64,000 bases of DNA from Phycisphaerales bacterium (GTDB lineage: Bacteria > Planctomycetota > Phycisphaerae > Phycisphaerales > SM1A02): assembly GCA_009691915.1 (NCBI GenBank), contig SIAD01000001.1, positions 186,001 to 250,000 on the forward strand, given 5' to 3'. The position numbers and the translations under genes were made by a program. Positions 1 through 64,000 of the stretch are shown one piece after another; positions within the stretch are counted from its first letter, which is position 1, and each line of letters starts with the position of its first letter. The notes beneath the pieces were generated by a model. It saw only the letters and a list, made by a program, of their open reading frames with translations, was not told the DNA's origin and searched no databases.

Positions 1-1508
1 CCGGTGTTAGCCGCTCGCACCATCGGCGTCCGCAGTTCAATGCAGCGCCACCTCGCGATGAGCGCATGCTGCTCCCGCCCCGCGTCACTGGACCCAAACC
101 ATCCGTCGTTGGAGAGATTGACAATCACCGACGCGCGTCGGACGCCATCACCTCCGTAAACGAGGCGACGGACCACATGAGGCACTGTGTCCTCGAAACA
201 TATCGGTGTCGCAATCGGGCATTCGCACTCTACCGTTGTGCTGGAGAACCGCAGCGCGAGCGGATCGCATACCTCCCCCTCATCGAGATCGAAGGTCATT
301 CCTACTGCGCTAACCGAGAGCAATTGCTGCTCAAGCCACTCCCACTTGGAGATGTAGGGCATGGTCTCACCGAACGGCGTGAGAAACGACTTGTCGTACC
401 GCTGCACCGAGCCGTCGGGGACGACGAGGTACGCGCTGTTGTAGTGCCGCGACCAGCTCCAGCGCTCGTCCTCCGGGATGAGGTCGAGATAAGCCGGGCT
501 TCCCAGGAGCATGGGAACACCGGTCAACTCGGCGATCGCCTTCGGAACTTGCGCAAATCGCGCGCCGGGCCACCACCCACCATTGACGAGCGTCGCAATG
601 GTGGCCGGTTCGAGCCCAAAGCCAGGAAGAATCGTCTCTGGCCAGACGGTGAGATCGACTCGGTTTCCGCTGCGGAGCGTCTCCGTCCACAGCGCAATGG
701 TCGAGCGAGCGAACTCGCCGACATCGCGCTCCTGGAGTTCGCGTGGCCAGGCGACAGAATTGCTAACGCTCAGGTTGGGTTGGAACACGAGGATTGCGGG
801 TCCATCGCGGAGATGGCCGGGCATCTCGCGAATCCGCTGCCAACCGTAGATCGCGGCCCCAGCAACCAGCGCGAGAGTGCCAATCGCTGCGACTTGGCGC
901 GCCCGTCGTCCCACCCGACACGATGATCGATCATCGACTCTCTCCAGAAGGTCAACTCCCACGCCAGTCACCGCAACACAGAGCAGCGTGACGAGTGGAA
1001 CGCCACCGAGATCGGCGATCTGCGCGCATGGGGTATCGATGAGCACCTGCCCGATCAGAAACCACGGATAGCCATCCATCACGACACTTCCCCGGAGCCA
1101 CTCGATCCCGACAATCACGATCGGCGCGAGCACCGCCCATGGAAGTCGTGCACCGAGGGCGCTCCTTCGGCATCGTCGAAGTGTCCACAGCGCGAGCACC
1201 CAGTACGACGCCAGGTAGAAGGCAAGAATCGGATAGCCGATCGCGGCGACTTGAACGAGCCACCACTCAAACCAGAGCCAGAGTGCGAGTGCAGTCAGAA
1301 AGAGTGCGGCGACCGTGCGGCGATCAAGGGCAGCCCGCGCCGCGAACAGGACGACTCCCGCGTAGCCGCCGGGGGCCATCCACCACCAACTGACGGGAGG
1401 AAAGGCGAGAGCGAAGCAGGCGGCACTGGCAAAGGCCACGATCCACGGGCTCACCGATCGAGGAGCCGGAGTGCGGTCAAATGGATCCCGTCCCACAGCG
1501 CGGCTCAC
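1..1508 (-). CDS. lnt: Apolipoprotein N-acyltransferase (3' end cut by window edge)
   Basis: Transfers an acyl chain from phospholipid to the N-terminal cysteine of lipoproteins in the inner membrane. The frame is open from GTG at 1508 to the window edge, giving 502 codons without the C-terminus. Hydrophobic segments fill the first ~190 residues; a nitrilase-like domain follows. The nitrilase triad is visible: Glu291 in VWPET, Lys373 in YDKSFLTPFGE and Cys437 in PICFED. The last visible stretch (VNLSNDGWFG ... RAANTG) is typical of Lnt. The GTG follows the accD TAG with no spacer, so translation is probably coupled. It is the last visible gene of the pgk-tlpA-rpe-accD-lnt run. Identification is secure; the start is chosen from frame and coupling. 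Confidence 0.95.
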   Translation of the reverse strand, partial: MSRAVGRDPFDRTPAPRSVSPWIVAFASAACFALAFPPVSWWWMAPGGYAGVVLFAARAALDRRTVAALFLTALALWLWFEWWLVQVAAIGYPILAFYLASYWVLALWTLRRCRRSALGARLPWAVLAPIVIVGIEWLRGSVVMDGYPWFLIGQVLIDTPCAQIADLGGVPLVTLLCVAVTGVGVDLLERVDDRSSCRVGRRARQVAAIGTLALVAGAAIYGWQRIREMPGHLRDGPAILVFQPNLSVSNSVAWPRELQERDVGEFARSTIALWTETLRSGNRVDLTVWPETILPGFGLEPATIATLVNGGWWPGARFAQVPKAIAELTGVPMLLGSPAYLDLIPEDERWSWSRHYNSAYLVVPDGSVQRYDKSFLTPFGETMPYISKWEWLEQQLLSVSAVGMTFDLDEGEVCDPLALRFSSTTVECECPIATPICFEDTVPHVVRRLVYGGDGVRRASVIVNLSNDGWFGSSDAGREQHALIARWRCIELRTPMVRAANT

Positions 1509-2345
1509 CTAGTTGCCTGAGTAGTCGATTATTCGGCTGATTTCGCTGCGGAGATTGGCGCGGTGCACGATCCGATCAACGAAGCCCGCTGCCAACAGGA
1601 ACTCGCTCGTCTGGAATCCGTCCGGGAGGTCCTGACGGATCGTCTGCTTGATGACCCGTGGACCTGCGAACCCGATGAGTGCCTTCGGCTCGGCGAAGAT
1701 GACATCACCAAGCATGGCGAAGCTCGCGGTGACCCCGCCCGTCGTGGGGTCCGTGAGTACGGAGATGAACAGGCCGCGTTCATCGTCGAGCCGCGCGAGC
1801 GCCGCGCTCGTCTTTGCCATCTGCATCAACGAGAACCCCGACTCCTGCATTCGCGCACCGCCGGAACAGCTGACGATGACCAGTGGCAGTCGATGGTCGA
1901 TGGCCTGTTCGATCGCACAGGTAACCTTCTCGCCGACCACCGAACCCATCGATCCCGCCAGAAAGGTGAAGTCCAGCGCCGCGATGCATACGCGCCGCCC
2001 CTTGATGAAACCTAGCCCCGCCTGAACCCCGTCGTTTTCGCCGGTCTGTCGCTGCGCCTGCTCGATCCGGTCGCGGTACGGCTTCAAGTCGACGAACTGG
2101 AGCGGGTCCCTCGGGGCCATGTCCGCGTGGAGTGGCTCGAAAGTCTCGGTATCGAGGAGTTGCCCGACTCGCTGCCTAGCACTGATGCGCATGTGGTGGT
2201 CGCATCGCGGACAGACATGGAGATTCTGAGTGAGCGCCTTGCCGAAGAGCGTCTCGGCGCAGGCGGGGCACTGCGTCCAAAGCCCTTCGGGGACTCCGCG
2301 CTTGGTCACCGGATTGGGGAGCGTTTCCCAGGTTGGATCTGACAC
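1509..2345 (-). CDS. accD: Acetyl-CoA carboxylase carboxyltransferase subunit beta
   Basis: Beta half of the carboxyltransferase that moves CO2 from carboxybiotin to acetyl-CoA, the first step of fatty-acid synthesis. The 278-residue product has the usual N-terminal zinc ribbon (Cys26, Cys29, Cys45, Cys48: QCPAC ... VCPRC) and the crotonase-fold core with SGGARMQES and TDPTTGGVTASFAMLGD. The start is GTG at 2345, 13 bp after rpe stops, with a weak AGGA upstream. Its TAG abuts the lnt GTG. Subunit alpha and the biotin carboxylase are not in the window. Pairing with lnt puts two lipid-related functions together. Confidence 0.95.
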   Translation of the reverse strand: MSDPTWETLPNPVTKRGVPEGLWTQCPACAETLFGKALTQNLHVCPRCDHHMRISARQRVGQLLDTETFEPLHADMAPRDPLQFVDLKPYRDRIEQAQRQTGENDGVQAGLGFIKGRRVCIAALDFTFLAGSMGSVVGEKVTCAIEQAIDHRLPLVIVSCSGGARMQESGFSLMQMAKTSAALARLDDERGLFISVLTDPTTGGVTASFAMLGDVIFAEPKALIGFAGPRVIKQTIRQDLPDGFQTSEFLLAAGFVDRIVHRANLRSEISRIIDYSGN

Positions 2346-2358
2346 CGTGGGTGTGATC

Positions 2359-3045
2359 CTAGCGGCGTCGGCGAGGCCGAAGCGAACGGATTGCCTCGGT
2401 GCGGTCAGCCGCGCCGAACACGAAGCTGCCGGCCACGAGTGCGTCTCCGCCTGCCGCCAAGCACAGGCGCGCCGTCTCCCTGTTCACGCCTCCGTCAAGT
2501 TCGATCCGTTGTGTGGGCGCGATGCGCGCTCGGAGCGCACGCACTTTGGGCAGGGTGCTGCGCAGAAAGGTCTGCCCACCGAAACCCGGGTGCACGCTCA
2601 TTACGAGAAAGAGATCGGCCCATCGAATCAATCCTTCGAGCGCCCGCCAGGAGGTTTCCGGCTTGATGGCGACTCCCGCTGTGAGACCCTCTCCGCGAAT
2701 CCGTTCCAGGAGGTTGCGCGGTTTGCGACACGCCTCGACATGAACGGTGATGTGATTTGCTCCCGAGTCAACAAACGCCTCGATGAACATGGCTGGGTCG
2801 GAGACCATGAGATGGACATCGATGAAGGAACGGGGCGCCACGCGACGCACCGAAGCACAGACCGCGGGGCCCATCGAGAGATTGGGCACGAAGTGTCCGT
2901 CCATCACATCGACATGGATGTAGTCCGCACCGGCGGCAAGCACTGAGCGGATTTCCCGCGCGAGGTGCGCAAAGTCCGCCGATAGGATCGATGGACCGAT
3001 CAGTGGAGCGTCAAGCGCGCGCCGAAAAAGGGGAAGTGCAGCCAC
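2359..3045 (-). CDS. rpe: Ribulose-phosphate 3-epimerase
   Basis: Interconverts ribulose 5-phosphate and xylulose 5-phosphate in the pentose phosphate pathway. The 228-residue TIM barrel has the family signatures: PSILSADF near residue 18, HVDVMDGHFVPN at 44-55, VHLMV at 77-81, SVHPGFGGQ at 150-158 and ELDGGVN at 182-188. Asp46 and Asp184 are the expected acid/base pair. The start is GTG at 3045, only 7 bp after the tlpA-like gene and preceded by GAGGG. It is probably co-transcribed with pgk and accD. The C-terminus is Arg-rich (RPRRRR), which is unremarkable. Confidence 0.95.
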   Translation of the reverse strand: MAALPLFRRALDAPLIGPSILSADFAHLAREIRSVLAAGADYIHVDVMDGHFVPNLSMGPAVCASVRRVAPRSFIDVHLMVSDPAMFIEAFVDSGANHITVHVEACRKPRNLLERIRGEGLTAGVAIKPETSWRALEGLIRWADLFLVMSVHPGFGGQTFLRSTLPKVRALRARIAPTQRIELDGGVNRETARLCLAAGGDALVAGSFVFGAADRTEAIRSLRPRRRR

Positions 3046-3052
3046 CCCTCGA

Positions 3053-4150
3053 TCACTTGGCGCTGGCGGGAACCGTCTCAGGCGTGCCGGGGTCGGTCGG
3101 CACGGCAGCCGCCGTCGGCAGCGAGACCTTGGTCCCCCGCTTGAGTGCGAGTTCGTACGACTCGAGTGTCGCCTTGAGTGCCCCCTTGGCAGCAGGCATC
3201 GCGATCCTCACCGCCTTCTTCTGGTTCTCAACCGCCTTGGCGAAATCTCCCTTGGCGTAGAGGACCGAGGCGAGCGTTCCATAGGGCGCGGGATCGCCGC
3301 TCGAGGCCGATTTCAGCATCGCGTCGGCGCAGCGGAGCGCAAGATCGTTGTCGTAAGTGGTCACGCGCGGGTCGGAGGAGAGGGTGACCGCCAGATCCCT
3401 GAGCGCCCCGGAATCTCCGGCATCCACAAATGCATTCATCATCGTTTCTGCAAGGGATCTGGCGCCCGCCGCGTCTTTCTCGTCCGAGAGCATCACCCGG
3501 TACTTCTCGATGGCCACATCGGTGAACACCGATGGATCCAGTGCGATCACCTCGTCAAAGCGCTTGTACGCATCTTTGAAGTTGCGACTCTTGACACTTC
3601 GCCGCGCGGCGTCAAGGATCGGTTCCGCCTGCTTGAAAAGGATCGGGTCGTACCGACCGCTCAGAGAGAGTTTGACCGCCCGCGCGAACTCCTCGTCCAT
3701 CGGGTGCCCGATATAGACGATCTTGTTGTTCTGACCAATCACGAAGGTGCACGGAATCCCGCTCTGTCCTGCGGCCTGCATGAACGCCTGGCTCATCTTC
3801 TTCTCAGGATCGATGGCGACGGTGTAGGACATCCGGCCGGACTGCTGGCGGATGAATGGTTCCACCTTGGCGCGGGGCTCATCGGTGATTCCGATCACCT
3901 CGAGCCCATTGGCGGAGTTCGCCTGATAGATCTCGTTGATGTGGGGAATCGACTTGCGGCAGGGAGGGCACCAGGTCGCCCAGAACTCGACGACTCGGAC
4001 CTTCGGCGAGGAACTGAGCTCTCCCTGGACGAACTCGAGCCCATCGATCGCGGGAGCTTCAGAGCCGACCTTCAACTTCGGTGCGTCCTGCGCCGCTACG
4101 GGAAGGGCGACGGCGGCGACAGCAATCAACGACAGGACGCGAGTCAGCAT
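3053..4150 (-). CDS. Exported TlpA-like thioredoxin-fold protein with helical C-terminal half
   Basis: 365 residues from ATG 4150. The signal peptide MLTRVLSLIAVAAVALPVAA is followed by a TlpA/redoxin domain with WCPPC (Cys61, Cys64) and the cis-Pro loop GIPCTFVI. It probably reduces or isomerises disulfides, or serves cytochrome maturation, outside the cytoplasm. Residues ~180-350 look helical and TPR-like (FKDAYKRFDEVIAL, LYAKGDFAKAVENQKKAV), ending in a Pro/Thr-rich tail. The frame is open further upstream to 4204, but that would overlap pgk and bury the signal peptide. GAGGAG lies 7 nt before 4150 and supports this start. It sits between pgk and rpe. The exact substrate is unknown. Confidence 0.85.
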   Translation of the reverse strand: MLTRVLSLIAVAAVALPVAAQDAPKLKVGSEAPAIDGLEFVQGELSSSPKVRVVEFWATWCPPCRKSIPHINEIYQANSANGLEVIGITDEPRAKVEPFIRQQSGRMSYTVAIDPEKKMSQAFMQAAGQSGIPCTFVIGQNNKIVYIGHPMDEEFARAVKLSLSGRYDPILFKQAEPILDAARRSVKSRNFKDAYKRFDEVIALDPSVFTDVAIEKYRVMLSDEKDAAGARSLAETMMNAFVDAGDSGALRDLAVTLSSDPRVTTYDNDLALRCADAMLKSASSGDPAPYGTLASVLYAKGDFAKAVENQKKAVRIAMPAAKGALKATLESYELALKRGTKVSLPTAAAVPTDPGTPETVPASAK

Positions 4151-4171
4151 GGAAAGATCTCCTCGGGACGA

Positions 4172-4177
4172 ACTATA
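4172..4177 (-). promoter_or_regulatory. Possible internal -10 box before the tlpA-like gene
   Basis: On the minus strand the 50-bp gap between pgk and the tlpA-like gene contains TATAGT, 21 nt before the ATG and upstream of a GAGGAG ribosome site. No good -35 is seen. It could give the downstream genes (tlpA, rpe, accD, lnt) a second promoter. Confidence 0.4.
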
Positions 4178-4200
4178 GCCGCAAAAGGGGGCAGCGCTCG

Positions 4201-5412
4201 TCATGAGTCGAGTTCGGCCAGGCAGGGAAATTCTCTGCCCTCGAGCATCTCGAGCGATGCGCCGCCTCCGGTGGAGATGTGGCTGAACAAAGCAGCGACT
4301 CCGGCCGCCTCGACTGCCGCCGCGGTATCCCCGCCGCCGGCCACGCTTGTCGCGCCCGCCGAAGTCGCACGGGCGATCGCCCTTGCCAATGCGAACGATC
4401 CGGCGTCGAATGGCGGTGTCTCAAAGGCACCCACCGGACCATTCCACACGATTGTCTTCGCAGAAGCGACCGTTGCCTCAGCCCGTGCCAGAGATGCCGG
4501 GCCGATGTCGAGACCCATCCATCCGTCGTCGATGCCCCCTACCACAACCTTTGTCGGAACCCCCAGGGAGATCGATTGGCCGCATACATGGTCGATTGGA
4601 AGATCGATCATCGTCCCGGTCGACGCCGCTCGTGCCAGGATTGCCCGCGCCTCGTCAAGCATTCCATCCTGAACGAGGCTCTTTCCAACAGCGATCCCCC
4701 GCGCCTTCAGAAAGGTGTACGCCATCGCGCCGCCAATGAGAATCGTGTCGACACGGCCGCAAAGACTCCTGAGTGCCGCGAGTTTGTCGGAGACCTTCGC
4801 ACCTCCGATGATCGCTACGAACGGCCGAGCGGGCGCTGCGAGCACTGCCTTGAGGTACTTGATCTCCCGCTCAAGAAGCAGACCAGCGACACAGGGCTTG
4901 CCCTCGAGGTGCATCGCTCGCGGAAGCGCCAGCATCGACGCATCCCCTCGGTGCGACGCGCCGAACGCGTCGTTGCAGTAGATGTCGGCGAGTTCGGCAA
5001 GAGCCCCCGCGAAGGCACTACCTCCGGCCTTCTCCTCCGCCTCGAACCTGAGGTTCTCAAGGAGGATGGTCTCTCCGGTTCGAAGGGACTTGGCTGCCGC
5101 CTTCGCCGCGGGATCCGTCGCGCGCTCTCCGACGACTCGAAGGGAAGCCAGTCTCGGCGAGAGGCCTCTCAGCGCCTGCGCCACAGGCGCGACCGAGTAC
5201 TTCGGCTCGAACCCCTTTCCCGTCGGTCGCCCAAGATGGCTCGCCATGACGAGGCTGCCACCGCGAGAAAGCACCGACTCGATGGTCGGAAGTGTTAGAC
5301 GGATTCGGCGATCGTCGGTGATCCGTCCGGCAGCATCCTGCGGAACATTGAAGTCGGCGCGGAGGAAGACCCGTTTCCCCGCCACAAGGACGCTCTCGAT
5401 TGATCGGGGCAT
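4201..5412 (-). CDS. pgk: Phosphoglycerate kinase
   Basis: Catalyses 1,3-bisphosphoglycerate + ADP to 3-phosphoglycerate + ATP. The 403-residue product begins MPRSIESVLVAGKRVFLRAD, with substrate-binding RADFNVP at 18-24. It continues with SHLGRPTGK, GGAKVSDK, the nucleotide-domain WNGPVGAFE and the C-terminal GGGDTAAAVEAAG. The reading frame stays open to 5901, but that extension runs antisense through miaA and has no family similarity. ATG 5412 gives the normal length. It heads the pgk-tlpA-rpe-accD-lnt run and diverges from miaA across only 18 bp. Confidence 0.96.
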   Translation of the reverse strand: MPRSIESVLVAGKRVFLRADFNVPQDAAGRITDDRRIRLTLPTIESVLSRGGSLVMASHLGRPTGKGFEPKYSVAPVAQALRGLSPRLASLRVVGERATDPAAKAAAKSLRTGETILLENLRFEAEEKAGGSAFAGALAELADIYCNDAFGASHRGDASMLALPRAMHLEGKPCVAGLLLEREIKYLKAVLAAPARPFVAIIGGAKVSDKLAALRSLCGRVDTILIGGAMAYTFLKARGIAVGKSLVQDGMLDEARAILARAASTGTMIDLPIDHVCGQSISLGVPTKVVVGGIDDGWMGLDIGPASLARAEATVASAKTIVWNGPVGAFETPPFDAGSFALARAIARATSAGATSVAGGGDTAAAVEAAGVAALFSHISTGGGASLEMLEGREFPCLAELDS

Positions 5413-5421
5413 AGGGGCGAA

Positions 5422-5427
5422 AGGGTA
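5422..5427 (-). promoter_or_regulatory. Candidate -10 box of pgk operon (near-leaderless)
   Basis: TACCCT on the minus strand ends 9 nt before the pgk ATG. No convincing -35 or Shine-Dalgarno is visible. It overlaps the miaA ribosome-site region because the two start codons are only 18 bp apart. Confidence 0.4.
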
Positions 5428-5430
5428 CAA

Positions 5431-6375
5431 ATGTTCGCCGTGCAACCGCTGCGAGCGATCCTCATCCTCGGACCCACCGCGAGCGGAAAGAGCGCCCTGG
5501 CGATGGCAATCGCCGCTCGCTTGGGGGGCAAGGCGGAGATTGTCAGCGCCGACTCGATGCAGATTTATCGCGGCATGGACATTGGAACCGCGAAGCCCAC
5601 GCCTCGGGAACAGTCCCAGGTGGCTCATCACATGATCGATCTCGTCGAACCGTCTACCGATGGTTACTCGGTGGAGCGGTGGCGCAGCGAGGCGCTCGCC
5701 GCAATCGCGGCACTGAATGCCGATGACAAGTGTGCGATTGTCGTGGGCGGCACGAATCTCTATGTGCAGGCGCTGTTGCTCGGGCTGTTCGAGGGCCCTC
5801 CCGCCGACGAGGCACTGCGGGAGGAACTCCGCGCACTTCCGCTTGCCCAGCTGCATGCCACGCTTCATGAGATCGATCCGGAGTCGGCGACGCGGATTCA
5901 CCCCAATGATCAGCGCAGGCTCATCCGAGCCATCGAAGTAACTCGAGCAACCGGGACCCCGCTCAGCACGCTCCAGTCGCAGTGGAGTTCAGTTCCTCCG
6001 ACACTCCCTGCGGGATGGGTGTGCGCCGGGCTCCTCCCCGATGCGCCGAGCAACGCACGCGCCATCAACCTTCGAGTGAGGACGATGATGGAGTTGGGAT
6101 TCCTCGACGAAGTACGCCAACTGCTCGACGTGAGTCCGCTGGGACGGCAGGCCGCCGAGGCGGTGGGCTACCGCGAACTCACCCGCCACCTCACGGGGAT
6201 GGCCACGATTGAGGGGGCCGTTGAAGACACACAGCGACGCACGCGCGCACTGGCGCGCAGGCAGAGGACATGGTTGAAGCGCTTCGAAAGGATCGAAGGG
6301 TCGATCTGGTCGCGAGAAGCCCCTGAGGCCTTACGGGCAGATTCTCTTGCGGCGGCGATTCTGGCGCGACAATGA
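5431..6375 (+). CDS. miaA: tRNA dimethylallyltransferase
   Basis: Adds a dimethylallyl group from DMAPP to A37 of tRNAs that read UNN codons. The 314-residue product has the P-loop GPTASGKSA at 14-22, then SADSMQIYRGMDIGTAKPT and HHMIDLVEP. The conserved GGTNLYVQALL and DQRRLIRAIEV follow, then the C-terminal RTRALARRQRTWLKRF. ATG 5431 is preceded by AAAGGG at a 5-nt spacing. It diverges from pgk and is followed by a hairpin region before topA. It consumes DMAPP, the product of the MEP pathway represented here by dxs and ispG. Confidence 0.96.
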   Translation: MFAVQPLRAILILGPTASGKSALAMAIAARLGGKAEIVSADSMQIYRGMDIGTAKPTPREQSQVAHHMIDLVEPSTDGYSVERWRSEALAAIAALNADDKCAIVVGGTNLYVQALLLGLFEGPPADEALREELRALPLAQLHATLHEIDPESATRIHPNDQRRLIRAIEVTRATGTPLSTLQSQWSSVPPTLPAGWVCAGLLPDAPSNARAINLRVRTMMELGFLDEVRQLLDVSPLGRQAAEAVGYRELTRHLTGMATIEGAVEDTQRRTRALARRQRTWLKRFERIEGSIWSREAPEALRADSLAAAILARQ

Positions 6376-6389
6376 GCGCCGAAGTGGTG

Positions 6390-6433
6390 TTCAAGCGACA
6401 AACTTGAAGCGTTCGTGATCCCTCACGGACGCT
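6390..6433 (+). terminator. Two adjacent hairpins between miaA and topA
   Basis: The first hairpin is TTCAAG/CTTGAA around a 7-nt loop. It is followed by an 11-bp stem (6408-6418 with 6423-6433, one G:T wobble) around a TCCC loop. No T-tract follows, so it may be a terminator of miaA that does not depend on a U-tract, or a regulatory structure upstream of the topA promoter. Confidence 0.4.
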
Positions 6434-6451
6434 CTTGCCGATGGCTTCAAC

Positions 6452-6479
6452 TTGACAATCGGCCAAATGAACCCATGAT
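6452..6479 (+). promoter_or_regulatory. topA promoter
   Basis: A perfect -35 TTGACA (6452-6457), a 16-bp spacer and a -10 CATGAT (6474-6479) lie just before topA. The -10 ends 11 nt upstream of the ATG, so the transcript would have a leader of only a few nucleotides. No Shine-Dalgarno is evident. Confidence 0.6.
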
Positions 6480-6490
6480 GCCACCCTTCA

Positions 6491-9211
6491 ATGGCTAGGA
6501 AACCGACCGCGAAACCGTCCGTCCCTAGGGTGCCCAAGGGCGAACCATCCGAGTCTCGCGCGGTTGATCTTGTCATCGTCGAGAGTCCGGCGAAGGCGAA
6601 GACCATCGAGAAGTACCTCGGACCTGGGTTCGTCGTGCGCGCCAGCGTCGGCCACATCCGCGACCTTCCCAGCAAGAGCCCCAAGGGAGTGAAGCAGCCG
6701 GTCCCCGGGATCGACCTCAACTCCTTCGAGCCCACCTATGTGATCCACGAGGGAAAGTCTTCGACCGTCTCAGAGCTCCGGAGACTCGCCAAGTCCGCGC
6801 GCACCGTCTGGTTCGCGACTGATCTTGACCGCGAAGGCGAGGCGATCGCCTGGCACCTCGCCATGGTTCTCGGGATTCCTCCTGATGAAGCCAAGCGAGT
6901 CACCTTCGACGCGGTCACCAAGGCCGATGTGCGTGAGGCGTTCGCCCACCCTCACGCGATCAACATGGATCGAGTGAACGCGCAGCAGGCGCGACGGCTG
7001 CTCGACAGAATCGTCGGGTATCTCGTCTCGCCCGTGCTGTGGAAGAAAGTCGCGGGAGGGCTCAGCGCGGGACGAGTGCAGAGCCCGGCGACCAGGCTGA
7101 TCGTCCTCCGCGAGAGGGAGATCGCGGCGTTCACTCCCGACGAATCGTGGGAGATCCACGCGACGATGACCTTGAGTCCAAGCGAGAGTCCGTCGTTGGC
7201 GAAGGCCTGGGAGGAATTCAATTCCCGTCGTGATGAGCGCGGGCGGGGACCTCTCGTGCGCGAACGCATGGCGTGGCTCTCTCAGCATGGTTCTATCGAG
7301 TGCGAGATGGTGGAAGCGCACGGAAAACCGTTCAAGGTCGAGGCACTCCGCGATTCGTCCGCCGATCTCACGCTGGGTGCGGTCGCGGCGGCCGAAGCCG
7401 CGGGACTGCTTGAGGTGTGCGCGGAACGCACCGAGGATCCCTCCGCCCGAGGCCGTGGCAGGCGCACAGTGAAACTTGTCGGGCATCTCGACCCCAAGGC
7501 CCGGTACCGCGTCGCCTCGGTCGATACGACCCGCACGCGTTCCAAGCCCTATCCACCATTCATTACCAGCACGCTGCAGCAGGCCGCCTCGGGACGGTTG
7601 GGCTTCTCCACCGACCGCGCTATGCGCGTTGCACAGGGCCTCTATGAGGGTGTTGATGTTCCCGGGGAGGGTCGCGTCGGGCTCATCACCTACATGCGAA
7701 CCGACAGCACTCATCTCTCGACTGAGGCAGTCACCAACGCGCGCACCTTCATCGCCTCGCACTACGGTGCGAAGTACCTACCCGACACGCCTCGCCAGTA
7801 TTCGTCGAGCAACAAGGCGGCACAGGAGGCCCACGAGGCGATCCGCCCCACCGATCCATCGCGCACACCGGAGTCACTTGCCCGCTCACTCACAGAGGAA
7901 CAGCTCAAGCTCTACACGCTCGTGTGGCGCAGCTTCGTCGCCTGCCAGATGGTTGATGCCGAGTGGGACGCGACCGCAGTGCGGCTTGTGCGCTCCGATA
8001 CGCCGACAGGCGCGTGCTTCAAGGCCAACGGCCGGGTGCTGGTCTTTGATGGGTGCTACCGAGCCTCAGGCATCCCGGGTTCGGATTCGGAGCAGACGCT
8101 TCCCGCGGTCAAAGTCGACTCCATCGCGGCCCCCTTCTCAATCGAACCTGAACAGAAGTTCTCAAGCCCCCCGCCGAGGTACACCGAAGCGACGCTCGTG
8201 AAGACGCTCGAGTCGGCGGGGATCGGCCGCCCATCGACCTATGCCAGCATCATCCGCACAATCCAGGATCGCGAATATGTGGAGCAGGTCGATCGGCGAT
8301 TTCACGCCACCGACCTTGGGATGGCGGTCAATGACTTCCTCGTGGAGGGGTTCAGCTCGAACTTCGTCGAGATCGATTACACGAAACGGATCGAGGAGGA
8401 ACTCGACGAAATCGCTCAGGGCAAGGAAGACTGGCGCACAATGCTTCGGCAGACGACGCGCATCCTCGAGCCCCTCATTCAAAGGGCGATGGCTCTACCG
8501 CATGCGAAGAGCGTCCTTGATCCTGCACCCTACGCCTGTCCGGTATGCGGCGCGCGCACCGAGTACCGCCTCGGGAAGTCCGGACGGTTCCTCTCCTGCT
8601 CTGCCTATCCCGCATGCAAGTTCGCTAATCCGGTCGATCGAGAGGGGCGGCCGCTCGTTCCGGAGAAGCTCGACCTCCTATCGCCAAACGGAGTCCCAAT
8701 GGTCAAGCGGCACGGGCGGTTCGGCGAGTTCCTAGTCGAAGATCTTCCAAGAACTCCCGCGCCGGCTCGGCGCACGCGCGCAAAGAAGGGGGAGACGGCA
8801 GCGCCGAAGCTCAAGGCGACGAAACACCTCATCCTCAACATTGATCGCAAGGGCGGGATCAAGTTCCCCGCAGCTCCCGCGCTCCTGACCGAACTCCCCT
8901 GCCCCAAGTGCGGCGCCATGATGAACCTGCGCGATGGGAAGCGAGGCCCGTGGCTCGGGTGCAGTGCATTCCCGCGCTGCCGAGGACGCGAGAGTTTCGG
9001 CAAGCTGGACGAGGCGCACCGGAAGTCACTTGAAGTTCAGTTGACGACACAGCTGGCCGGACACACGAGGGTCGTAGTGACGCGACGGGACGGAACGCCG
9101 GTGGCCGAGGGCACACCCGTCGAGGCGCTAGCGCTCCCCGATGGCGTTGCCACGCTCGCACTGCATCCGGACTTCGTCGCCCAGCAGGCGCGCTCCGCCA
9201 CCGCGCACTGA
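6491..9211 (+). CDS. topA: DNA topoisomerase I (type IA)
   Basis: Relaxes negative supercoils by single-strand passage through a 5'-phosphotyrosine intermediate. The product has 906 residues. The TOPRIM domain carries VESPAKAKTIEKYLG at 30-44 and DLDREGEAIAWHLA at 111-124. Catalytic Tyr401 lies in TYMRTDSTHLS. SAGIGRPSTYASII (~575-588) is the usual core motif. Two C-terminal zinc ribbons follow: CPVC ... CSAYPAC (683-709) and CPKC ... CSAFPRC (804-830), joined by a basic linker. A six-residue spacer-rich N-terminus precedes the TOPRIM domain. Its stop abuts the MFS stop codon on the other strand. Confidence 0.97.
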   Translation: MARKPTAKPSVPRVPKGEPSESRAVDLVIVESPAKAKTIEKYLGPGFVVRASVGHIRDLPSKSPKGVKQPVPGIDLNSFEPTYVIHEGKSSTVSELRRLAKSARTVWFATDLDREGEAIAWHLAMVLGIPPDEAKRVTFDAVTKADVREAFAHPHAINMDRVNAQQARRLLDRIVGYLVSPVLWKKVAGGLSAGRVQSPATRLIVLREREIAAFTPDESWEIHATMTLSPSESPSLAKAWEEFNSRRDERGRGPLVRERMAWLSQHGSIECEMVEAHGKPFKVEALRDSSADLTLGAVAAAEAAGLLEVCAERTEDPSARGRGRRTVKLVGHLDPKARYRVASVDTTRTRSKPYPPFITSTLQQAASGRLGFSTDRAMRVAQGLYEGVDVPGEGRVGLITYMRTDSTHLSTEAVTNARTFIASHYGAKYLPDTPRQYSSSNKAAQEAHEAIRPTDPSRTPESLARSLTEEQLKLYTLVWRSFVACQMVDAEWDATAVRLVRSDTPTGACFKANGRVLVFDGCYRASGIPGSDSEQTLPAVKVDSIAAPFSIEPEQKFSSPPPRYTEATLVKTLESAGIGRPSTYASIIRTIQDREYVEQVDRRFHATDLGMAVNDFLVEGFSSNFVEIDYTKRIEEELDEIAQGKEDWRTMLRQTTRILEPLIQRAMALPHAKSVLDPAPYACPVCGARTEYRLGKSGRFLSCSAYPACKFANPVDREGRPLVPEKLDLLSPNGVPMVKRHGRFGEFLVEDLPRTPAPARRTRAKKGETAAPKLKATKHLILNIDRKGGIKFPAAPALLTELPCPKCGAMMNLRDGKRGPWLGCSAFPRCRGRESFGKLDEAHRKSLEVQLTTQLAGHTRVVVTRRDGTPVAEGTPVEALALPDGVATLALHPDFVAQQARSATAH

Positions 9212-10579
9212 CTACTTCATCCGGTCAGCACGCCGCCCCGGCACATAGAAGAGCAACAGCATCACGAAGCAGCCGAGTGCCGCCCACATTGGCACACTAA
9301 AGAGCTCGGTGTAATCCGTTACGCCGCCACTCGTCGCGCTGGTGGCAACGCCCGCGGCAATCTTGCTGCCGACGATGATCCCGAATCCGATCATCACCAG
9401 ATTGAATAGGCTCTGGGCGCTCGCGCGGACATCACCAGTTGTCTCTTCGTCGACGATCAAGAACGCCACGAAGATGAAGCACCCGAAGCAGAATCCGTGC
9501 AGGGCGACGCCTGCGACCACGATCGAAACTTCTGGGATCCCTGTCGCCGCCGCAATCGGGGCGTAGTAGGCGAACAGCGCCATCCGCAACGCGTACGCCA
9601 CGAGACCTGCGCCGAGAAGCGTCTTGCGGCTGAACCTGACCGCAAGCAGCGGCATCGACGCCAGCACCGCGATCTCACAGATCTGTCCGACCGTCATCAG
9701 GCCGCCGCCACCCACCCCGAATATGGAGTTGAACAAATCTGCCAGCCCCTCTCCTCCCGACTGCCGTTGCACGGCTCCGAGAAAACTAGAGGTGTGCACA
9801 AAGTAGAACTGGTGGATGCAGGAGACAGGAACCGCCAGCATGAAGAGCGTGACGAGTGGTGCGAGTCGGATCTCCGAAATCGCCTCCGCGACGGCACTTG
9901 CGCGCTTTCCTGAACTTGGCGGGGTGGCAGGAAGCGAGAGGCAATAGATCCCCATCACGACTCCGAGGAGGCCGCTGAGCCGGAAGGCGTCGGCCATCCC
10001 GGCGGCGTGGGCACTGGCGACCATTGCGTCCGCAGCGGCTGGAGATAAGCCTGCCAACTGCTCGGATCCAGGCGTGTGGGCTCGCAGGAGCCACTGCCCG
10101 ATCGCGATCCCCACGAGGACCCAGCCAACCGTACCCCAGACTCGGATCTTCCCGAAGTCGCGGTCCCGATCCTTTAGGTGATGGAACGAGAGTGAGTTGG
10201 TCAGCGACAGAGTGGGCGAGTAGATGATCGAATAAAACAGACTGAACCAGAGGAATCCGCTGTAGGTGGTGATCGAGGCCAGCTGCCAGACAAGGATTCC
10301 GCCCACGAGATGGCTGATCGCCAGGTATCGCTCGGTGTTGAAATAGCGGTCGGCGATCTGCCCGGCGATCCATGGCGCAACGACTGCACCGATGGCCCCG
10401 ACTGCGAACATGTTGCCAATCTGGGCATCCTCGAAGTGGAGGTGATTCTTGAGGTACGGCCAGAGAAGCGGAAGCCACGCTCCCCAGATGGCGTACTGAA
10501 GGAGCATCATCACCGACAGACGGGAACGAACCCACGGCGCCGACGGAGCCGACCGCGAAACTGATCCTGTCGTCGCCAT
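9212..10579 (-). CDS. MFS transporter, nucleoside:H+ symporter-like
   Basis: 455-residue polytopic membrane protein with about 12 hydrophobic segments. The N-terminal RLSVMMLLQYAIWGAWLPLL resembles the start of NupG/XapB-type nucleoside permeases, and GQIADRYFNTERYLAI is a typical loop 2-3 A-motif variant. A nucleoside or a related small metabolite is the likely substrate, but this is not provable from sequence. The central loop (~195-235) is long and Ala-rich. ATG 10579 has AAGGAG 7 nt upstream. It is a single gene: convergent with topA (no bases between the stops) and divergent from ispG (73 bp). Confidence 0.8.
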   Translation of the reverse strand: MATTGSVSRSAPSAPWVRSRLSVMMLLQYAIWGAWLPLLWPYLKNHLHFEDAQIGNMFAVGAIGAVVAPWIAGQIADRYFNTERYLAISHLVGGILVWQLASITTYSGFLWFSLFYSIIYSPTLSLTNSLSFHHLKDRDRDFGKIRVWGTVGWVLVGIAIGQWLLRAHTPGSEQLAGLSPAAADAMVASAHAAGMADAFRLSGLLGVVMGIYCLSLPATPPSSGKRASAVAEAISEIRLAPLVTLFMLAVPVSCIHQFYFVHTSSFLGAVQRQSGGEGLADLFNSIFGVGGGGLMTVGQICEIAVLASMPLLAVRFSRKTLLGAGLVAYALRMALFAYYAPIAAATGIPEVSIVVAGVALHGFCFGCFIFVAFLIVDEETTGDVRASAQSLFNLVMIGFGIIVGSKIAAGVATSATSGGVTDYTELFSVPMWAALGCFVMLLLFYVPGRRADRMK

Positions 10580-10640
10580 GCGCTGAGTCTCCTTGGTCGC
10601 GAGGCTATGGAATCGACGATTGTTTGTCGAACGCCTCCCC

Positions 10641-10646
10641 TACAAT
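10641..10646 (+). promoter_or_regulatory. -10 box of ispG (leaderless)
   Basis: TACAAT ends exactly 6 nt before ATG 10653, the spacing expected between a -10 box and the transcription start, so the mRNA would begin at or next to the start codon. A weak TTGTTT lies 15 bp upstream. No Shine-Dalgarno is seen. Confidence 0.55.
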
Positions 10647-10652
10647 GCCTCG

Positions 10653-11906
10653 ATGGTTCCACGCCGATCCACGCGCCGCGTTGTTGTCGGGGACGAGCGT
10701 ACGGGTCGGGTCACCATCGGGGGCGACTCACCCATCTCAGTTCAGACGATGTGCGCCGGATACACCCACGACATCGACGCCTGCGTTGCGGAAATCAACC
10801 GCTACCACGAGGCCGGGGCGGATATGGTGCGGGTCGCCGTCCCCGAACGCAAAGACACGGAGGCGCTCAAGTCGATCATCCCACAGGTGCGTGTGCCTAT
10901 CGTCGCCGATGTCCACTTTCACTATCAACGGGCGCTGGAGGCGATTGAGGCCGGAGTCCACAAGATCCGTCTCAATCCCGGCAACATCAGCGACCGCGAC
11001 CAGGTGAATGCCGTCATCGATGCCTGCAAGGACCGGGGCGTTCCGATCCGCGTCGGGGTGAATGAGGGATCGATCATTGAGCGCAAGGACAAGCAGCGGA
11101 GGATGGAAGAACTTGGGAAGTATTTCGGTGGTCACCGGGCTGGGCATCTTCTGGCCCTCATGATTGCCAAGCTCGAGGAGTACATCGACATTTTCGAATC
11201 TCGGAAATTCGATCAGGTCGTGATCAGTGCCAAGAGCATGGATGCCTCACTGGTGATCGACATCTACACCGAGATCGCCGCGCGCTTCGACTACCCCCTG
11301 CACCTCGGTGTGACTCACGCGGGGACTAAGGACTCGGGTGCCATCCGCAGCGTCGTCGCACTGGGCACTCTCATCGCTAACGGGATCGGCGACACCGTGC
11401 GGATCTCGTACGCCAGCGACCACATCGACGAGGTGAAGGACGCGCTCGAGATGCTCTACTGCCTGGGAAAGCGCGAGCGCAAGGGAGTCGAACTGATCGC
11501 CTGTCCGACCTGCGGCCGAATCCAGGTGGATCTCTTCACGCTCGTCAAGGAGGTGGAACGCACGCTGATGCCGGCACTGAAACTCCCGATCAAAGTCGCG
11601 GTCATGGGGTGCATCGTCAACGGCCCGGGCGAGGCGGAGGGGGCGGATGTCGCGGTCTTCGCCGGAGATCGCCGGGGAATCATCTATGTGCAGGGAGTGC
11701 GGGTGGCGAATGTCCCCGAAGAGGAAATCCTCGGGAGGCTGCTGGCTGAATGCACGGCGTTCGAGGCGAAGGTCAAAGCGGGGGAAGCTCGTCTGGGAGA
11801 GAAGAAGGTGGCGATTGTTCCCCCCGATCCGATCGGGGCTCTCGGGAGCGGACGGGAGAAAATCCGCGCCGGACTCGTCGAGGCAGTCACCATCGGCCGT
11901 ACATGA
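10653..11906 (+). CDS. ispG: 4-hydroxy-3-methylbut-2-enyl diphosphate synthase
   Basis: Penultimate enzyme of the MEP isoprenoid pathway, a [4Fe-4S] reductase converting MEcPP to HMBPP. The product has 417 residues from ATG 10653; the frame is open 60 nt upstream, but those residues lack family similarity. The TIM-barrel part carries PIVADVHFHYQRAL and KIRLNPGNI. The cluster ligands are Cys284 and Cys287 (CPTCGR) and Cys320 (MGCIVNGPGEAEGAD), with catalytic Glu327. A Lys-rich C-terminal tail is present. It is followed directly by a pseudopilin gene. Confidence 0.96.
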   Translation: MVPRRSTRRVVVGDERTGRVTIGGDSPISVQTMCAGYTHDIDACVAEINRYHEAGADMVRVAVPERKDTEALKSIIPQVRVPIVADVHFHYQRALEAIEAGVHKIRLNPGNISDRDQVNAVIDACKDRGVPIRVGVNEGSIIERKDKQRRMEELGKYFGGHRAGHLLALMIAKLEEYIDIFESRKFDQVVISAKSMDASLVIDIYTEIAARFDYPLHLGVTHAGTKDSGAIRSVVALGTLIANGIGDTVRISYASDHIDEVKDALEMLYCLGKRERKGVELIACPTCGRIQVDLFTLVKEVERTLMPALKLPIKVAVMGCIVNGPGEAEGADVAVFAGDRRGIIYVQGVRVANVPEEEILGRLLAECTAFEAKVKAGEARLGEKKVAIVPPDPIGALGSGREKIRAGLVEAVTIGRT

Positions 11907-11923
11907 TCAAGAGGCACACCAGC

Positions 11924-12961
11924 ATGACACGATACCCCCGCCACGCGTTCACGATTGTCGAACTCCTCGTAGTCATCGCCATCATTTCCATCCTCCTCGG
12001 ACTTCTCGCCACCGGACTCGGCAGCGCCATCATGGGCGGAAAGAAGACCAAGGAACTCAATCGGTTGAAGCAGGTCATGACCGCGTGGACGCTCTACTCG
12101 GGCCAATACGAGGACAAGCTCGTTCCAGGTTTCATCGACATGAATGTTCAGGGCGCATGGGGTGTCCACTATCGCAACCACGCGGGTCAGAACCTCGATC
12201 CCGGGCTCGCCCAAACCTATGCATGGCGGCTCCTCCCGTTCACGGACTACAACTACGAGGTGCTACTGGGGTATCGCGAGGCCGACGAGGAGGAAGTCGA
12301 TGACTCCATCTACCAGCCGCAGGAGCCTCCGGTGAACCTCCCCGGAACCTTCGCGGGTGTGGATTCACTCCCCGGCGCGGGCATCGCGCTGCAACCAGCC
12401 TTTGGCTACAACGCCTACTACTGCGGGGGCTGGTGGACGACGCAGGCGGGAGTTTCCTCGATGGCCTTCGGCGATGGAACCTGGCAGGATGTCTCGGGCG
12501 CGACTGTCCGCGGGCGGCTTGTTGCCCGCACCATGGGCGGGATCTCTAAGCCAAGCGAATTCATCGTTTTCAGCGCGAGTACCTATCTCGATCCCGGCGA
12601 CTACAACTCGTTCCCGGACCTGCAGCCAGGCGCAGCGTGGTGCGTCCCCCCGCGGCTCGGACCGACGGCGGTTTGGGGAATCGGTGGTGCCATCATGCAG
12701 GATGTCGGCGGGATCACATCGATTGGCAGTAATGGGAGCTCGAACCCGATGGCCTTGATCCTTGAACCATCAACGCCCATGGGTGAAGCTGGTTTCCTTC
12801 AGGTCGGCTCGACACAGGCGGTGCCGCTTTCTCGTTTTGGCGAGGCGGTTTCGGTCGGGATGGGTGACGGGAGCGTCATGTCGTCAAGCCTGCGCGAACT
12901 CTCTGACATCCGGCGCTGGATCCCCTGCGCGCACACTCCCGACTTCGTCCACACGCCCTGA
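11924..12961 (+). CDS. Pseudopilin-like protein (lone, downstream of ispG)
   Basis: 345 residues. A short basic leader precedes A|FTIVELLVVIAIISILLG, a type IV prepilin signal with Ala rather than Gly at -1 and the usual Glu5. The C-terminal globular domain is large, rich in Gly, Pro and aromatic residues, and ends with FGEAVSVGMGDGSVMSS. That ending resembles the DG-containing tail of the long pseudopilins common in planctomycetes. ATG 11924 has AAGAGG 9 nt upstream; an alternative ATG at 11903 overlaps the ispG stop (ATGA). It is probably co-transcribed with ispG, and its function in the type II/IV-like machinery is inferred. Confidence 0.8.
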   Translation: MTRYPRHAFTIVELLVVIAIISILLGLLATGLGSAIMGGKKTKELNRLKQVMTAWTLYSGQYEDKLVPGFIDMNVQGAWGVHYRNHAGQNLDPGLAQTYAWRLLPFTDYNYEVLLGYREADEEEVDDSIYQPQEPPVNLPGTFAGVDSLPGAGIALQPAFGYNAYYCGGWWTTQAGVSSMAFGDGTWQDVSGATVRGRLVARTMGGISKPSEFIVFSASTYLDPGDYNSFPDLQPGAAWCVPPRLGPTAVWGIGGAIMQDVGGITSIGSNGSSNPMALILEPSTPMGEAGFLQVGSTQAVPLSRFGEAVSVGMGDGSVMSSSLRELSDIRRWIPCAHTPDFVHTP

Positions 12962-13003
12962 GCAAGAGCGCGAAGGAGCCGCGCTAGGTCGCGGTAGATC
13001 ACG

Positions 13004-14647
13004 CTAAGTCGCAAGGTCTCCGGCGAGTGTGATACTCGCGATGGTGACATCGTCGGTGTACTTGGTTCCCTGGGCAAAGTCCTTGAGACACTTCGCCATG
13101 CGATCGACATCCTCGGCGCAGGATGTGCTCCCTGCGAGCGCGACCCCCGCGCGCTCTTTTCCGAGCATCTCGCCCGACTCGTTGGTCTGTTCGGCCACAC
13201 CGTCGCTGAAGAGCACGACACGATCGCCGTGTTCCAGAGCGATCCGGTTCCGTTCGTACTCGAAGTCCTCAACGACTCCGATCGGAACCCCCCCGCTGAC
13301 CTTCGCGTCCCTGATCTGCCCCTGGGCCCCGACTACGAAGTAGTACCCGTGCCCCGCGTCGAAGAGCGACAGCATGCGCGAAGGTCCGTGGAACTCGGCC
13401 AAGGCGAAGGTCGCGAACTGTCCCGACACCGCACGCGCGCCCACAAAGTTCGAGAGATCGACGAGAGCACGATCAAGCACCTGACCTCCCGAGAGGCTCG
13501 CGTCGAGGTACGCAGTGATCGCCGCCATGAGCAGCCCGGGGCCGAGACCCTTCCCGCTCACATCGCCCAGGAACACCGCAGTCGACTCCGCGCCCTTGAT
13601 CGCCTTGACGCCGAAGATGTCGCCCGCGACCACTTCTCCTGGGATGCTGACCATTTTCCACGCGATCGTGCCATTGTTCCCGGCGTCTGCTCCCATCATT
13701 CGCTCCTGCACCCGTCGCGCAGAGGCGAGTTCATCGAGCAGGGCCCGCTGGCGCCGCTCTAGGTCGCGGCGCTGCAACTGTGCCAGCGCGAAGCCGCTGA
13801 GCCGCGCGAGTGCCTGCGTGAATCCCACCATTCCGTCAATCGCGTCGAGCGAGCGGAACTGGTCGAGGTACAGGAATGCCTCGGGCGTAGTGTCGGCCAT
13901 GATGGGAATGCACAGCGCACCGTTGACTCCCGTTCCGACAATGCTCTGCGCTGCGCCGAAGGAGGCATCCTCGCTGAGACGGACCGTCTTGCCTTCGCTG
14001 GCTGCGCGCAGGAGCGTGCGGCTGATGGGCCGTCGATCCCGCGATGCGTCGGGCCAAGCCCCCAGCACTTCGAGCCGTCCATCCCCCGACATGAACCGGA
14101 CGAGCAGTGCTCGTTCGCAGCGGGTGCCGTCAACGCACGCACGGGTCAACTCAAGCCCGAGCGCAGCTTCGCTGCTGGCTCCCTGGATCGCCAGCGATGC
14201 GCTGATGAGCCCCTCAAGTTGCCGCTCCGCGTCGGTCTTGGCCGGCGCCGCACTGACGACCTGCACCGTATTCATCCCCGTGCCGACATCCGAGGCGTTG
14301 ACGATTGTTTCCGGAGCGGCACTGCGAGCACCCTGCTCGAAGCGCATCGTCCACGGGCGCAGTGTGAGGCGGTCGGCGTGACGCAGCGGCGTTGGCTGCC
14401 GAGACACGAGTGCGACACCGTTGAGCATCGTGCCGTGCCGACTGCCGAGATCGGTGATCGCCCAGGCGCCGTCGTGGAAGATGATCGAGGCGTGCTGGCG
14501 CGAGATGGAGGGGTGGTCGAGTCGGATGGTCGCTCCCACTGACCGACCGATGATCGCCCCTTTGCCCGAGGCCGCAAGCTTGATGGACTGCATCGGGCAA
14601 GGACCCAATGGGACGATCGAACAGTCTTCGGTCTTGCCGTCGGGCAT
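13004..14647 (-). CDS. FHA-GAF-PP2C (SpoIIE/RsbU-type) signalling phosphatase
   Basis: 547 residues in three parts. An FHA phosphothreonine-binding domain (~25-105) has IIGRSVGATIRLDHPSIS and RQH. A GAF-like sensor spans ~140-290. A short coiled helix (LQRRDLERRQRALLDELA) leads to a SpoIIE/RsbU-type Ser/Thr phosphatase (~330-545). The phosphatase metal-site aspartates are visible: GD343, GDVSGKG (Asp362), SDGV (Asp482) and TDDVT. It probably dephosphorylates an anti-sigma antagonist-type or FHA-recruited partner. No membrane segment is present. The ATG overlaps the stop of the upstream ExbB-like gene (ATGA), indicating coupling. No anti-sigma factor or kinase gene is adjacent. Confidence 0.9.
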   Translation of the reverse strand: MPDGKTEDCSIVPLGPCPMQSIKLAASGKGAIIGRSVGATIRLDHPSISRQHASIIFHDGAWAITDLGSRHGTMLNGVALVSRQPTPLRHADRLTLRPWTMRFEQGARSAAPETIVNASDVGTGMNTVQVVSAAPAKTDAERQLEGLISASLAIQGASSEAALGLELTRACVDGTRCERALLVRFMSGDGRLEVLGAWPDASRDRRPISRTLLRAASEGKTVRLSEDASFGAAQSIVGTGVNGALCIPIMADTTPEAFLYLDQFRSLDAIDGMVGFTQALARLSGFALAQLQRRDLERRQRALLDELASARRVQERMMGADAGNNGTIAWKMVSIPGEVVAGDIFGVKAIKGAESTAVFLGDVSGKGLGPGLLMAAITAYLDASLSGGQVLDRALVDLSNFVGARAVSGQFATFALAEFHGPSRMLSLFDAGHGYYFVVGAQGQIRDAKVSGGVPIGVVEDFEYERNRIALEHGDRVVLFSDGVAEQTNESGEMLGKERAGVALAGSTSCAEDVDRMAKCLKDFAQGTKYTDDVTIASITLAGDLAT

Positions 14648-15324
14648 CAGTTGGAGAATTGCGGGGTGCTCGACAGTGCCGCAGATCGAAGGGACGAGTC
14701 GGGATCTCCACCTTGGCGCTCGACTCCAAGCTTGGCACTGGCGATGATCCCCTCCATCACTCCGATGGCCTTGTCGGAGTGGCTTCGGAAGTACATGTAG
14801 GGAAAGAGGGAGATGAGCGCGACTACGAGACCGCTCGCCGTCGCCACGAGCGCCTCCGCGATTCCCGCCGAGACGAGTCTCGGGTCACTGAGCGTGTCTT
14901 TCCCACCAAGCAATTCGAAGCTGCGAATGATTCCAGAGACCGTTCCGAGAATTCCCAGCATCGGAGCGGCGGTAACGATGGTCGACTGGATGTTGAGGAA
15001 CCGCTCGAGCCGCGGGCGCTGCCGCTCAACGGAAGCGATGGCGATGGCGTCTGAGGGCCCGTCGAAGGCAAGGTCCGCCGCCACCGCAGCGTATGGGCCA
15101 TCATCTTCCTTGGCGAGAAGTACGACCGTTTCAGCGTCGTTCATGCGAAGAGCGTTCAGAATCGCGCGCAGCCGGATCCTCGTGCCGCGCGAGGCCATCT
15201 TCCGCCAGAACCAGGCTCGCTCGACCGTGAGTGAGACAGACATGATGCTGAGCACGAGCAGCGGCCACATCACCGGGCCGCCTCGTTCCATGAGCAATTC
15301 GAAACCGGCAAACAACGAAGTCAT
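14647..15324 (-). CDS. MotA/TolQ/ExbB-family proton-channel protein
   Basis: 225 residues. A first hydrophobic helix (PVMWPLLVLSIMSVSLTVER) is followed by a cytoplasmic loop. The conserved TolQ/ExbB pair of helices comes next: TIVTAAPMLGILGTVSGIIRSF and GIAEALVATASGLVVALISL. In the family this forms a proton-driven motor with an ExbD/TolR/MotB partner, but no such partner lies next to it here. The longer frame to 15591 is antisense to the FPP synthase. ATG 15324 sits 7 nt after a TATGAT box, whereas an alternative ATG at 15336 would fall inside it. The gene overlaps the phosphatase by 4 nt. Confidence 0.88.
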   Translation of the reverse strand: MTSLFAGFELLMERGGPVMWPLLVLSIMSVSLTVERAWFWRKMASRGTRIRLRAILNALRMNDAETVVLLAKEDDGPYAAVAADLAFDGPSDAIAIASVERQRPRLERFLNIQSTIVTAAPMLGILGTVSGIIRSFELLGGKDTLSDPRLVSAGIAEALVATASGLVVALISLFPYMYFRSHSDKAIGVMEGIIASAKLGVERQGGDPDSSLRSAALSSTPQFSN

Positions 15325-15331
15325 GGTGGCG

Positions 15332-15337
15332 ATCATA
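15332..15337 (-). promoter_or_regulatory. -10 box of exbB-like/phosphatase operon (leaderless)
   Basis: TATGAT on the minus strand ends 7 nt before ATG 15324. No clear -35 or Shine-Dalgarno is visible. It diverges from the FPP synthase -10 box 25 bp away. Confidence 0.5.
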
Positions 15338-15362
15338 GTGGGGTGCGCGATCAGGCTGGGGC

Positions 15363-15368
15363 TACACT
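15363..15368 (+). promoter_or_regulatory. -10 box of FPP synthase gene (near-leaderless)
   Basis: TACACT ends 9 nt before ATG 15378 with no Shine-Dalgarno between, so the leader would be only about 2-3 nt. Confidence 0.45.
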
Positions 15369-15377
15369 CGGCAATCG

Positions 15378-16262
15378 ATGCGATCCTCGTCAACCAGCGA
15401 GTCCGAGGTCTTCTCCGCGGCGGTGATGGGCCTGATCGAGGATCGCCTCGCCCGGTTCGTCGCCGACGCGGGATACTCCGGCAATCTCCGGGAAGCCGTG
15501 GGATATTCATTGCTTGGCGGCGGTAAGAGGCTGCGGCCCCTCTTGACGATCCGCTGTTGCGAGGCGGTCGGAGCGTCCACGCAGGCCGCACTTGAGGCCG
15601 CCTGCGCGGTTGAGATGGTTCACGCGTTCAGCCTCGTCCACGACGACCTCCCCGCCCTCGACAACGACTCAATGCGCCGTGGAAAGCCGACCGCGCATGT
15701 CGTGTTCGGCGAGGCAATGGCCATCCTTGCTGGTGACGCGCTGCTGGCGCTGGCGCTCCATGCCGCCTGCTCGAGCCTTCAGGAGCCGGGGCGAATCGCC
15801 CATGAGATCACCAACGCGACGAGTGCGATGATTACAGGGCAGGTGCTCGACACGCTCGGGGGATTTGCGCCCGGGCTTGGGCCACGCGAACGCCTTCATG
15901 CCATCCACACCCATAAGACCGGTGCCCTCATCCGTTGCTCCTGCCGAATCGGTGCGATCTGCGGCGGAGCCCGCCCCGGTGCGTTTGCGGCCATCGACCA
16001 CTGGGGGGACTCCATCGGGTTGATGTTTCAGGCCGTCGATGACCTCCTCGATGTGACGCAGTCCGCAGACCATGTGGGAAAGGCAGTGGCGAAGGACGCT
16101 GGGGCCGGAAAGCTAACCTACCCTGAGGTCTACGGCCTCGAGGAGACGAGACACGAGATCGCCCGCCTTCGCGCCCAGTCGCTTACGAGCCTCGAGTCTC
16201 TTGGTTCCAACGCCGAGCACTTGCTCACGCTCACGGAGTTCCTCGCGGGAAGGACTCGCTGA
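15378..16262 (+). CDS. ispA: Polyprenyl synthetase, probable farnesyl diphosphate synthase
   Basis: 294-residue all-helical prenyltransferase that condenses IPP with allylic diphosphates. It has GGGKRLRPLL at 47-56, the first Asp-rich motif HDDLPALDND (Asp89, Asp90, Asp95) and the second motif DDLLD (221-225). FARM-preceding residues HAFSLVHDDLP closely match bacterial IspA-type FPP synthases, and Phe at the -5 position favours a short C15 product. Longer-chain activity cannot be excluded. It precedes dxs by 39 bp, an isoprenoid pairing common in bacteria. FPP from this enzyme would feed UppS, encoded at 29600-30391. Confidence 0.9.
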   Translation: MRSSSTSESEVFSAAVMGLIEDRLARFVADAGYSGNLREAVGYSLLGGGKRLRPLLTIRCCEAVGASTQAALEAACAVEMVHAFSLVHDDLPALDNDSMRRGKPTAHVVFGEAMAILAGDALLALALHAACSSLQEPGRIAHEITNATSAMITGQVLDTLGGFAPGLGPRERLHAIHTHKTGALIRCSCRIGAICGGARPGAFAAIDHWGDSIGLMFQAVDDLLDVTQSADHVGKAVAKDAGAGKLTYPEVYGLEETRHEIARLRAQSLTSLESLGSNAEHLLTLTEFLAGRTR

Positions 16263-16267
16263 CGGGC

Positions 16268-16273
16268 TATACT
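16268..16273 (+). promoter_or_regulatory. -10 box of dxs
   Basis: TATACT lies in the 39-bp gap after the FPP synthase gene, 28 nt before the dxs ATG, predicting a leader of about 20 nt. dxs may therefore be expressed from its own promoter as well as by read-through. Confidence 0.45.
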
Positions 16274-16301
16274 CGTGTGAGGCCGGATCGGACCGACACT
16301 C

Positions 16302-18263
16302 ATGACCAACCTTCTCGGCTCAATCCGTTCTCCCGCCAATCTCAAGGCCCTCCCTCCCGCCGACTTGACTCAGGTGTGCGCCGAGATCCGGCACGCGATC
16401 TGCGATCAAGTATCCCGTAGCGGAGGCCACCTTGCCCCCAATCTAGGCGTTGTCGAATTGACGGTGGCGATGCACTATGTCTTCGACTTTTCGCATGATC
16501 GGCTGCTCTTCGATGTGGGCCACCAGTGTTACACGCACAAGTTGCTGACGGGACGACAGCACCTCCTGCCGAGACTGCGCCAACGCGGCGGTATGTCTGG
16601 TTTCCCCGAGCCCCGAGAGTCGCCCTACGACCTGTTTGCGGTCGGGCACGCAGGGACGGCGATTCCAACGGCGGTCGGAATGGCGCGGGGCGACAGCCTC
16701 AAGGGTGAGGGATGGTCCCCCGACTGCCAGACGGGCCGCCGCGTTGTCTCGCTGATCGGCGACGCTTCGATCGTCAATGGCGTGGCGATGGAAGGACTGA
16801 ACAACGCGGGGACGCTGAACCGGCAATTCCTCGTCGTCTTGAATGACAATGGAATGAGCATCGCGAAGCCCCAGGGGGCGGTCGCGGCGTACTTCGACCG
16901 GCTCCGGCTCTCTCACACTTACGGTGAGTTCAAACGACGCGCAAAAGAGATGGCCCGTCGCATGCCCGGCGGAGAGTCACTCAAGGATCTCTACCACCGC
17001 ATGGGGGAGTCATCGAAGGCGTTCATCGCCGAGAATCACTGGTTCGAGCATTTTGGCCTGGTCACCGTCGGCCCCATTGACGGCCATGACCTCCCCACGC
17101 TCATCGACTTCCTCAATGAGGCGCGTCACTTCGATCGACCGATGGTGCTCCATGTCAAGACCATCAAGGGGCGCGGCTATGAGTTTGCCGAGCGCGATGC
17201 GACCGCGTTCCACTCACCCAGTGCCTTCCGAATCGAGACCTTGGAGAACGAAGGGTGCCGCGTTGAAGTCAAGAAGGGTGGGCGCTCTTTCACCTCGGCT
17301 TTCGGCGAGATCATGCACGATCTCATGACGCGTGACTCAAAGGTCGTCGCGTGCACCGCCGCCATGCCCGACGGCACAGGCATCAACAAGGTAATCAACG
17401 ACTTTCCCGGGCGAGTCATCGATTCGGGCATCTGTGAGAGTCACGCCTTCGACATGATGGCGGGATTCGCCAAGACGGGGTGGAAGCCATTCTTCGCGGT
17501 CTATTCAACATTCCTGCAGCGGGCGTTCGACCAGGCGTTTCAGGAGGGGGCACTTCAGGGGCTGCCGATTCGGCTCTGTCTTGATCGAGCAGGACTGGTC
17601 GGCGGCGACGGGGCCGTTCACCACGGATTCTGTGACATCGCCCTCTTGGCGACCCTTCCTCACTCGTGCGTCATGGCCGCGATGGACGAACCGAGCCTGC
17701 GCGGAGCGATCGATTTCATGGCGAGTTACTCCGACGGAATCTCGAGCGTGCGGTATCCGCGCGACTCGGTGAGCAGCCGATTTGCCCACGAGTCCTGCCC
17801 GGAGTTCTCTCTCGGCAAGGCGCGAGCGCTCGTTACGCATTCTCGCCCCGAGGCCGCGATCCTCGCCTTTGGCGTCCTCGCGATCGAAGCGGCGAGTGCA
17901 CTCGACCTCTTGAATGGAGAGTCCGCGGTCGAGCTCTACGACGCCCGCTTCGCCAAGCCCATCGATGTGGAGTTGCTCGAACGGCTCCTGAAGGCAGGCA
18001 CGCCGGTCGTAACCGTCGAAGACCACTCGATCCGAGGCGGCTTTGGCGCGTGCGTGCTGGAAGAGTGCAACCGTCGTGGGCTTGACACCCGCCTTGTCAC
18101 GCGACTGGCCCTTCCCGACAGGTGGATCTACCAGGGGGAGCGCAAGGAGCAATTGGCGGAAGCTGGAATCGATGCCGCCTCGATCGCCAAGTGCATCCGC
18201 ACGATTCTCGATGAGAGGTCCCGCCGCGAGGATCCGAGCCCGGTCCACGCCGCCGCGAAGTGA
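16302..18263 (+). CDS. dxs: 1-deoxy-D-xylulose-5-phosphate synthase
   Basis: Thiamine-diphosphate enzyme condensing pyruvate with glyceraldehyde 3-phosphate, the entry to the MEP pathway. The 653-residue product has HLAPNLGVVELTVAMHYVF and DVGHQCYTHKLLTGR in the first domain. The ThDP/Mg motif is GDASIVNGVAMEGLNNAG. The second domain has GICESHAFDMMAGFAKTG (catalytic Glu), VYSTFLQRAFDQAF and LDRAGLVGGDGAVHHG. The C-terminal transketolase domain contains TVEDHSIRGGFG. A 91-bp stretch follows before yraN, containing a short GC palindrome and a T7 run that do not form a canonical terminator. Confidence 0.97.
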   Translation: MTNLLGSIRSPANLKALPPADLTQVCAEIRHAICDQVSRSGGHLAPNLGVVELTVAMHYVFDFSHDRLLFDVGHQCYTHKLLTGRQHLLPRLRQRGGMSGFPEPRESPYDLFAVGHAGTAIPTAVGMARGDSLKGEGWSPDCQTGRRVVSLIGDASIVNGVAMEGLNNAGTLNRQFLVVLNDNGMSIAKPQGAVAAYFDRLRLSHTYGEFKRRAKEMARRMPGGESLKDLYHRMGESSKAFIAENHWFEHFGLVTVGPIDGHDLPTLIDFLNEARHFDRPMVLHVKTIKGRGYEFAERDATAFHSPSAFRIETLENEGCRVEVKKGGRSFTSAFGEIMHDLMTRDSKVVACTAAMPDGTGINKVINDFPGRVIDSGICESHAFDMMAGFAKTGWKPFFAVYSTFLQRAFDQAFQEGALQGLPIRLCLDRAGLVGGDGAVHHGFCDIALLATLPHSCVMAAMDEPSLRGAIDFMASYSDGISSVRYPRDSVSSRFAHESCPEFSLGKARALVTHSRPEAAILAFGVLAIEAASALDLLNGESAVELYDARFAKPIDVELLERLLKAGTPVVTVEDHSIRGGFGACVLEECNRRGLDTRLVTRLALPDRWIYQGERKEQLAEAGIDAASIAKCIRTILDERSRREDPSPVHAAAK

Positions 18264-18342
18264 CCCCGAATGTGGTGCGCGGGTCCCGCGACAGATAGTT
18301 CTGAAGAAGGGGGTTTTTTTGGGAGTCCCTTTGGCGTGGGAG

Positions 18343-18348
18343 TAGGGT
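18343..18348 (+). promoter_or_regulatory. Possible -10 box or ribosome site before yraN
   Basis: TAGGGT ends 6 nt before ATG 18355, matching the leaderless pattern elsewhere in the window. The overlapping GGTGGAG could instead be a Shine-Dalgarno, so the assignment is ambiguous. Confidence 0.3.
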
Positions 18349-18354
18349 GGAGCC

Positions 18355-18726
18355 ATGGCGGACACTTCGGCAGCCCGACGGCAGGAGCTCGGCCGACTCG
18401 GAGAGTCCGCGGCCGCCGATCACCTGCAGGCACTCGGGTTTGAACTGCTCGGCAGAAATGTTCGAGTCGGCCGTCATGAGGCGGACCTTGTCATGCGGGA
18501 TCCCGACGGCCTCACCGTCGTCGTTGTTGAAGTCAAGACGCGCAGTAGCGGAGCCGCTTGGCCGGAAGAGCGGATCGACAAATCGAAACGGCGAAGTCTC
18601 TCAGTGATCGCCCTTACGCTCGAGCAACGCTCACGATCCCCCGTCAGGATCGATGCCGCCTCTGTGACAATTGAGGACGGGTGCTCGCCCAGAGTCCGCC
18701 ACTTCCGTGACGCGGTTCAGGGCTAG
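18355..18726 (+). CDS. yraN: YraN family (UPF0102) nuclease-fold protein
   Basis: 123 residues with the PD-(D/E)XK-like core of the YraN family: an N-terminal GRLGESAAADHLQALGFELL helix, then EADLVMRD, then VVVEVKTRS with the Glu-x-Lys pair. The family is predicted to be a Holliday-junction-type endonuclease; this is structural inference and no activity is established. It follows dxs by 91 bp. Its TAG shares the palindrome CTAG with the stop codon of the SurA-like gene on the opposite strand. Confidence 0.9.
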   Translation: MADTSAARRQELGRLGESAAADHLQALGFELLGRNVRVGRHEADLVMRDPDGLTVVVVEVKTRSSGAAWPEERIDKSKRRSLSVIALTLEQRSRSPVRIDAASVTIEDGCSPRVRHFRDAVQG

Positions 18727-20006
18727 GCCTTCGGGAGGTATCGCTCACACGCGATGACGGTCAGCCGACGGGTCATCTGGAGGATGTCGCTGTTGACCCA
18801 GCGGTCGCGGAGTTTGTTCAGGTATCGGTACTGCTCCCGACGCCCCCGCTGCTCCACGAGCGCGGCACGGATTCGTGTTTGAAGCATCGGGTTGTAGAGG
18901 GTGAGGGGCGCCTGCGTTTCGATCTTCGTCACGCAATACCAGGTGACCGACGAGGGCTTCCGACTGGGCTCAGACAACTGCCCGGCTGGCACGGCTGCGA
19001 GCAGACTCTTGATGTCATCGGCTAGAGGGAGCCCCGCAATCCCGGTTGGCGGAAGTTCATACTTCTGCCAGATGCCGCCGTCCGGCAGCGCCATCGCGGC
19101 GGCGATCTCCGCGAACGATTCCTTTCGCTCGATGCGCGCCTCGACATCCTTGAGGAGTTCCGACTCCGCCGTCGTCACCCGGAGGCGTCCGATCCAGATA
19201 GTCGGCGCCGGATTGAATTGCTTCTCGAATCTCAGGTATTCGCGCTCAATGTCCCGCCAGCTGACGATGGTCCTCGGCTTCACACGACGCCGCAGAAGAT
19301 CCTGCGCGAGTCCTTCGTCGCGCTTTTGTCTGAGGTACTCCTCCATCGTCATCCCGAACTGGTCCTGCAGCGTCTGGCTCGCCTCAGCGAGGTTTCCACC
19401 ATATCCCGCGACCGTCTGCTGCTGGATGCTGTCGAGCCACGCGAGGATCCCCAACTGCATGTCGGGGGTGAGCATTCCCTCCGCCTCCGCGATGATGAGT
19501 TCGTTGTTGATGTACTGCTCGAATCGCTCCGCCACCAGCTCTCCGATGAGCCGCAGAGCCGTCGCGCGCGGATTCTCGGCGACGATCCTCATGATCCGAT
19601 CCTCGATCGGCTGGAGGAACTGGCTCGCGTATACCGGTCGCCCATTGATCTGCCCGACAAGGCTCTCGACGGTCCAGCGATCGCCGGGCTTGATGCGGAT
19701 GTCCTCGGTAACCTCGATCGCCACATCGCGCTCCGAACCATCGGCAGCCTTCTCGATGAGCGAGGTCGTCGTCTTCACCGTCTCCCCGCGCCCTTCCTCC
19801 ACCGTCTCCGACGAAGTCACCGTCCCTTCCGGCGTGAACACTTCGGACGGCACCTGCACGATGTCGAGCTTCTCGGTTTTGACCGCGCTGAAGTCCGCCG
19901 CGGTGATCTCCTGCGCGGTATCGGGTCGGTCGACTAGGGAGACGCATCCATGAAACCAAGGCAGCACTGCGATCGTTGCGTAGAGCGCACACCTGAGAGA
20001 CGCCAT
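18723..20006 (-). CDS. SurA/PpiC-like exported folding factor, probable lipoprotein
   Basis: 427 residues. The N-terminal hydrophobic segment ends in WFHGC, a non-canonical lipobox with Cys21. A Thr/Glu-rich linker (~30-105) is followed by VGQINGRPVYASQFLQPIE, the hallmark start of SurA N domains. A long helical region and a degenerate parvulin-like region come next (DGGIWQKYELPPTGIAGLPL ... PAGQLSEPSRKPSS). The usual parvulin catalytic residues are not obvious, so it may be a chaperone without isomerase activity. It would act outside the cytoplasm on outer-membrane or secreted proteins. ATG 20006 lies 6 nt after TAGACT. It diverges from the DUF1844 gene. Confidence 0.72.
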   Translation of the reverse strand: MASLRCALYATIAVLPWFHGCVSLVDRPDTAQEITAADFSAVKTEKLDIVQVPSEVFTPEGTVTSSETVEEGRGETVKTTTSLIEKAADGSERDVAIEVTEDIRIKPGDRWTVESLVGQINGRPVYASQFLQPIEDRIMRIVAENPRATALRLIGELVAERFEQYINNELIIAEAEGMLTPDMQLGILAWLDSIQQQTVAGYGGNLAEASQTLQDQFGMTMEEYLRQKRDEGLAQDLLRRRVKPRTIVSWRDIEREYLRFEKQFNPAPTIWIGRLRVTTAESELLKDVEARIERKESFAEIAAAMALPDGGIWQKYELPPTGIAGLPLADDIKSLLAAVPAGQLSEPSRKPSSVTWYCVTKIETQAPLTLYNPMLQTRIRAALVEQRGRREQYRYLNKLRDRWVNSDILQMTRRLTVIACERYLPKA

Positions 20007-20012
20007 CGGGTC

Positions 20013-20018
20013 AGTCTA
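20013..20018 (-). promoter_or_regulatory. -10 box of surA-like gene (leaderless)
   Basis: TAGACT on the minus strand ends exactly 6 nt before ATG 20006. No -35 consensus is visible at 16-18 bp, and no Shine-Dalgarno separates it from the start. Confidence 0.55.
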
Positions 20019-20030
20019 GTGGGCACCTCC

Positions 20031-20036
20031 TATACT
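20031..20036 (+). promoter_or_regulatory. -10 box of DUF1844 gene
   Basis: TATACT lies 19 nt before ATG 20056. It is followed by AAGGAG (20045-20050) 5 nt before the start, so this unit has a conventional short leader with a ribosome site. Confidence 0.5.
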
Positions 20037-20055
20037 TGGAGTTCAAGGAGCCCCG

Positions 20056-20547
20056 ATGACCCAGCCCAGCGACGGTCCGAGCATCCATGTCGATAGTGAT
20101 TGGAAGGCGCAAGCCGAAGCGGAGCGGCAACGGCTCGAGAAACTCGATCAGGCGCACGCCCAATCGAGTCCCGCATCCGAGGCGCTGCCGCCGGCCGACT
20201 TTCGAAGCATCGTGGGGTTGCTCGCGACCCAGGCCCTAGGCGGGCTCGGCGCCTACGGTGACCCGGAAACCAAACGGGTGGTTGTCGACCTGGCACAAGC
20301 TCAGTTTGCGATCGATCTGCTCGGTGTGCTCGAAGGTAAGACCAAGGGGAATCTGAGCACCGAAGAGTCTGCCGAGCTCGGCGCGATTCTTGCGGAACTC
20401 AGATCACGGTTTGTGCACTTCTCCAAACTCGTGGCCTCGCAGGGCGCGGCCACGGCCTCCGCGTCAACTCCGCCGGGCGCACCGGCGGGTGCCGCCAGTC
20501 ACGGGCGTCCCGACCCGGCCAAGCCAAAGATCATCATCCCCGGCTAG
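20056..20547 (+). CDS. DUF1844 domain protein
   Basis: 163-residue cytoplasmic protein. After a charged N-terminus (AEAERQRLEKLDQAHAQ) comes the DUF1844 core: FRSIVGLLATQALGGLG, then FAIDLLGVLEGKTKGNLS and LGAILAELRSRFVHFSKL. It ends in an Ala/Pro-rich tail. The family is widespread in planctomycetes and acidobacteria with no known function. ATG 20056 has AAGGAG at 5 nt. It is a single gene, divergent from the SurA-like gene (49 bp) and convergent with the GT-C gene (18 bp). Confidence 0.88.
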   Translation: MTQPSDGPSIHVDSDWKAQAEAERQRLEKLDQAHAQSSPASEALPPADFRSIVGLLATQALGGLGAYGDPETKRVVVDLAQAQFAIDLLGVLEGKTKGNLSTEESAELGAILAELRSRFVHFSKLVASQGAATASASTPPGAPAGAASHGRPDPAKPKIIIPG

Positions 20548-20565
20548 GACGCTCTTTGAGCGAGG

Positions 20566-21951
20566 TCACGGCGCGGTCGTGACCGGTATCAGCGCGGGGG
20601 CGTAGACCATCACACAGCTCATTGCGAACTGGACGAGCGCGAGGGAGACTGCGGCTATCCGTAGCGGCACGCGAGCACTCGCCGACGATTCCGTGTCGCC
20701 CAGTGCCACCATGATGGGTATGAACGACAGTAGCGCGATGTCGAGATATCTCTCAAAGCACTGTGAGTTCGCGCTCGATGCCGCCAGAAACGCAGCGATG
20801 GCTGTCGTCATGATGAGCCCCTGCCTCGCCCCCCCATGCGTCCACACTCGTCCCAGCAGCATCCCCAACGAGGCACCACCGAGTGGTGCTAACAGAAGCA
20901 ACGCGATCGACCGATGACCCACCGCACCGATGGCGGCGACGGCGCTCCAGAGTGGACCTCCCCAGCGGCCATCTGCGCGGGAGTGATCCGTGGCAACGAC
21001 CGTGGCCGCTACAAGACCAACGATGGCTCCAATGATGACACAACGCCTCAATAACGCGACACGAAACTCTCCACGGCGGATGAACTCGGCAACAAATGGC
21101 GACGACCACAGTGCGACAAGTCCAAGAAAGAAGGCGGGATTCGCTGGGTTGGCGCCCATGTTGTGCTGCTTATGGAAACCTGGTGGAAGGAACCCACCCC
21201 ACAGCGAGTGGAGCCATGCGACGGTCGCGACGGGGACACCGATGGCGAATCCCCATGAAATCCAGTCGAGTGCGCTCCATCGCCTTGCTGCGGGGCCGTC
21301 TCCTGCGGATGACATCCGACCGAACAAGCGCATGCCGTCGATTGCGCCAACAAGAGCCATGGGTCCGACAAGCCACAGGGTTGGTTGGCGCACGAGCACC
21401 GCGGCCGCCATCTGGCAACCAGTGAAGAGATGGCGCCGTCCAGGTACACCGTGGGTGAGCATCGTCAAGAGTGCCGTCACCATGAGCCATGCCCCAGCGA
21501 CATCAGTGGTGATCCACATGCTCCCCGAGAGAAAATACGACGAGCACAAGAGCGGGAGGCTGCATGCGGCGGCCGACCAGCAATCCATCGAGCGCGCGAG
21601 CCCGCGAAAGAGCGCGACAATGAGCGCAAGCCCGCAGAGACTCGAGAGGAGTCTAAGCCCCGTCACACTGTGGACTCCGAGGAGGTCAATCGCCGCAAGA
21701 ATCAGGTGGTACCCGGGGCTCGTAGCCGACGGGTAGTCGCGCAGAAACGACAGGAGGGGTGGTGCTCCCTCTTCACCAGAAAGGCACGCCGCGGCCTGCC
21801 GGATCACGACAAGATGGTGACGGTTCTGGTCGGACGCCTCGCTAGTGCGGTCCGATCCCCAGAGGATTACGGGCCAGACGAGCGCCAGAAACACGCCCGC
21901 GATGGCCGCGTACCAAGACCATCGGAAACTCGTGGACCTCCGCGACACCAT
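20566..21951 (-). CDS. GT-C-type polytopic membrane glycosyltransferase-like protein
   Basis: 461 residues with roughly 11-12 hydrophobic segments. A large first loop carries SDQNRHHLVVIRQ and DYPSATSPGYHLI, reminiscent of the acidic/His-containing first loop of GT-C enzymes that use polyprenyl-phosphate sugars. Later segments include AAVLVRQPTLWLVGPMALVG and CFERYLDIALLSFIP. Family assignment rests on topology and these loops only. The frame is open to 22026, but ATG 21951 avoids overlapping ubiA and leaves a 7-bp gap. Co-transcription with the UbiA-like gene suggests it could use a polyprenyl-phosphate sugar made through that enzyme. Confidence 0.6.
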   Translation of the reverse strand: MVSRRSTSFRWSWYAAIAGVFLALVWPVILWGSDRTSEASDQNRHHLVVIRQAAACLSGEEGAPPLLSFLRDYPSATSPGYHLILAAIDLLGVHSVTGLRLLSSLCGLALIVALFRGLARSMDCWSAAACSLPLLCSSYFLSGSMWITTDVAGAWLMVTALLTMLTHGVPGRRHLFTGCQMAAAVLVRQPTLWLVGPMALVGAIDGMRLFGRMSSAGDGPAARRWSALDWISWGFAIGVPVATVAWLHSLWGGFLPPGFHKQHNMGANPANPAFFLGLVALWSSPFVAEFIRRGEFRVALLRRCVIIGAIVGLVAATVVATDHSRADGRWGGPLWSAVAAIGAVGHRSIALLLLAPLGGASLGMLLGRVWTHGGARQGLIMTTAIAAFLAASSANSQCFERYLDIALLSFIPIMVALGDTESSASARVPLRIAAVSLALVQFAMSCVMVYAPALIPVTTAP

Positions 21952-21958
21952 CGCGACT

Positions 21959-22894
21959 CTAGACCAGAAGGACTCGCTTGAGTATGGCCTCGAACGCCGG
22001 CATGTAGAGCGACCCATAGACGCCAATAACGAACACTATCGACGCGCAGGCGACGATGCGATCCGTGCTCAGCGCTGCCAGAGGCGAGTCGCTCAACCCA
22101 GCCATCGAGCGCCGATAGAAGCGATGCACGACCACGAGGACCAGCGGGCTCAGAAGGGCGAGACCGAGAGCGCGCGACCCGAAGAGCATGTGGGCATGCG
22201 CACTGAGCGTATACATGAGGTACATGAGTACCGTCAGTCCTCCGCTGACGCTCAGAAGCCAGTTGAGTTCAGCAAGATCCCCGTACTCGGCACGCTGACG
22301 CCAGAGTGAGCCCTCCTCGCGCTGGGCGGAAGTCAAGTCACAGGTTCGCTTGATGAATCCGAGATATGTCGTCAGGAAGAACACGCACAGCAGCAGCCAG
22401 ACAGAGACGGGCACCGCGATCGCCACCGCCCCGCCCACGGCGCGCAGGCAGAAGCCCGTCGCGATCGTCGCGACATCGACAAAGGGCACCAGCTTGAGCC
22501 CAGCGTTGTAGAGCGCCTGCAGCATCAGATACGCCGCAATCGTCCACACAAACGCGACCGATACGATTGCGGCGATGCCAAGCGAGCCGATAGCAAGCGC
22601 GGCTCCGACGACGATGGCAACCGGCGCGGTGATCGCTCCGCTTGCAACCGGGCGGCGCCGCTTTACAGGATGAAGGCGATCCTCCCTCATGTCGAGTGCA
22701 TCGTTGATCGCATACCAGCCGCTGGCCGCGAGGCAGAACGCCGCGAACGAGAGAGCAACCGCCCAGCCTTTCGACGCCATGTCCTCCGGCCCCGCTCGAC
22801 CGGCTCCGGGAAGCCAGAACGCCACGGGAACGAGTACGAAGACATTCTTGATCCAGTCACCTGGCCGAAGCAGGCGGAGGATGGACACAATCAT
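21959..22894 (-). CDS. UbiA-family prenyltransferase, decaprenyl-phosphate phosphoribosyltransferase-like
   Basis: 311 residues with about nine hydrophobic segments. The Asp-rich motif is NDALDMREDRLHPVKRRRP (64-82), matching the NDxxDxxxDxxHPxKRxRP form of enzymes that transfer 5-phosphoribose to polyprenyl phosphate (mycobacterial Rv3806c type). A second motif, KRTCDLTSAQREEGSLWRQR, also fits that subgroup better than quinone or heme prenyltransferases. The expected product would be a polyprenyl-phosphoribose donor. ATG 22894 is preceded by GATAAT at 6 nt. It is followed 7 bp later by the GT-C-like gene; no DprE1/E2-like epimerase is in the window. Confidence 0.75.
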   Translation of the reverse strand: MIVSILRLLRPGDWIKNVFVLVPVAFWLPGAGRAGPEDMASKGWAVALSFAAFCLAASGWYAINDALDMREDRLHPVKRRRPVASGAITAPVAIVVGAALAIGSLGIAAIVSVAFVWTIAAYLMLQALYNAGLKLVPFVDVATIATGFCLRAVGGAVAIAVPVSVWLLLCVFFLTTYLGFIKRTCDLTSAQREEGSLWRQRAEYGDLAELNWLLSVSGGLTVLMYLMYTLSAHAHMLFGSRALGLALLSPLVLVVVHRFYRRSMAGLSDSPLAALSTDRIVACASIVFVIGVYGSLYMPAFEAILKRVLLV

Positions 22895-22900
22895 TGAGAG

Positions 22901-22906
22901 ATTATC
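22901..22906 (-). promoter_or_regulatory. -10 box of ubiA-like/GT-C operon (leaderless)
   Basis: GATAAT (five of six consensus bases) on the minus strand ends exactly 6 nt before ATG 22894. No -35 or ribosome site is visible. Confidence 0.55.
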
Positions 22907-22949
22907 GGCTTGGATCCCTGAGACGCGACACTAATCAGGTGCTCGAGGA

Positions 22950-24209
22950 TCACACTAGTTCGCAGAGCACCGAGTCGGCAACCATCATCCCCCGATCGGA
23001 CAGCCGGAGGCGTCCATCCGACCGATTGATCAAGCCCGAGGCTTCGGCATGCGCGAGTGCCAACGCTCTCTCCTCCCCACGAATCCCCAAGGCCAGCAAT
23101 TCTGCGACGCGAGCCTCGGCAATACCCGCAACCAGCCGCAGCCCGAGCATGAATCCCTCGCCCGCGCGCGTGTCTTCGTCGAGGACCTCGACATCTTGGA
23201 CCGGCGAGGATGGCCCGCTGTTCAGCCAATCAGAGAGCCGGGGCACATTCTTCCATCTCACTCCGTCGGCGTGGGACGAGCCACTGGGACCCAGCGCCCA
23301 CCAGTCCGCATTCTCCCAGTAGAGGAGATTGTGATGACACTCCCGCCCCGGTCGCGCCCAGTTGCTCACTTCGTAGCGCGAATATCCCGCCTTACCAAGG
23401 AGAGCGACTGCCATGAGCGCCTGATCCGCCTCGAGCTCCTCGGGGAGTCGTGTCACCCGACCCTGACGCAGCTTCACCGAGAGCGGTGTGTTGGGTTCAT
23501 AGACCAGCCCGTACGCGCTCACATGGTCGGGGTTGATCGCGATGGCCCGCTGGAGATCCCGTTCCCACGCTTCGACCGTGCTGCCGGGGATACCGAAGAT
23601 GAGGTCGAGATTGATCTCGGCAATCCCCGCGCGACGGAGGCACTCAACCGCGCGTGGGACTGAGTCGGGATCGTGATGCCGCTCGAGTGCCTTGAGAAGC
23701 GCGCGATCGAAGGACTGCGCTCCGAGACTGACTCGCCCGACACCCGAAGAGACGAGCGCGTCGGCAATTGCGTCATCGACCGTTTCTGGATTGGCCTCGA
23801 CAGTCCACTCTGCATCCGTAGCAATGGGAAATCGATCGCGGATCGCGCGCAGCGCTCGCCGCAAGAGATCGGCGCCCAGCAGTGTCGGCGTCCCCCCGCC
23901 GACAAACACCGTCTCGATGGGGGTCGTCATGCGAACGGCGGCATCCGCGATCTCCTGTTCGAGCCGTGCGACAAACGCCTCGGATCTTCCCTCAAGGTCG
24001 ACGAACGAATAGAAGTCGCAGTAGTGACACTTGTGGCGGCAGAATGGGACATGGGCGTAGACGGCGCGGATCCTCGGATTCTTCGCAAGGGCGAAGGCCT
24101 CCGCCGAGTTCATCACTCCAGAATGAACCGCGCTCCCGTGTGACCCCTGGTGCCATGGCGCGCTCGGAGATCCCGCTACCGTAAGGTCAACCTGTCCGAG
24201 ACGGCGCAT
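22950..24209 (-). CDS. hemW: Radical SAM heme chaperone HemW
   Basis: 419 residues. The radical-SAM cluster motif is CRHKCHYC (Cys57, Cys61, Cys64), preceded by AVYAHVPF. It continues with ETVFVGGGTPTLLG, TVEANPETV, RVSLGAQSFD and INLDLIFGIPGST, then the HemW C-terminal domain with RYEVSNWARPGRECHHNLLYW. HemW binds heme and delivers it to respiratory apoproteins; it is often annotated as oxygen-independent coproporphyrinogen oxidase. From ATG 24209 it has about 30 extra N-terminal residues before the barrel. ATG 24113 would give a conventional length, but 24209 lies 6 nt after TAGCCT. Diverges from purA. Confidence 0.9.
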   Translation of the reverse strand: MRRLGQVDLTVAGSPSAPWHQGSHGSAVHSGVMNSAEAFALAKNPRIRAVYAHVPFCRHKCHYCDFYSFVDLEGRSEAFVARLEQEIADAAVRMTTPIETVFVGGGTPTLLGADLLRRALRAIRDRFPIATDAEWTVEANPETVDDAIADALVSSGVGRVSLGAQSFDRALLKALERHHDPDSVPRAVECLRRAGIAEINLDLIFGIPGSTVEAWERDLQRAIAINPDHVSAYGLVYEPNTPLSVKLRQGRVTRLPEELEADQALMAVALLGKAGYSRYEVSNWARPGRECHHNLLYWENADWWALGPSGSSHADGVRWKNVPRLSDWLNSGPSSPVQDVEVLDEDTRAGEGFMLGLRLVAGIAEARVAELLALGIRGEERALALAHAEASGLINRSDGRLRLSDRGMMVADSVLCELV

Positions 24210-24215
24210 CACCCG

Positions 24216-24221
24216 AGGCTA
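24216..24221 (-). promoter_or_regulatory. -10 box of hemW (leaderless)
   Basis: TAGCCT on the minus strand ends 6 nt before ATG 24209 with no -35 or Shine-Dalgarno visible. It faces the purA -10 box across 30 bp. Confidence 0.45.
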
Positions 24222-24251
24222 CCCATCGGGGAAGCAGCGTCGCCGCGCCGC

Positions 24252-25598
<1,347 letters not shown>

Positions 25599-25616
25599 TC
25601 GCGCTGGCGCGGGTCG

Positions 25617-28600
25617 CTACTGTTCGCACATAAACAGCGCCAGTTTGACACACGACTCGTCCCAGGCGATTGAGCAGCATTCCGGTTGCATCTTGCCGCA
25701 GATGAGTGCGCAGCACGACGCCTGAGTGCAGTACGGAGTTGGGTGTGGCGTGAAGCATGATCCGGTCGTCGGGTCGCCGCACCCGGGCCCATCGCAGACC
25801 CGGCACTCGGTGCGGGCGATCTCAGCGCACTGCGTGTCCCACGATATCTCGCAGCAGATCGCCGCCATCGCGCACACGCTGTCGCAGCAGACCAGCACCC
25901 TGCAGGATGGCGACAAGTGCGGAATGCAGCAGTCCCCTGCAGTCGCATCGCCGCACTCCGGGGGCGGGCAGGCAGGATCCACCCCGCGGGTGCAGAGCTG
26001 CTTGGCGAGGTTCGCGCAGCTGACATCCCATGCCGATTCGCCGCAGTAGGTGTCCTGAGCACACACCAGTGTGCAGCAGGCGAGATCGCGGCAGTTCGGG
26101 GTCGCGTGCGCCTCGCAGCACTCTCCCGCGCAGAGGTCGCCGCATGGCTTGATGCATCCGCACTCGTCGATCGCGACTGCTTCCGAGGCGCAAGTCTCAT
26201 CCCAGGCGAGGTCACAGCAGATGGCGTCAAGCTTGCACACCGCCTCGCAGCAGGCATTCGATCGGCATGCGGGATTTTCGCTGTGCGCCGAGCAGCAGTC
26301 ACCCGCCAGAGCGTTGCCGCACTCCAGCGCGGATTGGCAGAGAGCTTCCGCCTGAGCCGCTGCCGCGCAGTCGGAGTCCCAGATCGTCTCGCAGCAGAAC
26401 GAGTCGAGCCTGCAGATCGTGACGCAGCAGATCCCGTTGTTGCATCCGGCGTTGGCATGGCCCGAGAGGCACGAGCCGGACTCGTCGTTCCCGCACCCCC
26501 GCGCACAGCGCTGGTATGCGAACTTCACGCAGTCGAAGTCCCACCCCACGGTGCAGCAGTATGGATCCTGCGCACACACCGCAGCGCAACAGTAGCGGTC
26601 GCTGCACGAGGGCGAGTCGTGGGGAGTAAGACACCCTTCGTTGCAGGAGTTGCCACAGCCTGGGGCTCCACAGCAGAGCCCACGGGCCAGCGTCGCGCAG
26701 TCTTGATCCCAGGTCACCATGCAGCAATTGGCGTCTGAGAAGCACACGGCACTGCCGCAGGCGATGTCCTCGCAGCCGGGGTTCTCATGCGCTTCGACAC
26801 ACGATCCAGTGCACGGCATGTTCCACTCGACATCGGGGCGGCAGTACAGATTCGCCTTGGAGACGCACGAGGCGTCCCACGCCAAGCTGCAACACTCCGG
26901 CTCGACGTAGCAGACTGCATTGCAACATGATGCATCAACCGACCCAGGAGTTGGATGCACCTGAAATGGCGAGCCATCGCCGGGGCAGCCACCAACCTCG
27001 ATGCAAACATACGGGGCGAGTCCGGCACACGTCGCGTCCCACTTGATCCGACAGCAGTCCGGTTGGATACTGCAAACTGCAGTCGAGCACTTGAGGTCTG
27101 CGCACCCTGTTTCGGGATGGGCGACCAGGCAGTCGCCACGGCCATGCGCCCCCGTGGGCAACTCGCATCCGATCTGCAACTGCGCGAAGACCATCGCCTC
27201 GCCGACGCATATCGCATCCCATTGGACGGTGCAGCAATAGGTGTCGTAAATCTCGCAGATCGTGCCGCAGCACCCCGGATCATCGCATCCCTTCAGGAAA
27301 CTGGCGACGAAGCAACTGCGCCCGCCCGCTTGGGCGCAGACATCGGACTTGGGGGGACAACTGGCGAGCGCGGCCATCGCACAGTTGGCATCCCAAGTGA
27401 ACTCGCAGCAGAATGGATCAGTGGCACAGATGATCAGACAGCAGACGGCGTCATCGCAGGCGGGAGACTTGTGCGGCTGGAGGCACGGACCGGCAAACAC
27501 ATCGCCGCATCCCTCGCAGAGTTCATGGACCTCGGCGACGCAGTCAGCGTCCCATCCCGTCGTGCAGCAGGCGGGATCGACCGCACACACATGATCGCAG
27601 CACGCCGGATCGGAGCACCCCGGATCGGCGTGCTCGACGAGGCAGTTCCCCGTCGCCCCCTTGCAGACCGGATTCTGGGCGCAGAAGCTCTCGGCCGCGG
27701 CCACGCAAGACACGTCCCAGGTCACGCCGCAGCAGTATGGGTCGGAGTTGCAGACCGAGCTGCAGCAGCTCAGTGACGAGCACCCGGGGACTACGTGCAC
27801 CTCGAAGCATCCACCCGAGGCCCCCCCAGTGCCGCAGGGACACGCGAGGTCGACACAGAACTGGAGTACTTCCGCGACGCACTGCACATCCCAGACAGTC
27901 TCGCAGCAGACAGGATCGAGGGAACAGACGGTCTGGCAGCACTTCGCGTCGCGGCAGAATGGCGTTCCGTGACGGAGGCAGCAGTCCTGGGCACTTGGGC
28001 TGCCGCATTCGAGTTCCTGACAGAAGAGCTCCGCCCTATCCACGCACACCTGATCCCAGAGTTCCGAGCAGCAATCAGGGTCGACGACACAGACCAGACT
28101 GCAGCATTCGGCGTTGTCGCAACTGGGGGTCGTTCCGACTTGGTAGCACCCCGGCAGCGCTGCATTGCCACAGTTGACGCACGCAGAGCGAGCCACGGTC
28201 ACGCACGCCAGGTCCCACTGGACAGCGCAGCACAGCGGAGCCTGAAGGCAGACGGCTTCGCAGCACTCAAGGGCCGAGCAAAAAGGGGCCCCATGCGCCA
28301 CGAAACACCCGCCCGTACCCGGAAGGCCACAGGCACCACAGCTTGGACTCGCCAAGTCCACGCAGATCTGATCCCACACAATCGTGCAGCACGGGGGGGA
28401 GAGAGTGCATGTGTATTCGCAGCAGTCGCGGTCGGAGCAGAACGGCGTGGCATGCACCTCTGAACAGATTCCTGCCGTCGGTGACCCGCAATAAACGCCG
28501 TCCTTGCTTGAGGCATTCGGAGCACCGGGAGTGTCGACCCCGGTCGTCACCACCTGATCGAACGCCGAGAGATACTTGTTGTCGGAGTTCCGGTAGACAT

Positions 28601-29600
28601 GAAATGGCGCCTCAAGTTGCCCGATCCCGGGGTCCACTGGACCGACTTCAAACAGCATCCCGTGGGTGTAGATGCATCCGAGGCCACCCGTCCCTGTCGT
28701 GAGCGGGCTCCGGACGGCACTGACTGCGTCCAGCACGACATCCCAAGGGGGAAGCGCGTTGGGCGGCGGCGGCCCAAACACGGGCGTGAACCGGGTGTCG
28801 ATCTCGCAATTCTGATTGCGGTCGATCGCCTGGTTGACCGCCGGGAAGGCCGCCTTCGCGGTGTAGCCCGTCCCACTGGGACGGCGGTAGACGAGCAACC
28901 AGGTTGTGTTGAGATCGTTCTGCTGGAAGAAGGAGATCGGCTGCGGAATCAATTTTGGGAGGACTCCTGGGGGAATCGGCAGTGTGAATGAACTGTCGAC
29001 GATGAGGGCGAGCCCAACCCCGTCACCCGCCGCAGCAAACTCTGCGCCGCTCAGGTCGATCACGCGCTTGATGATCCCATTGGTGAGTGTGGTCGAGTTG
29101 TTTCTCGCGACCATGATCAGGTAGTACCCCGCGTCGAATCTCCGCGAGAATGGGTACTCGGGCGGAAGCTCCAGTGGGACCCGGAACTCCACATACCGCT
29201 CCTGCGCCAGTGCGGAAGCGGGTTGCGCACTCCGGAACTCGGAGATGGTGAATGCGGGAATCCGCCCCTTGTTGGCGCCGAGGCCGCCTTGTGTCGTCCC
29301 AGCAAACGACACGAGGCGATTGAGCTGGATCTTGTCGTCGTTGTCGAGGATCCCATTGCGATTGATGTCCGCACACGCGGAATAGGTCCCCTGCGCCAAC
29401 AGTCCATTCCACACCGCGACATCCATCGCGTTGACCTTTTTGTCGTCGTTGAGGTCGCCGAGAAACAGCGCCGGCGCGCAGTACTGGGCGGCAGCATCGT
29501 GCGCGGGGACAGCGAGCATGGATAACCCGAAGACTCCCAGCGCGATCATCGCCTGGACGCTTCCCAGCAGACACCGTCGATCTGTGCTCTTTAGACTCAT
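25617..29600 (-). CDS. Secreted protein with dockerin-like module and 17 tandem Cys-rich WD repeats
   Basis: 1327 residues. A signal peptide (~1-38) is followed by a dockerin-like pair of Asp/Asn-rich loops (GDLNDDKKVNAMDV, ADINRNGILDNDD) at ~48-96. A beta-rich segment (~115-345, beginning FTISEFRSAQPAS) loosely resembles lamin-tail-like domains. From Cys379 to the end run 17 repeats of about 43 residues with spacing C-x8-C-x4-CC-x3-C-x5-CC-x7-C-x7-C, a His at position 5 and an invariant WD. Nothing I recognise has this repeat. It must be folded by disulfides, or bind metal, outside the cytoplasm. ATG 29600 overlaps the uppS stop (TGATG); a GTG at 29603 is alternative. It is the last gene of the pilus/secretion-like run. 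Confidence 0.85.
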   Translation of the reverse strand: MSLKSTDRRCLLGSVQAMIALGVFGLSMLAVPAHDAAAQYCAPALFLGDLNDDKKVNAMDVAVWNGLLAQGTYSACADINRNGILDNDDKIQLNRLVSFAGTTQGGLGANKGRIPAFTISEFRSAQPASALAQERYVEFRVPLELPPEYPFSRRFDAGYYLIMVARNNSTTLTNGIIKRVIDLSGAEFAAAGDGVGLALIVDSSFTLPIPPGVLPKLIPQPISFFQQNDLNTTWLLVYRRPSGTGYTAKAAFPAVNQAIDRNQNCEIDTRFTPVFGPPPPNALPPWDVVLDAVSAVRSPLTTGTGGLGCIYTHGMLFEVGPVDPGIGQLEAPFHVYRNSDNKYLSAFDQVVTTGVDTPGAPNASSKDGVYCGSPTAGICSEVHATPFCSDRDCCEYTCTLSPPCCTIVWDQICVDLASPSCGACGLPGTGGCFVAHGAPFCSALECCEAVCLQAPLCCAVQWDLACVTVARSACVNCGNAALPGCYQVGTTPSCDNAECCSLVCVVDPDCCSELWDQVCVDRAELFCQELECGSPSAQDCCLRHGTPFCRDAKCCQTVCSLDPVCCETVWDVQCVAEVLQFCVDLACPCGTGGASGGCFEVHVVPGCSSLSCCSSVCNSDPYCCGVTWDVSCVAAAESFCAQNPVCKGATGNCLVEHADPGCSDPACCDHVCAVDPACCTTGWDADCVAEVHELCEGCGDVFAGPCLQPHKSPACDDAVCCLIICATDPFCCEFTWDANCAMAALASCPPKSDVCAQAGGRSCFVASFLKGCDDPGCCGTICEIYDTYCCTVQWDAICVGEAMVFAQLQIGCELPTGAHGRGDCLVAHPETGCADLKCSTAVCSIQPDCCRIKWDATCAGLAPYVCIEVGGCPGDGSPFQVHPTPGSVDASCCNAVCYVEPECCSLAWDASCVSKANLYCRPDVEWNMPCTGSCVEAHENPGCEDIACGSAVCFSDANCCMVTWDQDCATLARGLCCGAPGCGNSCNEGCLTPHDSPSCSDRYCCAAVCAQDPYCCTVGWDFDCVKFAYQRCARGCGNDESGSCLSGHANAGCNNGICCVTICRLDSFCCETIWDSDCAAAAQAEALCQSALECGNALAGDCCSAHSENPACRSNACCEAVCKLDAICCDLAWDETCASEAVAIDECGCIKPCGDLCAGECCEAHATPNCRDLACCTLVCAQDTYCGESAWDVSCANLAKQLCTRGVDPACPPPECGDATAGDCCIPHLSPSCRVLVCCDSVCAMAAICCEISWDTQCAEIARTECRVCDGPGCGDPTTGSCFTPHPTPYCTQASCCALICGKMQPECCSIAWDESCVKLALFMCEQ
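25620..28466 (-). repeat. 17 tandem protein-coding Cys-rich repeat units
   Basis: Seventeen diverged units of roughly 130-170 bp including linkers encode the 43-residue repeat. Well-kept units include the 2nd (CFVAHGAPFC), 6th (CLVEHADPGC) and 12th (CLTPHDSPSC). The 10th unit lacks the first two cysteines; the 9th and 11th have CS or CG in place of the first CC; the 15th has CG in place of the second CC. All 17 keep WD. Units differ widely at DNA level, so this is an old expansion rather than a recent slippage array. Confidence 0.85.
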
Positions 29601-30391
29601 CACGACTCTCTCACAGCTCCTTCAATGCCCGACGATTCGGCGCATCCTAGGGAGGGGTTGCCAGAATCAATCCCGTCCGTCGTGATTCCGCCAAAGGTCC
29701 GCTTCCTGTTCGAATAATCAGCGATGGCCTCGCGCAGGTCGGCTGGTCCGAAGTCGGGCCACAAGGTCGGGACAAACCGGATTTCGGCGTAGCTCAGTTG
29801 CCACAGGAGGTAGTTGGAGAGCCGTTTCTGACCACCGGTCCTGATGAGAAAGTCCGGATCCGGAAGGTCGTGAGTCGAGAGATTCGCCGCGACAAGTTCT
29901 TCGTTGACTGAATCGGGGGACACTTCTCCGCAGGCGACTTGCCGGGCGATTGCCCGCGCAGCATCAGCGATCTCTCCGCGCGATCCGTAGTTGATCGCGA
30001 GCGCGAGCGTGATCTTCCTTCCTCCGGCTGTTGCCCGCTCCGCGAAGTCAAACGCGCGCAACACCTCCTCGGGCATCCCGTCGCGGCGGCCGATCCTGCG
30101 GATCCGCACACCCATCTCGATCAGGCTCGCATGCTCCTCTGCAAGCTTCTCACAACAGAGCGCCATGAGCGCGTCGATCTCCGGCGCAGGGCGGGTCCAG
30201 TTCTCGCTGGAGAACGAGTAGAGGGTCAGAACTTCAACCCCGGCATCGGCGGCGGCGGCAAGTACGGGGCGAATGGCGAGTGCTCCCGCACGATGACCAG
30301 CCACACGAGGGAGACCCCGAGATTGAGCCCATCGACCGTTGCCATCCATGATGATGGCGATGTGCCGCGGAGTTAGCCGTGCGCCGTTCAT
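29600..30391 (-). CDS. uppS: Di-trans,poly-cis-undecaprenyl diphosphate synthase
   Basis: Elongates FPP with IPP to undecaprenyl diphosphate, the carrier lipid for peptidoglycan and surface glycans. 263 residues from ATG 30391. The family signature HIAIIMDGNGRWAQSRG carries catalytic Asp16; then GHRAGALAI, LYSFSSENW and RTGGQKRLSNYLLWQLSYAE. The last motif has Gln-Lys where most homologues have Glu-Gln. The ATG begins one base after the GspK-like gene stops, and its TGA overlaps the ATG of the Cys-rich protein gene, so it is embedded in the secretion-like operon. An upstream start at 30412 would overlap its neighbour. Confidence 0.95.
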   Translation of the reverse strand: MNGARLTPRHIAIIMDGNGRWAQSRGLPRVAGHRAGALAIRPVLAAAADAGVEVLTLYSFSSENWTRPAPEIDALMALCCEKLAEEHASLIEMGVRIRRIGRRDGMPEEVLRAFDFAERATAGGRKITLALAINYGSRGEIADAARAIARQVACGEVSPDSVNEELVAANLSTHDLPDPDFLIRTGGQKRLSNYLLWQLSYAEIRFVPTLWPDFGPADLREAIADYSNRKRTFGGITTDGIDSGNPSLGCAESSGIEGAVRES

Positions 30392-30392
30392 T

Positions 30393-33300
30393 TCAGTCCA
30401 GCACCTTCTCAAACATCAGGATCTTCGGCTCCTCGCCCGGGCGATTGACCAACGAGCGATCAACCACCATGACATAGCGCGACTCTTCCAGAAGCGACGA
30501 AGGACTCGTCCCGTCCCACGCCCCGGTGGCCGGATCGGGAGCCACCGCCCTCACCCGCAGATACACGGTAAAGATGTCGCTTCGTGAAGTGACCATGTTG
30601 GCGATCCCCTTGAGGAGCGCATTGCGTTCGCTGACATCACCCGCGACGGAAGTCCGCGCGAAGATCGCCGGCTCGATCGCAGGGGTATTGATGAAGTCGT
30701 ATTGGAGCGCGTCGATGCCCGAGCGCTCGGTCGCGAGCTGCGCGCCGTAGCGACGAAGGCCCCCGCTGCGCCAGCCCAAGCCAGAGTCGGACGGAATCGG
30801 AACAGCCAAAGGAGGATGTCCTGTCGGTGGAGTCGAAGACGGAACTGGAGGGTCTTCACTCCCGCGGTACGGATCGCGTCCCGCATATGCGATCGACCAG
30901 GACTTGTTCTCGCTCCACGCCGCGCCGGGAACCCACTCCTCCTCCGGGTCTGGTTCCAGTGCAGTGCCCGCATCGGACGGGCGATACTCGCGATCCATCA
31001 GCGCCAACTCGCCGACGGAGACAATTCCGCGTTCCCGGCGCATCTGAGGGTGGAATGGGAAGAGCGCGGGCTGCCCGGTCGCGGGCACGAATCCTCGATC
31101 GTCATACTTCGGTCCGTCCGGGAAACCGTTCGCGGCCGGTAGCCGGTCGCGGTAGTTCACAATCGTCTCCGGGAGTCGGACGCGCCAAGTCGCCGCCGCG
31201 CCTCCGGGAGCCACTTCGACCGTCCCACCGGTGTTGACAGGATCGATGTCGTAACTCAGCTGCTGCATGTGGGGCAATGCCCGCATGACCTCAATCGGCG
31301 CCGTGTTGATGTTGACGAGCCCCGGAGTTCCGGTTCCGGCGAATCCACCCGAGAGCCGAAGCCTTCGCTGCTCGGCGACAAGGCGCTCCGCGTCGGTCGT
31401 TGTCAAGTTGTTGTCGGCATCGACCATCAAGACCCCCGCACCATCGATGGTGAACCCATCTAGAATCGAGGCCCCTGCTGGCAAGAGAGGCACAAATCCC
31501 ACGATGCTGAGTACTGCGTCGCGGGAACGATCGTGGAGAAAGTGAGTCGTGTCCCGCTCGTCGGTCGCATCCGCTGTGAACGAGGGGAAGTGGACATTAG
31601 GATCAGTATTGGACTTGCGGACCCCGCTTGCGTTGCGGTTGCCGATCATCATTTCGCCGGCGGTCGCATGGGTCTTCCACGCGCCACCATCGAGTTTCAT
31701 GACCGGGCCCCAGACGGGCACATCGAGGATTTCCGCGACCTGCTCGAAGGCTCCCTCCCGCTGGGTCAGTCGCAGCGGATGCCGATAGAAGTCAAGTGCT
31801 AGCGTGGGAACGCCGGCGCCCGTGTCCCCATAGATCTCTGTCGGCGGTAGGGCACCGCCTGGAATGCCGGGCCAACTCGCGCTCGGCGTCATGGGCCATC
31901 CGGTGTAGACCCGGTCGACGCCAACGACTTGCGTCCGGAGTGTGAAGTTCGTGGGCTTCCCGCGAACAGAGTTGCCAAACGGAGTCTTGGCGCTCGACAT
32001 CAGAATCTTGTCGGGTTCGGTCTTGAGTTCCTCTGCCGTGAAGACAATCCCAGGGAATTCGGAGGTGGCTCCCGCCAGCATTCCTACATACTCCGGACCG
32101 CCCTTGCCATGCTGCGAGACAACCGGCTTCGAGTTGGAGGCGAAGACGAAGCGCGGCGACCGTTCGTTGGCGGTGATCGCCATGTCTCCATCGACATCGA
32201 GAGCCCAGGGACGGCTTGATCTCGCCCAGGTCATCAGGAAATCGTTGCCGCCGATGTCCACTCGCGCGAAGTTCTGAGTCGCGCTGCCGGGATCGGGCGG
32301 GACGAACGTCGGAGGCACCATGAATCCGGCGCCGGAACTCGGTCCGGTCGTACCCCCACCGCCCGAAGTCGGATCCGGCGGTGGTTTGAGCACTCGTTCA
32401 AGCTCCTCGCGCCATGGGTGGTTGTCGTGCTCCACGCCACCCTGGGCATCCGTCAGCGAGAACTCGTTCTCAAATCGATCGACGACGATGGTCGCGCTCG
32501 ATGACGGGTTGTACGGGTCGGCGACGAGACGAATGAGGGCGATGTCCGAGTCCTCATGGTTCGCCGACTCGAGTTTGTCGTAGTAGAACTTCGGGTGAAG
32601 ATCCCAGCGGTTGGACCCCGCCTCCGCCACGCTCTCGCCCCCGGACTGCCTCGACGCGTTGAAGAGAAGCGTGTCGGCATAGACCGTCATGGGATCCTCG
32701 AACATGTCGGATCCGGTTCCGCCGGTGGGGAAGAGCTCGTTCACTGGAACCGCCGCAATCTCTGTGACGAGCCGCTGCGGGACGATCGCCCCCGAGGGTG
32801 CTCCCGACGGTGTGATCCACGGATGGGTCAGATCGAGCATCGCCATCATCCGCGCCCGGAAGTTCGGATCGTCGTCAAAGGCCTTCGGGATGGCAAAGAC
32901 CACCGCGCTGCGCGGCCCCTCCTCCGTGGCCGGACCGAGCACTGGCGAGAAACCGTACCCCCAGCGGCCATCGGTGCCCGTCGGCGGCTGCAGGAACTGG
33001 AAGGTCTGACCGAACGCCCTCAGCTGAAATGGCCAGAGCTCGATCGGTTCGTTATACGGATTGGCAATCTGCACCGCGAGCACGATGCGCGCGGGGTCCG
33101 AGGTCTGCTGGCTGTAACAGACATAGCCGCTGCCGGCCCCGGACACGCCAGGGGGGACCACGCCGGTCTTGGGATACACCACCGCGAAGAACACCTGCAC
33201 GATGAAGGGGTGCTTCTCCTCGCCGACGAAGCTGTAAGTCGTCGCCCCCTCCTCGATGATGATCCCGCGTTCAGGGTGAAGCGGCGGGTCAGTCGGGACA

Positions 33301-35765
33301 TTGACGCCAGCCTGCAGACGGGGACCGTCCCGTGCCGCAAGGATGTTGGCGGTCCAGCTGGCGCATGCACGCCGAGCCTTGTCGAGGTCGGCGATCTCAC
33401 TGCCGAAGACGCTCGTGCGAGTGTCAACATCGAGCAACGACCGCTGCAGCACCTTCATGACATCGCGTCCGAAATCATGCTGCGCCATCAGGAACTGCTG
33501 GGCGTTCGCGTGGTCATCGAAGAGTTCCCGATTGAGGTCGACCTTGCGGTTCCACGAGAGAAACTGGCTCCGCGCGAGTTCAACATCAGTCTGGTCAACA
33601 ACGCCGTCGCAGTTACCGTCTCCGGTGTCGGCGCCGGGCTGCGCGGGGAACTGCTTCGCGAGGTCGGGAGTGCCCTGGGGCGGCACGCTGCGCGCTGCTG
33701 AGACATCGAGAATTCCATAAGCCGACTGGTAGAGCGGCTTCCACGAACGCACCTGCCCGGCGGTCCACGGGGTCGTGGGGTCGGCCGCGGGAGCTGGCGG
33801 CAGGGTCCACAACCACGGAGGCATCAGATCGTTCCGCGCAGCGCTCACGGTCGTGATCTTGCGGCGGTTGTCAAAGAGGAGTTGCCGCGCGTCCAGCTGG
33901 TCGAAATATTCACTCGTCTCCTCGCGCGCCATCGACGACCGGAGGAACTGGAAGTTTTGATCTGCGGGAGTAGTGTCCGGGTCAATCGCGCGCTCCAGCC
34001 TGGTTCGTAGATAGGGGTTGTTGTGACCAGTGAAGGCACGAAGTTCCAATTCGTCGGCCATCGAGAAGGGGTCGAGCTGCTCTGCGGGAGAGCCGCTCGC
34101 GGAGCGCAGCACGGGAACGCCTGCCGCGTTGAAGTACCCATCGACCGCTCCGCCGATCGACATCGCCTTGAAGAACCGAACCCGCTCAAGACCCGATTTG
34201 AGGAAGTTCGGAAATGCAGGGTTGGCCGCAGCGATTCCAGTGCTGGCCTCTTTCACGATGCCCAGCTCCCGCAACAGGGTCGGATCGGTGAGGGATCCGG
34301 GAATCGTTGCGGTGGTAGTTGGTGCGCCAAACCGCTCGCGTTGAAAATTCACCGACACTCCTGAGTAGGCGGTGCTTCCCGCGGTGTTGAGTGCCGTACT
34401 CAGGAATCCGACCTCGTCCGAGTACTGCGGCGACGCGCCGGGAGGCGGGATCACCGCTCCCGTCGAGTTCTGCCGTCCAACGAGTGCCAAGTCTGACGGG
34501 GTCGTGCCGCCAGTGGTCGCCGAGTCGCTTCGTGTGGCGATGTTCACATTGAGCAGTGCGCAATTGTCGACGACTGACACTCCCACGAGGTGGCGGACAG
34601 AACGGTCAAGAGATGTCGGCGCGAGAAACCAAAAGCTGTCCGTGAACCCATCGCCGTCGGTATCGCACAGCGTCCTCGTGATGATGTTGCGTGGGCTGTC
34701 CTTGATGAACTCGTCACCCTTGGGACCAAACCACTTGAGACGGAGGAAGTTCGGCAGCACCATTGACTGATCGCCAAGCGCCTCAGCATGAGCGCTTGAG
34801 AACCACCCACCCTGAGGGGCGGCCACGGGGGTAGTACCGAACGCCAACTGCTGGAATGTCAGTGCCGCGTCGCCTTGCGGAGTCGATGGGTTGGGAAATG
34901 GTCCCATCGGCGCAGGGGGAACCGCGCCGAGAGTCGTGGGAATCCACAGGGTCGGATCCGGCGGCAGCGAGGGAAGCCACTGTTCGTAGGGGATCTGCAG
35001 CCCATACCGGGCAGGCGGTGTCGCAAAGAACTGCGCGGGGTCAACCGGCGCGACCAGTGTGAGCGTGTTCGCCGCGACATTCGAAATGTCTGTGACCAGT
35101 CTCCAACCGTTGTTTGACGAAGGGATCCAGGAGAGGTGCGCCCAGTGTGAAAACGCCGGCGATCCCTGAAAGACAACCCGCACCGGCTCGGTGCTGCGGA
35201 GCCACCGCGCATCGCCGAAGCCGGGATTCCCGACCGGGTTGCCCTCGAAAGAGCGAATGTCTCCTGCGGGTGACGCGTTGTAGAGATCCGGCCAGTTCGT
35301 CCACGGACGAACCTCGTAGGGTGCATAGTTGTAACCATCGACGATGCCGTCGGTCCCGATGGCGAGCGTCGAGTTGCTGAGGGTGTCCAGCGGATCGACC
35401 CCGAAGCGGGTCTGCGACCCAGGAATGAACCCACTGCCCTGCACAGGAATGTCCATGGAGGCCGAGAGCCTCGGATACGCACTCGATGCGATCCCCGTGC
35501 CGGGGGGAAGGAGCGACGGATCGGTCGGGTTGACCGGCTTCACGAAGAGCGCCTGCGAAATATCATCGGTCACCGCATGCGCGATCGGCCCGACCCGGTC
35601 GGTCTGCGCCGCCGCTTGCTGCTGGGCACTCGCTGTCACACGCCCCCCCTGGGTGCGGCTGACAAACGCCGTCGCGATGATGACCAAGAGAACAAGGATC
35701 GAGACCACGAGGATCATCGTGCTGCCTCGGCGTGAACACTGTCTCGGACGGTTCGTCGGGTGCAT
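30393..35765 (-). CDS. Giant GspK/PilX-like pseudopilin-associated protein
   Basis: 1790 residues, several times the usual GspK length. An Arg-rich leader is followed by RRGSTMILVVSILVLLVIIATAF, a prepilin-like helix without the Glu5, as in GspK and PilX. GspK-type features appear far apart: VVDNCALLNVNIATRSD near residue ~405 and a helix-hairpin-helix-like GLVNINTAPIEVMRALP near ~1505. Calcium-loop-like stretches occur (DTDGDGFTDS, DGNCDGVVDQTD, DVDGDMAITANE). It is the sixth pilin-like gene in the run, with 15 bp after the preceding gene and 1 bp before uppS. The probable role is tip-complex assembly of a type II/IV-like filament; the size is unexplained. Confidence 0.75.
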   Translation of the reverse strand: MHPTNRPRQCSRRGSTMILVVSILVLLVIIATAFVSRTQGGRVTASAQQQAAAQTDRVGPIAHAVTDDISQALFVKPVNPTDPSLLPPGTGIASSAYPRLSASMDIPVQGSGFIPGSQTRFGVDPLDTLSNSTLAIGTDGIVDGYNYAPYEVRPWTNWPDLYNASPAGDIRSFEGNPVGNPGFGDARWLRSTEPVRVVFQGSPAFSHWAHLSWIPSSNNGWRLVTDISNVAANTLTLVAPVDPAQFFATPPARYGLQIPYEQWLPSLPPDPTLWIPTTLGAVPPAPMGPFPNPSTPQGDAALTFQQLAFGTTPVAAPQGGWFSSAHAEALGDQSMVLPNFLRLKWFGPKGDEFIKDSPRNIITRTLCDTDGDGFTDSFWFLAPTSLDRSVRHLVGVSVVDNCALLNVNIATRSDSATTGGTTPSDLALVGRQNSTGAVIPPPGASPQYSDEVGFLSTALNTAGSTAYSGVSVNFQRERFGAPTTTATIPGSLTDPTLLRELGIVKEASTGIAAANPAFPNFLKSGLERVRFFKAMSIGGAVDGYFNAAGVPVLRSASGSPAEQLDPFSMADELELRAFTGHNNPYLRTRLERAIDPDTTPADQNFQFLRSSMAREETSEYFDQLDARQLLFDNRRKITTVSAARNDLMPPWLWTLPPAPAADPTTPWTAGQVRSWKPLYQSAYGILDVSAARSVPPQGTPDLAKQFPAQPGADTGDGNCDGVVDQTDVELARSQFLSWNRKVDLNRELFDDHANAQQFLMAQHDFGRDVMKVLQRSLLDVDTRTSVFGSEIADLDKARRACASWTANILAARDGPRLQAGVNVPTDPPLHPERGIIIEEGATTYSFVGEEKHPFIVQVFFAVVYPKTGVVPPGVSGAGSGYVCYSQQTSDPARIVLAVQIANPYNEPIELWPFQLRAFGQTFQFLQPPTGTDGRWGYGFSPVLGPATEEGPRSAVVFAIPKAFDDDPNFRARMMAMLDLTHPWITPSGAPSGAIVPQRLVTEIAAVPVNELFPTGGTGSDMFEDPMTVYADTLLFNASRQSGGESVAEAGSNRWDLHPKFYYDKLESANHEDSDIALIRLVADPYNPSSSATIVVDRFENEFSLTDAQGGVEHDNHPWREELERVLKPPPDPTSGGGGTTGPSSGAGFMVPPTFVPPDPGSATQNFARVDIGGNDFLMTWARSSRPWALDVDGDMAITANERSPRFVFASNSKPVVSQHGKGGPEYVGMLAGATSEFPGIVFTAEELKTEPDKILMSSAKTPFGNSVRGKPTNFTLRTQVVGVDRVYTGWPMTPSASWPGIPGGALPPTEIYGDTGAGVPTLALDFYRHPLRLTQREGAFEQVAEILDVPVWGPVMKLDGGAWKTHATAGEMMIGNRNASGVRKSNTDPNVHFPSFTADATDERDTTHFLHDRSRDAVLSIVGFVPLLPAGASILDGFTIDGAGVLMVDADNNLTTTDAERLVAEQRRLRLSGGFAGTGTPGLVNINTAPIEVMRALPHMQQLSYDIDPVNTGGTVEVAPGGAAATWRVRLPETIVNYRDRLPAANGFPDGPKYDDRGFVPATGQPALFPFHPQMRRERGIVSVGELALMDREYRPSDAGTALEPDPEEEWVPGAAWSENKSWSIAYAGRDPYRGSEDPPVPSSTPPTGHPPLAVPIPSDSGLGWRSGGLRRYGAQLATERSGIDALQYDFINTPAIEPAIFARTSVAGDVSERNALLKGIANMVTSRSDIFTVYLRVRAVAPDPATGAWDGTSPSSLLEESRYVMVVDRSLVNRPGEEPKILMFEKVLD

Positions 35766-35780
35766 GACTGTGTTCCTTCC

Positions 35781-37319
35781 TTACGACACAGGCCGCCGTG
35801 GTAGTTCGACTATCAATTGCACAGAGCGCCCCTGCTCGAGCCGCTTATCGGGGTCGTGAAGGGTCATGGTGATCCGGATCGCTGTGGGCCACGGGGTAAA
35901 GTCCTGATTGGCAACAGGAGCCCCCGAAAGACTGGTGTAAATCGCGGAGTCGCCGTTGAATCCGAAGACCGCCGTGTAAACCGTGACCGGAACAGTGAGT
36001 CCGAAGGGCTTGATGACAGGAACGGGCAGCGTCGTCGCGATCCCCTCGATCGCTTCCGGGAGAATGGGCAACTGCACAAAGGCGGGATTCCCACTGCCAT
36101 CGAGATTGTTGTCTCGATACTCGGTGAGCGTCGTGACCCCGCGCAAGGAGTCGGTCTGGGTGGCAGGGATCTGCGAGTCGGGGAAGCCGAACCATGGCGT
36201 CGCGGCCAGTGGCGACGGAGTGAACCCAGGGAAGAGCACGGTGGCGCCACCCAGCGTCAAGAGGGTGCGTCCTGTTCCCGCAGACCATGTCCAATCAACC
36301 ATGAATCCCGCGCAGTTCGAAGCAAGCGTCGGCGTGGTCAGCATGACATCAGCGCGGTGCATGCTTGGCGATCGTTTCTCGCTGCGCACATAGCCACCCA
36401 CCTGACCGAATGCCGCGGGCGATCCGAAGAATCCATTGATCGCCCGTTGCCGCCAGGTGAGAGAGCCAATCGGAGCAACGATCCGGCGGAGATCATCGAG
36501 ATTCATGCTCGTCACATCCACTCGGGAGTTCACGAGATCAGGATTGGGGCTGAGCGCCCCGTCCATGAGTGTCTGATGGAGCGTTGCCTGATCGAACAGG
36601 CTGGTCGCCGAGTTGGGGCCGTAGACCGGGGACTGTTGCTGGAACAGCGTCCGCGACCCACCATCGTCGGCCATCAGCACAGCTTGTCGCGCCAGCGACC
36701 AGTCCCGCGCCTCGGGCTGGGTTCCATTCGTCTTGCCGGATCCCCCTCCGATCCAGTACTCGTAGTCGAGGCTGGGACCGTCCTGAACCGGGTCGAAACT
36801 CCACGGAACCAGCGGACCAGAGTCGAACCCGACTGGATCCGGCCGAAGTGTCTGGGTGGGCCCCTCCGGAACGAGGTCGGGAAGCTGGATACCGTGTCCG
36901 TAGAGAATGCGGCTCAGGGCGCTTCGCGCGAGGCCGTTTCCTGGACCGAGGTCCTGCCCTCCGGAAAACCGCACGGAGTCCTGCATGCCCTTGGCAAAGA
37001 AGAGGAGCTGGTCGGCGCGAATCACCGCGGTTGCGGCGCGGGAAGGATCAAGAAGTGGCGCCGCCGGGTTGCTTAGCTGGTGGATGTTGTTTCCAACAGC
37101 CACGCACTGGATGACGATCATCCCATCGAAGTCAATGCGCGAAATGTCTGTGCGTATCTGCCGTTCGATCGCGCCGGTCTCCTGGAGGACATCCGTGTTC
37201 GCTTCGCCGATGCTCGCCACCTTGCTCGCGGTCGAAAAGATCTTGCTGGTGGCGGCGATCACGACCAGCAGCAGGCTCACTGCGACCATCAGTTCGACCA
37301 TGGTGAAGGCGCGGCGCAC
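35781..37319 (-). CDS. Pseudopilin, GspJ-like
   Basis: 512 residues from GTG 37319. The N-terminus RRA|FTMVELMVAVSLLLVVIAAT is a type IV prepilin signal with Ala at -1 and Glu5, followed by STASKVASIGEANTDVLQETGAIERQIRTDIS, typical of the GspJ N-terminal helix. The remaining ~440 residues form an unusually large globular part; GspJ is normally near 200. The frame runs open to 37436, but that would overlap the previous gene and hide the signal; GTG lies 4 bp after that gene's stop. It probably belongs to the filament-tip complex with the GspI- and GspK-like proteins. Confidence 0.78.
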   Translation of the reverse strand: MRRAFTMVELMVAVSLLLVVIAATSKIFSTASKVASIGEANTDVLQETGAIERQIRTDISRIDFDGMIVIQCVAVGNNIHQLSNPAAPLLDPSRAATAVIRADQLLFFAKGMQDSVRFSGGQDLGPGNGLARSALSRILYGHGIQLPDLVPEGPTQTLRPDPVGFDSGPLVPWSFDPVQDGPSLDYEYWIGGGSGKTNGTQPEARDWSLARQAVLMADDGGSRTLFQQQSPVYGPNSATSLFDQATLHQTLMDGALSPNPDLVNSRVDVTSMNLDDLRRIVAPIGSLTWRQRAINGFFGSPAAFGQVGGYVRSEKRSPSMHRADVMLTTPTLASNCAGFMVDWTWSAGTGRTLLTLGGATVLFPGFTPSPLAATPWFGFPDSQIPATQTDSLRGVTTLTEYRDNNLDGSGNPAFVQLPILPEAIEGIATTLPVPVIKPFGLTVPVTVYTAVFGFNGDSAIYTSLSGAPVANQDFTPWPTAIRITMTLHDPDKRLEQGRSVQLIVELPRRPVS

Positions 37320-37323
37320 CGGA

Positions 37324-38520
37324 TCAGAGCTCCTGCACCGTGGCGTAGACAGGAACGATCGAAACTCCCGCGGCGTCGATTCCCGGGAGGAACCAGATCG
37401 CACGGATCGAAGTATTGAGACCGGTTGGAGAGCCATTGGCCCCGAAGCCGAAGAGAGATGGCAGTGCGGGGTGCGAAGGAATCGGGCGCGTGAGCGTCAC
37501 GGGCCCTTCGCGCGTGTTACGACGACCGCCGATTCCCCGATGGACCGTGCCGTACTGATCGACGATCCACTGCCCTGGGTACTGCCACGATTGCTCGGCG
37601 GTGAGATCGACTGGGTTCCCAGTCGCTGCAGCTGCTGTGCCTGGGACGGTCGCGTTGTCGATCGCGGTGTTGGGATTCCCATCAAACCCCCCTGCGGTCC
37701 ATGGGGCGGCGGGAATGATGGACAGCGGCAACGGCGGTGTCGCCGCGTTGATCGGAACCGCACCCTGCGCCACCGTGTAAGGGCGCGACTCACCACCCGA
37801 GACGATCCGGTAGACGAAGATCGCGACCTGAACGCGACCCTCGAACCGTCGGAACATGCAATCCCAGTAGTACGCGGGCTTCTTGAATCCCTGTCCCGCT
37901 GTCCCCGGCTGCGGATACGACCGTTCCGACTGCGTAACGACGACGACCGGCACCGTGTCAGCGTGAGTATCGACAGGCAGGAACGGCGAATACTGTGGAT
38001 CGAAGAGCGAACGGTTGTACGGGAGCCCATAGAGCGCGGCACCCGCACCGCCGCCCGCATCGCCGTCAGGGCTCTCGTTGCCGGCCTTGCTCATATTCAC
38101 CGCGCTGCCGAGCGATCCACCCATCTGCTTGCTCGAGTAGAGCCCGCTGAAAATGTCGATCGCGCCGAGTTCATTGACCGCCGTGTTCCCGAGGTCGGAG
38201 AACAGCGAGCCCGGGCGCTTCCACCGCCAGTCGCCGGGAATCGTTATTCCAAGTGCTAGGGAAGGAACCCCCGTTGGGAGCATCACGAAGTCACTCTGTC
38301 CGAAGTCTTCGTAGCCGCCGAACCACTTGGGATCAAGCTTGAGCCGAAGGATGGCCATCGCATTGTCGGCCACGATCGGCCCCATGATGTCGTCGGAGGC
38401 CTGGCGCTGTTGCACGATCCCCACCGGAAAGAGCGCAGATATACCGATGATCCCGATCCCGAGAATGAAGACGGCCAAGAGGAGTTCGACGAGTGAAAAT
38501 GCACGGCGCATGGATGTCAT
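37324..38520 (-). CDS. Pseudopilin, GspI/PilV-like
   Basis: 398 residues starting MTSMRRA|FSLVELLLAVFILGIGIIGISALFPVGIVQQRQA. The Leu-rich helix with GIGIIGISALFPVG resembles GspI/PilV N-termini. The C-terminal body is far longer than the ~120 residues of classical GspI, and rich in Gly, Pro and Asn. The start ATG overlaps the stop of the preceding pseudopilin (ATGA). Probable minor tip pseudopilin; the assignment to the I class rests on the helix only. Confidence 0.75.
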   Translation of the reverse strand: MTSMRRAFSLVELLLAVFILGIGIIGISALFPVGIVQQRQASDDIMGPIVADNAMAILRLKLDPKWFGGYEDFGQSDFVMLPTGVPSLALGITIPGDWRWKRPGSLFSDLGNTAVNELGAIDIFSGLYSSKQMGGSLGSAVNMSKAGNESPDGDAGGGAGAALYGLPYNRSLFDPQYSPFLPVDTHADTVPVVVVTQSERSYPQPGTAGQGFKKPAYYWDCMFRRFEGRVQVAIFVYRIVSGGESRPYTVAQGAVPINAATPPLPLSIIPAAPWTAGGFDGNPNTAIDNATVPGTAAAATGNPVDLTAEQSWQYPGQWIVDQYGTVHRGIGGRRNTREGPVTLTRPIPSHPALPSLFGFGANGSPTGLNTSIRAIWFLPGIDAAGVSIVPVYATVQEL

Positions 38521-39464
38521 TTGGGAGTCACTCCCGCCACACCCGTAAACCGATTGAAGTGAATGCGATCGGCAAACTGATTGACGAACGCCGTGCGAGC
38601 GACATTGAGCGCCTGCCAGTTGCCATAGCCCTGCCAGTCCGATGGAGTTCCCTCCTCGTGCATCCGGTCACTGTCGTAAATGGCGAGAAAGGTCGTGTGA
38701 TCCCCCAGAGCCTCGTCGTTGAGTTCGTCGAAGGCAAAAAACTTGCCGTTGGATCCCGACGTAGTCGTCCCGATATCCAGCAGGCCATTGCGATTGAAGT
38801 CGATCCATGTCCCAACGCTCGAGGTGTCCGTCGCGCTGCTGGTCAGATTGCCGGCTAGCGACGGGTTGCGAGTCCTGACTGAGCCGTCGGGACCGAAGCG
38901 CACAACGACCAGACTTCCTCGTTCGGAATTGCGCAACCGCGGCTGGGAGAGCCAGAGCGTGTCCTGTCCGATGTCGTTGATGTCTGTCACCTCCGCTGCC
39001 GACCCGGCCACATTGATGCCCGCAGGCAGGAGCCTCGGGGGCAGGCCCTCAACCGGTTCGAACTCCTCAATGAGCAGGTCATCGATGCCCGCCGCAGGCA
39101 TGACGATGGTCCAGGCCCCAGCCGTCGCGGTTCCGGGGAACCCCACCCGACCCGTCGGTTTGGCGACGATGATCTCTGTCTGCTGCGGCTTCGAGATGTC
39201 GTTGATGACCGTCCCGCTGGCATCCTTGATGGTCGCCTGCCGGATCCGGAATCCGACGAGAACCGTTGCGTGGTCGCGTATGGCGATGGCACGGGCCTGA
39301 CCGAGTGCCGCGAGAACATGGTTGGTTGCCCCCGCGACCCGTGCGTCCTTGGCGACTCGTTGCGCACTCATGGTCACTGTCACCGCCAGCACGGCGATCA
39401 CTCCGATCACCGCCAGGAGCTCGGCGAGTGTGAATGCACGGGAATTGGCGCGGCGATGGATCAT
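38517..39464 (-). CDS. Pseudopilin, GspH-like
   Basis: 315 residues. RA|FTLAELLAVIGVIAVLAVTVTMSAQRVAKDARVAGATNHVLAALGQARAIAIRDHATV matches the GspH/FimT layout: prepilin helix, then an alpha segment with QARxxAIxxxxxV. The C-terminal part includes a Ca-loop-like DFNRNGLLDIG. It overlaps both neighbours by 4 nt (ATGA at each end), so it is translationally coupled in the pseudopilin series. Confidence 0.75.
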   Translation of the reverse strand: MIHRRANSRAFTLAELLAVIGVIAVLAVTVTMSAQRVAKDARVAGATNHVLAALGQARAIAIRDHATVLVGFRIRQATIKDASGTVINDISKPQQTEIIVAKPTGRVGFPGTATAGAWTIVMPAAGIDDLLIEEFEPVEGLPPRLLPAGINVAGSAAEVTDINDIGQDTLWLSQPRLRNSERGSLVVVRFGPDGSVRTRNPSLAGNLTSSATDTSSVGTWIDFNRNGLLDIGTTTSGSNGKFFAFDELNDEALGDHTTFLAIYDSDRMHEEGTPSDWQGYGNWQALNVARTAFVNQFADRIHFNRFTGVAGVTPK

Positions 39465-40189
39465 GGCCTCGGCAGTGGCTCGTACGAGAAGATGTTGTCA
39501 TCCATCGAGGTAAAGTCCCCATCGGGACCGCACGAAATGAAGTACGGCCGACGATTCCGGCAGATGCCAAGCGATGTTTCGTCCTGGGTCCTCACAGTCC
39601 CATCGTTGGCGTCGGTTGGGATGGCGGGATTCGCAAGCTCGGCCTTCGTCGCCGGCCGCCCCGGGAAAACGCTGGAGATCCTCCGCCCCCAGGGGTCGAT
39701 GATCTCGCGCACCTGGGCAGCAGTCGTGGGCATTCGGTTGGGGAGCCAATTCGCCGGCAGCGGATCGCCGATCACGGTGCCCCCGTTGACCGGGACAAAC
39801 CTGAGTGCCGACGCTGGCACTTTGGCAAGAATCTCCGACGACTCCGAGCCCGCGACGGCGAGTTGTTCGACCATCACGCAGATGATGTAGGCCGAAGTCG
39901 CGTTTATCTCGTAGATGTCGTAGGCCACCGTCGGTGTAGTGCCGGTGTAGTCGGGAGTTGCGGCGGGGACGCCCGGAACGGCGCGGCGACCGAAGGTCAT
40001 TGATCGCCCCATCTGCGACTGCCAGGAATCCATCGCCTGTTCGAGCAGCTTGAAAGTGGTCTCCATCGAACGGCGGTCGTTGGCGGCAAGCACCGCAGAA
40101 GTCACTGAGAGCGCGAGCGCCATCAGGATCAGGATCACGCCGATCACCACCACCAGTTCCAGCACCGTGAAGGCTCGTCGCGCGCTCAC
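39461..40189 (-). CDS. Pseudopilin (class uncertain, GspG/H-like)
   Basis: 242 residues. SARRA|FTVLELVVVIGVILILMALALSV is a prepilin signal with Glu5. It is followed by a helix (RSMETTFKLLEQAMDSWQSQMG) as in GspG-like proteins and a compact body containing DPWGRRISSVFPGRP, which recalls the DPWG element of major pseudopilins. The start is GTG 40189, overlapping the stop of the upstream gene (GTGA). The body ends SCGPDGDFTSMDDNIFSY, also GspG-like (SxGPDG). It could be the major pseudopilin or a second copy of it. Confidence 0.72.
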   Translation of the reverse strand: MSARRAFTVLELVVVIGVILILMALALSVTSAVLAANDRRSMETTFKLLEQAMDSWQSQMGRSMTFGRRAVPGVPAATPDYTGTTPTVAYDIYEINATSAYIICVMVEQLAVAGSESSEILAKVPASALRFVPVNGGTVIGDPLPANWLPNRMPTTAAQVREIIDPWGRRISSVFPGRPATKAELANPAIPTDANDGTVRTQDETSLGICRNRRPYFISCGPDGDFTSMDDNIFSYEPLPRP

Positions 40190-41238
40190 TTGCCCACCTC
40201 CGCGATGTTGTCCTCGTTCAGTCCACCCGCATCGATGCGCACCCCGAAGTCGACACCGCGATCAGGGCCCATCGAGAACAGCGCGAACTCCGCCCCCTGC
40301 AGTCCGCGTGATGTCGTTGTGTCGCCATTGCCATCGGCGATCCCGTCGGTCTCCGTTCCGGCCGCAAATCGCTGCGGACGCAGGGCAAAGACATCACCCA
40401 GATCCCATCCCATCCCCGGCGCCCCCGCACCGCCTCGTCCGCGCGTGAGTTTCGGGTCCGCGTTGGCGTACCCACGGCGGTAGTAGCGGATCGGCTGCCC
40501 CCAGTAATCAACGACGCAGCGGGGCGCGGTCTCGTTGTAGTTGTTGTCTCCCGGCCGTGCAACGATCGGCGCACCGGTCGCCGACACACCCACGACTGCC
40601 CCGAAGATCGTGGCGTCCTTGAGTTCGAGGTATGGCCCGAGCACACGCCCCGAAACATTGGAGATGGTCGAGGAGTTGGCGGAGGCACCCTGCGGCAGAT
40701 TGCGCTGCGCAAGAGTCCCGAGAGGCTGCGTCGGTGCGACCGGAGTCAGGTACGCCCCCCAAGCCCCGTCGCGCAGCGGCGCACGGATTCCGACTGAGGG
40801 AATCTCCTTCGATCCCAGCGAGTTGGCGATCGGAGTTCCGACGGCACCGTAGCCATCCTGATCGCGCCCGCCGGGGCCGACGAGGTACTCGACGAGAGAA
40901 GTGATCGAGCAGTAGTTCTGGGGCCCGACCTGCTGTGGGAGGTCCGGTCCGCCCAGTACCTGCGGAATGAGAAGATCGCGCAGGTAGCCGGGACTTCCCG
41001 CCATCGATCCGCCGCCCGGTGCCAGCCCCAGAACCGGGGGGAGATATCCGATGTCGGTCTTGAACCGGACCAGGGAGTTCGAGATCGACCCCATCAGCGC
41101 GCGCGTACTCGTCGCCTGCGCCGCCTTCGCCGAGGACGACAGCACGGTCACGAGAATCCCAACGAGCAGCACGATGACCGCGACGACCACCAGCAGTTCG
41201 ACCACCGTGAACCCAGGGCGGTGCCGCAGGGAGCTCAC
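40186..41238 (-). CDS. Pseudopilin, GspG-like
   Basis: 350 residues. RPG|FTVVELLVVVAVIVLLVGILV is the most canonical prepilin signal of the set (Gly at -1, Glu5). An amphipathic helix (RALMGSISNSLVRFKTDIGYLPP) follows. The C-terminus has VVDYWGQPIRYYRRG and FALFSMGPDRGVDFG, equivalents of the DPWG and SxGxDG elements of GspG, though the protein is more than twice the usual length. The start is GTG 41238, overlapping the gspF stop (GTGA). Candidate structural subunit of the filament together with the 39461-40189 product. Confidence 0.78.
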   Translation of the reverse strand: MSSLRHRPGFTVVELLVVVAVIVLLVGILVTVLSSSAKAAQATSTRALMGSISNSLVRFKTDIGYLPPVLGLAPGGGSMAGSPGYLRDLLIPQVLGGPDLPQQVGPQNYCSITSLVEYLVGPGGRDQDGYGAVGTPIANSLGSKEIPSVGIRAPLRDGAWGAYLTPVAPTQPLGTLAQRNLPQGASANSSTISNVSGRVLGPYLELKDATIFGAVVGVSATGAPIVARPGDNNYNETAPRCVVDYWGQPIRYYRRGYANADPKLTRGRGGAGAPGMGWDLGDVFALRPQRFAAGTETDGIADGNGDTTTSRGLQGAEFALFSMGPDRGVDFGVRIDAGGLNEDNIAEVGK

Positions 41239-42524
41239 TTGCTCTGCCCTCCGGACACACTCTCAATCATTGCGACGAGTGGGAGGAAGAGAGCGAGCAC
41301 GATCGTGCCGACGATGCCGCCCAGAATGACGACCATGAATGGCTCGAGCAGCGAGAGGAGGCTGGCCACGGCGACATCCACTTCCTCCTCGTAGTTGTCC
41401 GCGATCTTCATCAGCATCGCGTCGAGGTCGCCGGTCTCCTCACCGACATCGATCATGTTTACGACGATGGCGTCGCAGACCTTGGACTCACGCAGCGGCT
41501 TGGCAAACGACTCTCCTTCACGCACCGAGTCATGGACTTTGGTCAGCGCCTTCTCGAAGACATAGTTTCCCGAAGTGTCGCGCGTAATGAGAATCGCCTC
41601 GAGAATCGGTACGCCCGCGGCCACAAGCGTCCCCAGTGTCCGCGTGAAGCGTGCCACCGCCGTCTTGCGAATAAGCATTCCCACCACGGGCAACTTGGTG
41701 CGGATGATGTCGGTACCTGCACGCCCGAAGGTGGTCTTGCGGATCACCTTGAAGAAGAAGAAGAAGATCAGCGGCGAGAAGGCGATCCACACCGCGCCCG
41801 GGACCTTCTGCCCCTGCTCTTGGCCGGCTACCCACTTGCTAGCGGCGATCAGCCACTTGGTCAATGCCGGAAGCTCGACCTCGAAGTCATTGAAGATTTC
41901 CTGGAACTTCGGGATGACGAAGTACATGATGCCGGTCACGATGGCGACGGCGATGGTGATGACCACCGCGGGGTAGATCATCGCGCCGATGATGCGCCGC
42001 TTGAGCCGCTGGCCCTTCTCCATGAACTCCGCCAGTCGCTGCATGATGACATCGAGCACGCCGCCGATCTCACCCGCGGCCACCATTTTCACATAGAGGT
42101 TGGAGAAGACCTTGGGATGCTGGGCGAATGACTCCGACAGGGACGATCCCGCGCTCACCGACTCGCAGACCTCGCCGAGGACATTCTTCAGCTTGCCGGG
42201 TCGCTGCTGGTCCTCGAGAATCTGCAGCGAGCGCAGCAGGGGGAGTCCTGCGTCCTGAAGGGTGGACATCTGCCGAGTGAAGGTGGTCAGCACCTTGCTG
42301 CTGACACCACCGATGGAGAGGTTGAACCCCTTCTTTTTCTTGCCGCCCAGGGCGGGTACCTTCTTCTTTCCCTTGGGCGCCCCCTTTCGTTGCTCGCGCA
42401 CCGAAGTCGGGAAAAGCCCCTGCGCGCGCACCTTGCGGACGGCGTCGTCGCTGGACTCCGCCTCGATCATCCCCTTCTGCGTCTTACCCGCGGCATTGGC
42501 CGCTTCGTATGCGTAGTTCGCCAT
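41235..42524 (-). CDS. Type II secretion/type IV pilus inner-membrane platform protein (GspF/PilC)
   Basis: 429 residues. An N-terminal ASEFD-like module (YEAANAAGKTQKGMIEAES) and a very Lys-rich linker (~47-65) precede two repeated T2SSF domains: first TFTRQMSTLQDAGLPLLRSLQIL ... VKMVAAGEIGG, then RFTRTLGTLVAAGVPILEAI ... VNMIDVGEETG. Three long hydrophobic helices are visible. It couples the ATPase to pilin insertion in the inner membrane. ATG 42524 is 3 bp after the pilB/gspE gene and its stop overlaps the next gene. GspF and PilC cannot be separated on this evidence. Confidence 0.92.
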   Translation of the reverse strand: MANYAYEAANAAGKTQKGMIEAESSDDAVRKVRAQGLFPTSVREQRKGAPKGKKKVPALGGKKKKGFNLSIGGVSSKVLTTFTRQMSTLQDAGLPLLRSLQILEDQQRPGKLKNVLGEVCESVSAGSSLSESFAQHPKVFSNLYVKMVAAGEIGGVLDVIMQRLAEFMEKGQRLKRRIIGAMIYPAVVITIAVAIVTGIMYFVIPKFQEIFNDFEVELPALTKWLIAASKWVAGQEQGQKVPGAVWIAFSPLIFFFFFKVIRKTTFGRAGTDIIRTKLPVVGMLIRKTAVARFTRTLGTLVAAGVPILEAILITRDTSGNYVFEKALTKVHDSVREGESFAKPLRESKVCDAIVVNMIDVGEETGDLDAMLMKIADNYEEEVDVAVASLLSLLEPFMVVILGGIVGTIVLALFLPLVAMIESVSGGQSK

Positions 42525-42527
42525 GGA

Positions 42528-44294
42528 TCACTCCTCGGAGATCGTCTCGCGGACGATCTCATCGATGGTGGTCTGCCCCTCATAGAGCGCCAGGAGCCCG
42601 GACTCACGCAATGTCCGCATGCCGCGCTTGCGCGACTCGTTGCGCAGCACCGAGGTCGAGGCCTGCTGCATCACCAGCTCGCGCAACTCGTCGTCCATCA
42701 TCATGATTTCGAAGATGGCCATCCGTGACTTGTAGCCGGACTTGGTGCAGGCCTCGCACCCCCTGCCGCGGAAGAGCTGCCGTCCCTGAACATCGGCGGG
42801 GCGAAGCGCGAGTTCCATCAGGTGCTCCTCGCTGGGGACGAACTCCTCCTTGCACGCGGTGCAGATTCGGCGCACCAGCCGCTGCGCGATGATCGCCTCG
42901 ATGGTCGCGGTGAGCAGGAATGACTCGACCCCGAGATCCAGCAGTCGCAGGATCGAACTGGGGGCATCGTTGGTGTGAAGCGTTGCGAACACAAGATGCC
43001 CGGTGAGGCTCGCCTGAATCGCGATCTGCGCCGTCTCAAGGTCGCGGATCTCACCCACGAGGATGATGTCGGGATCCTGGCGGAGGAATGATCGCAGCAG
43101 TTTGGCGAAGGTGAGCTCCTGATCGATGTTCACCTGGCACTGCACCATTCCCTCAATGTCGTACTCGACCGGATCCTCCGCCGTCAGGATCTTGGTGTCC
43201 ACCTTGTTGAGCGCCCCAAGTGCCGCGTACAGGGTCGTGGTCTTTCCCGACCCCGTCGGCCCCGTCACCAAGACGATTCCGTTGGGCTTATTGATGATCA
43301 GGCGGACCGTTCGCAGTTCATCGTCGCGAAGGCCGATGCGGTCAAGATCCAGCTGCACCGCCGACCGGTCGAGGACTCGGAGCACGACCGACTCGCCGAA
43401 CATGGTGGGCAGGACGGCGACGCGAAGGTCGATCGGCTCCGCCGACGCTCCCTCGTAGTTGATACGGCCATCCTGGGGGAGCCGCCGTTCGGCGATGTTC
43501 AGCTTGGCAAGGATCTTCACGCGGCTGACGATCGCCATGGCGATGCTCTTTTCGGGGCTCTTCATCTCATAGAGGATGCCGTCGATGCGGTACCGCAACT
43601 TGAACTCATCCTCAAATGGTTCGAGGTGGATGTCCGAGGCGCGATTGGCGATCGCCTGCATGAGCATGTTGTTGACGAGGCGGATGACGGCGTTGTCGCT
43701 AGCCGCATCCTGCAGCGATGCAAGGTCCACGGAGTCCCCCCGCCCCTGCAGATTCTTGACCGCCTCCGAGCGCTCCACCTCGGAAAAGAGTTCACCCGTG
43801 TCGACCTTCCGCGAGTATTCGCGCTTGATCACTTCGTCGATTTCGGCGGCGGGGGCAATCACCACCGTGACCGCGTACCCCGCCATGACATTCATCTTGA
43901 GGTTGTCAACCGCCTGAAAGTTCGAAGTGCTGGCGATTGCGACGGTCGCCGTCTTCAGATCCTGATCGACGGCGATGGGGACTACCTTCAGCACATTGGC
44001 GGTCTCGGTCGAGATCACCCGGTAGACCTCGGCGGGAACCTTCATGGCCACGATGCTCAGGTACCGGAACCCCCGCTGTCCAGCCAGAGCGACCGCCAAG
44101 TCGTGCGAATCGATGAGACCCAGGTCGATCAGCAATTCGCCGAGCTTCTTCTTTATCTTGGTTGGGTCGTTGGCACGGAGTTCAAGTGCCGAGTGCACCT
44201 GTTCGCGAGAGACCCGACCAAGCTTGGTCAGAATGCGACCAATCTTTCGACCCTTCAGCTCGGATGGTTGCACTAGCGGTTTGGTGTCTGCCAT
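42528..44294 (-). CDS. PilB/GspE-type assembly ATPase (copy 1)
   Basis: 588 residues. N-terminal GspE-II domain (KLGELLIDLGLIDSHDLAVAL) and linker, then the secretion ATPase core: DIHLEPFEDEFKLRYRIDG, Walker A GPTGSGKT at 345-352, an Asp box, Walker B LVGEIRD, His box and a C-terminal four-Cys zinc motif (CTAC ... CEAC). It drives filament extension. ATG 44294 is favoured over 44300 because GGAGG lies 7 nt before it. Start of the block that overlaps gspF and the pseudopilins; preceded by a TATAGT -10 box in the 85-bp gap after pilT. Confidence 0.93.
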   Translation of the reverse strand: MADTKPLVQPSELKGRKIGRILTKLGRVSREQVHSALELRANDPTKIKKKLGELLIDLGLIDSHDLAVALAGQRGFRYLSIVAMKVPAEVYRVISTETANVLKVVPIAVDQDLKTATVAIASTSNFQAVDNLKMNVMAGYAVTVVIAPAAEIDEVIKREYSRKVDTGELFSEVERSEAVKNLQGRGDSVDLASLQDAASDNAVIRLVNNMLMQAIANRASDIHLEPFEDEFKLRYRIDGILYEMKSPEKSIAMAIVSRVKILAKLNIAERRLPQDGRINYEGASAEPIDLRVAVLPTMFGESVVLRVLDRSAVQLDLDRIGLRDDELRTVRLIINKPNGIVLVTGPTGSGKTTTLYAALGALNKVDTKILTAEDPVEYDIEGMVQCQVNIDQELTFAKLLRSFLRQDPDIILVGEIRDLETAQIAIQASLTGHLVFATLHTNDAPSSILRLLDLGVESFLLTATIEAIIAQRLVRRICTACKEEFVPSEEHLMELALRPADVQGRQLFRGRGCEACTKSGYKSRMAIFEIMMMDDELRELVMQQASTSVLRNESRKRGMRTLRESGLLALYEGQTTIDEIVRETISEE

Positions 44295-44308
44295 GGGCAT
44301 GCCTCCAA

Positions 44309-44314
44309 ACTATA
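44309..44314 (-). promoter_or_regulatory. Possible -10 box before pilB copy 1
   Basis: TATAGT on the minus strand, 14 nt upstream of the GspE ATG at 44294 and just before TTGGAGG. No good -35 at standard spacing. The 85-bp pilT-pilB gap is the only real break in the 25617-47312 run. Confidence 0.4.
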
Positions 44315-44379
44315 CGGCATTACAGGCTGATCTTGATTCAATAATAAGGTTTGTGTTATGACAACTGGTATTCGAGAAG

Positions 44380-45540
44380 TCAAGGTGATGTTTTCACATC
44401 GTCTTCATCCCATTCGGGCCGCCCAATCTTGCCCCCGGCGCGATGGACCTTGTCCCGAAGGGAGCCGGCATCCTTTGCCTTGTCAATCATCTCTTCGGCA
44501 TCGATTCTACCCTCGGTGTACAGGCGCCAGAGGTGGTCATCGAGGAGCTGCATTCCGAACTTCTTCCCGGTCTGGATTGCCGAGTCGATGCGGAAGGTCT
44601 TGTTCTCGCGGATCAGATTGGCGATAGCCGGCGTCACCATCAGGAACTCGTATGCCGCCAGCCGACCCGGCTTGTCCTTGCGGATCAAGAGCACCTGGCT
44701 GAGCACGGCGATGAGCGAAGTCGAGAGCTGAACCCGAATCTGCTCTTGCTGGTTGGTCGGGAAGGCATCGATGATGCGATTGATTGTTCCTGCAGCCCCT
44801 GTCGTGTGCAGGGTGGCGAAGACCAAGTGGCCCGTCTCGGCGGCGCGAATGGCCGCCTCGATCGTTTCGAGGTCGCGCATTTCACCGACCAGCACGACAT
44901 CGGGATCCATTCGCAGCACTCGCTTGAGCGCTTCGGTGAACGAAGGAACATCCTCTCCCACTTCCCGCTGGTTGACGATCGACTTCTTGTGGTTGTGGTA
45001 GAACTCGATCGGATCCTCGACGGTTACGATGTGCCGTTCGTAGCTCTGGTTTATGAAGTCGATCATCGTCGCCAGCGAAGTCGACTTCCCGCTCCCCGTC
45101 GGTCCAGTGACCAGCAGCATCCCCCTCGGTCGCCGGATCAGGTCATAGCAGATTTCGGGCAGCCCGATCTCCTCGAAGGTCATCAGCCGATTGGGAATCT
45201 GCCGCATCACCATCGAGACCGCGCCTCGCTGCTTGAAGATGGAGCATCGAAAGCGGGCCAGATTTGAGAAGGCGATGCCAAAATCAGATCCCCCGTTCTC
45301 CTGAAGTTCCTGCTGGTTCCGCTCCGGCGCGATCTGCTTCATCAGGGACATCGTGTCCTCGGAGGTGAGTACCTTCGTCGCTAGTGACCGGAGTCGACCG
45401 TTCAATCTGAGCGTCGGGGGGCGACCGACCGTGACATGGAGATCCGATGCCCCCTGACGGATGACGGTGTCGAGCAGCCGGTCGATCTGCATCGAACTGG
45501 CATCGACCTTGGTACGCGGGGTTTCTTCAGTAGACGACAT
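44380..45540 (-). CDS. pilT: PilT-type retraction ATPase
   Basis: 386 residues. ASDLHVTVGRPPTLRLNGRL near residue 31 is the PilT N-terminal signature. Walker A GPTGSGKS (146-153), IVTVEDPIEF, LVGEMRDLETIEAA, HLVFATLHTTGAAGTINRII, and the C-terminal AYEFLMVTPAIANLIRE complete the PilT pattern; there is no tetra-Cys zinc motif. PilT normally powers pilus disassembly and twitching, so its presence argues for a true retractable pilus rather than only a secretion pseudopilus. ATG 45540 follows AGAGGAG. It lies between the two pilB-like genes. Confidence 0.93.
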   Translation of the reverse strand: MSSTEETPRTKVDASSMQIDRLLDTVIRQGASDLHVTVGRPPTLRLNGRLRSLATKVLTSEDTMSLMKQIAPERNQQELQENGGSDFGIAFSNLARFRCSIFKQRGAVSMVMRQIPNRLMTFEEIGLPEICYDLIRRPRGMLLVTGPTGSGKSTSLATMIDFINQSYERHIVTVEDPIEFYHNHKKSIVNQREVGEDVPSFTEALKRVLRMDPDVVLVGEMRDLETIEAAIRAAETGHLVFATLHTTGAAGTINRIIDAFPTNQQEQIRVQLSTSLIAVLSQVLLIRKDKPGRLAAYEFLMVTPAIANLIRENKTFRIDSAIQTGKKFGMQLLDDHLWRLYTEGRIDAEEMIDKAKDAGSLRDKVHRAGGKIGRPEWDEDDVKTSP

Positions 45541-45566
45541 CGTGGCGACTCCTCTGGTTCAGCGAC

Positions 45567-47312
45567 TCATGAAGCCATATCAGCCTGCGCAAATGTGGCG
45601 ACTTCCTCACAGGTGGTGAGCCCCTGAAGGACTTTGATCTTTCCGTCCCCCAAGAGGGTCCGCATCCCCGCGCGCACCGCAGCTTCCCGAATCTTACCCA
45701 CGGTTGCGCGCTGGAATGCGAGGTCTCGGATCTCCGAGTTCATGATCATCATCTCATAGACGCCCTTGCGCCCCTTGTAGCCAATCATTCCGCACTTCGC
45801 GCAGCCCACCGGTTTCATCATCGTCCCCCTGGCGATCTCCTCCTGCGTGATTCCGGTAATGCGCGCCCCCTGCGGATCCGGCTGGTCATCGACCGCCTTG
45901 CACTCCGGGCAGAGGATCCGTGCCAGGCGCTGGGCCAGCACCGCCTGAATGGAACTGGCCACGAGAAACGGCTTGACTCCCATGTCGATCAAACGGGTGA
46001 TCGCGCTGGGGGCATCGTTGGTGTGCAGCGTCGAGAACACGAGATGGCCGGTGAGGGCCGCCTGAATGGCAATGTCGGCCACTTCCCGGTCTCGGATCTC
46101 ACCCACAAGGATGATGTTCGGTGCCTGGCGCAGCATCGACTTGAGAATCACAGGAAAGGTCAGGCCGATGTGCTCACGCACCTGCACCTGATTGATTCCC
46201 TTGAAGGAGAACTCGACCGGGTCCTCCGCCGTGATGATCTTTCGGTCCGGTCGGTTCAGGTCGTTGAGCGCCGAATACAGCGTCGTTGTCTTGCCCGAAC
46301 CGGTCGGGCCGGTGACCAGAAAGATCCCGTTGGGTCTTCGAATGACGCGGTTGAATGCGTCCAGTGTGTCCTGCTGAAGACCGAGGTTGAGCAACCCGAT
46401 ACGCGCCGACTCGGGACGGAGAATTCGCATCACGATCGACTCCCCCCAGTACGCGGGGCAGGCGCTGACGCGGAAGTCGATGTTGGAGCCATCGACTGTG
46501 AACTTGATGCGACCGTCCTGTGGAACCCGTCGCTCGGCGATGTTGACTCCCGCCATCAACTTGATTCGAGCTAGGAGGGCGCTCTGCAGCCGCTTGTCGA
46601 TTCGCTCCATTTCGACGCATGATCCGTCGATGCGGTAGCGCACGAGCACATACTGCTTCATCGGCTCGATGTGGATATCGCTGGACCGCAGCTGGACAGC
46701 GTCAATGATGAGCCGATCGACGAGTTTCGTCGCTCCCACCTTCTCGGCCGAATCGGCGCGGTCGGTGTCGACGCTGGCATCGCGCGAGGCATCCGTACTC
46801 AAGTCGCGGCTCGTGTCTTTAGACTGGGTTATCGATGCCGTCATGATGCTCTTGCGATTGAGCAGGCTTGGTTCGTCTTTGCCTCCGTCGAGAAACCTCC
46901 GGATCTGGCCACGGCTCGTTATGTAGGTCTCGAATTGGCAATTGAGCCGGAACTGGAGAGCGGTCAGGGCCTCGAGGTCCATCGGGTCGTGGATCAGCAG
47001 TTTGACCACACTCCCCTTCTTCTCATCCAGCGGGAGGATCAGGTACTTCCGAGTTACATCATCGGGGACCAACTTGCGATTGACACGGTTGGCCCACTCA
47101 GGGCGTTCAAGATTGGCAAACTCCATCCCGAATTGCCGCCCGAGTGCCCGCGCGACATCCTCTTCGGTGCAGGCGCCTAGTTCGACGAGTACTTCCCCCG
47201 TGCGCTTGCGCGACGCCTTCGCCGCGGACACCGCCTGCTCCACCTGCTCGGGCTTGACGACCCCCGCCTCTCTCAGCAGCTCTCCGATCTTCTTGCGTTC
47301 CTTACGAGCCAA
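45567..47312 (-). CDS. PilB/GspE-type assembly ATPase (copy 2)
   Basis: 581 residues from a TTG start. N-terminal domain begins KIGELLREAGVVKPEQVEQA; then a low-complexity Ser/Asp/Arg linker (SKDTSRDLSTDASRDASVD) that copy 1 lacks. The ATPase core has DIHIEPMKQYVLVRYRIDG, Walker A GPTGSGKT (335-342), LVGEIRD and a tetra-Cys zinc motif (CPEC ... CAKC). The frame stays open to 47606 across gnd; TTG 47312 is chosen because GGAG lies 7 nt upstream and the residues after it match the family. It is the first gene of the run and diverges from gnd (152 bp). Confidence 0.9.
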   Translation of the reverse strand: MARKERKKIGELLREAGVVKPEQVEQAVSAAKASRKRTGEVLVELGACTEEDVARALGRQFGMEFANLERPEWANRVNRKLVPDDVTRKYLILPLDEKKGSVVKLLIHDPMDLEALTALQFRLNCQFETYITSRGQIRRFLDGGKDEPSLLNRKSIMTASITQSKDTSRDLSTDASRDASVDTDRADSAEKVGATKLVDRLIIDAVQLRSSDIHIEPMKQYVLVRYRIDGSCVEMERIDKRLQSALLARIKLMAGVNIAERRVPQDGRIKFTVDGSNIDFRVSACPAYWGESIVMRILRPESARIGLLNLGLQQDTLDAFNRVIRRPNGIFLVTGPTGSGKTTTLYSALNDLNRPDRKIITAEDPVEFSFKGINQVQVREHIGLTFPVILKSMLRQAPNIILVGEIRDREVADIAIQAALTGHLVFSTLHTNDAPSAITRLIDMGVKPFLVASSIQAVLAQRLARILCPECKAVDDQPDPQGARITGITQEEIARGTMMKPVGCAKCGMIGYKGRKGVYEMMIMNSEIRDLAFQRATVGKIREAAVRAGMRTLLGDGKIKVLQGLTTCEEVATFAQADMAS

Positions 47313-47414
47313 GGTCTGCTCCGTCGCTGGGTTCTGTGTGCATGAAGGGCTCGATCCGAGAAGGTCAAATGGTAGCAAGCACTCTCCGCGTTCCGGCGGA
47401 AGGCACGCTTCTTG

Positions 47415-47420
47415 TAGTCT
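47415..47420 (+). promoter_or_regulatory. Candidate -10 box of gnd-zwf
   Basis: TAGTCT lies 44 nt upstream of the gnd ATG, with GGAGG (47454-47458) as ribosome site. The -35 is not convincing. The 152-bp divergent region must also hold the promoter for the pilB copy-2 operon; TACCAT at 47369-47374 on the minus strand is a weak candidate. Confidence 0.35.
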
Positions 47421-47464
47421 TCGGTTCCGCGCCTCGCGCACTTCACCGCCACGGAGGACTTCAC

Positions 47465-48481
47465 ATGCAACTGGGAATGATCGGACTTGGTCGGATGGGA
47501 GCGAACATGACGAAGCGCCTGCTTCGAGCAGGTCATCAGGTCGTCGTCTTCGACCGGAGTAGTCAGGCAGTCGCCGACCTCGCGAAAGAGGGAGCAACTG
47601 CGTCAACCAGCGCGGCCGACCTTGTCACGAAACTTGCCAGCCCGCGCCATGTCTGGCTGATGATTCCGGCCGCCTTTGTTGATGCCGCGGTCGACGAACT
47701 CGCCGGGCTCGTCGCCAAGGGCGACACCATCGTCGATGGCGGAAACTCCTACTACAAGGACGACATCCGGCGGGCGAAGGCACTGGCCGCCAAGGGGATT
47801 CACTATGTGGACTGCGGCACCAGCGGTGGCGTCTGGGGACTGGATCGCGGATACTCGCAGATGATCGGAGGGGATTCCGTAGCCGTTTCCCGGCTCGACT
47901 CCATCTTCAAGGCTCTTGCGCCGGGCAAGGCGAGCGCACCGCCGACGCCGGGCAGGGTGTCAAAGGGCACGGCCGAAGAGGGGTACCTCCACTGTGGACC
48001 ACCGGGGGCGGGTCACTTCGTGAAGATGGTTCACAATGGGATCGAGTATGGACTGATGGCGGCCTACGCGGAGGGACTCAATGTGCTCAGACACGCGAAC
48101 GCTGGTCTGACAACCCGAGTCGTGGACGCCGAGACGACGCCGCTGCGAGAGCCCGGAGACTTTCAGTACGAGTTTGATCTCGCGGAGGTCACGGAGGTGT
48201 GGAGGCGAGGCAGCGTCGTCGCTTCATGGTTGCTCGATCTGACCGCCCAGGCCTTTGCCTCCGACCGCACCCTCGAGGCGTACTCCGGGCGTGTCTCCGA
48301 CTCCGGCGAGGGCCGATGGACCGTCCTGGCCGCGATCGAAGAGGGTGTGCCAGTGCATGTCATCAGCGCGGCGCTCATGGATCGGTTCGAGAGTCGGGGC
48401 CAGTCGGAGTTCGCCAACAAGGTCCTCTCGGCAATGCGCATGGGATTCGGTGGTCATCTGGAGAAAGCGGCAGGATCCTGA
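47465..48481 (+). CDS. gnd: 6-phosphogluconate dehydrogenase, decarboxylating (short form)
   Basis: Oxidises 6-phosphogluconate to ribulose 5-phosphate and CO2. 338 residues, the short type (classical enzymes have ~470). Rossmann motif GLGRMG at 7-12, DGGNSYYKDD at 91-100, CGTSGGVWGL at 117-126 and the catalytic GAGHFVKMVHNGIEYG at 181-196 with Lys187. The C-terminal half has the shortened helical domain. ATG 47465 follows GGAGG. zwf begins 3 bp after its stop, giving a two-gene oxidative pentose-phosphate operon; 6-phosphogluconolactonase is absent here. Confidence 0.94.
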   Translation: MQLGMIGLGRMGANMTKRLLRAGHQVVVFDRSSQAVADLAKEGATASTSAADLVTKLASPRHVWLMIPAAFVDAAVDELAGLVAKGDTIVDGGNSYYKDDIRRAKALAAKGIHYVDCGTSGGVWGLDRGYSQMIGGDSVAVSRLDSIFKALAPGKASAPPTPGRVSKGTAEEGYLHCGPPGAGHFVKMVHNGIEYGLMAAYAEGLNVLRHANAGLTTRVVDAETTPLREPGDFQYEFDLAEVTEVWRRGSVVASWLLDLTAQAFASDRTLEAYSGRVSDSGEGRWTVLAAIEEGVPVHVISAALMDRFESRGQSEFANKVLSAMRMGFGGHLEKAAGS

Positions 48482-48484
48482 CTC

Positions 48485-49873
48485 GTGACCACCCACGAAC
48501 CAGCCGATGCCATGGTGTTCTTTGGCGCCACGGGCGATCTCGCCCACAAGAAGACCTTTGATGCGCTCCACGCACTTGTCAAGCGAGGGACGCTCGACGC
48601 TCCGATCGTCGCGGTCGCCAAGAGCGGGATGACCCTCGACCAGCTGAAGGCGCGGGCGCGCGACGGCATCGAGAAGTTCGGCCGGGGAATTGACGAACCA
48701 TCCTTCGCACGGCTGTGCAGTCGGCTTTCCTATGTCGACGGGGACTACGCCGACCCCGGCACATTCCGTCGTGTCAAGGAGGCGCTCGGTTCCGCGACGC
48801 GTCCGCTCCACTATCTGGCGATCCCGCCGGCACTGTTCGGCCCCGTGTCCAAGCACCTAGGCGAGTCGGGGTGCGCAACGGGAGCACGCGTCGTCGTCGA
48901 GAAACCATTCGGGCGCGACCGCCGCAGCGCGACGGAACTCAACGGCCTGCTCCACGGGGTCTTCGAAGAGTCCTCAATCTTCCGGATCGACCACTACCTC
49001 GGGAAAGAGGCGGTCCAGAACATTCTGTACTTCCGTTTTGCCAACACCTTCCTCGAGCCTGTCTGGAACCGCCACTATGTCCGCCAGATCCAAATCACGA
49101 TGGCCGAGAACTTCGGAGTCGAGGGTCGCGGAAGTTTCTACGACGCCACCGGGACGCTGCGGGATGTCATTCAGAATCACCTAATGCAGGTCGTCGGGTT
49201 CCTCTGCATGGAGGCCCCCAACTGGGAAAACACCGAGCGCACGCGAGATGAACAGGTGAAGCTCTTCCGATCGATCCGAACGCTGGGGGTACCAGACATC
49301 GTGCGCGGTCAGTTCACCGGATTCCGAACGGAACCCGGGGTCGCTCCGCAATCGACGACCGAGACCTACGCAGCCGTCCGGCTTCAGATCGACAACTGGC
49401 GCTGGCAGGGAGTCCCGATCTTTCTGCGCGCAGGAAAGTGCATGCCGATCACCGCGAGCGAGGTGCGCGTCGAGTTTCATCGACCGCCCCAGGTGGTCTT
49501 CCACGAGGCTCTCCCGCCGAGCCGGAACTTCCTTCGGTTCCAGATCAGCCCCCGGATCGAGATCGGTCTCAACGCCGAGGTGAAGGTAGACGGTCCGCAG
49601 ATGGATGGCACGCAGCTTGAACTCCTGGCGATCGACCAGCAGAGTGATGAAATGACACCCTACGAACGACTGCTGGGCGACGCGCTCCGTGGCGACGGGA
49701 CGCTGTTCGCACGCGAGGACAGCGTGGACGAGTGCTGGCGAATCGTCGATCCCATTCTTCTGCACCCGAACGGAGTTCGTGAATACGCCCCGGGCACATG
49801 GGGACCGGAGTTCGACAACGAGCATGTACTTCCGCCAGGTGGCTGGCATGCACCACGAGTGACCAAGGCGTAG
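48485..49873 (+). CDS. zwf: Glucose-6-phosphate 1-dehydrogenase
   Basis: First step of the oxidative pentose-phosphate pathway. 462 residues. Coenzyme motif [10 protein letters not shown] at 14-23, EKPFGRD at 139-145, and the substrate signature RIDHYLGKE at 167-175 with the catalytic His. Later FLRAGKCMP and [12 protein letters not shown] are typical. The start is GTG 48485, right after gnd. Convergent with the RDD-protein gene across 38 bp that contain no clear terminator. Confidence 0.96.
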
Positions 49874-49911
49874 CGCACCCAAACCGCGGCCCGTCTCGGC
49901 CACGAGGCCTT

Positions 49912-51441
49912 CTACGACTGCTGGGTCCCTCGTCTTGCCACCGCCGTCCCTGTGAGGGACTCGGGGACTCCTTGATGAAGGGGGTGAACGAACGAGAGGA
50001 CCCCCAGTGCCGGGGCCATGAGCACGATCGACTTGAGTGCAGCGCGAAGGAGTGTTCGCCCCACGCCAGCACGCGCGTCGACTGGGATCGCGACGGATCC
50101 TTGAACACGCGGTTTCGACTCCGCGCGGATCACCCGCGCTCCCACCAGCCATTTGCCCGGCGACGCGCGCCACACGGCTTCGAAGAGTGCGCACCATGCG
50201 CCCGTCGTGCCAAGCATGATCGTGGCCGGCACGCAGCGCGAGAGTTCCGGAGTCCATGACGGCATGGCGAGCAAGGCCTCCACGCGTTCCCCGGTAACAA
50301 GGAGGGCGAGAATCGCCCCCGGAACGAGGTCGATCCCCAAGGCGAGTGTTCGGCGCATCATCGAGAGCGGGAGCCAGCCTGCAACGAGATGGCGCCTCGT
50401 CTCAATCGGCGGTTTTATGACGAATCCCGCCAGGAGCATCGCGATCGTGGCGCCACCCAGCAAGGGAAGGTGGATCCACTCAAAGGCGCGAGGGATCTCT
50501 CTCACCAGAGGAGCCGCCTCGGCGATGGAACCATTCAGCGGATCGATTCGTGCCAGCGTCAGTTCGCCTCGCGGCGCGAGGTGTGCAAGCAGGAACTCGT
50601 CGGCGACTCCGAGGACAGTCCATACCGATGCCTGCGGCGGAATCGTCGCGAGGACTCGAACCCCCTGCGGTCCGGCGTAACAGAGTTCGTGCGCACCAGT
50701 CGCGGCTCGCCTCACGATCGCGTTGCACGACGCCCCGTCGACCATGAAGAGAAACTCCGTCCCGGCTCCCGGCAGCGTGACTCGATCCCACGACTCCGGC
50801 GCACCGATCTGCGCTGACGCGCGCGCGACGAATGCTTCAAGACTCCCTCCGTTGACCCAAGCGATGCCGAGCCGTCGATCACCGCCAGTAACCCATGTCG
50901 AGATCCGCGCATGCGCCCCGACCTCGTCTGGGAGTCCTTCGACACTCCACTCCGACACCCCGAGGCGGAACAACTGCGGCGGATCCCCGCTGGCGAGGGC
51001 CAACACCGTCGAGCGATCCGCTGCCATGCTTGACGCGCCCGCCGGAAGCAATGCGCTCGGGAGCACATCGAGCCTCCCGAGTGGGGTGTCGTAGTACGCC
51101 CCGGAAGAAGGATTGCGATGGGTGGTGAGCGAGTAGACCGGGTTGGAGCGCCCAGTGCCGTCCGGTTCCATCATGATCACGAGTTGGTCACCCGAGGCGG
51201 CCAGTGACAGAGGAACTGCCGTCAGCACAGTCGCTTCCCGCACCGCGTTCGAGGGCATGGTCGCAGCGTGGTGCAGGATTCGGCATTGCCCTTGGCGCTC
51301 GACGGCAAACCAAACATGACTTCCGGAACTTGCCGCCGTGAGGAGCGAGTCACCAGAGTCGGCGGTCGCCCCCGCAGCGTGCGCGGACACGACGGTGCCT
51401 GCCACAAGAGCCGCCAAATGCAGCGCGCCACGATGGGTCAC
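49912..51441 (-). CDS. RDD-family membrane protein with large exported N-terminal domain
   Basis: 509 residues. A signal peptide (VAGTVVSAHAAGA) is followed by a ~300-residue exported domain with beta-propeller-like texture (repeated VWFAVE, STWVTGGDRRLGIAWVNGG, WTVLGVADEFLLAHL). A transmembrane helix at ~335-355 leads to an RDD module: RRTLALGIDLVPGAILALL, ASPGKWLVGARVI and the typical GRTLLRAALKSIVLMAPALG ending in SLTGTAVARR. RDD proteins often transport or anchor; function here is unknown. GTG 51441 overlaps the stop of the upstream lipoprotein gene (GTGA), suggesting a functional pair. Confidence 0.78.
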   Translation of the reverse strand: MTHRGALHLAALVAGTVVSAHAAGATADSGDSLLTAASSGSHVWFAVERQGQCRILHHAATMPSNAVREATVLTAVPLSLAASGDQLVIMMEPDGTGRSNPVYSLTTHRNPSSGAYYDTPLGRLDVLPSALLPAGASSMAADRSTVLALASGDPPQLFRLGVSEWSVEGLPDEVGAHARISTWVTGGDRRLGIAWVNGGSLEAFVARASAQIGAPESWDRVTLPGAGTEFLFMVDGASCNAIVRRAATGAHELCYAGPQGVRVLATIPPQASVWTVLGVADEFLLAHLAPRGELTLARIDPLNGSIAEAAPLVREIPRAFEWIHLPLLGGATIAMLLAGFVIKPPIETRRHLVAGWLPLSMMRRTLALGIDLVPGAILALLVTGERVEALLAMPSWTPELSRCVPATIMLGTTGAWCALFEAVWRASPGKWLVGARVIRAESKPRVQGSVAIPVDARAGVGRTLLRAALKSIVLMAPALGVLSFVHPLHQGVPESLTGTAVARRGTQQS

Positions 51442-52331
51442 GGCGAGCGATCCTCAATCACTTCGGGCCGCAGGGCGGCCTGGACATCGGTCCATCTGAA
51501 CAGCTGGGGCTTGATGCGGTCAGCGCCAAACGATGGCGTCTCCGCGGCGAGCGAGACCTTCGCGTCCGGTGGACCGTGACGAACCCCTCGCCCTCGTGTC
51601 CACGCCGACACCGTGATACGCGTCGGCACGAGCGGGTGCACCTCAAGGGCTCGCGCGCCTGCCTCGCGAGTGCCGGTGGGCCACTCAAAGGAGTCGAGTT
51701 CGCAGGTGGCAATGACCTCACCGAGTTCGTCGAGCCACTCGCACCCGACAGGAAGGAGGCTCTCGCCCCGCACGAACAATCTACGAGACGCCAAAGTGAA
51801 CTTCCATGCGCCACGAACTTCATCCCAGACCACCGCCCGCACCTCGGTCTCCGCAATCGGAACGAGTCCAAGCGCCTCGAAGAGCCGTGCCGGGGCGACA
51901 ATCGTCGAGAGCGATCCATCGACCCCATCGTCATCCTTCACGCTGGCAGCCGCATTCCAGGGGCGAAGGATGGCACGCGATGGTCGTTCCTTCGGGAACA
52001 CTGTCCACCACTCACCGCCACCCCCGCCGATCCAGAGGATTCGCTCCCCCAGCTTGCTGATCCGGAAACTCACTTCCGAGGGAGGGCGCGCGATCAGATC
52101 GAAGTCCCCATCATCGAAGTGCGATCCGTCGGAATCGCGCCAGCGAACTTCCGCATGGCCGCGCAGAGCCAGGGTCGAGAGTGCCGCGATCCGCTTGTTC
52201 TGCATGGTTGCAAGATCGGCTCCCGTGGGTGCGGCCCCATCCGGGCGCGGGGTCACTTGCGGATTCTGGCACGCCACCATCGCTAACGCGCACCCAAGCC
52301 AGAGAATCGCACGGAGTTCCACGCGACCCAT
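51438..52331 (-). CDS. LolA-like lipoprotein
   Basis: 297 residues. A hydrophobic signal ending ALAMVAC with lipidated Cys21 is followed by a beta-rich domain: LALRGHAEVRWRDSDGSHFDDGDFDLIARPPSEVSFRI resembles the LolA/outer-membrane lipoprotein-sorting fold seen in many predicted periplasmic lipoproteins. A Gly-rich turn (WIGGGGGEWW) follows. ATG 52331 is chosen over the in-frame GTG at 52334; both lie just after the stop of the 175-residue gene. It is translationally coupled to the RDD gene downstream. The function is not established. Confidence 0.7.
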   Translation of the reverse strand: MGRVELRAILWLGCALAMVACQNPQVTPRPDGAAPTGADLATMQNKRIAALSTLALRGHAEVRWRDSDGSHFDDGDFDLIARPPSEVSFRISKLGERILWIGGGGGEWWTVFPKERPSRAILRPWNAAASVKDDDGVDGSLSTIVAPARLFEALGLVPIAETEVRAVVWDEVRGAWKFTLASRRLFVRGESLLPVGCEWLDELGEVIATCELDSFEWPTGTREAGARALEVHPLVPTRITVSAWTRGRGVRHGPPDAKVSLAAETPSFGADRIKPQLFRWTDVQAALRPEVIEDRSP

Positions 52332-52336
52332 CACGC

Positions 52337-52864
52337 CTAGTCCGGTCGGATCACATCGGAGAGTTGCTCCGCGAGTTCGGCCATCTCCTGATCGCGAATT
52401 CCTGGGTTGACGATGCGGAAGGCGGAGGCACCCTCGGGGGCTCCGCGCGGGCGAAACGCCCAGACCTCAGAGCCATCGGAGTGGTCGATGCCATCAAGGC
52501 GAAGCACCTTGCGGCGCAGGAGCGCTAGCGCGAGGATCCAGCGGAATGCGCGGCGACGCTGGTCTGAATCATCGCTCATGCGCTGCACCATGTCCATAAG
52601 CGTCTCGTCATCGACGAGTTCCTGTCGCCGCTCCCCAGGCTGTGGAGCCGTAGAACGCCAGAAGCAGACCAGCCCGTCGGGTCTCAATCCCGACTCCCAC
52701 TGGGACAGGGCATAGTCGAGGCGGAGAAGGGCCGGTGTCCCCTCGTCATTGATCCGATCGACGAGCGCTGCAACAAAGGCCGACCGGGGGGTGATCGGAT
52801 TGCCGGTTGCAGCGCATACCCCGGAGAATCGACCAAGTTCGTAGGTTCCGGCGGTCCCTGCCAT
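52337..52864 (-). CDS. Conserved hypothetical protein with N-terminal CxxTG motif
   Basis: 175 residues, no signal peptide or membrane segment. The N-terminus YELGRFSGVCAATGNPITPRSAFVAALV contains Cys17-x2-Thr-Gly. I recall similar short proteins in planctomycetes without known function, but I cannot name the family. The middle is helical and charged (MDMVQRMSDDSDQRRRAFRWILALALLRRKVLRLD) and the C-terminus is acidic. It begins 19 bp after tyrS and precedes the lipoprotein gene by 5 bp, so it is probably co-transcribed with both. Confidence 0.6.
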   Translation of the reverse strand: MAGTAGTYELGRFSGVCAATGNPITPRSAFVAALVDRINDEGTPALLRLDYALSQWESGLRPDGLVCFWRSTAPQPGERRQELVDDETLMDMVQRMSDDSDQRRRAFRWILALALLRRKVLRLDGIDHSDGSEVWAFRPRGAPEGASAFRIVNPGIRDQEMAELAEQLSDVIRPD

Positions 52865-52883
52865 CGCGCCATCCTACCGAAGC

Positions 52884-54164
52884 TCAGTCGATCACTTGGA
52901 GAACGGCCCACTGCCGCTTTCCACGGCGCACGAAGGCGTACCGCCCGTGCAGCAAGGAGGCGACGGTGACGAGTGACTCGAGCACCGCTGGTTCGCCATT
53001 GACAAGGACTGCCCCGGATTGAAGGAACTCCCGTGCCTCGCGCTTGCTTGAGGCAAGCGATGTCTCGACGAGAACCTCCGCGACCGCCCGTCCCCCAACG
53101 GCCAGTTCGGCGCGGCGGACCGAAGCCGTGGGAAGATCCTGTGCCACATCGGCCGCCGATCGCGCGTCCAGCGACCGGACATCGCCGCCAAAGAGCGCCC
53201 GGGCGCACTCGTTGGCGCGCGACGCTTCCTCGGCTGAGTGAACCATCGTGGTCATCTCATCGGCCAGAGCACGCTGCGCTCCCCGAGTCGATGGATTCGC
53301 CGCGTGGGACGCCTCGAGTTCTTCGATTCGGCCCTTGGGGATGAAGGTGAACCACCGAAGGAACTTGACGGCGTCTTCGTCTGCGGCGTTGAGCCAGAAC
53401 TGGTGAAACTTGTAGGGACTCGTGCGGTTGGCATTCAAGTAGATCGCGCCAGATTCGGACTTCCCGATCTTCGTCCCGTCTGACTTGGTGACGAGTTGGT
53501 TGGTGACCCCGTAGGCCTCGCGCCCTGCGATGCGCCGAATGAGGTCGATCCCCGAACAGATGTTCCCCCATTGATCGGCACCGCCGAGTTGCACGGTGCA
53601 GCCCGCCGTCCTGTTGAGATGTAGGAAGTCGTACGCCTGCAGAATCATGTAGCTGAACTCGGTGTAGGAGATCCCGTGCTCACGGCCCTCGAGTCGGCTT
53701 GCCACGGAGTCGCGCGCCACCATCTGGTTCACAGAGAAGTGCTTGCCGACATCCCGGAGGAGTTCCACATATCCGAGCTTCATCAGCCAGTCCGCGTTGT
53801 CGACGATGCTCGCGGCGTAGCGACCGGAGAACTCCAGCAACCGTTCGAAGGCCGGCCGCTGGCTCTGAATGTTGGCTCGCACCTGATCGAGCCCGAGGAG
53901 TTGCCGCTCCGACGACTTGCCGCTTGGATCACCGATGGAACCGGTCGCGCCCCCCATGACGACAAGGGGGCGATGCCGAGCCTGCTGCCAACGCGCCAGA
54001 AGTGTGATCGGGAGCAGGTTCCCCACCGTCAACGAGTCGCTCGTCGGGTCGAATCCGCAGTAGGCAACCCTCCCCGGTGTCTCCAGATGGGCTGCGAGTT
54101 GTGGTGAAGTGGTCTGGTGGAGCAGCCCGCGCCAGGAGAGATCGCTGAGAAAGTCGCAGTCCAT
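52884..54164 (-). CDS. tyrS: Tyrosyl-tRNA synthetase
   Basis: 426 residues from ATG 54164 (an in-frame TTG at 54170 is less likely; AGGGTGA precedes the ATG). Class I synthetase: CGFDPTSDSLTVGNLLP holds the HIGH-box position as TVGN, and TKIGKSESG is the KMSKS loop. Tyrosine-site residues such as the TEFSYMILQAYDF and QLGGADQWGNI stretches are present. A C-terminal S4-like RNA-binding domain (REFLQSGAVLVNG) completes it. The substituted HIGH box is unusual (see findings). It faces rplK across 190 bp. Confidence 0.94.
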   Translation of the reverse strand: MDCDFLSDLSWRGLLHQTTSPQLAAHLETPGRVAYCGFDPTSDSLTVGNLLPITLLARWQQARHRPLVVMGGATGSIGDPSGKSSERQLLGLDQVRANIQSQRPAFERLLEFSGRYAASIVDNADWLMKLGYVELLRDVGKHFSVNQMVARDSVASRLEGREHGISYTEFSYMILQAYDFLHLNRTAGCTVQLGGADQWGNICSGIDLIRRIAGREAYGVTNQLVTKSDGTKIGKSESGAIYLNANRTSPYKFHQFWLNAADEDAVKFLRWFTFIPKGRIEELEASHAANPSTRGAQRALADEMTTMVHSAEEASRANECARALFGGDVRSLDARSAADVAQDLPTASVRRAELAVGGRAVAEVLVETSLASSKREAREFLQSGAVLVNGEPAVLESLVTVASLLHGRYAFVRRGKRQWAVLQVID

Positions 54165-54315
54165 GATCAATCACCCTCGCTCGGGGAGGATGCTTTATAA
54201 GAATAGACGCACTGCCACCGCTTGCGCTTTCACGAGACCAACGGTAGCCTACTCGGCTCTCAATTCAGACCGCATTGACTACTTGAGTGCGCCGGATCTT
54301 GGCTGAATCGGCACC

Positions 54316-54330
54316 GCCCCGCGTAGGGGC
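54316..54330 (+). promoter_or_regulatory. Short hairpin in the rplK leader
   Basis: GCCCC/GGGGC stem around GCGTA, 25 nt before rplK and just upstream of AGGAGG (54340-54345). It could be an L1-type autoregulatory site, but the stem is short and the identification is only suggestive. The rest of 54165-54354 holds a TTGACT-like -35 (54275-54280) without a matching -10. Confidence 0.3.
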
Positions 54331-54354
54331 CACCCAGGTAGGAGGTACAAGACA

Positions 54355-54780
54355 ATGGCCAAGAAGATTCAGAAGCAGTTCAAGATCCTTGCCCCGGGAG
54401 GCAAGGCAACCCCGGCTCCGCCGCTCGGTCCCGTTCTGGGTGCCAACGGTGTCAACCCTGGGCAGTTCATCTCCAAGTTCAATGAGGCGACCCGGGAACT
54501 TAACGGCCGCATCGTAGGTTGCATCGTCACCGTCTTTGCCGACCGCACCTTTGACCTTGAGATCAAGAGCTCACCAACCTCGGTCCTGATCGCGACGGCC
54601 CTCAAGATTGAAAAGGGTTCCGGCAAGCCCAACACCGACAAGGTCGGGCGGTTGACCCAGGCTCAGGTCAGGAAGATCGCTGAGGACAAGATGAAGGATC
54701 TCAACGCCGCCAGCATTGAGGCGGCGATGCGCGTCGTGGCTGGAACAGCCCGTTCGATGGGCGTGACGGTGGAGGCGTAA
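54355..54780 (+). CDS. rplK: 50S ribosomal protein L11
   Basis: 141 residues. PAPPLGPVLGANGVNPGQFISKFN is the L11 N-terminal signature; the C-terminal RNA-binding domain has GSGKPNTDKVGRLTQAQVRKIAE and VVAGTARSMGVTVE. It forms the GTPase-associated centre with 23S rRNA. ATG 54355 follows a strong AGGAGG. First gene of rplK-rplA-rplJ-rplL; the usual upstream secE-nusG are absent and tyrS lies there on the other strand. Confidence 0.98.
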   Translation: MAKKIQKQFKILAPGGKATPAPPLGPVLGANGVNPGQFISKFNEATRELNGRIVGCIVTVFADRTFDLEIKSSPTSVLIATALKIEKGSGKPNTDKVGRLTQAQVRKIAEDKMKDLNAASIEAAMRVVAGTARSMGVTVEA

Positions 54781-54783
54781 CCC

Positions 54784-55488
54784 ATGGCGAAGACACAGCA
54801 ATCAGATCTCATCGGGCATAGCAAGCGCGTTCGAGGCAATCAGGCGTTGCTGACCACCACCGCCGAGATGGCTCCCGCGGCAGCGGTGAAGGAGCTCAGG
54901 AAATTCAAGATGCCGAAGTTCGACCAGACGGTCAATGTGGTCGTGCACCTCGGAATCGATCCCAAGGCAGCTGATCAGGCTCTGCGAGGTGCCGTCAGTT
55001 TCCCCAAGGGGGTCGGCAAGACCGCCAAGGTGATCTGCTTCTGCAACTCCGACAAGGCGGCGGCCGCAAAAGCGGCGGGCGCCATTGAAGTCGGCGCCGA
55101 GGATCTGGTGGCCAAGATCGAGGGTGGCTGGTCCGACTTCGAAGTCGCGGTGGCGAGCCCCGACCTGATGCGCATTGTCAGCCGTCTGGGAAAGGTGCTC
55201 GGACCCAAGGGCCTGATGCCATCCCCCAAGGCAGGCACGGTGACTCAAGATGTCGCCACCGCAGTCCGGGAGTACGCGGCCGGAAAGGTTGAGTACCGCA
55301 ACGACGACGGTGGCAATGTCCACTGCATCATCGGCAAGATGTCGTTCTCCGACGAAGACCTCGCGGCGAACCTGGAGCACTTCATCGCCCTCATTCACAA
55401 GGCCAAGCCAGCCGCGTCCAAGGGTGTGTACATCCGTAAGTGCGCGATCAGCGCCTCGATGACCCCAAGCGTGCTGGTCTCCGCCTGA
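54784..55488 (+). CDS. rplA: 50S ribosomal protein L1
   Basis: 234 residues. Contains KFDQTVNVVVHLGIDPKAADQ, GAVSFPKGVGKTAKV, LGKVLGPKGLMPSPKAGTV and FIALIHKAKPAASKGVY, all standard L1 elements. Binds the L1 stalk of 23S rRNA and in many bacteria represses its own operon. It starts 3 bp after the rplK stop (TAA-CCC-ATG), a typical coupled spacing. Confidence 0.98.
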   Translation: MAKTQQSDLIGHSKRVRGNQALLTTTAEMAPAAAVKELRKFKMPKFDQTVNVVVHLGIDPKAADQALRGAVSFPKGVGKTAKVICFCNSDKAAAAKAAGAIEVGAEDLVAKIEGGWSDFEVAVASPDLMRIVSRLGKVLGPKGLMPSPKAGTVTQDVATAVREYAAGKVEYRNDDGGNVHCIIGKMSFSDEDLAANLEHFIALIHKAKPAASKGVYIRKCAISASMTPSVLVSA

Positions 55489-55519
55489 TCCTCCACGCGA
55501 AAGGCCTAAGGCAACAACC

Positions 55520-56068
55520 ATGAGCAAGCCAATCAAGAACATGATCGTCGAGGAGTACAGGAAGCGCTTCGCGCAGCTTGAAGGCGCGGTGCTCATTGAG
55601 GTCCGCGGTATGGCCGCCACAGCGAACACCAAACTCCGCGCCAAGCTGCGCAAGTCCAATGTGCGTGTGACCGTGATCAAGAACACGCTGGCCAAGCGCG
55701 CATTCAAGGGCACCCCGCTGGAGGCGCTTGCGCCCGGCCTCAAAGGACCGCGCGCAGTCGTCTACGGAACAACGAGCGTCGTGACCATCGCCCGCGAACT
55801 CGTCGCTAGTGCGAAGGAGAACGACAAGTTGGCTCTGATGGGTGCCTGTATTGACGGCACCTGGTTCGACGGAGCCGAGGGGGTCACCCGCCTCAGCAAG
55901 CTCCCCACCCTTGAAGAGGCGCAGGCGCAAACCATCGGGATCATCCTCGCCCCCGCCCGAAGGCTCATGGGAGGCGTTGTCTCGCCCGGCCGCACGGTGC
56001 TCGGCGTCGTCAAGGAAGTCCAGACCAAGCTCGAGGCGGGTGACACAATCGCCCGCACGACCCACTGA
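55520..56068 (+). CDS. rplJ: 50S ribosomal protein L10
   Basis: 182 residues. N-terminal MSKPIKNMIVEEYRKRF, the KLRAKLRKSNVRVTVIKNTLAKRA stretch and GPRAVVYG are L10 hallmarks; the C-terminal helix that recruits L7/L12 dimers is present. It forms the base of the stalk. 31 bp separates it from rplA. The N-terminus deviates slightly from proteobacterial L10 but length is normal. Confidence 0.96.
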   Translation: MSKPIKNMIVEEYRKRFAQLEGAVLIEVRGMAATANTKLRAKLRKSNVRVTVIKNTLAKRAFKGTPLEALAPGLKGPRAVVYGTTSVVTIARELVASAKENDKLALMGACIDGTWFDGAEGVTRLSKLPTLEEAQAQTIGIILAPARRLMGGVVSPGRTVLGVVKEVQTKLEAGDTIARTTH

Positions 56069-56165
56069 CCCAAGCCACTGAAACCGCCGTCCACTGGTCC
56101 CCTCGGGGATGAAATGACGCCGCGTGGCGCCGCCTATGGAAGGCCAACTTTGAAGGAGTCTCGCA

Positions 56166-56561
56166 ATGTCCGACACCAAGACTTTTGAAGCCAAAGTCTC
56201 CCAGATGGGCGACTCGATCGCATCGCTCACCCTCAAGGAGGCCGTTGACCTCGCTGAGTACATGAAGGTCACCTACGGAATCGAGCCCGCCGCGGGCGGA
56301 GGTGTCATGGTGGCCGCGTCGGCCACCGCAGCCGCGGTCGTGGAAGAGCAGACCGAGTTCACCGTGATCTTGGAAGAGGCCGGTGCGACGAAGATCAGTG
56401 TCGTCAAGGTGGTCCGCGAAGTGACCGGGCTCGGACTCAAGGAGTCAAAGGACATGGTCGATGCTGCTCCCAAGGCCATCAAGGAGAACATCTCCAAGGA
56501 CGATGCGGCCAAGCTCAAGGCATCCCTCGAGGCCGCCGGCGCCAAGGTCACTGTCAAGTAG
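56166..56561 (+). CDS. rplL: 50S ribosomal protein L7/L12
   Basis: 131 residues. N-terminal dimerisation helices ([20 protein letters not shown]), an Ala/Val/Gly hinge ([11 protein letters not shown]) and the conserved C-terminal domain ([21 protein letters not shown] ... [11 protein letters not shown]). Stalk protein that recruits translation factors. ATG 56166 follows AAGGAG. The 97-bp gap after rplJ holds only small GC hairpins. A strong terminator follows the stop. Confidence 0.98.
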
Positions 56562-56595
56562 CACCGTCCGACCGAATGTCCCCCCCCCACCCCTA

Positions 56596-56623
56596 CCCCC
56601 ACCCACCCGGGCGGGGGTTTTTT
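56596..56623 (+). terminator. Rho-independent terminator after rplL
   Basis: CCCCC (56596-56600) pairs with GGGGG (56613-56617), with an inner CCC/GGG, followed directly by six T residues (56618-56623). It lies 34 bp after the rplL stop in a C-rich run. It separates the ribosomal-protein genes from rpoB. Confidence 0.75.
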
Positions 56624-56659
56624 GTTCCAACTTTTGGACAAATCATGGGCAATGCCCCC

Positions 56660-56689
56660 TTGTACAAACCACCGATTCATAGTTACACT
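56660..56689 (+). promoter_or_regulatory. rpoB promoter
   Basis: TTGTAC (56660-56665), an 18-bp spacer and TACACT (56684-56689) lie 37 bp after the terminator and 135 bp upstream of the rpoB ATG. The predicted leader (~125 nt) has no obvious gene. AGAGGTGA serves as ribosome site. Confidence 0.6.
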
Positions 56690-56824
56690 TCGGGACTTGG
56701 CGCGCGCCCGAGCATCTGTCAGAAAACTTGCGAATCGAACCACGGAGCGACCGGCGTCGGCCCGCTCGGTGGTGTCGGTGATCGCGGGTGCGCTGGGTTG
56801 GACTGAGACTTCACAGAGGTGAAC

Positions 56825-59800
56825 ATGACCACGAGACCCGTCCGTGACTATTCGAAGCGCGGCGACGCAATTCCCGTCCCCAATCTGACCCGCGTCCAAC
56901 AGGCCGCGTACGAGCGATTCCTGCAGAAAGATCTGGAGCCCGAGGCGCGCAAGACGCACCTCGGACTGCAGGCGCTCCTGCAGGAGATCTTCCCGATCGA
57001 GAGCTATGACGGGCAGATGAAGCTCGAGTTCCTTGCCTACCAGTTCGGCGAGCCGCAGCACACCGAGTCGGAATGTCGAGAGTTGCGACTGACCTACGGT
57101 TACCCGTGGCGAGTAAAGATGCGGCTGAAGCGTGAGTCGACCAGCGAGATTCTTGAAGAAGACATCTACCTCGGCGACATCCCGATCATCCTCGGCGGCG
57201 GAGAGTTCGTGGTTAACGGATCGGAACGGGTCATCGTCAGCCAGCTGCACCGCTCGCCTGGCGTCGACTTCTCGATCGCGTCCAGCACGGGCGACCGCCC
57301 GCTCCACAGCGCGCGCATCATTCCCGAGCGCGGGTCGTGGATCGAACTTGAGGTCACAAAGAAGGATGTGCTGGCGATGCGGATCGACCAGTCAACAAAG
57401 CTTGCCGCCACGACCTTCCTGCGCGCCATGGACGAGAAGTTCTCCGACACCGAGAAGATTCTCTCCATGTTCTATGAGATCGAGGATGTCCGCGTGGCGA
57501 AGCTCAAGCCGGAGCACTATTCCGCCGAACTGATCATCGATCTGGACACCGGTGAGGAACTCTGCAAGGTTGGCGTGGCTTTCGGTGATAAGGTCGCCAC
57601 GATTCAGGCGAGCGCGCTCAAGACGGTGCGAGCGATCTGCAATCCTGGGGACCCGCTCATCCTCAATACGCTGGCTGAAGAGAAGCTCGACTTCCTGGCC
57701 GACGCGACCGAGCATGAGGCTGCCCTGCTGCGCCTTTACGCCCGCCTCCGTCCCGGCAATCCGCCACAGATCGACAAGGCGCGCGACCTGTTCGCCGAGA
57801 AGTTCCTGGACCAGAATCGCTACCGTCTGGGACGGGTGGGACGATTCCGTGTCAATCGAAAGTTTGCCGACGATACCGCCTACAAGCAGGTGGGTGAGAC
57901 CGCGCAGCACCTGCGGGCCGAGGACTTCCTCGCGGTGATCCGCTACATCGTGGAGCTCCGCCGCCCAGCCGATCCGAACCGGCGTGCGCTGGCCCATGTC
58001 GATGACATTGATCATCTGGGGAACCGCCGTCTCCGCACCCTCGATGAATTGGCGACCGAGGAGATGCGCAAGGGCTTCCTGAAACTCAAGCGCACGGTCC
58101 AGGAGCGCATGTCGGTCAAGGACCCCTCCGACAACTCCTACAAGATCGCGGATCTCGTCAACTCTAAGTCGATCTCCAGCGCGATCGAGTTCTTCTTCGG
58201 CCGCAGCGAACTCTCGCAAGTGGTTGACCAGACAAACCCCCTGTCGATGCTGGTCCACGAGCGTCGGCTCTCGGCCCTCGGTCCCGGCGGACTGAACCGC
58301 AAGCGCGCTGGGTTCGAGGTGCGAGATGTACACATCTCGCACTATGGACGGATCTGCCCAATCGAGACACCGGAAGGCGCGAACATCGGTCTGATTGCCA
58401 GCCTCGGGATCTACGCCGGAGTTGACGACTACGGATTCCTGCTCACCCCCTATAGACAGATTGACAAGCGCAAGGCGACCGGCAAGGCGATTTTGCTTCG
58501 CGCCGACGAGGAACTCAAGAGCGTTCTTGCTCCGAGCGAAACTCTGACGGCCGAAGGGACGATCAACGAGGGTGCGATGTTGCTGCGCAAGGGAGGCGAC
58601 CTTGTTCTCGGCGACGCCAGCGAAATCCAGTATGTAGATATCAGCCCGAAGCAGACGGTCGGCGTTTCCGCCGCGCTCATCCCCTTCCTCGAACATGATG
58701 ACGCCAACCGCGCCCTCATGGGATCGAACATGCAACGCCAGGCGGTGCCGCTCATCAAGGTGGATCCGCCGGTCGTGTCAACCGGCATGGAAAAGGTCGT
58801 CGGTCGATCGAGCGGAATGATCGTGAAGGCAGAGCGCGCCGGGGTCGTGACCCATGTTGATGCCCAGCGGATCATCATCGAGAACGCCGACGAATACACG
58901 CTCAAGAAGTTCGTTGGTCTCAATGAGCGGACCTGCCAGAATCAGAAGCCGGTGGTCCGCGAGGGCCAGCGAGTCAAAGCTGGCGAGATCATCGCCGACG
59001 GCGCCAGCACTCTCCAGGGCGAGCTCGCTATCGGAAAGAATGTCCTGGTCGCCTTCAACACCTTTGACGGCTACAACTTTGAGGACGCGATCGTGATCAG
59101 CGAGCGCCTCGTGAAGGACGATGCGTTCACCTCGATCCACATCGAGTCCCACCCCGTCGAGATTCGCGAAACCAAACTGGGACGGCAGGAGTTCACGGCC
59201 GACATCCCAAATGTCTCGGAAACTGGGCTCGCCAACCTTGACGAACACGGTGTCATCCGCGTCGGCGCCCGCGTCGGTCCCGGCGACATCCTCGTGGGCA
59301 AGGTCAGTCCGAAGTCCAAGAGCGAACTCTCCCCCGAAGAGAAGCTCCTCCATGCAATCTTCGGCCGCGCCGGAGAGGATGTGAAGAACGACTCGCTGGA
59401 AGTGCCGGCAGGCACCGAGGGTGTGGTCATCGGCGCCAAGCGGTTCAGCCGACGCCAGCACCAGAACGAGGAGCAGAAACGGCAGCTCAAGAAGGACATC
59501 GCGGCGTTCGAGCAGATGATGGATGCGAAGGCCATCGAACTCTTCCGCGAGATGTGCACGCAACTGAACCGCGTGACCGGCACGGACATGGTTGACCCGT
59601 CCACCCGCCAGCGCGTGGGTGCCAGCGACATCCCGGAGGTCATCCTCGAGCAGATCGATGGGTTCAACGAGAAGTGGATCAAGGGGTCGAAGGAAGCGCT
59701 AGAGCAGGCACTGGTCACACACCGCCAGTTCTGGCCGCGCGTTCAACGACTCCTGCGCGAAAGGGAACGCAAGGTCAGCCACATGAAACGGGGCGACGAG

Positions 59801-60649
59801 CTTCCGTCCGGAGTGCTGGAGATGGTCATCGTGTACCTGGCGACCAAGCGACAACTCTCGGTCGGCGACAAGATGGCCGGGCGTCACGGAAACAAGGGAG
59901 TCATCGCCCGCATCGTTCCCGAGGCGGACATGCCATTCCTCGAGGATGGGACTCCAGTCGAGGTCCTCCTCAATCCGCTGGGCGTTCCCAGCAGAATGAA
60001 TGTCGGCCAGATCCTCGAGACGCATCTTGGATGGGCGGCGAGAGTCCTCGGATTCCAAGCGGTCACCCCCGTCTTCGACGGTGCGACCGAACGCGAGATC
60101 TTCGACGCGCTGCGCGAGGCCAACGGTCATGTCAACGCACGCGTCGCCTCGTTCGAAGCCTCGGGTAAGGAACCCGGCACCTCGCGCGAGCTTCTGGCCC
60201 TCATGCCTGAGGACGGAAAGGTGCAACTTTACGATGGCCGTACGGGCGAGGCGTTCAACCAGCGCACGACGGTTGGCTATATGTACCTCCTCAAGCTCCA
60301 CCATCTCGTGGACGACAAGATCCATGCACGGTCGACTGGTCCATACAGCCTGATCACCCAGCAACCGCTGGGTGGCAAGGCGCGAACCGGAGGCCAGCGC
60401 TTCGGTGAGATGGAAGTGTGGGCACTCGAGGCCTACGGCGCGGCGTACATCCTGCAGGAACTTCTCACGGTCAAGAGTGACGACATCGAGGGGCGCCAGA
60501 AGATCTACGAGTCGATGGTGAAGGGCAACAACACCCTGCAGGCAGGGATGCCTGTTGTCTTCGATGTCCTGTGTCAGGAGATCAAGGGGCTGTGCCTCAA
60601 TGTGCAGCTCGAGAAGGTCGGAGGCGAGGCGACGGCGCCGGTGATTTGA
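56825..60649 (+). CDS. rpoB: DNA-directed RNA polymerase subunit beta
   Basis: 1274 residues from ATG 56825 (GTG 56819 also in frame; AGAGGTGA precedes the ATG). Standard landmarks: [20 protein letters not shown], the rifampicin region [16 protein letters not shown] ... [15 protein letters not shown] with Gln, Asp, His, Arg and Ser contacts retained, [31 protein letters not shown] and the C-terminal [20 protein letters not shown]. Active-site half of RNA polymerase. Upstream lies a terminator and its own promoter rather than direct linkage to rplL. rpoC follows after 72 bp. Confidence 0.98.
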
Positions 60650-60721
60650 CGGCTGCCCGGGCAGACGGCTCGGGTCGCACATGCTGTTTGGATCAATGAC
60701 TGAATACTTGAAGGAAGCGTC

Positions 60722-63700
60722 ATGATGAACACGATGGCAGAAAGCGTCTTCGACCGCGTGAACGACTACGGGGCGGTTCGAATCAATCTGGCGAGCCCCA
60801 ATGACATCCGGAGCTGGAGCTTCGGTGAGGTCAAGAAGCCGGAGACGATCAACTACCGCACCTACCGCCCCGAGCGCGATGGACTGTTCTGCGAGCGGAT
60901 TTTCGGCCCAGAGCGCGATTACGAGTGCGCCTGCGGCAAGTACAAGGGAACCAAGTACAAGGGGATCATCTGTGACCGCTGCGGCGTCAAGGTCACGCAC
61001 TCGCGCGTCCGGCGAAAGCGCATGGGGCACATCAACCTTGCGGCCCCCGCCGTCCACATCTGGTTCTTTAAGGCGCTGCCCAGCCGACTGGGAACGCTGC
61101 TGGGAATGCGTACGGGCGACATCGAAAAGGTGGTCTACTTTCAGGACTATGTAGTCACCGACCCTGGTTCGGCACCTCTTGAATTCAAGCAGGTTCTCAC
61201 CGACGACGAGTTCCGCGAGCAGTCGGCGAAATTCCCCGGCAAGTTCACCGCCATGATGGGTGCCGAAGCGATCCGGGAGCTTCTCTCGCCGGCGCATCTG
61301 GATCTGCGCGCTCTGGCGGGAGAAATCCGCCAGGAGCTTGCCGACACCAAGAGCAAGCAGAAGGCCAAGGATCTCTCCAAACGGCTCAAGCTTGTCGAGC
61401 AGATCCGCGGATCCACCAACGACCCTCAGTGGATGGTTCTGGATGTGATCCCCGTGATCCCGCCCGACCTCCGCCCACTCGTGCTACTGCAGAGCGGGAA
61501 CTTTGCCACCAGCGATCTCAATGATCTCTATCGGCGCATCATCAACCGGAACAACCGACTCAAGAAGTTGATGGATCTCAACGCCCCCGAGGTCATCATC
61601 CGTAATGAGAAGCGCATGCTTCAGCAGGCGGTCGATGCCCTGTTCGACAATGGCCGCTGCCGTCGGCCCGTGCTCGGGTCGAGCAACCGCCCCCTCAAGT
61701 CGATCACCGACATGATCAAGGGCAAGCAGGGACGGTTCCGCGAGAACTTGCTCGGCAAGCGCGTCGACTACTCGGCGCGATCGGTCATTGTCGTCGGACC
61801 GGAGCTCAAGCTCTGGCAGTGCGGCCTCCCCAAGAAGATCGCGCTCGAACTATTCCAGCCCTTCATCATCCGCAAGCTCAAAGAGCATGGCCTCGCCGAC
61901 ACCATCAAGAGTGCCAAGCGGATGCTCGAGCGGCGAGCCCCTGAGGTCTGGGACATCCTCGAACAGGTCACCAAGAATCATCCTGTGCTGCTCAATCGCG
62001 CACCGACCCTTCACCGCATGGGAATCCAGGCGTTTGAGCCGGTGCTCGTCGAGGGGAATGCCATCAAAATTCATCCTCTGGTCTGCGCCGGATACAACGC
62101 GGACTTCGACGGCGACCAGATGGCCGTCCATCTTCCTCTCTCGCTCGAGGCTCAGGTCGAAGCGCAGGTGCTCATGATGAGCACGCACAACATCTTCAGC
62201 CCGGCCAACGGCAATCCGATCGTCAGCCCGTCGCAGGACATCGTGATGGGTGTCTACTTCCTAACAACTGCACCGATCGAGCCGCCCGTCGACCCGCCCA
62301 ACCAGCGCTCCAAGGTCCCGTCGTTCGGTTCTGTGCACGAACTGATTTTGGCGCACGATCTGCGCAAGGTCGGGGTCCACGACTGGGTCGATGTCCGGCT
62401 GGAACGGTTCTCTGAAGTCGTCGGAGATCAAGCCGACGCTCCCAAGGCAGCTCCCGCCAATCACCGCTTCCGCACGACTGTTGGTCGCGTGATTTTCTCC
62501 GAGATCCTCGCGGACGGTATGCCCTTCTACAACTGCGCCCTCGGCAAGAAGGGGGCTGCCCGCGTCATCGACGACACCTTTGCCCGCAAGGGGAAGGCGA
62601 CGACGATCGAACTCCTCGACGCCCTGAAGGAGACTGGCTTCAAGGCATCTACGACCAGCGGACTCTCTTTCGGCATCACCGACCTGCACATCCCCGAGAA
62701 CAAGGAAAAGCTGATCAGCGAAACGCAGCGCAAGGTCGACCGCGCTCAATCCAACTACGAGGACGGCAACATCACGGACGACGAGCGGCGCAACCGCGTG
62801 CTCGATGCCTGGGCTCAGTGCCGCGATGGCCTGCAGAACATGCTCATCGAGACTCTCAGGACCGACCGGCGCACGAAATGGGCAGGCACCAAGGATGTCG
62901 CTGGCAATGTCCCCGGTCTCCCCTCCAAGCCCAGCCCCAGCGCTCGCTATCTCAACCCGGTCTATTTGTTCATGGACTCTGGCGCGCGAGGAAACAAGAG
63001 CCAGATGCAGCAGCTCGCCGGAATGCGCGGCCTCATGGCCAAGCCGAGCGGCGAAATCATCGAGACTCCCATCAAGTCGAACTTCCGAGAGGGTCTTTCG
63101 GTCATCGAGTACTTCTCTTCGACCCATGGAGCCCGCAAGGGACTCGCCGACACCGCCCTCAAGACCGCCGACTCCGGCTACCTCACGCGCAAGTTGTGCG
63201 ATGTGGCTCAGAGCGTCGTCGTCATCGAGCACGACTGCGGCCAGACCAGCGGCATCGCCAAAGAGGCGATTTACAAGGGCGAAGAGGTGGATGTTCCGCT
63301 GCGCGACATGATTCGCGGACGCACCAGCTGCGAAAATATCGTCGATCCGCGCACCGACCGCGCGATCGTGTCCCGCAACGAGATCATCACGGTCGACAAG
63401 GCCCGTGAGATTGAGGCGCTTGGCATCCGCACGGTGTTTGTGCGAAGCCCGCTCACCTGCCAGACCGCGCGAGGGGTCTGCGGTGCCTGCTACGGCATGG
63501 ATATGTCAACTGGGCAACTCGTGGAAGTAGGATTGGCGGTCGGGATCATCGCCGCAGAGTCGATCGGCGAGCCTGGCACGCAGCTGACGATGCGCACCTT
63601 CCACACCGGAGGAATTGCAGTCAGCGCGACCACTGAGAACCAGTGGAAGGTCACGCAGGCCGGCACGATTAAGTACAGCGACTGCGGTGAGGTCAAGGTC

Positions 63701-64000
63701 ACGATTGACCAGAAGCCTCTGTGCATCGCGCTGCGCAAGACGGGCGAAGTGCGCATCCTCGATGCCAAGGGACGGGAGCTCGAGAAGTACAAGGTTCCGT
63801 ACGGCGCCACCCTGCTGGCCGTCGCCGGCGACGCCGTCAAGAAGGGGCAGTCGGTCATTGAGTGGGACATCCATGTCGCGCCGATCCTTGCCGAAAAGTC
63901 GGGAAAGATCCGCTTCCGAGACATCGAAGACGGCGAGACCGTGCGCATTGAACGCAAGGCCAACAAGGAAGAGATGGTCGTCATTGAGCACAAGGGTGAA
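60722..64000 (+). CDS. rpoC: DNA-directed RNA polymerase subunit beta' (3' end cut by window edge)
   Basis: 1093 codons visible, the C-terminus lies beyond the window. Zinc ribbon CACGKY ... CDRC with Cys69, Cys71, Cys84, Cys87; catalytic [12 protein letters not shown] with Asp461, Asp463 and Asp465; the bridge/trigger-helix region ending [20 protein letters not shown]; and [13 protein letters not shown] zinc site. Frame from ATG 60722 (a second ATG follows at 60725) runs unbroken to the edge. Spacing from rpoB is 72 bp with no clear promoter. Confidence 0.97.

Follow-up and report, generated by a model that had tools for sequence, protein, structure and literature searches.

The window, a stretch of 64,000 nucleotides from a Phycisphaerales bacterium, contains on its minus strand a single open reading frame encoding a secreted-type protein of 17 tandem cysteine-rich units, flanked by a putative purA gene on one side and a run of pilus-like genes on the other:

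24264-25598, plus strand: presumably purA, named from sequence recognition; convergent with the 17-unit gene
25617-29603, minus strand: complete gene for the 17-unit protein (1328 aa, 180 of them Cys), with GTG at 29603 and ATG at 29600
25620-28493, minus strand: array of 17 units, most often with ten Cys per unit
28494-29306, minus strand: N-terminal domain, residues 100-370
29316-29462, minus strand: dockerin-like Ca-binding pair, residues 48-96; Pfam score below cut-off here
29484-29603, minus strand: signal peptide, by inspection; cleavage probably near residues 39-40
29600-30412, minus strand: uppS, undecaprenyl diphosphate synthase (PF01255, 254 bits), with its end running into the start of the 17-unit gene
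30393-35765, minus strand: 1790-aa protein whose N-terminus looks pseudopilin-like by eye; Pfam at E 0.01 gives no family
35781-47624, minus strand: type IV pilus/type II secretion-like cluster with five pseudopilin-like genes, T2SSF and three T2SSE ATPases
38517-39464 and 39461-40189, minus strand: pseudopilins judged by eye
41235-42524, minus strand: T2SSF (Pfam match in one gene)
within 42531-47624, minus strand: three T2SSE ATPases (Pfam match in three genes)

The 17 tandem units reported in the earlier note are all present in this one reading frame. Each carries Trp-Asp, and together they run from about residue 371 to the C-terminal end, with 175 of the 180 cysteines located C-terminal to residue 370. 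The signal peptide, and dockerin type I (PF00404) matches above the Pfam cut-off in three related arrays, support the earlier proposal that the protein is exported, and a surface location is likewise probable. The dockerin-like module itself fares less evenly: it scores 16.8 and 19.5 bits here, against a cut-off of 22.9, while three of nine other N-terminal regions scanned (L187, L192, and L201) reach 25.0, 34.8, and 23.1 bits. Besides dockerin, no Pfam family was matched in the N-terminal regions scanned. By eye, the domain spanning residues 100-370 is shared by further arrays of this genus and by some beyond it, and is missing from L085, L138, L162, L202, and L203. The units, all on the minus strand, are as follows:

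Unit 1, 28338-28493, minus strand: modeled with units 2 and 3
Unit 2, 28179-28337, minus strand: modeled
Unit 3, 28020-28178, minus strand: modeled
Unit 4, 27855-28019, minus strand: optional C11 present
Unit 5, 27681-27854, minus strand
Unit 6, 27516-27680, minus strand
Unit 7, 27357-27515, minus strand
Unit 8, 27183-27356, minus strand: lacks the last Cys
Unit 9, 27003-27182, minus strand: lacks C25
Unit 10, 26841-27002, minus strand: lacks both C10 and C19
Unit 11, 26673-26840, minus strand: lacks C25
Unit 12, 26505-26672, minus strand
Unit 13, 26337-26504, minus strand
Unit 14, 26160-26336, minus strand: optional C11 present
Unit 15, 25992-26159, minus strand: optional C11 present, lacks C36
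Unit 16, 25803-25991, minus strand: optional C11 present
Unit 17, 25626-25802, minus strand

With the linker included, ten cysteines per unit is the commonest number (6 of the 17), followed by 11 in four units, 12 in three, nine in three, and eight in one; the nine given previously overlooked the cysteine of the linker "CG". The exact nine-cysteine spacing described at the same time is found in 9 of the 17 units, the rest having small insertions or lost cysteines, and was never produced by shuffling the residues of the repeat region 1000 times. At the DNA level the window contains the core CC-x3-C-x5-CC-x3-WD-x2-C 12 times, and none of 100 shuffles contains it. The histidine described as conserved is common, being found in 413 of 598 near-full units, but it is not invariant. 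The array is under purifying selection, with dN/dS values of 0.086 against L186 and 0.110 against L189, where dS is near saturation; dS is infinite for the L188 comparison. Of 175 cysteines, 173, 175, and 171 are kept in these comparisons.

Loss of cysteines among 514 non-redundant units is strongly correlated for particular pairs. The co-loss p values are 10^-17.5 for C10-C19, 10^-10 for C2-C25, 10^-6.8 for C29-C36 (few losses), and 10^-6.1 for C24-C52, with a lesser signal for C24-C25 (10^-3.9), and resampling by ORF 100 times recovers every pair of the best matching 94-100 times. The pattern suggests a disulfide map of C2-C25, C10-C19, C24-C52, and C29-C36 in each unit, with C35-C44 suggested as the fifth pair mainly by elimination; that the paired cysteines form disulfides is probable. 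At least three cysteines are found in the linker that follows 150 of 151 units with C11, as opposed to 67 of 457 units without it, and an optional sixth bridge is suggested to begin at C11. Paired cysteines vanish together within one unit and no significant link extends to the neighbor (608 adjacent unit pairs), so the bridges look internal and inter-repeat disulfides were set aside. The argument of the earlier note from an odd cysteine number, to either inter-repeat bridges or a spare metal-binding cysteine, is not supported, given that ten is the commonest number and that co-loss puts the partners within the unit. By co-loss statistics only, the protein belongs with disulfide-stapled extracellular repeats, in which cysteines are paired within the unit.

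The structure model of units 1-3 is helical and confident, with a mean pLDDT of 93.6 and a pTM of 0.70. The model of all 17 units, computed on 10 rows, contains 51 helices, three per unit, and is poor overall (pTM 0.25). Prediction on consecutive units, recommended earlier as a check on the repeat, thus gives a coherent fold. The accompanying view that the repeat lies outside known families also stands for the libraries searched, as Pfam, NCBIfam, and PHROGs contain no confident match. Pfam-A searches with 140 three-unit stretches (of 162 available) returned seven scattered families with at most two members each and a best E value of 0.045; Dicty_CTDC (2) and Keratin_B2 (1) are listed at E 0.01 among 54 partner proteins, positions not given. 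A WD40 repeat was rejected, because no WD40 profile of Pfam matched at E up to 10 and the model is helical rather than a beta-propeller. No unit was matched in NCBIfam when the 17-unit protein was scanned at E up to 10. This includes TIGR02232 (myxo_disulf_rpt), which is a bacterial acidic repeat, cysteine-rich like the unit, and occurs in one of the 54 partner proteins, position not shown. PHROGs gave no match for the 17-unit protein. Among PDB sequences, the whole protein matched three dockerin chains only (best E 0.019) and none for the units, repeat profile A1 had no matches, and profile A3 had one, to a designed repeat protein (E 0.25); Foldseek comparison with PDB folds gave none at E up to 10. 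Two helical disulfide-rich folds, those of phospholipase A2 and of the GDNF-receptor alpha domains, are likewise small and have CC pairs, but no Pfam, PDB-sequence or Foldseek match connects them with the unit. The repeat is not described in the literature titles and abstract openings searched, which is weak evidence of absence, most subscription papers lying outside the coverage. The repeat looks like a new domain family, and not only a new protein.

Genome searches find the unit in 149 of 181 genomes of one uncultured bacterial family, and rarely elsewhere in the samples searched. Within that family it has spread among apparently exported proteins. In a Wenzhouxiangella MAG, a stand-alone unit is bracketed by an IPTL-CTERM sorting signal, scoring 22.1 bits against a cut-off of 20.5, and a signal peptide recognized by eye. 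Neither the whole protein nor the consensus unit matched phages or plasmids; a pattern scan of viral contigs yielded two stretches, of which L184 holds no units and L185 holds one. Another pattern search for related loci gave 14 pattern matches and no relatives by tblastn, and among 119 stretches L081, L094, and L172 have no unit by profile. The number of units is conserved, with 17 in 23 of 28 long arrays, and zero shift is the best unit register in 21 of 21 comparisons (variable columns only, BLOSUM62). Of 7854 ordered comparisons between units by plain identity, 3136 have the same-index unit as the best match; measured against the window array, this holds for 2-10 of 17 units in the 15 arrays without established membership of its genus. 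The plain-identity register signal is weak outside the genus. As judged from these sequences, the 17-unit protein is old, its number kept and unit i tending to match unit i across genera. A bead number of mostly 17, and an order kept from genus to genus, suggest a defined assembly.

We propose that the unit, of approximately 52 residues, forms a small all-helical domain that is exported and contains five internal disulfides and an optional sixth. The 17-unit protein would consist of these beads strung together, preceded by a signal peptide and, in the present genus, also by a dockerin-like module and a further domain. The beads may act as both spacers and contact surfaces, each chain position having its own conserved surface. 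On balance we think it probable that the product is a tough, protease-resistant beaded protein outside the cell; we infer an adhesive or structural role. A location outside the cell is favored by the partner domains, such as dockerin, subtilase, lectin C, and LTD, which are of extracellular kinds, and by the stand-alone Wenzhouxiangella unit with its signal peptide and sorting signal.

An alternative that we consider improbable, though it survives better than the others, is that the protein works as an accessory to the type IV pilus-like machine whose genes lie just upstream, for example, a tip or filament-associated adhesin. PilY1 is a pilus tip adhesin, and the 17-unit protein resembles PilY1-type adhesins as a large secreted protein whose gene ends a pilus-like run, while being unrelated in sequence: no PilY1/PilC Pfam match was found at E up to 10. 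The co-directional run comprises the three T2SSE genes, T2SSF, the five pseudopilin-like genes, the 1790-aa gene and uppS, several ends overlapping, and the 17-unit gene is its last member. N_methyl is found in three of the pseudopilins, twice above the cut-off and once at 20.1 bits against 21.2. The order is retained in G303 and G314, of the same genus, and in G390 and G412, of two other genera, and in L177 a homolog of the 1790-aa protein is encoded directly upstream of the array. However, no match to the cluster genes was found in the flanks fetched of G251, G457, G466, G332, and G468, and G379 has only PilT-like and GspE-like matches (41% and 24%) approximately 18 kb away. In G335 and G417 the 1790-aa homolog is near the array but on the opposite strand, and the same arrangement of that homolog is seen in G294, which is without any unit. 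The 17-unit gene often adjoins uppS and purA across relatives. The link to the cluster holds in only some genera, so the neighborhood may be an inherited position.

Somewhat less likely again is that the protein serves an extracellular peptidase complex as its scaffold or as a binding module. Such a 'planctosome', in which dockerin-bearing parts gather peptidases, is proposed for freshwater Phycisphaerae of the Nemodlikiaceae in PMC6461901, and the 17-unit array L085 belongs to one of the MAGs that the paper names. Pfam domains at E 0.01 in the 54 partner proteins include dockerin (16), subtilase (7), lectin C (3), and LTD (3), and P-domain, TSP3, M12B, and M43 peptidase domains also share polypeptides with the units. 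The set is close to the list of that model, overlapping it in dockerin, LTD, P-domain, TSP3, and M12B, and the organisms are of a related kind. In contrast, the main text of PMC6461901 never says 'cysteine' and its section 10 does not include this unit. Long arrays scanned by Pfam contain dockerin and weak matches only, with no enzyme domain, and several have no dockerin region. A cohesin-dockerin scaffold was set aside for this genome, which is 95.92% complete and has no match to cohesin PF00963 (control positive in 1 of 14 genomes), although divergent cohesins may have been missed.

It is quite unlikely that the protein plays the part of the cysteine-rich YTV wall proteins of other planctomycetes. 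Those proteins are also cysteine-rich, secreted or wall-bound and lineage-restricted, and are reported in PMC8567305 only from Planctomycetales and not from early-branching planctomycetes; the present protein would be a cysteine-rich candidate from a different order. The YTV motif is, however, absent from all 28 long arrays, and bridges that appear to be internal to the unit argue against covalent cross-linking between molecules.

Oxidative folding is relevant to a further alternative. Pfam searches of the genome did not find DSBA, DsbB, VKOR or Thioredoxin_4; an Evr1_Alr search was positive in none of its controls and is hence uninformative. A motif search of the window's 43 non-overlapping ORFs of at least 140 aa did not reveal the TlpA-like thioredoxin formerly assigned to it: 10 contain CxxC, and WCxxC is present in none of the nine besides the 17-unit gene. 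The lack of DSBA, DsbB, and VKOR matches, together with the frequent His near C10, would suit cysteines that bind metal, as in a metallothionein or redox store, instead of forming disulfides, but losses affect two cysteines at a time, each with its specific partner, rather than four, and the helical model is confident, making this very unlikely. A multi-headed protease inhibitor with one reactive loop per bead, compatible with small cysteine-rich tandem beads, each position distinct, in proteins with peptidase domains, is the least likely of all, no inhibitor family having been matched.

It is tempting to speculate that the predicted all-helical, five-disulfide fold is new and a general surface-building module of one uncultured planctomycete family, and that the some 80 bridges in a single protein arise through an unrecognized oxidation route independent of DsbA, DsbB, and VKOR, although we regard this broader scenario as tentative and rather doubtful. 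Whatever its role, the array raises the question of how 175 cysteines are folded in a bacterium without a recognized Dsb or VKOR pathway. The interest of the new-looking family lies in its hundreds of units, in a disulfide map that is open to testing and in its strong restriction by lineage; the repeat would also give access to the surface biology of planctomycetes that are uncultured.

The 17-unit protein is encoded by a single open reading frame with the following layout.

25617-29603, minus strand: open reading frame of 1328 residues, 180 of them cysteine
N-terminus: signal peptide, judged by eye
Residues 48-96: dockerin-like stretch, Pfam dockerin score below cut-off
Between the dockerin-like stretch and the array: region of about 270 residues, no other Pfam match
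Up to the final residues: array of 17 tandem units

The array is present as described in the earlier note, which had also given each unit nine cysteines. The exact spacing claimed occurs in 9 of the 17 units and in none of 1000 shuffles, but nine is not the usual number: counting the cysteine of the linker "CG", six units contain ten cysteines, four contain 11, three contain 12, three contain nine and one contains eight. The name "WD repeat" is a label only, as no WD40 match was found and the predicted model is helical.

Judged by its sequence, the unit matches no named family in the libraries scanned (Pfam, NCBIfam, PHROGs, PDB). Searches with the whole protein returned dockerin as the sole Pfam match, below cut-off, one chance-level match in NCBIfam, and none in PHROGs. 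No consistent Pfam match was obtained for any of 140 three-unit stretches (of 162 available), and unit profiles found no relative among PDB sequences. No account of the repeat was met in search listings of the open-access literature. Units 1-3 were modeled from 140 aligned rows with three helices per unit (pLDDT 93.6, pTM 0.70). With this model, Foldseek gave no PDB match up to E 10 and three matches among viral models, all at E 3.3 or worse; Foldseek handles small Cys-rich folds poorly, and the absence of a match is therefore no proof of a new fold. The model of all 17 units contains 51 helices, three per unit, but its pTM of 0.25 on 10 rows means that the mutual arrangement of the units is not given.

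Putative disulfides were assigned from cysteine co-loss, on the premise that bridge partners tend to disappear jointly. Across 514 units less than 65% alike, drawn from 787, the four strongest associations form disjoint pairs: C10-C19 (joint loss 11, single loss 6), C2-C25 (14, 36), C29-C36 (3, 1; small numbers), and C24-C52 (7, 31), leaving C35-C44 as the remaining pair. When ORFs were resampled 100 times, each pair came back in 94-100 of the rounds, and other co-loss runs on overlapping data agree in direction. A competing co-variation of C24 with C25 (10^-3.9) counts against the map. The earlier note had offered inter-repeat disulfides as one of two options, the other being a Cys that binds metal or another partner. 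Among 608 pairs of neighboring units (relatives retained, exact duplicates removed), association is found within the unit (C2-C25, p = 4e-20; C10-C19, 5e-32; C24-C52, 0.004; C29-C36, 2e-4) and with neither neighboring unit (p 0.13 to 1), which argues against inter-repeat bridges. Units with a cysteine at position 11 are followed by a linker with three or more cysteines in 150 of 151 cases, compared with 67 of 457 without it; C11 is also associated, more weakly, with extra cysteines in the preceding linker. This suggests that C11 and a Cys-rich following linker form an optional sixth bridge. The pairing reflects the statistics of related sequences, not chemistry.

Long arrays, defined as ten or more units by profile count, were compared in the window and in loci numbered L065 and higher (L numbers), 20 of the loci having been chosen mainly for long ORFs. 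Of the 28 long arrays, among which L127 and L189 are apparently the same genome region, 23 have 17 units, four have 18 and one has 19; a further array outside the set, L253, has 19. Gaps of approximately 130-150 residues in L195, L205, and L197 resemble decayed units by eye, and counts there are therefore approximate. With arrays of 18-19 units and L127 omitted, the window was set against other 17-unit arrays 21 times, and register zero outscored all other shifts from -8 to +8 each time; among eight diverse arrays the same-numbered unit was the best match in 384 of 952 cases (expected, 1 in 17). The array of 17 is old, and many of its units are therefore individually orthologous. The dN/dS of the 17-unit protein is 0.086 against L186 and 0.110 against L189 (dS is infinite against L188), with 173, 175, and 171 of 175 cysteines retained against L186, L189, and L188, respectively. 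The 18-unit arrays of L200 and L141 carry a C-terminal domain that was not observed in the window protein.

The neighborhood was searched in 28 loci, all of which carry a long array except L204, which has two units. uppS lies near the long array in 20 of 27, at approximately 3 kb in L202, L203, and L085. The seven without a match are L138 (uppS 5 kb upstream once a longer stretch of apparently the same contig was read), L156 (purA and hemW seen, uppS not), L177 (a homolog of the 1790-residue protein directly upstream), L200, L141, L162, and L171. The L200 array, with no uppS in the flanks read, may be a paralog. Among 12 further genomes (G numbers), the uppS stretch holds a long array in G417 (19 units) and G353 (17 units) and no unit in ten: hemW, purA, and uppS remain together in G294, G357, G361, G396, and G347 of the same family (contigs of G396 and G347 stop soon past uppS, limiting the result there) and in G002 of another; G330 has all three with uppS inverted, G077 has purA-uppS, and G564 and G604 only uppS. 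These unit-free stretches, most keeping hemW, purA, and uppS, suggest that the array gene was inserted beside uppS within the family. Upstream in the window lies a further feature.

30393-47624, minus strand: type IV pilus or type II secretion-like cluster, including five pseudopilin-like genes and the gene of a 1790-residue protein without Pfam family

The array stands behind this cluster, with the same gene order, in the window, G303, G314, G390, and G412. Cluster genes have no match in the flanks read of G251, G457, G466, G332, and G468, G379 has only distant ATPase matches some 18 kb off, and in G294, a genome without any unit, the cluster adjoins uppS on the opposite strand. The array may be functionally tied to the pilus, but the case for this is weak.

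The window profile (E 1e-6) finds the unit in 149 of 181 genomes of the family, covering 41 of 45 genera, and in 2 of 294 of a phylum sample, the organism's own genome and one of its family. The broader A4 profile (E 1e-4) finds it in 107 of 301 genomes of the order, all but two of them (105) from the family and those two from another, and in 9 of 392 of a phylum sample, all within the family. The own genome, G000, has 26 units, 17 in the array and nine in six other ORFs. A pattern scan of named contigs gave at least 119 stretches; among the 119 matches listed, 116 contain the unit by profile, and judging from their titles 101 are planctomycete records, 13 are labeled bacteria only and five bear other names. 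Of these five, L081 (Spirochaetaceae) and L094 (Kitasatospora) contain no unit by profile, and L150 (uncultured proteobacterium) and L161 (Limnohabitans) may be misbinned, L161 perhaps being planctomycete DNA; the Limnohabitans-titled contig carries a 2239-residue ORF with two units (2-6718, minus strand). L068 (a Wenzhouxiangella MAG) carries further genes of its own, and its unit stands alone with IPTL-CTERM.

L068, 2293-2676, minus strand: 127 residues, signal peptide (by eye), one unit, IPTL-CTERM

This gene adjoins genes resembling, by eye, an M13 peptidase and an FG-GAP protein.

Partner domains were scanned in 54 of the 121 ORFs that hold at most nine units (L065-L185), at E 0.01 rather than curated cut-offs and with some ORFs truncated at contig ends. 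Pfam gave dockerin in 16, GBD_T9SS_assoc in eight, subtilase in seven, PPC in five, LTD, C-type lectin, FG-GAP_3, and Reprolysin_5 in three each, and M43, P-domain, and TSP3 in two each; NCBIfam gave GC-type dockerin in seven. Adjacent unit-bearing genes recur as a pair in L116, L140, L167, L170, and L176. The smaller member, of approximately 590-650 residues, has two or three units plus one, and the larger member has one or two; GBD_T9SS_assoc was found in 3 of 3 larger members scanned and dockerin over cut-off in 1 of 2 smaller. From the partner domains and the Wenzhouxiangella case we infer a surface or matrix location for the 17-unit protein, whose role would be structural or adhesive. Rival readings rank below this in the order pilus accessory, peptidase scaffold, wall protein, and metal binder, with a multi-headed inhibitor last. 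PMC8567305 reports YTV wall proteins; PMC6461901 proposes a planctosome and names MAG ZH-13MAY13-plancto44, the source of L085.

G000 (95.92% complete) encodes this very Cys-rich secreted protein despite having no Pfam match to VKOR, DsbB, Thioredoxin_4, or DSBA (controls positive in 3, 6, 9, and 8 of 14 genomes, respectively). Either a divergent oxidase was overlooked, or it lies in the absent part of the genome, or the bridges are made otherwise. In the proposed working, the chain would be exported from the cell and fold bead by bead with internal bridges, yielding a stable beaded chain outside the cell whose seventeen surfaces would be held distinct by selection.
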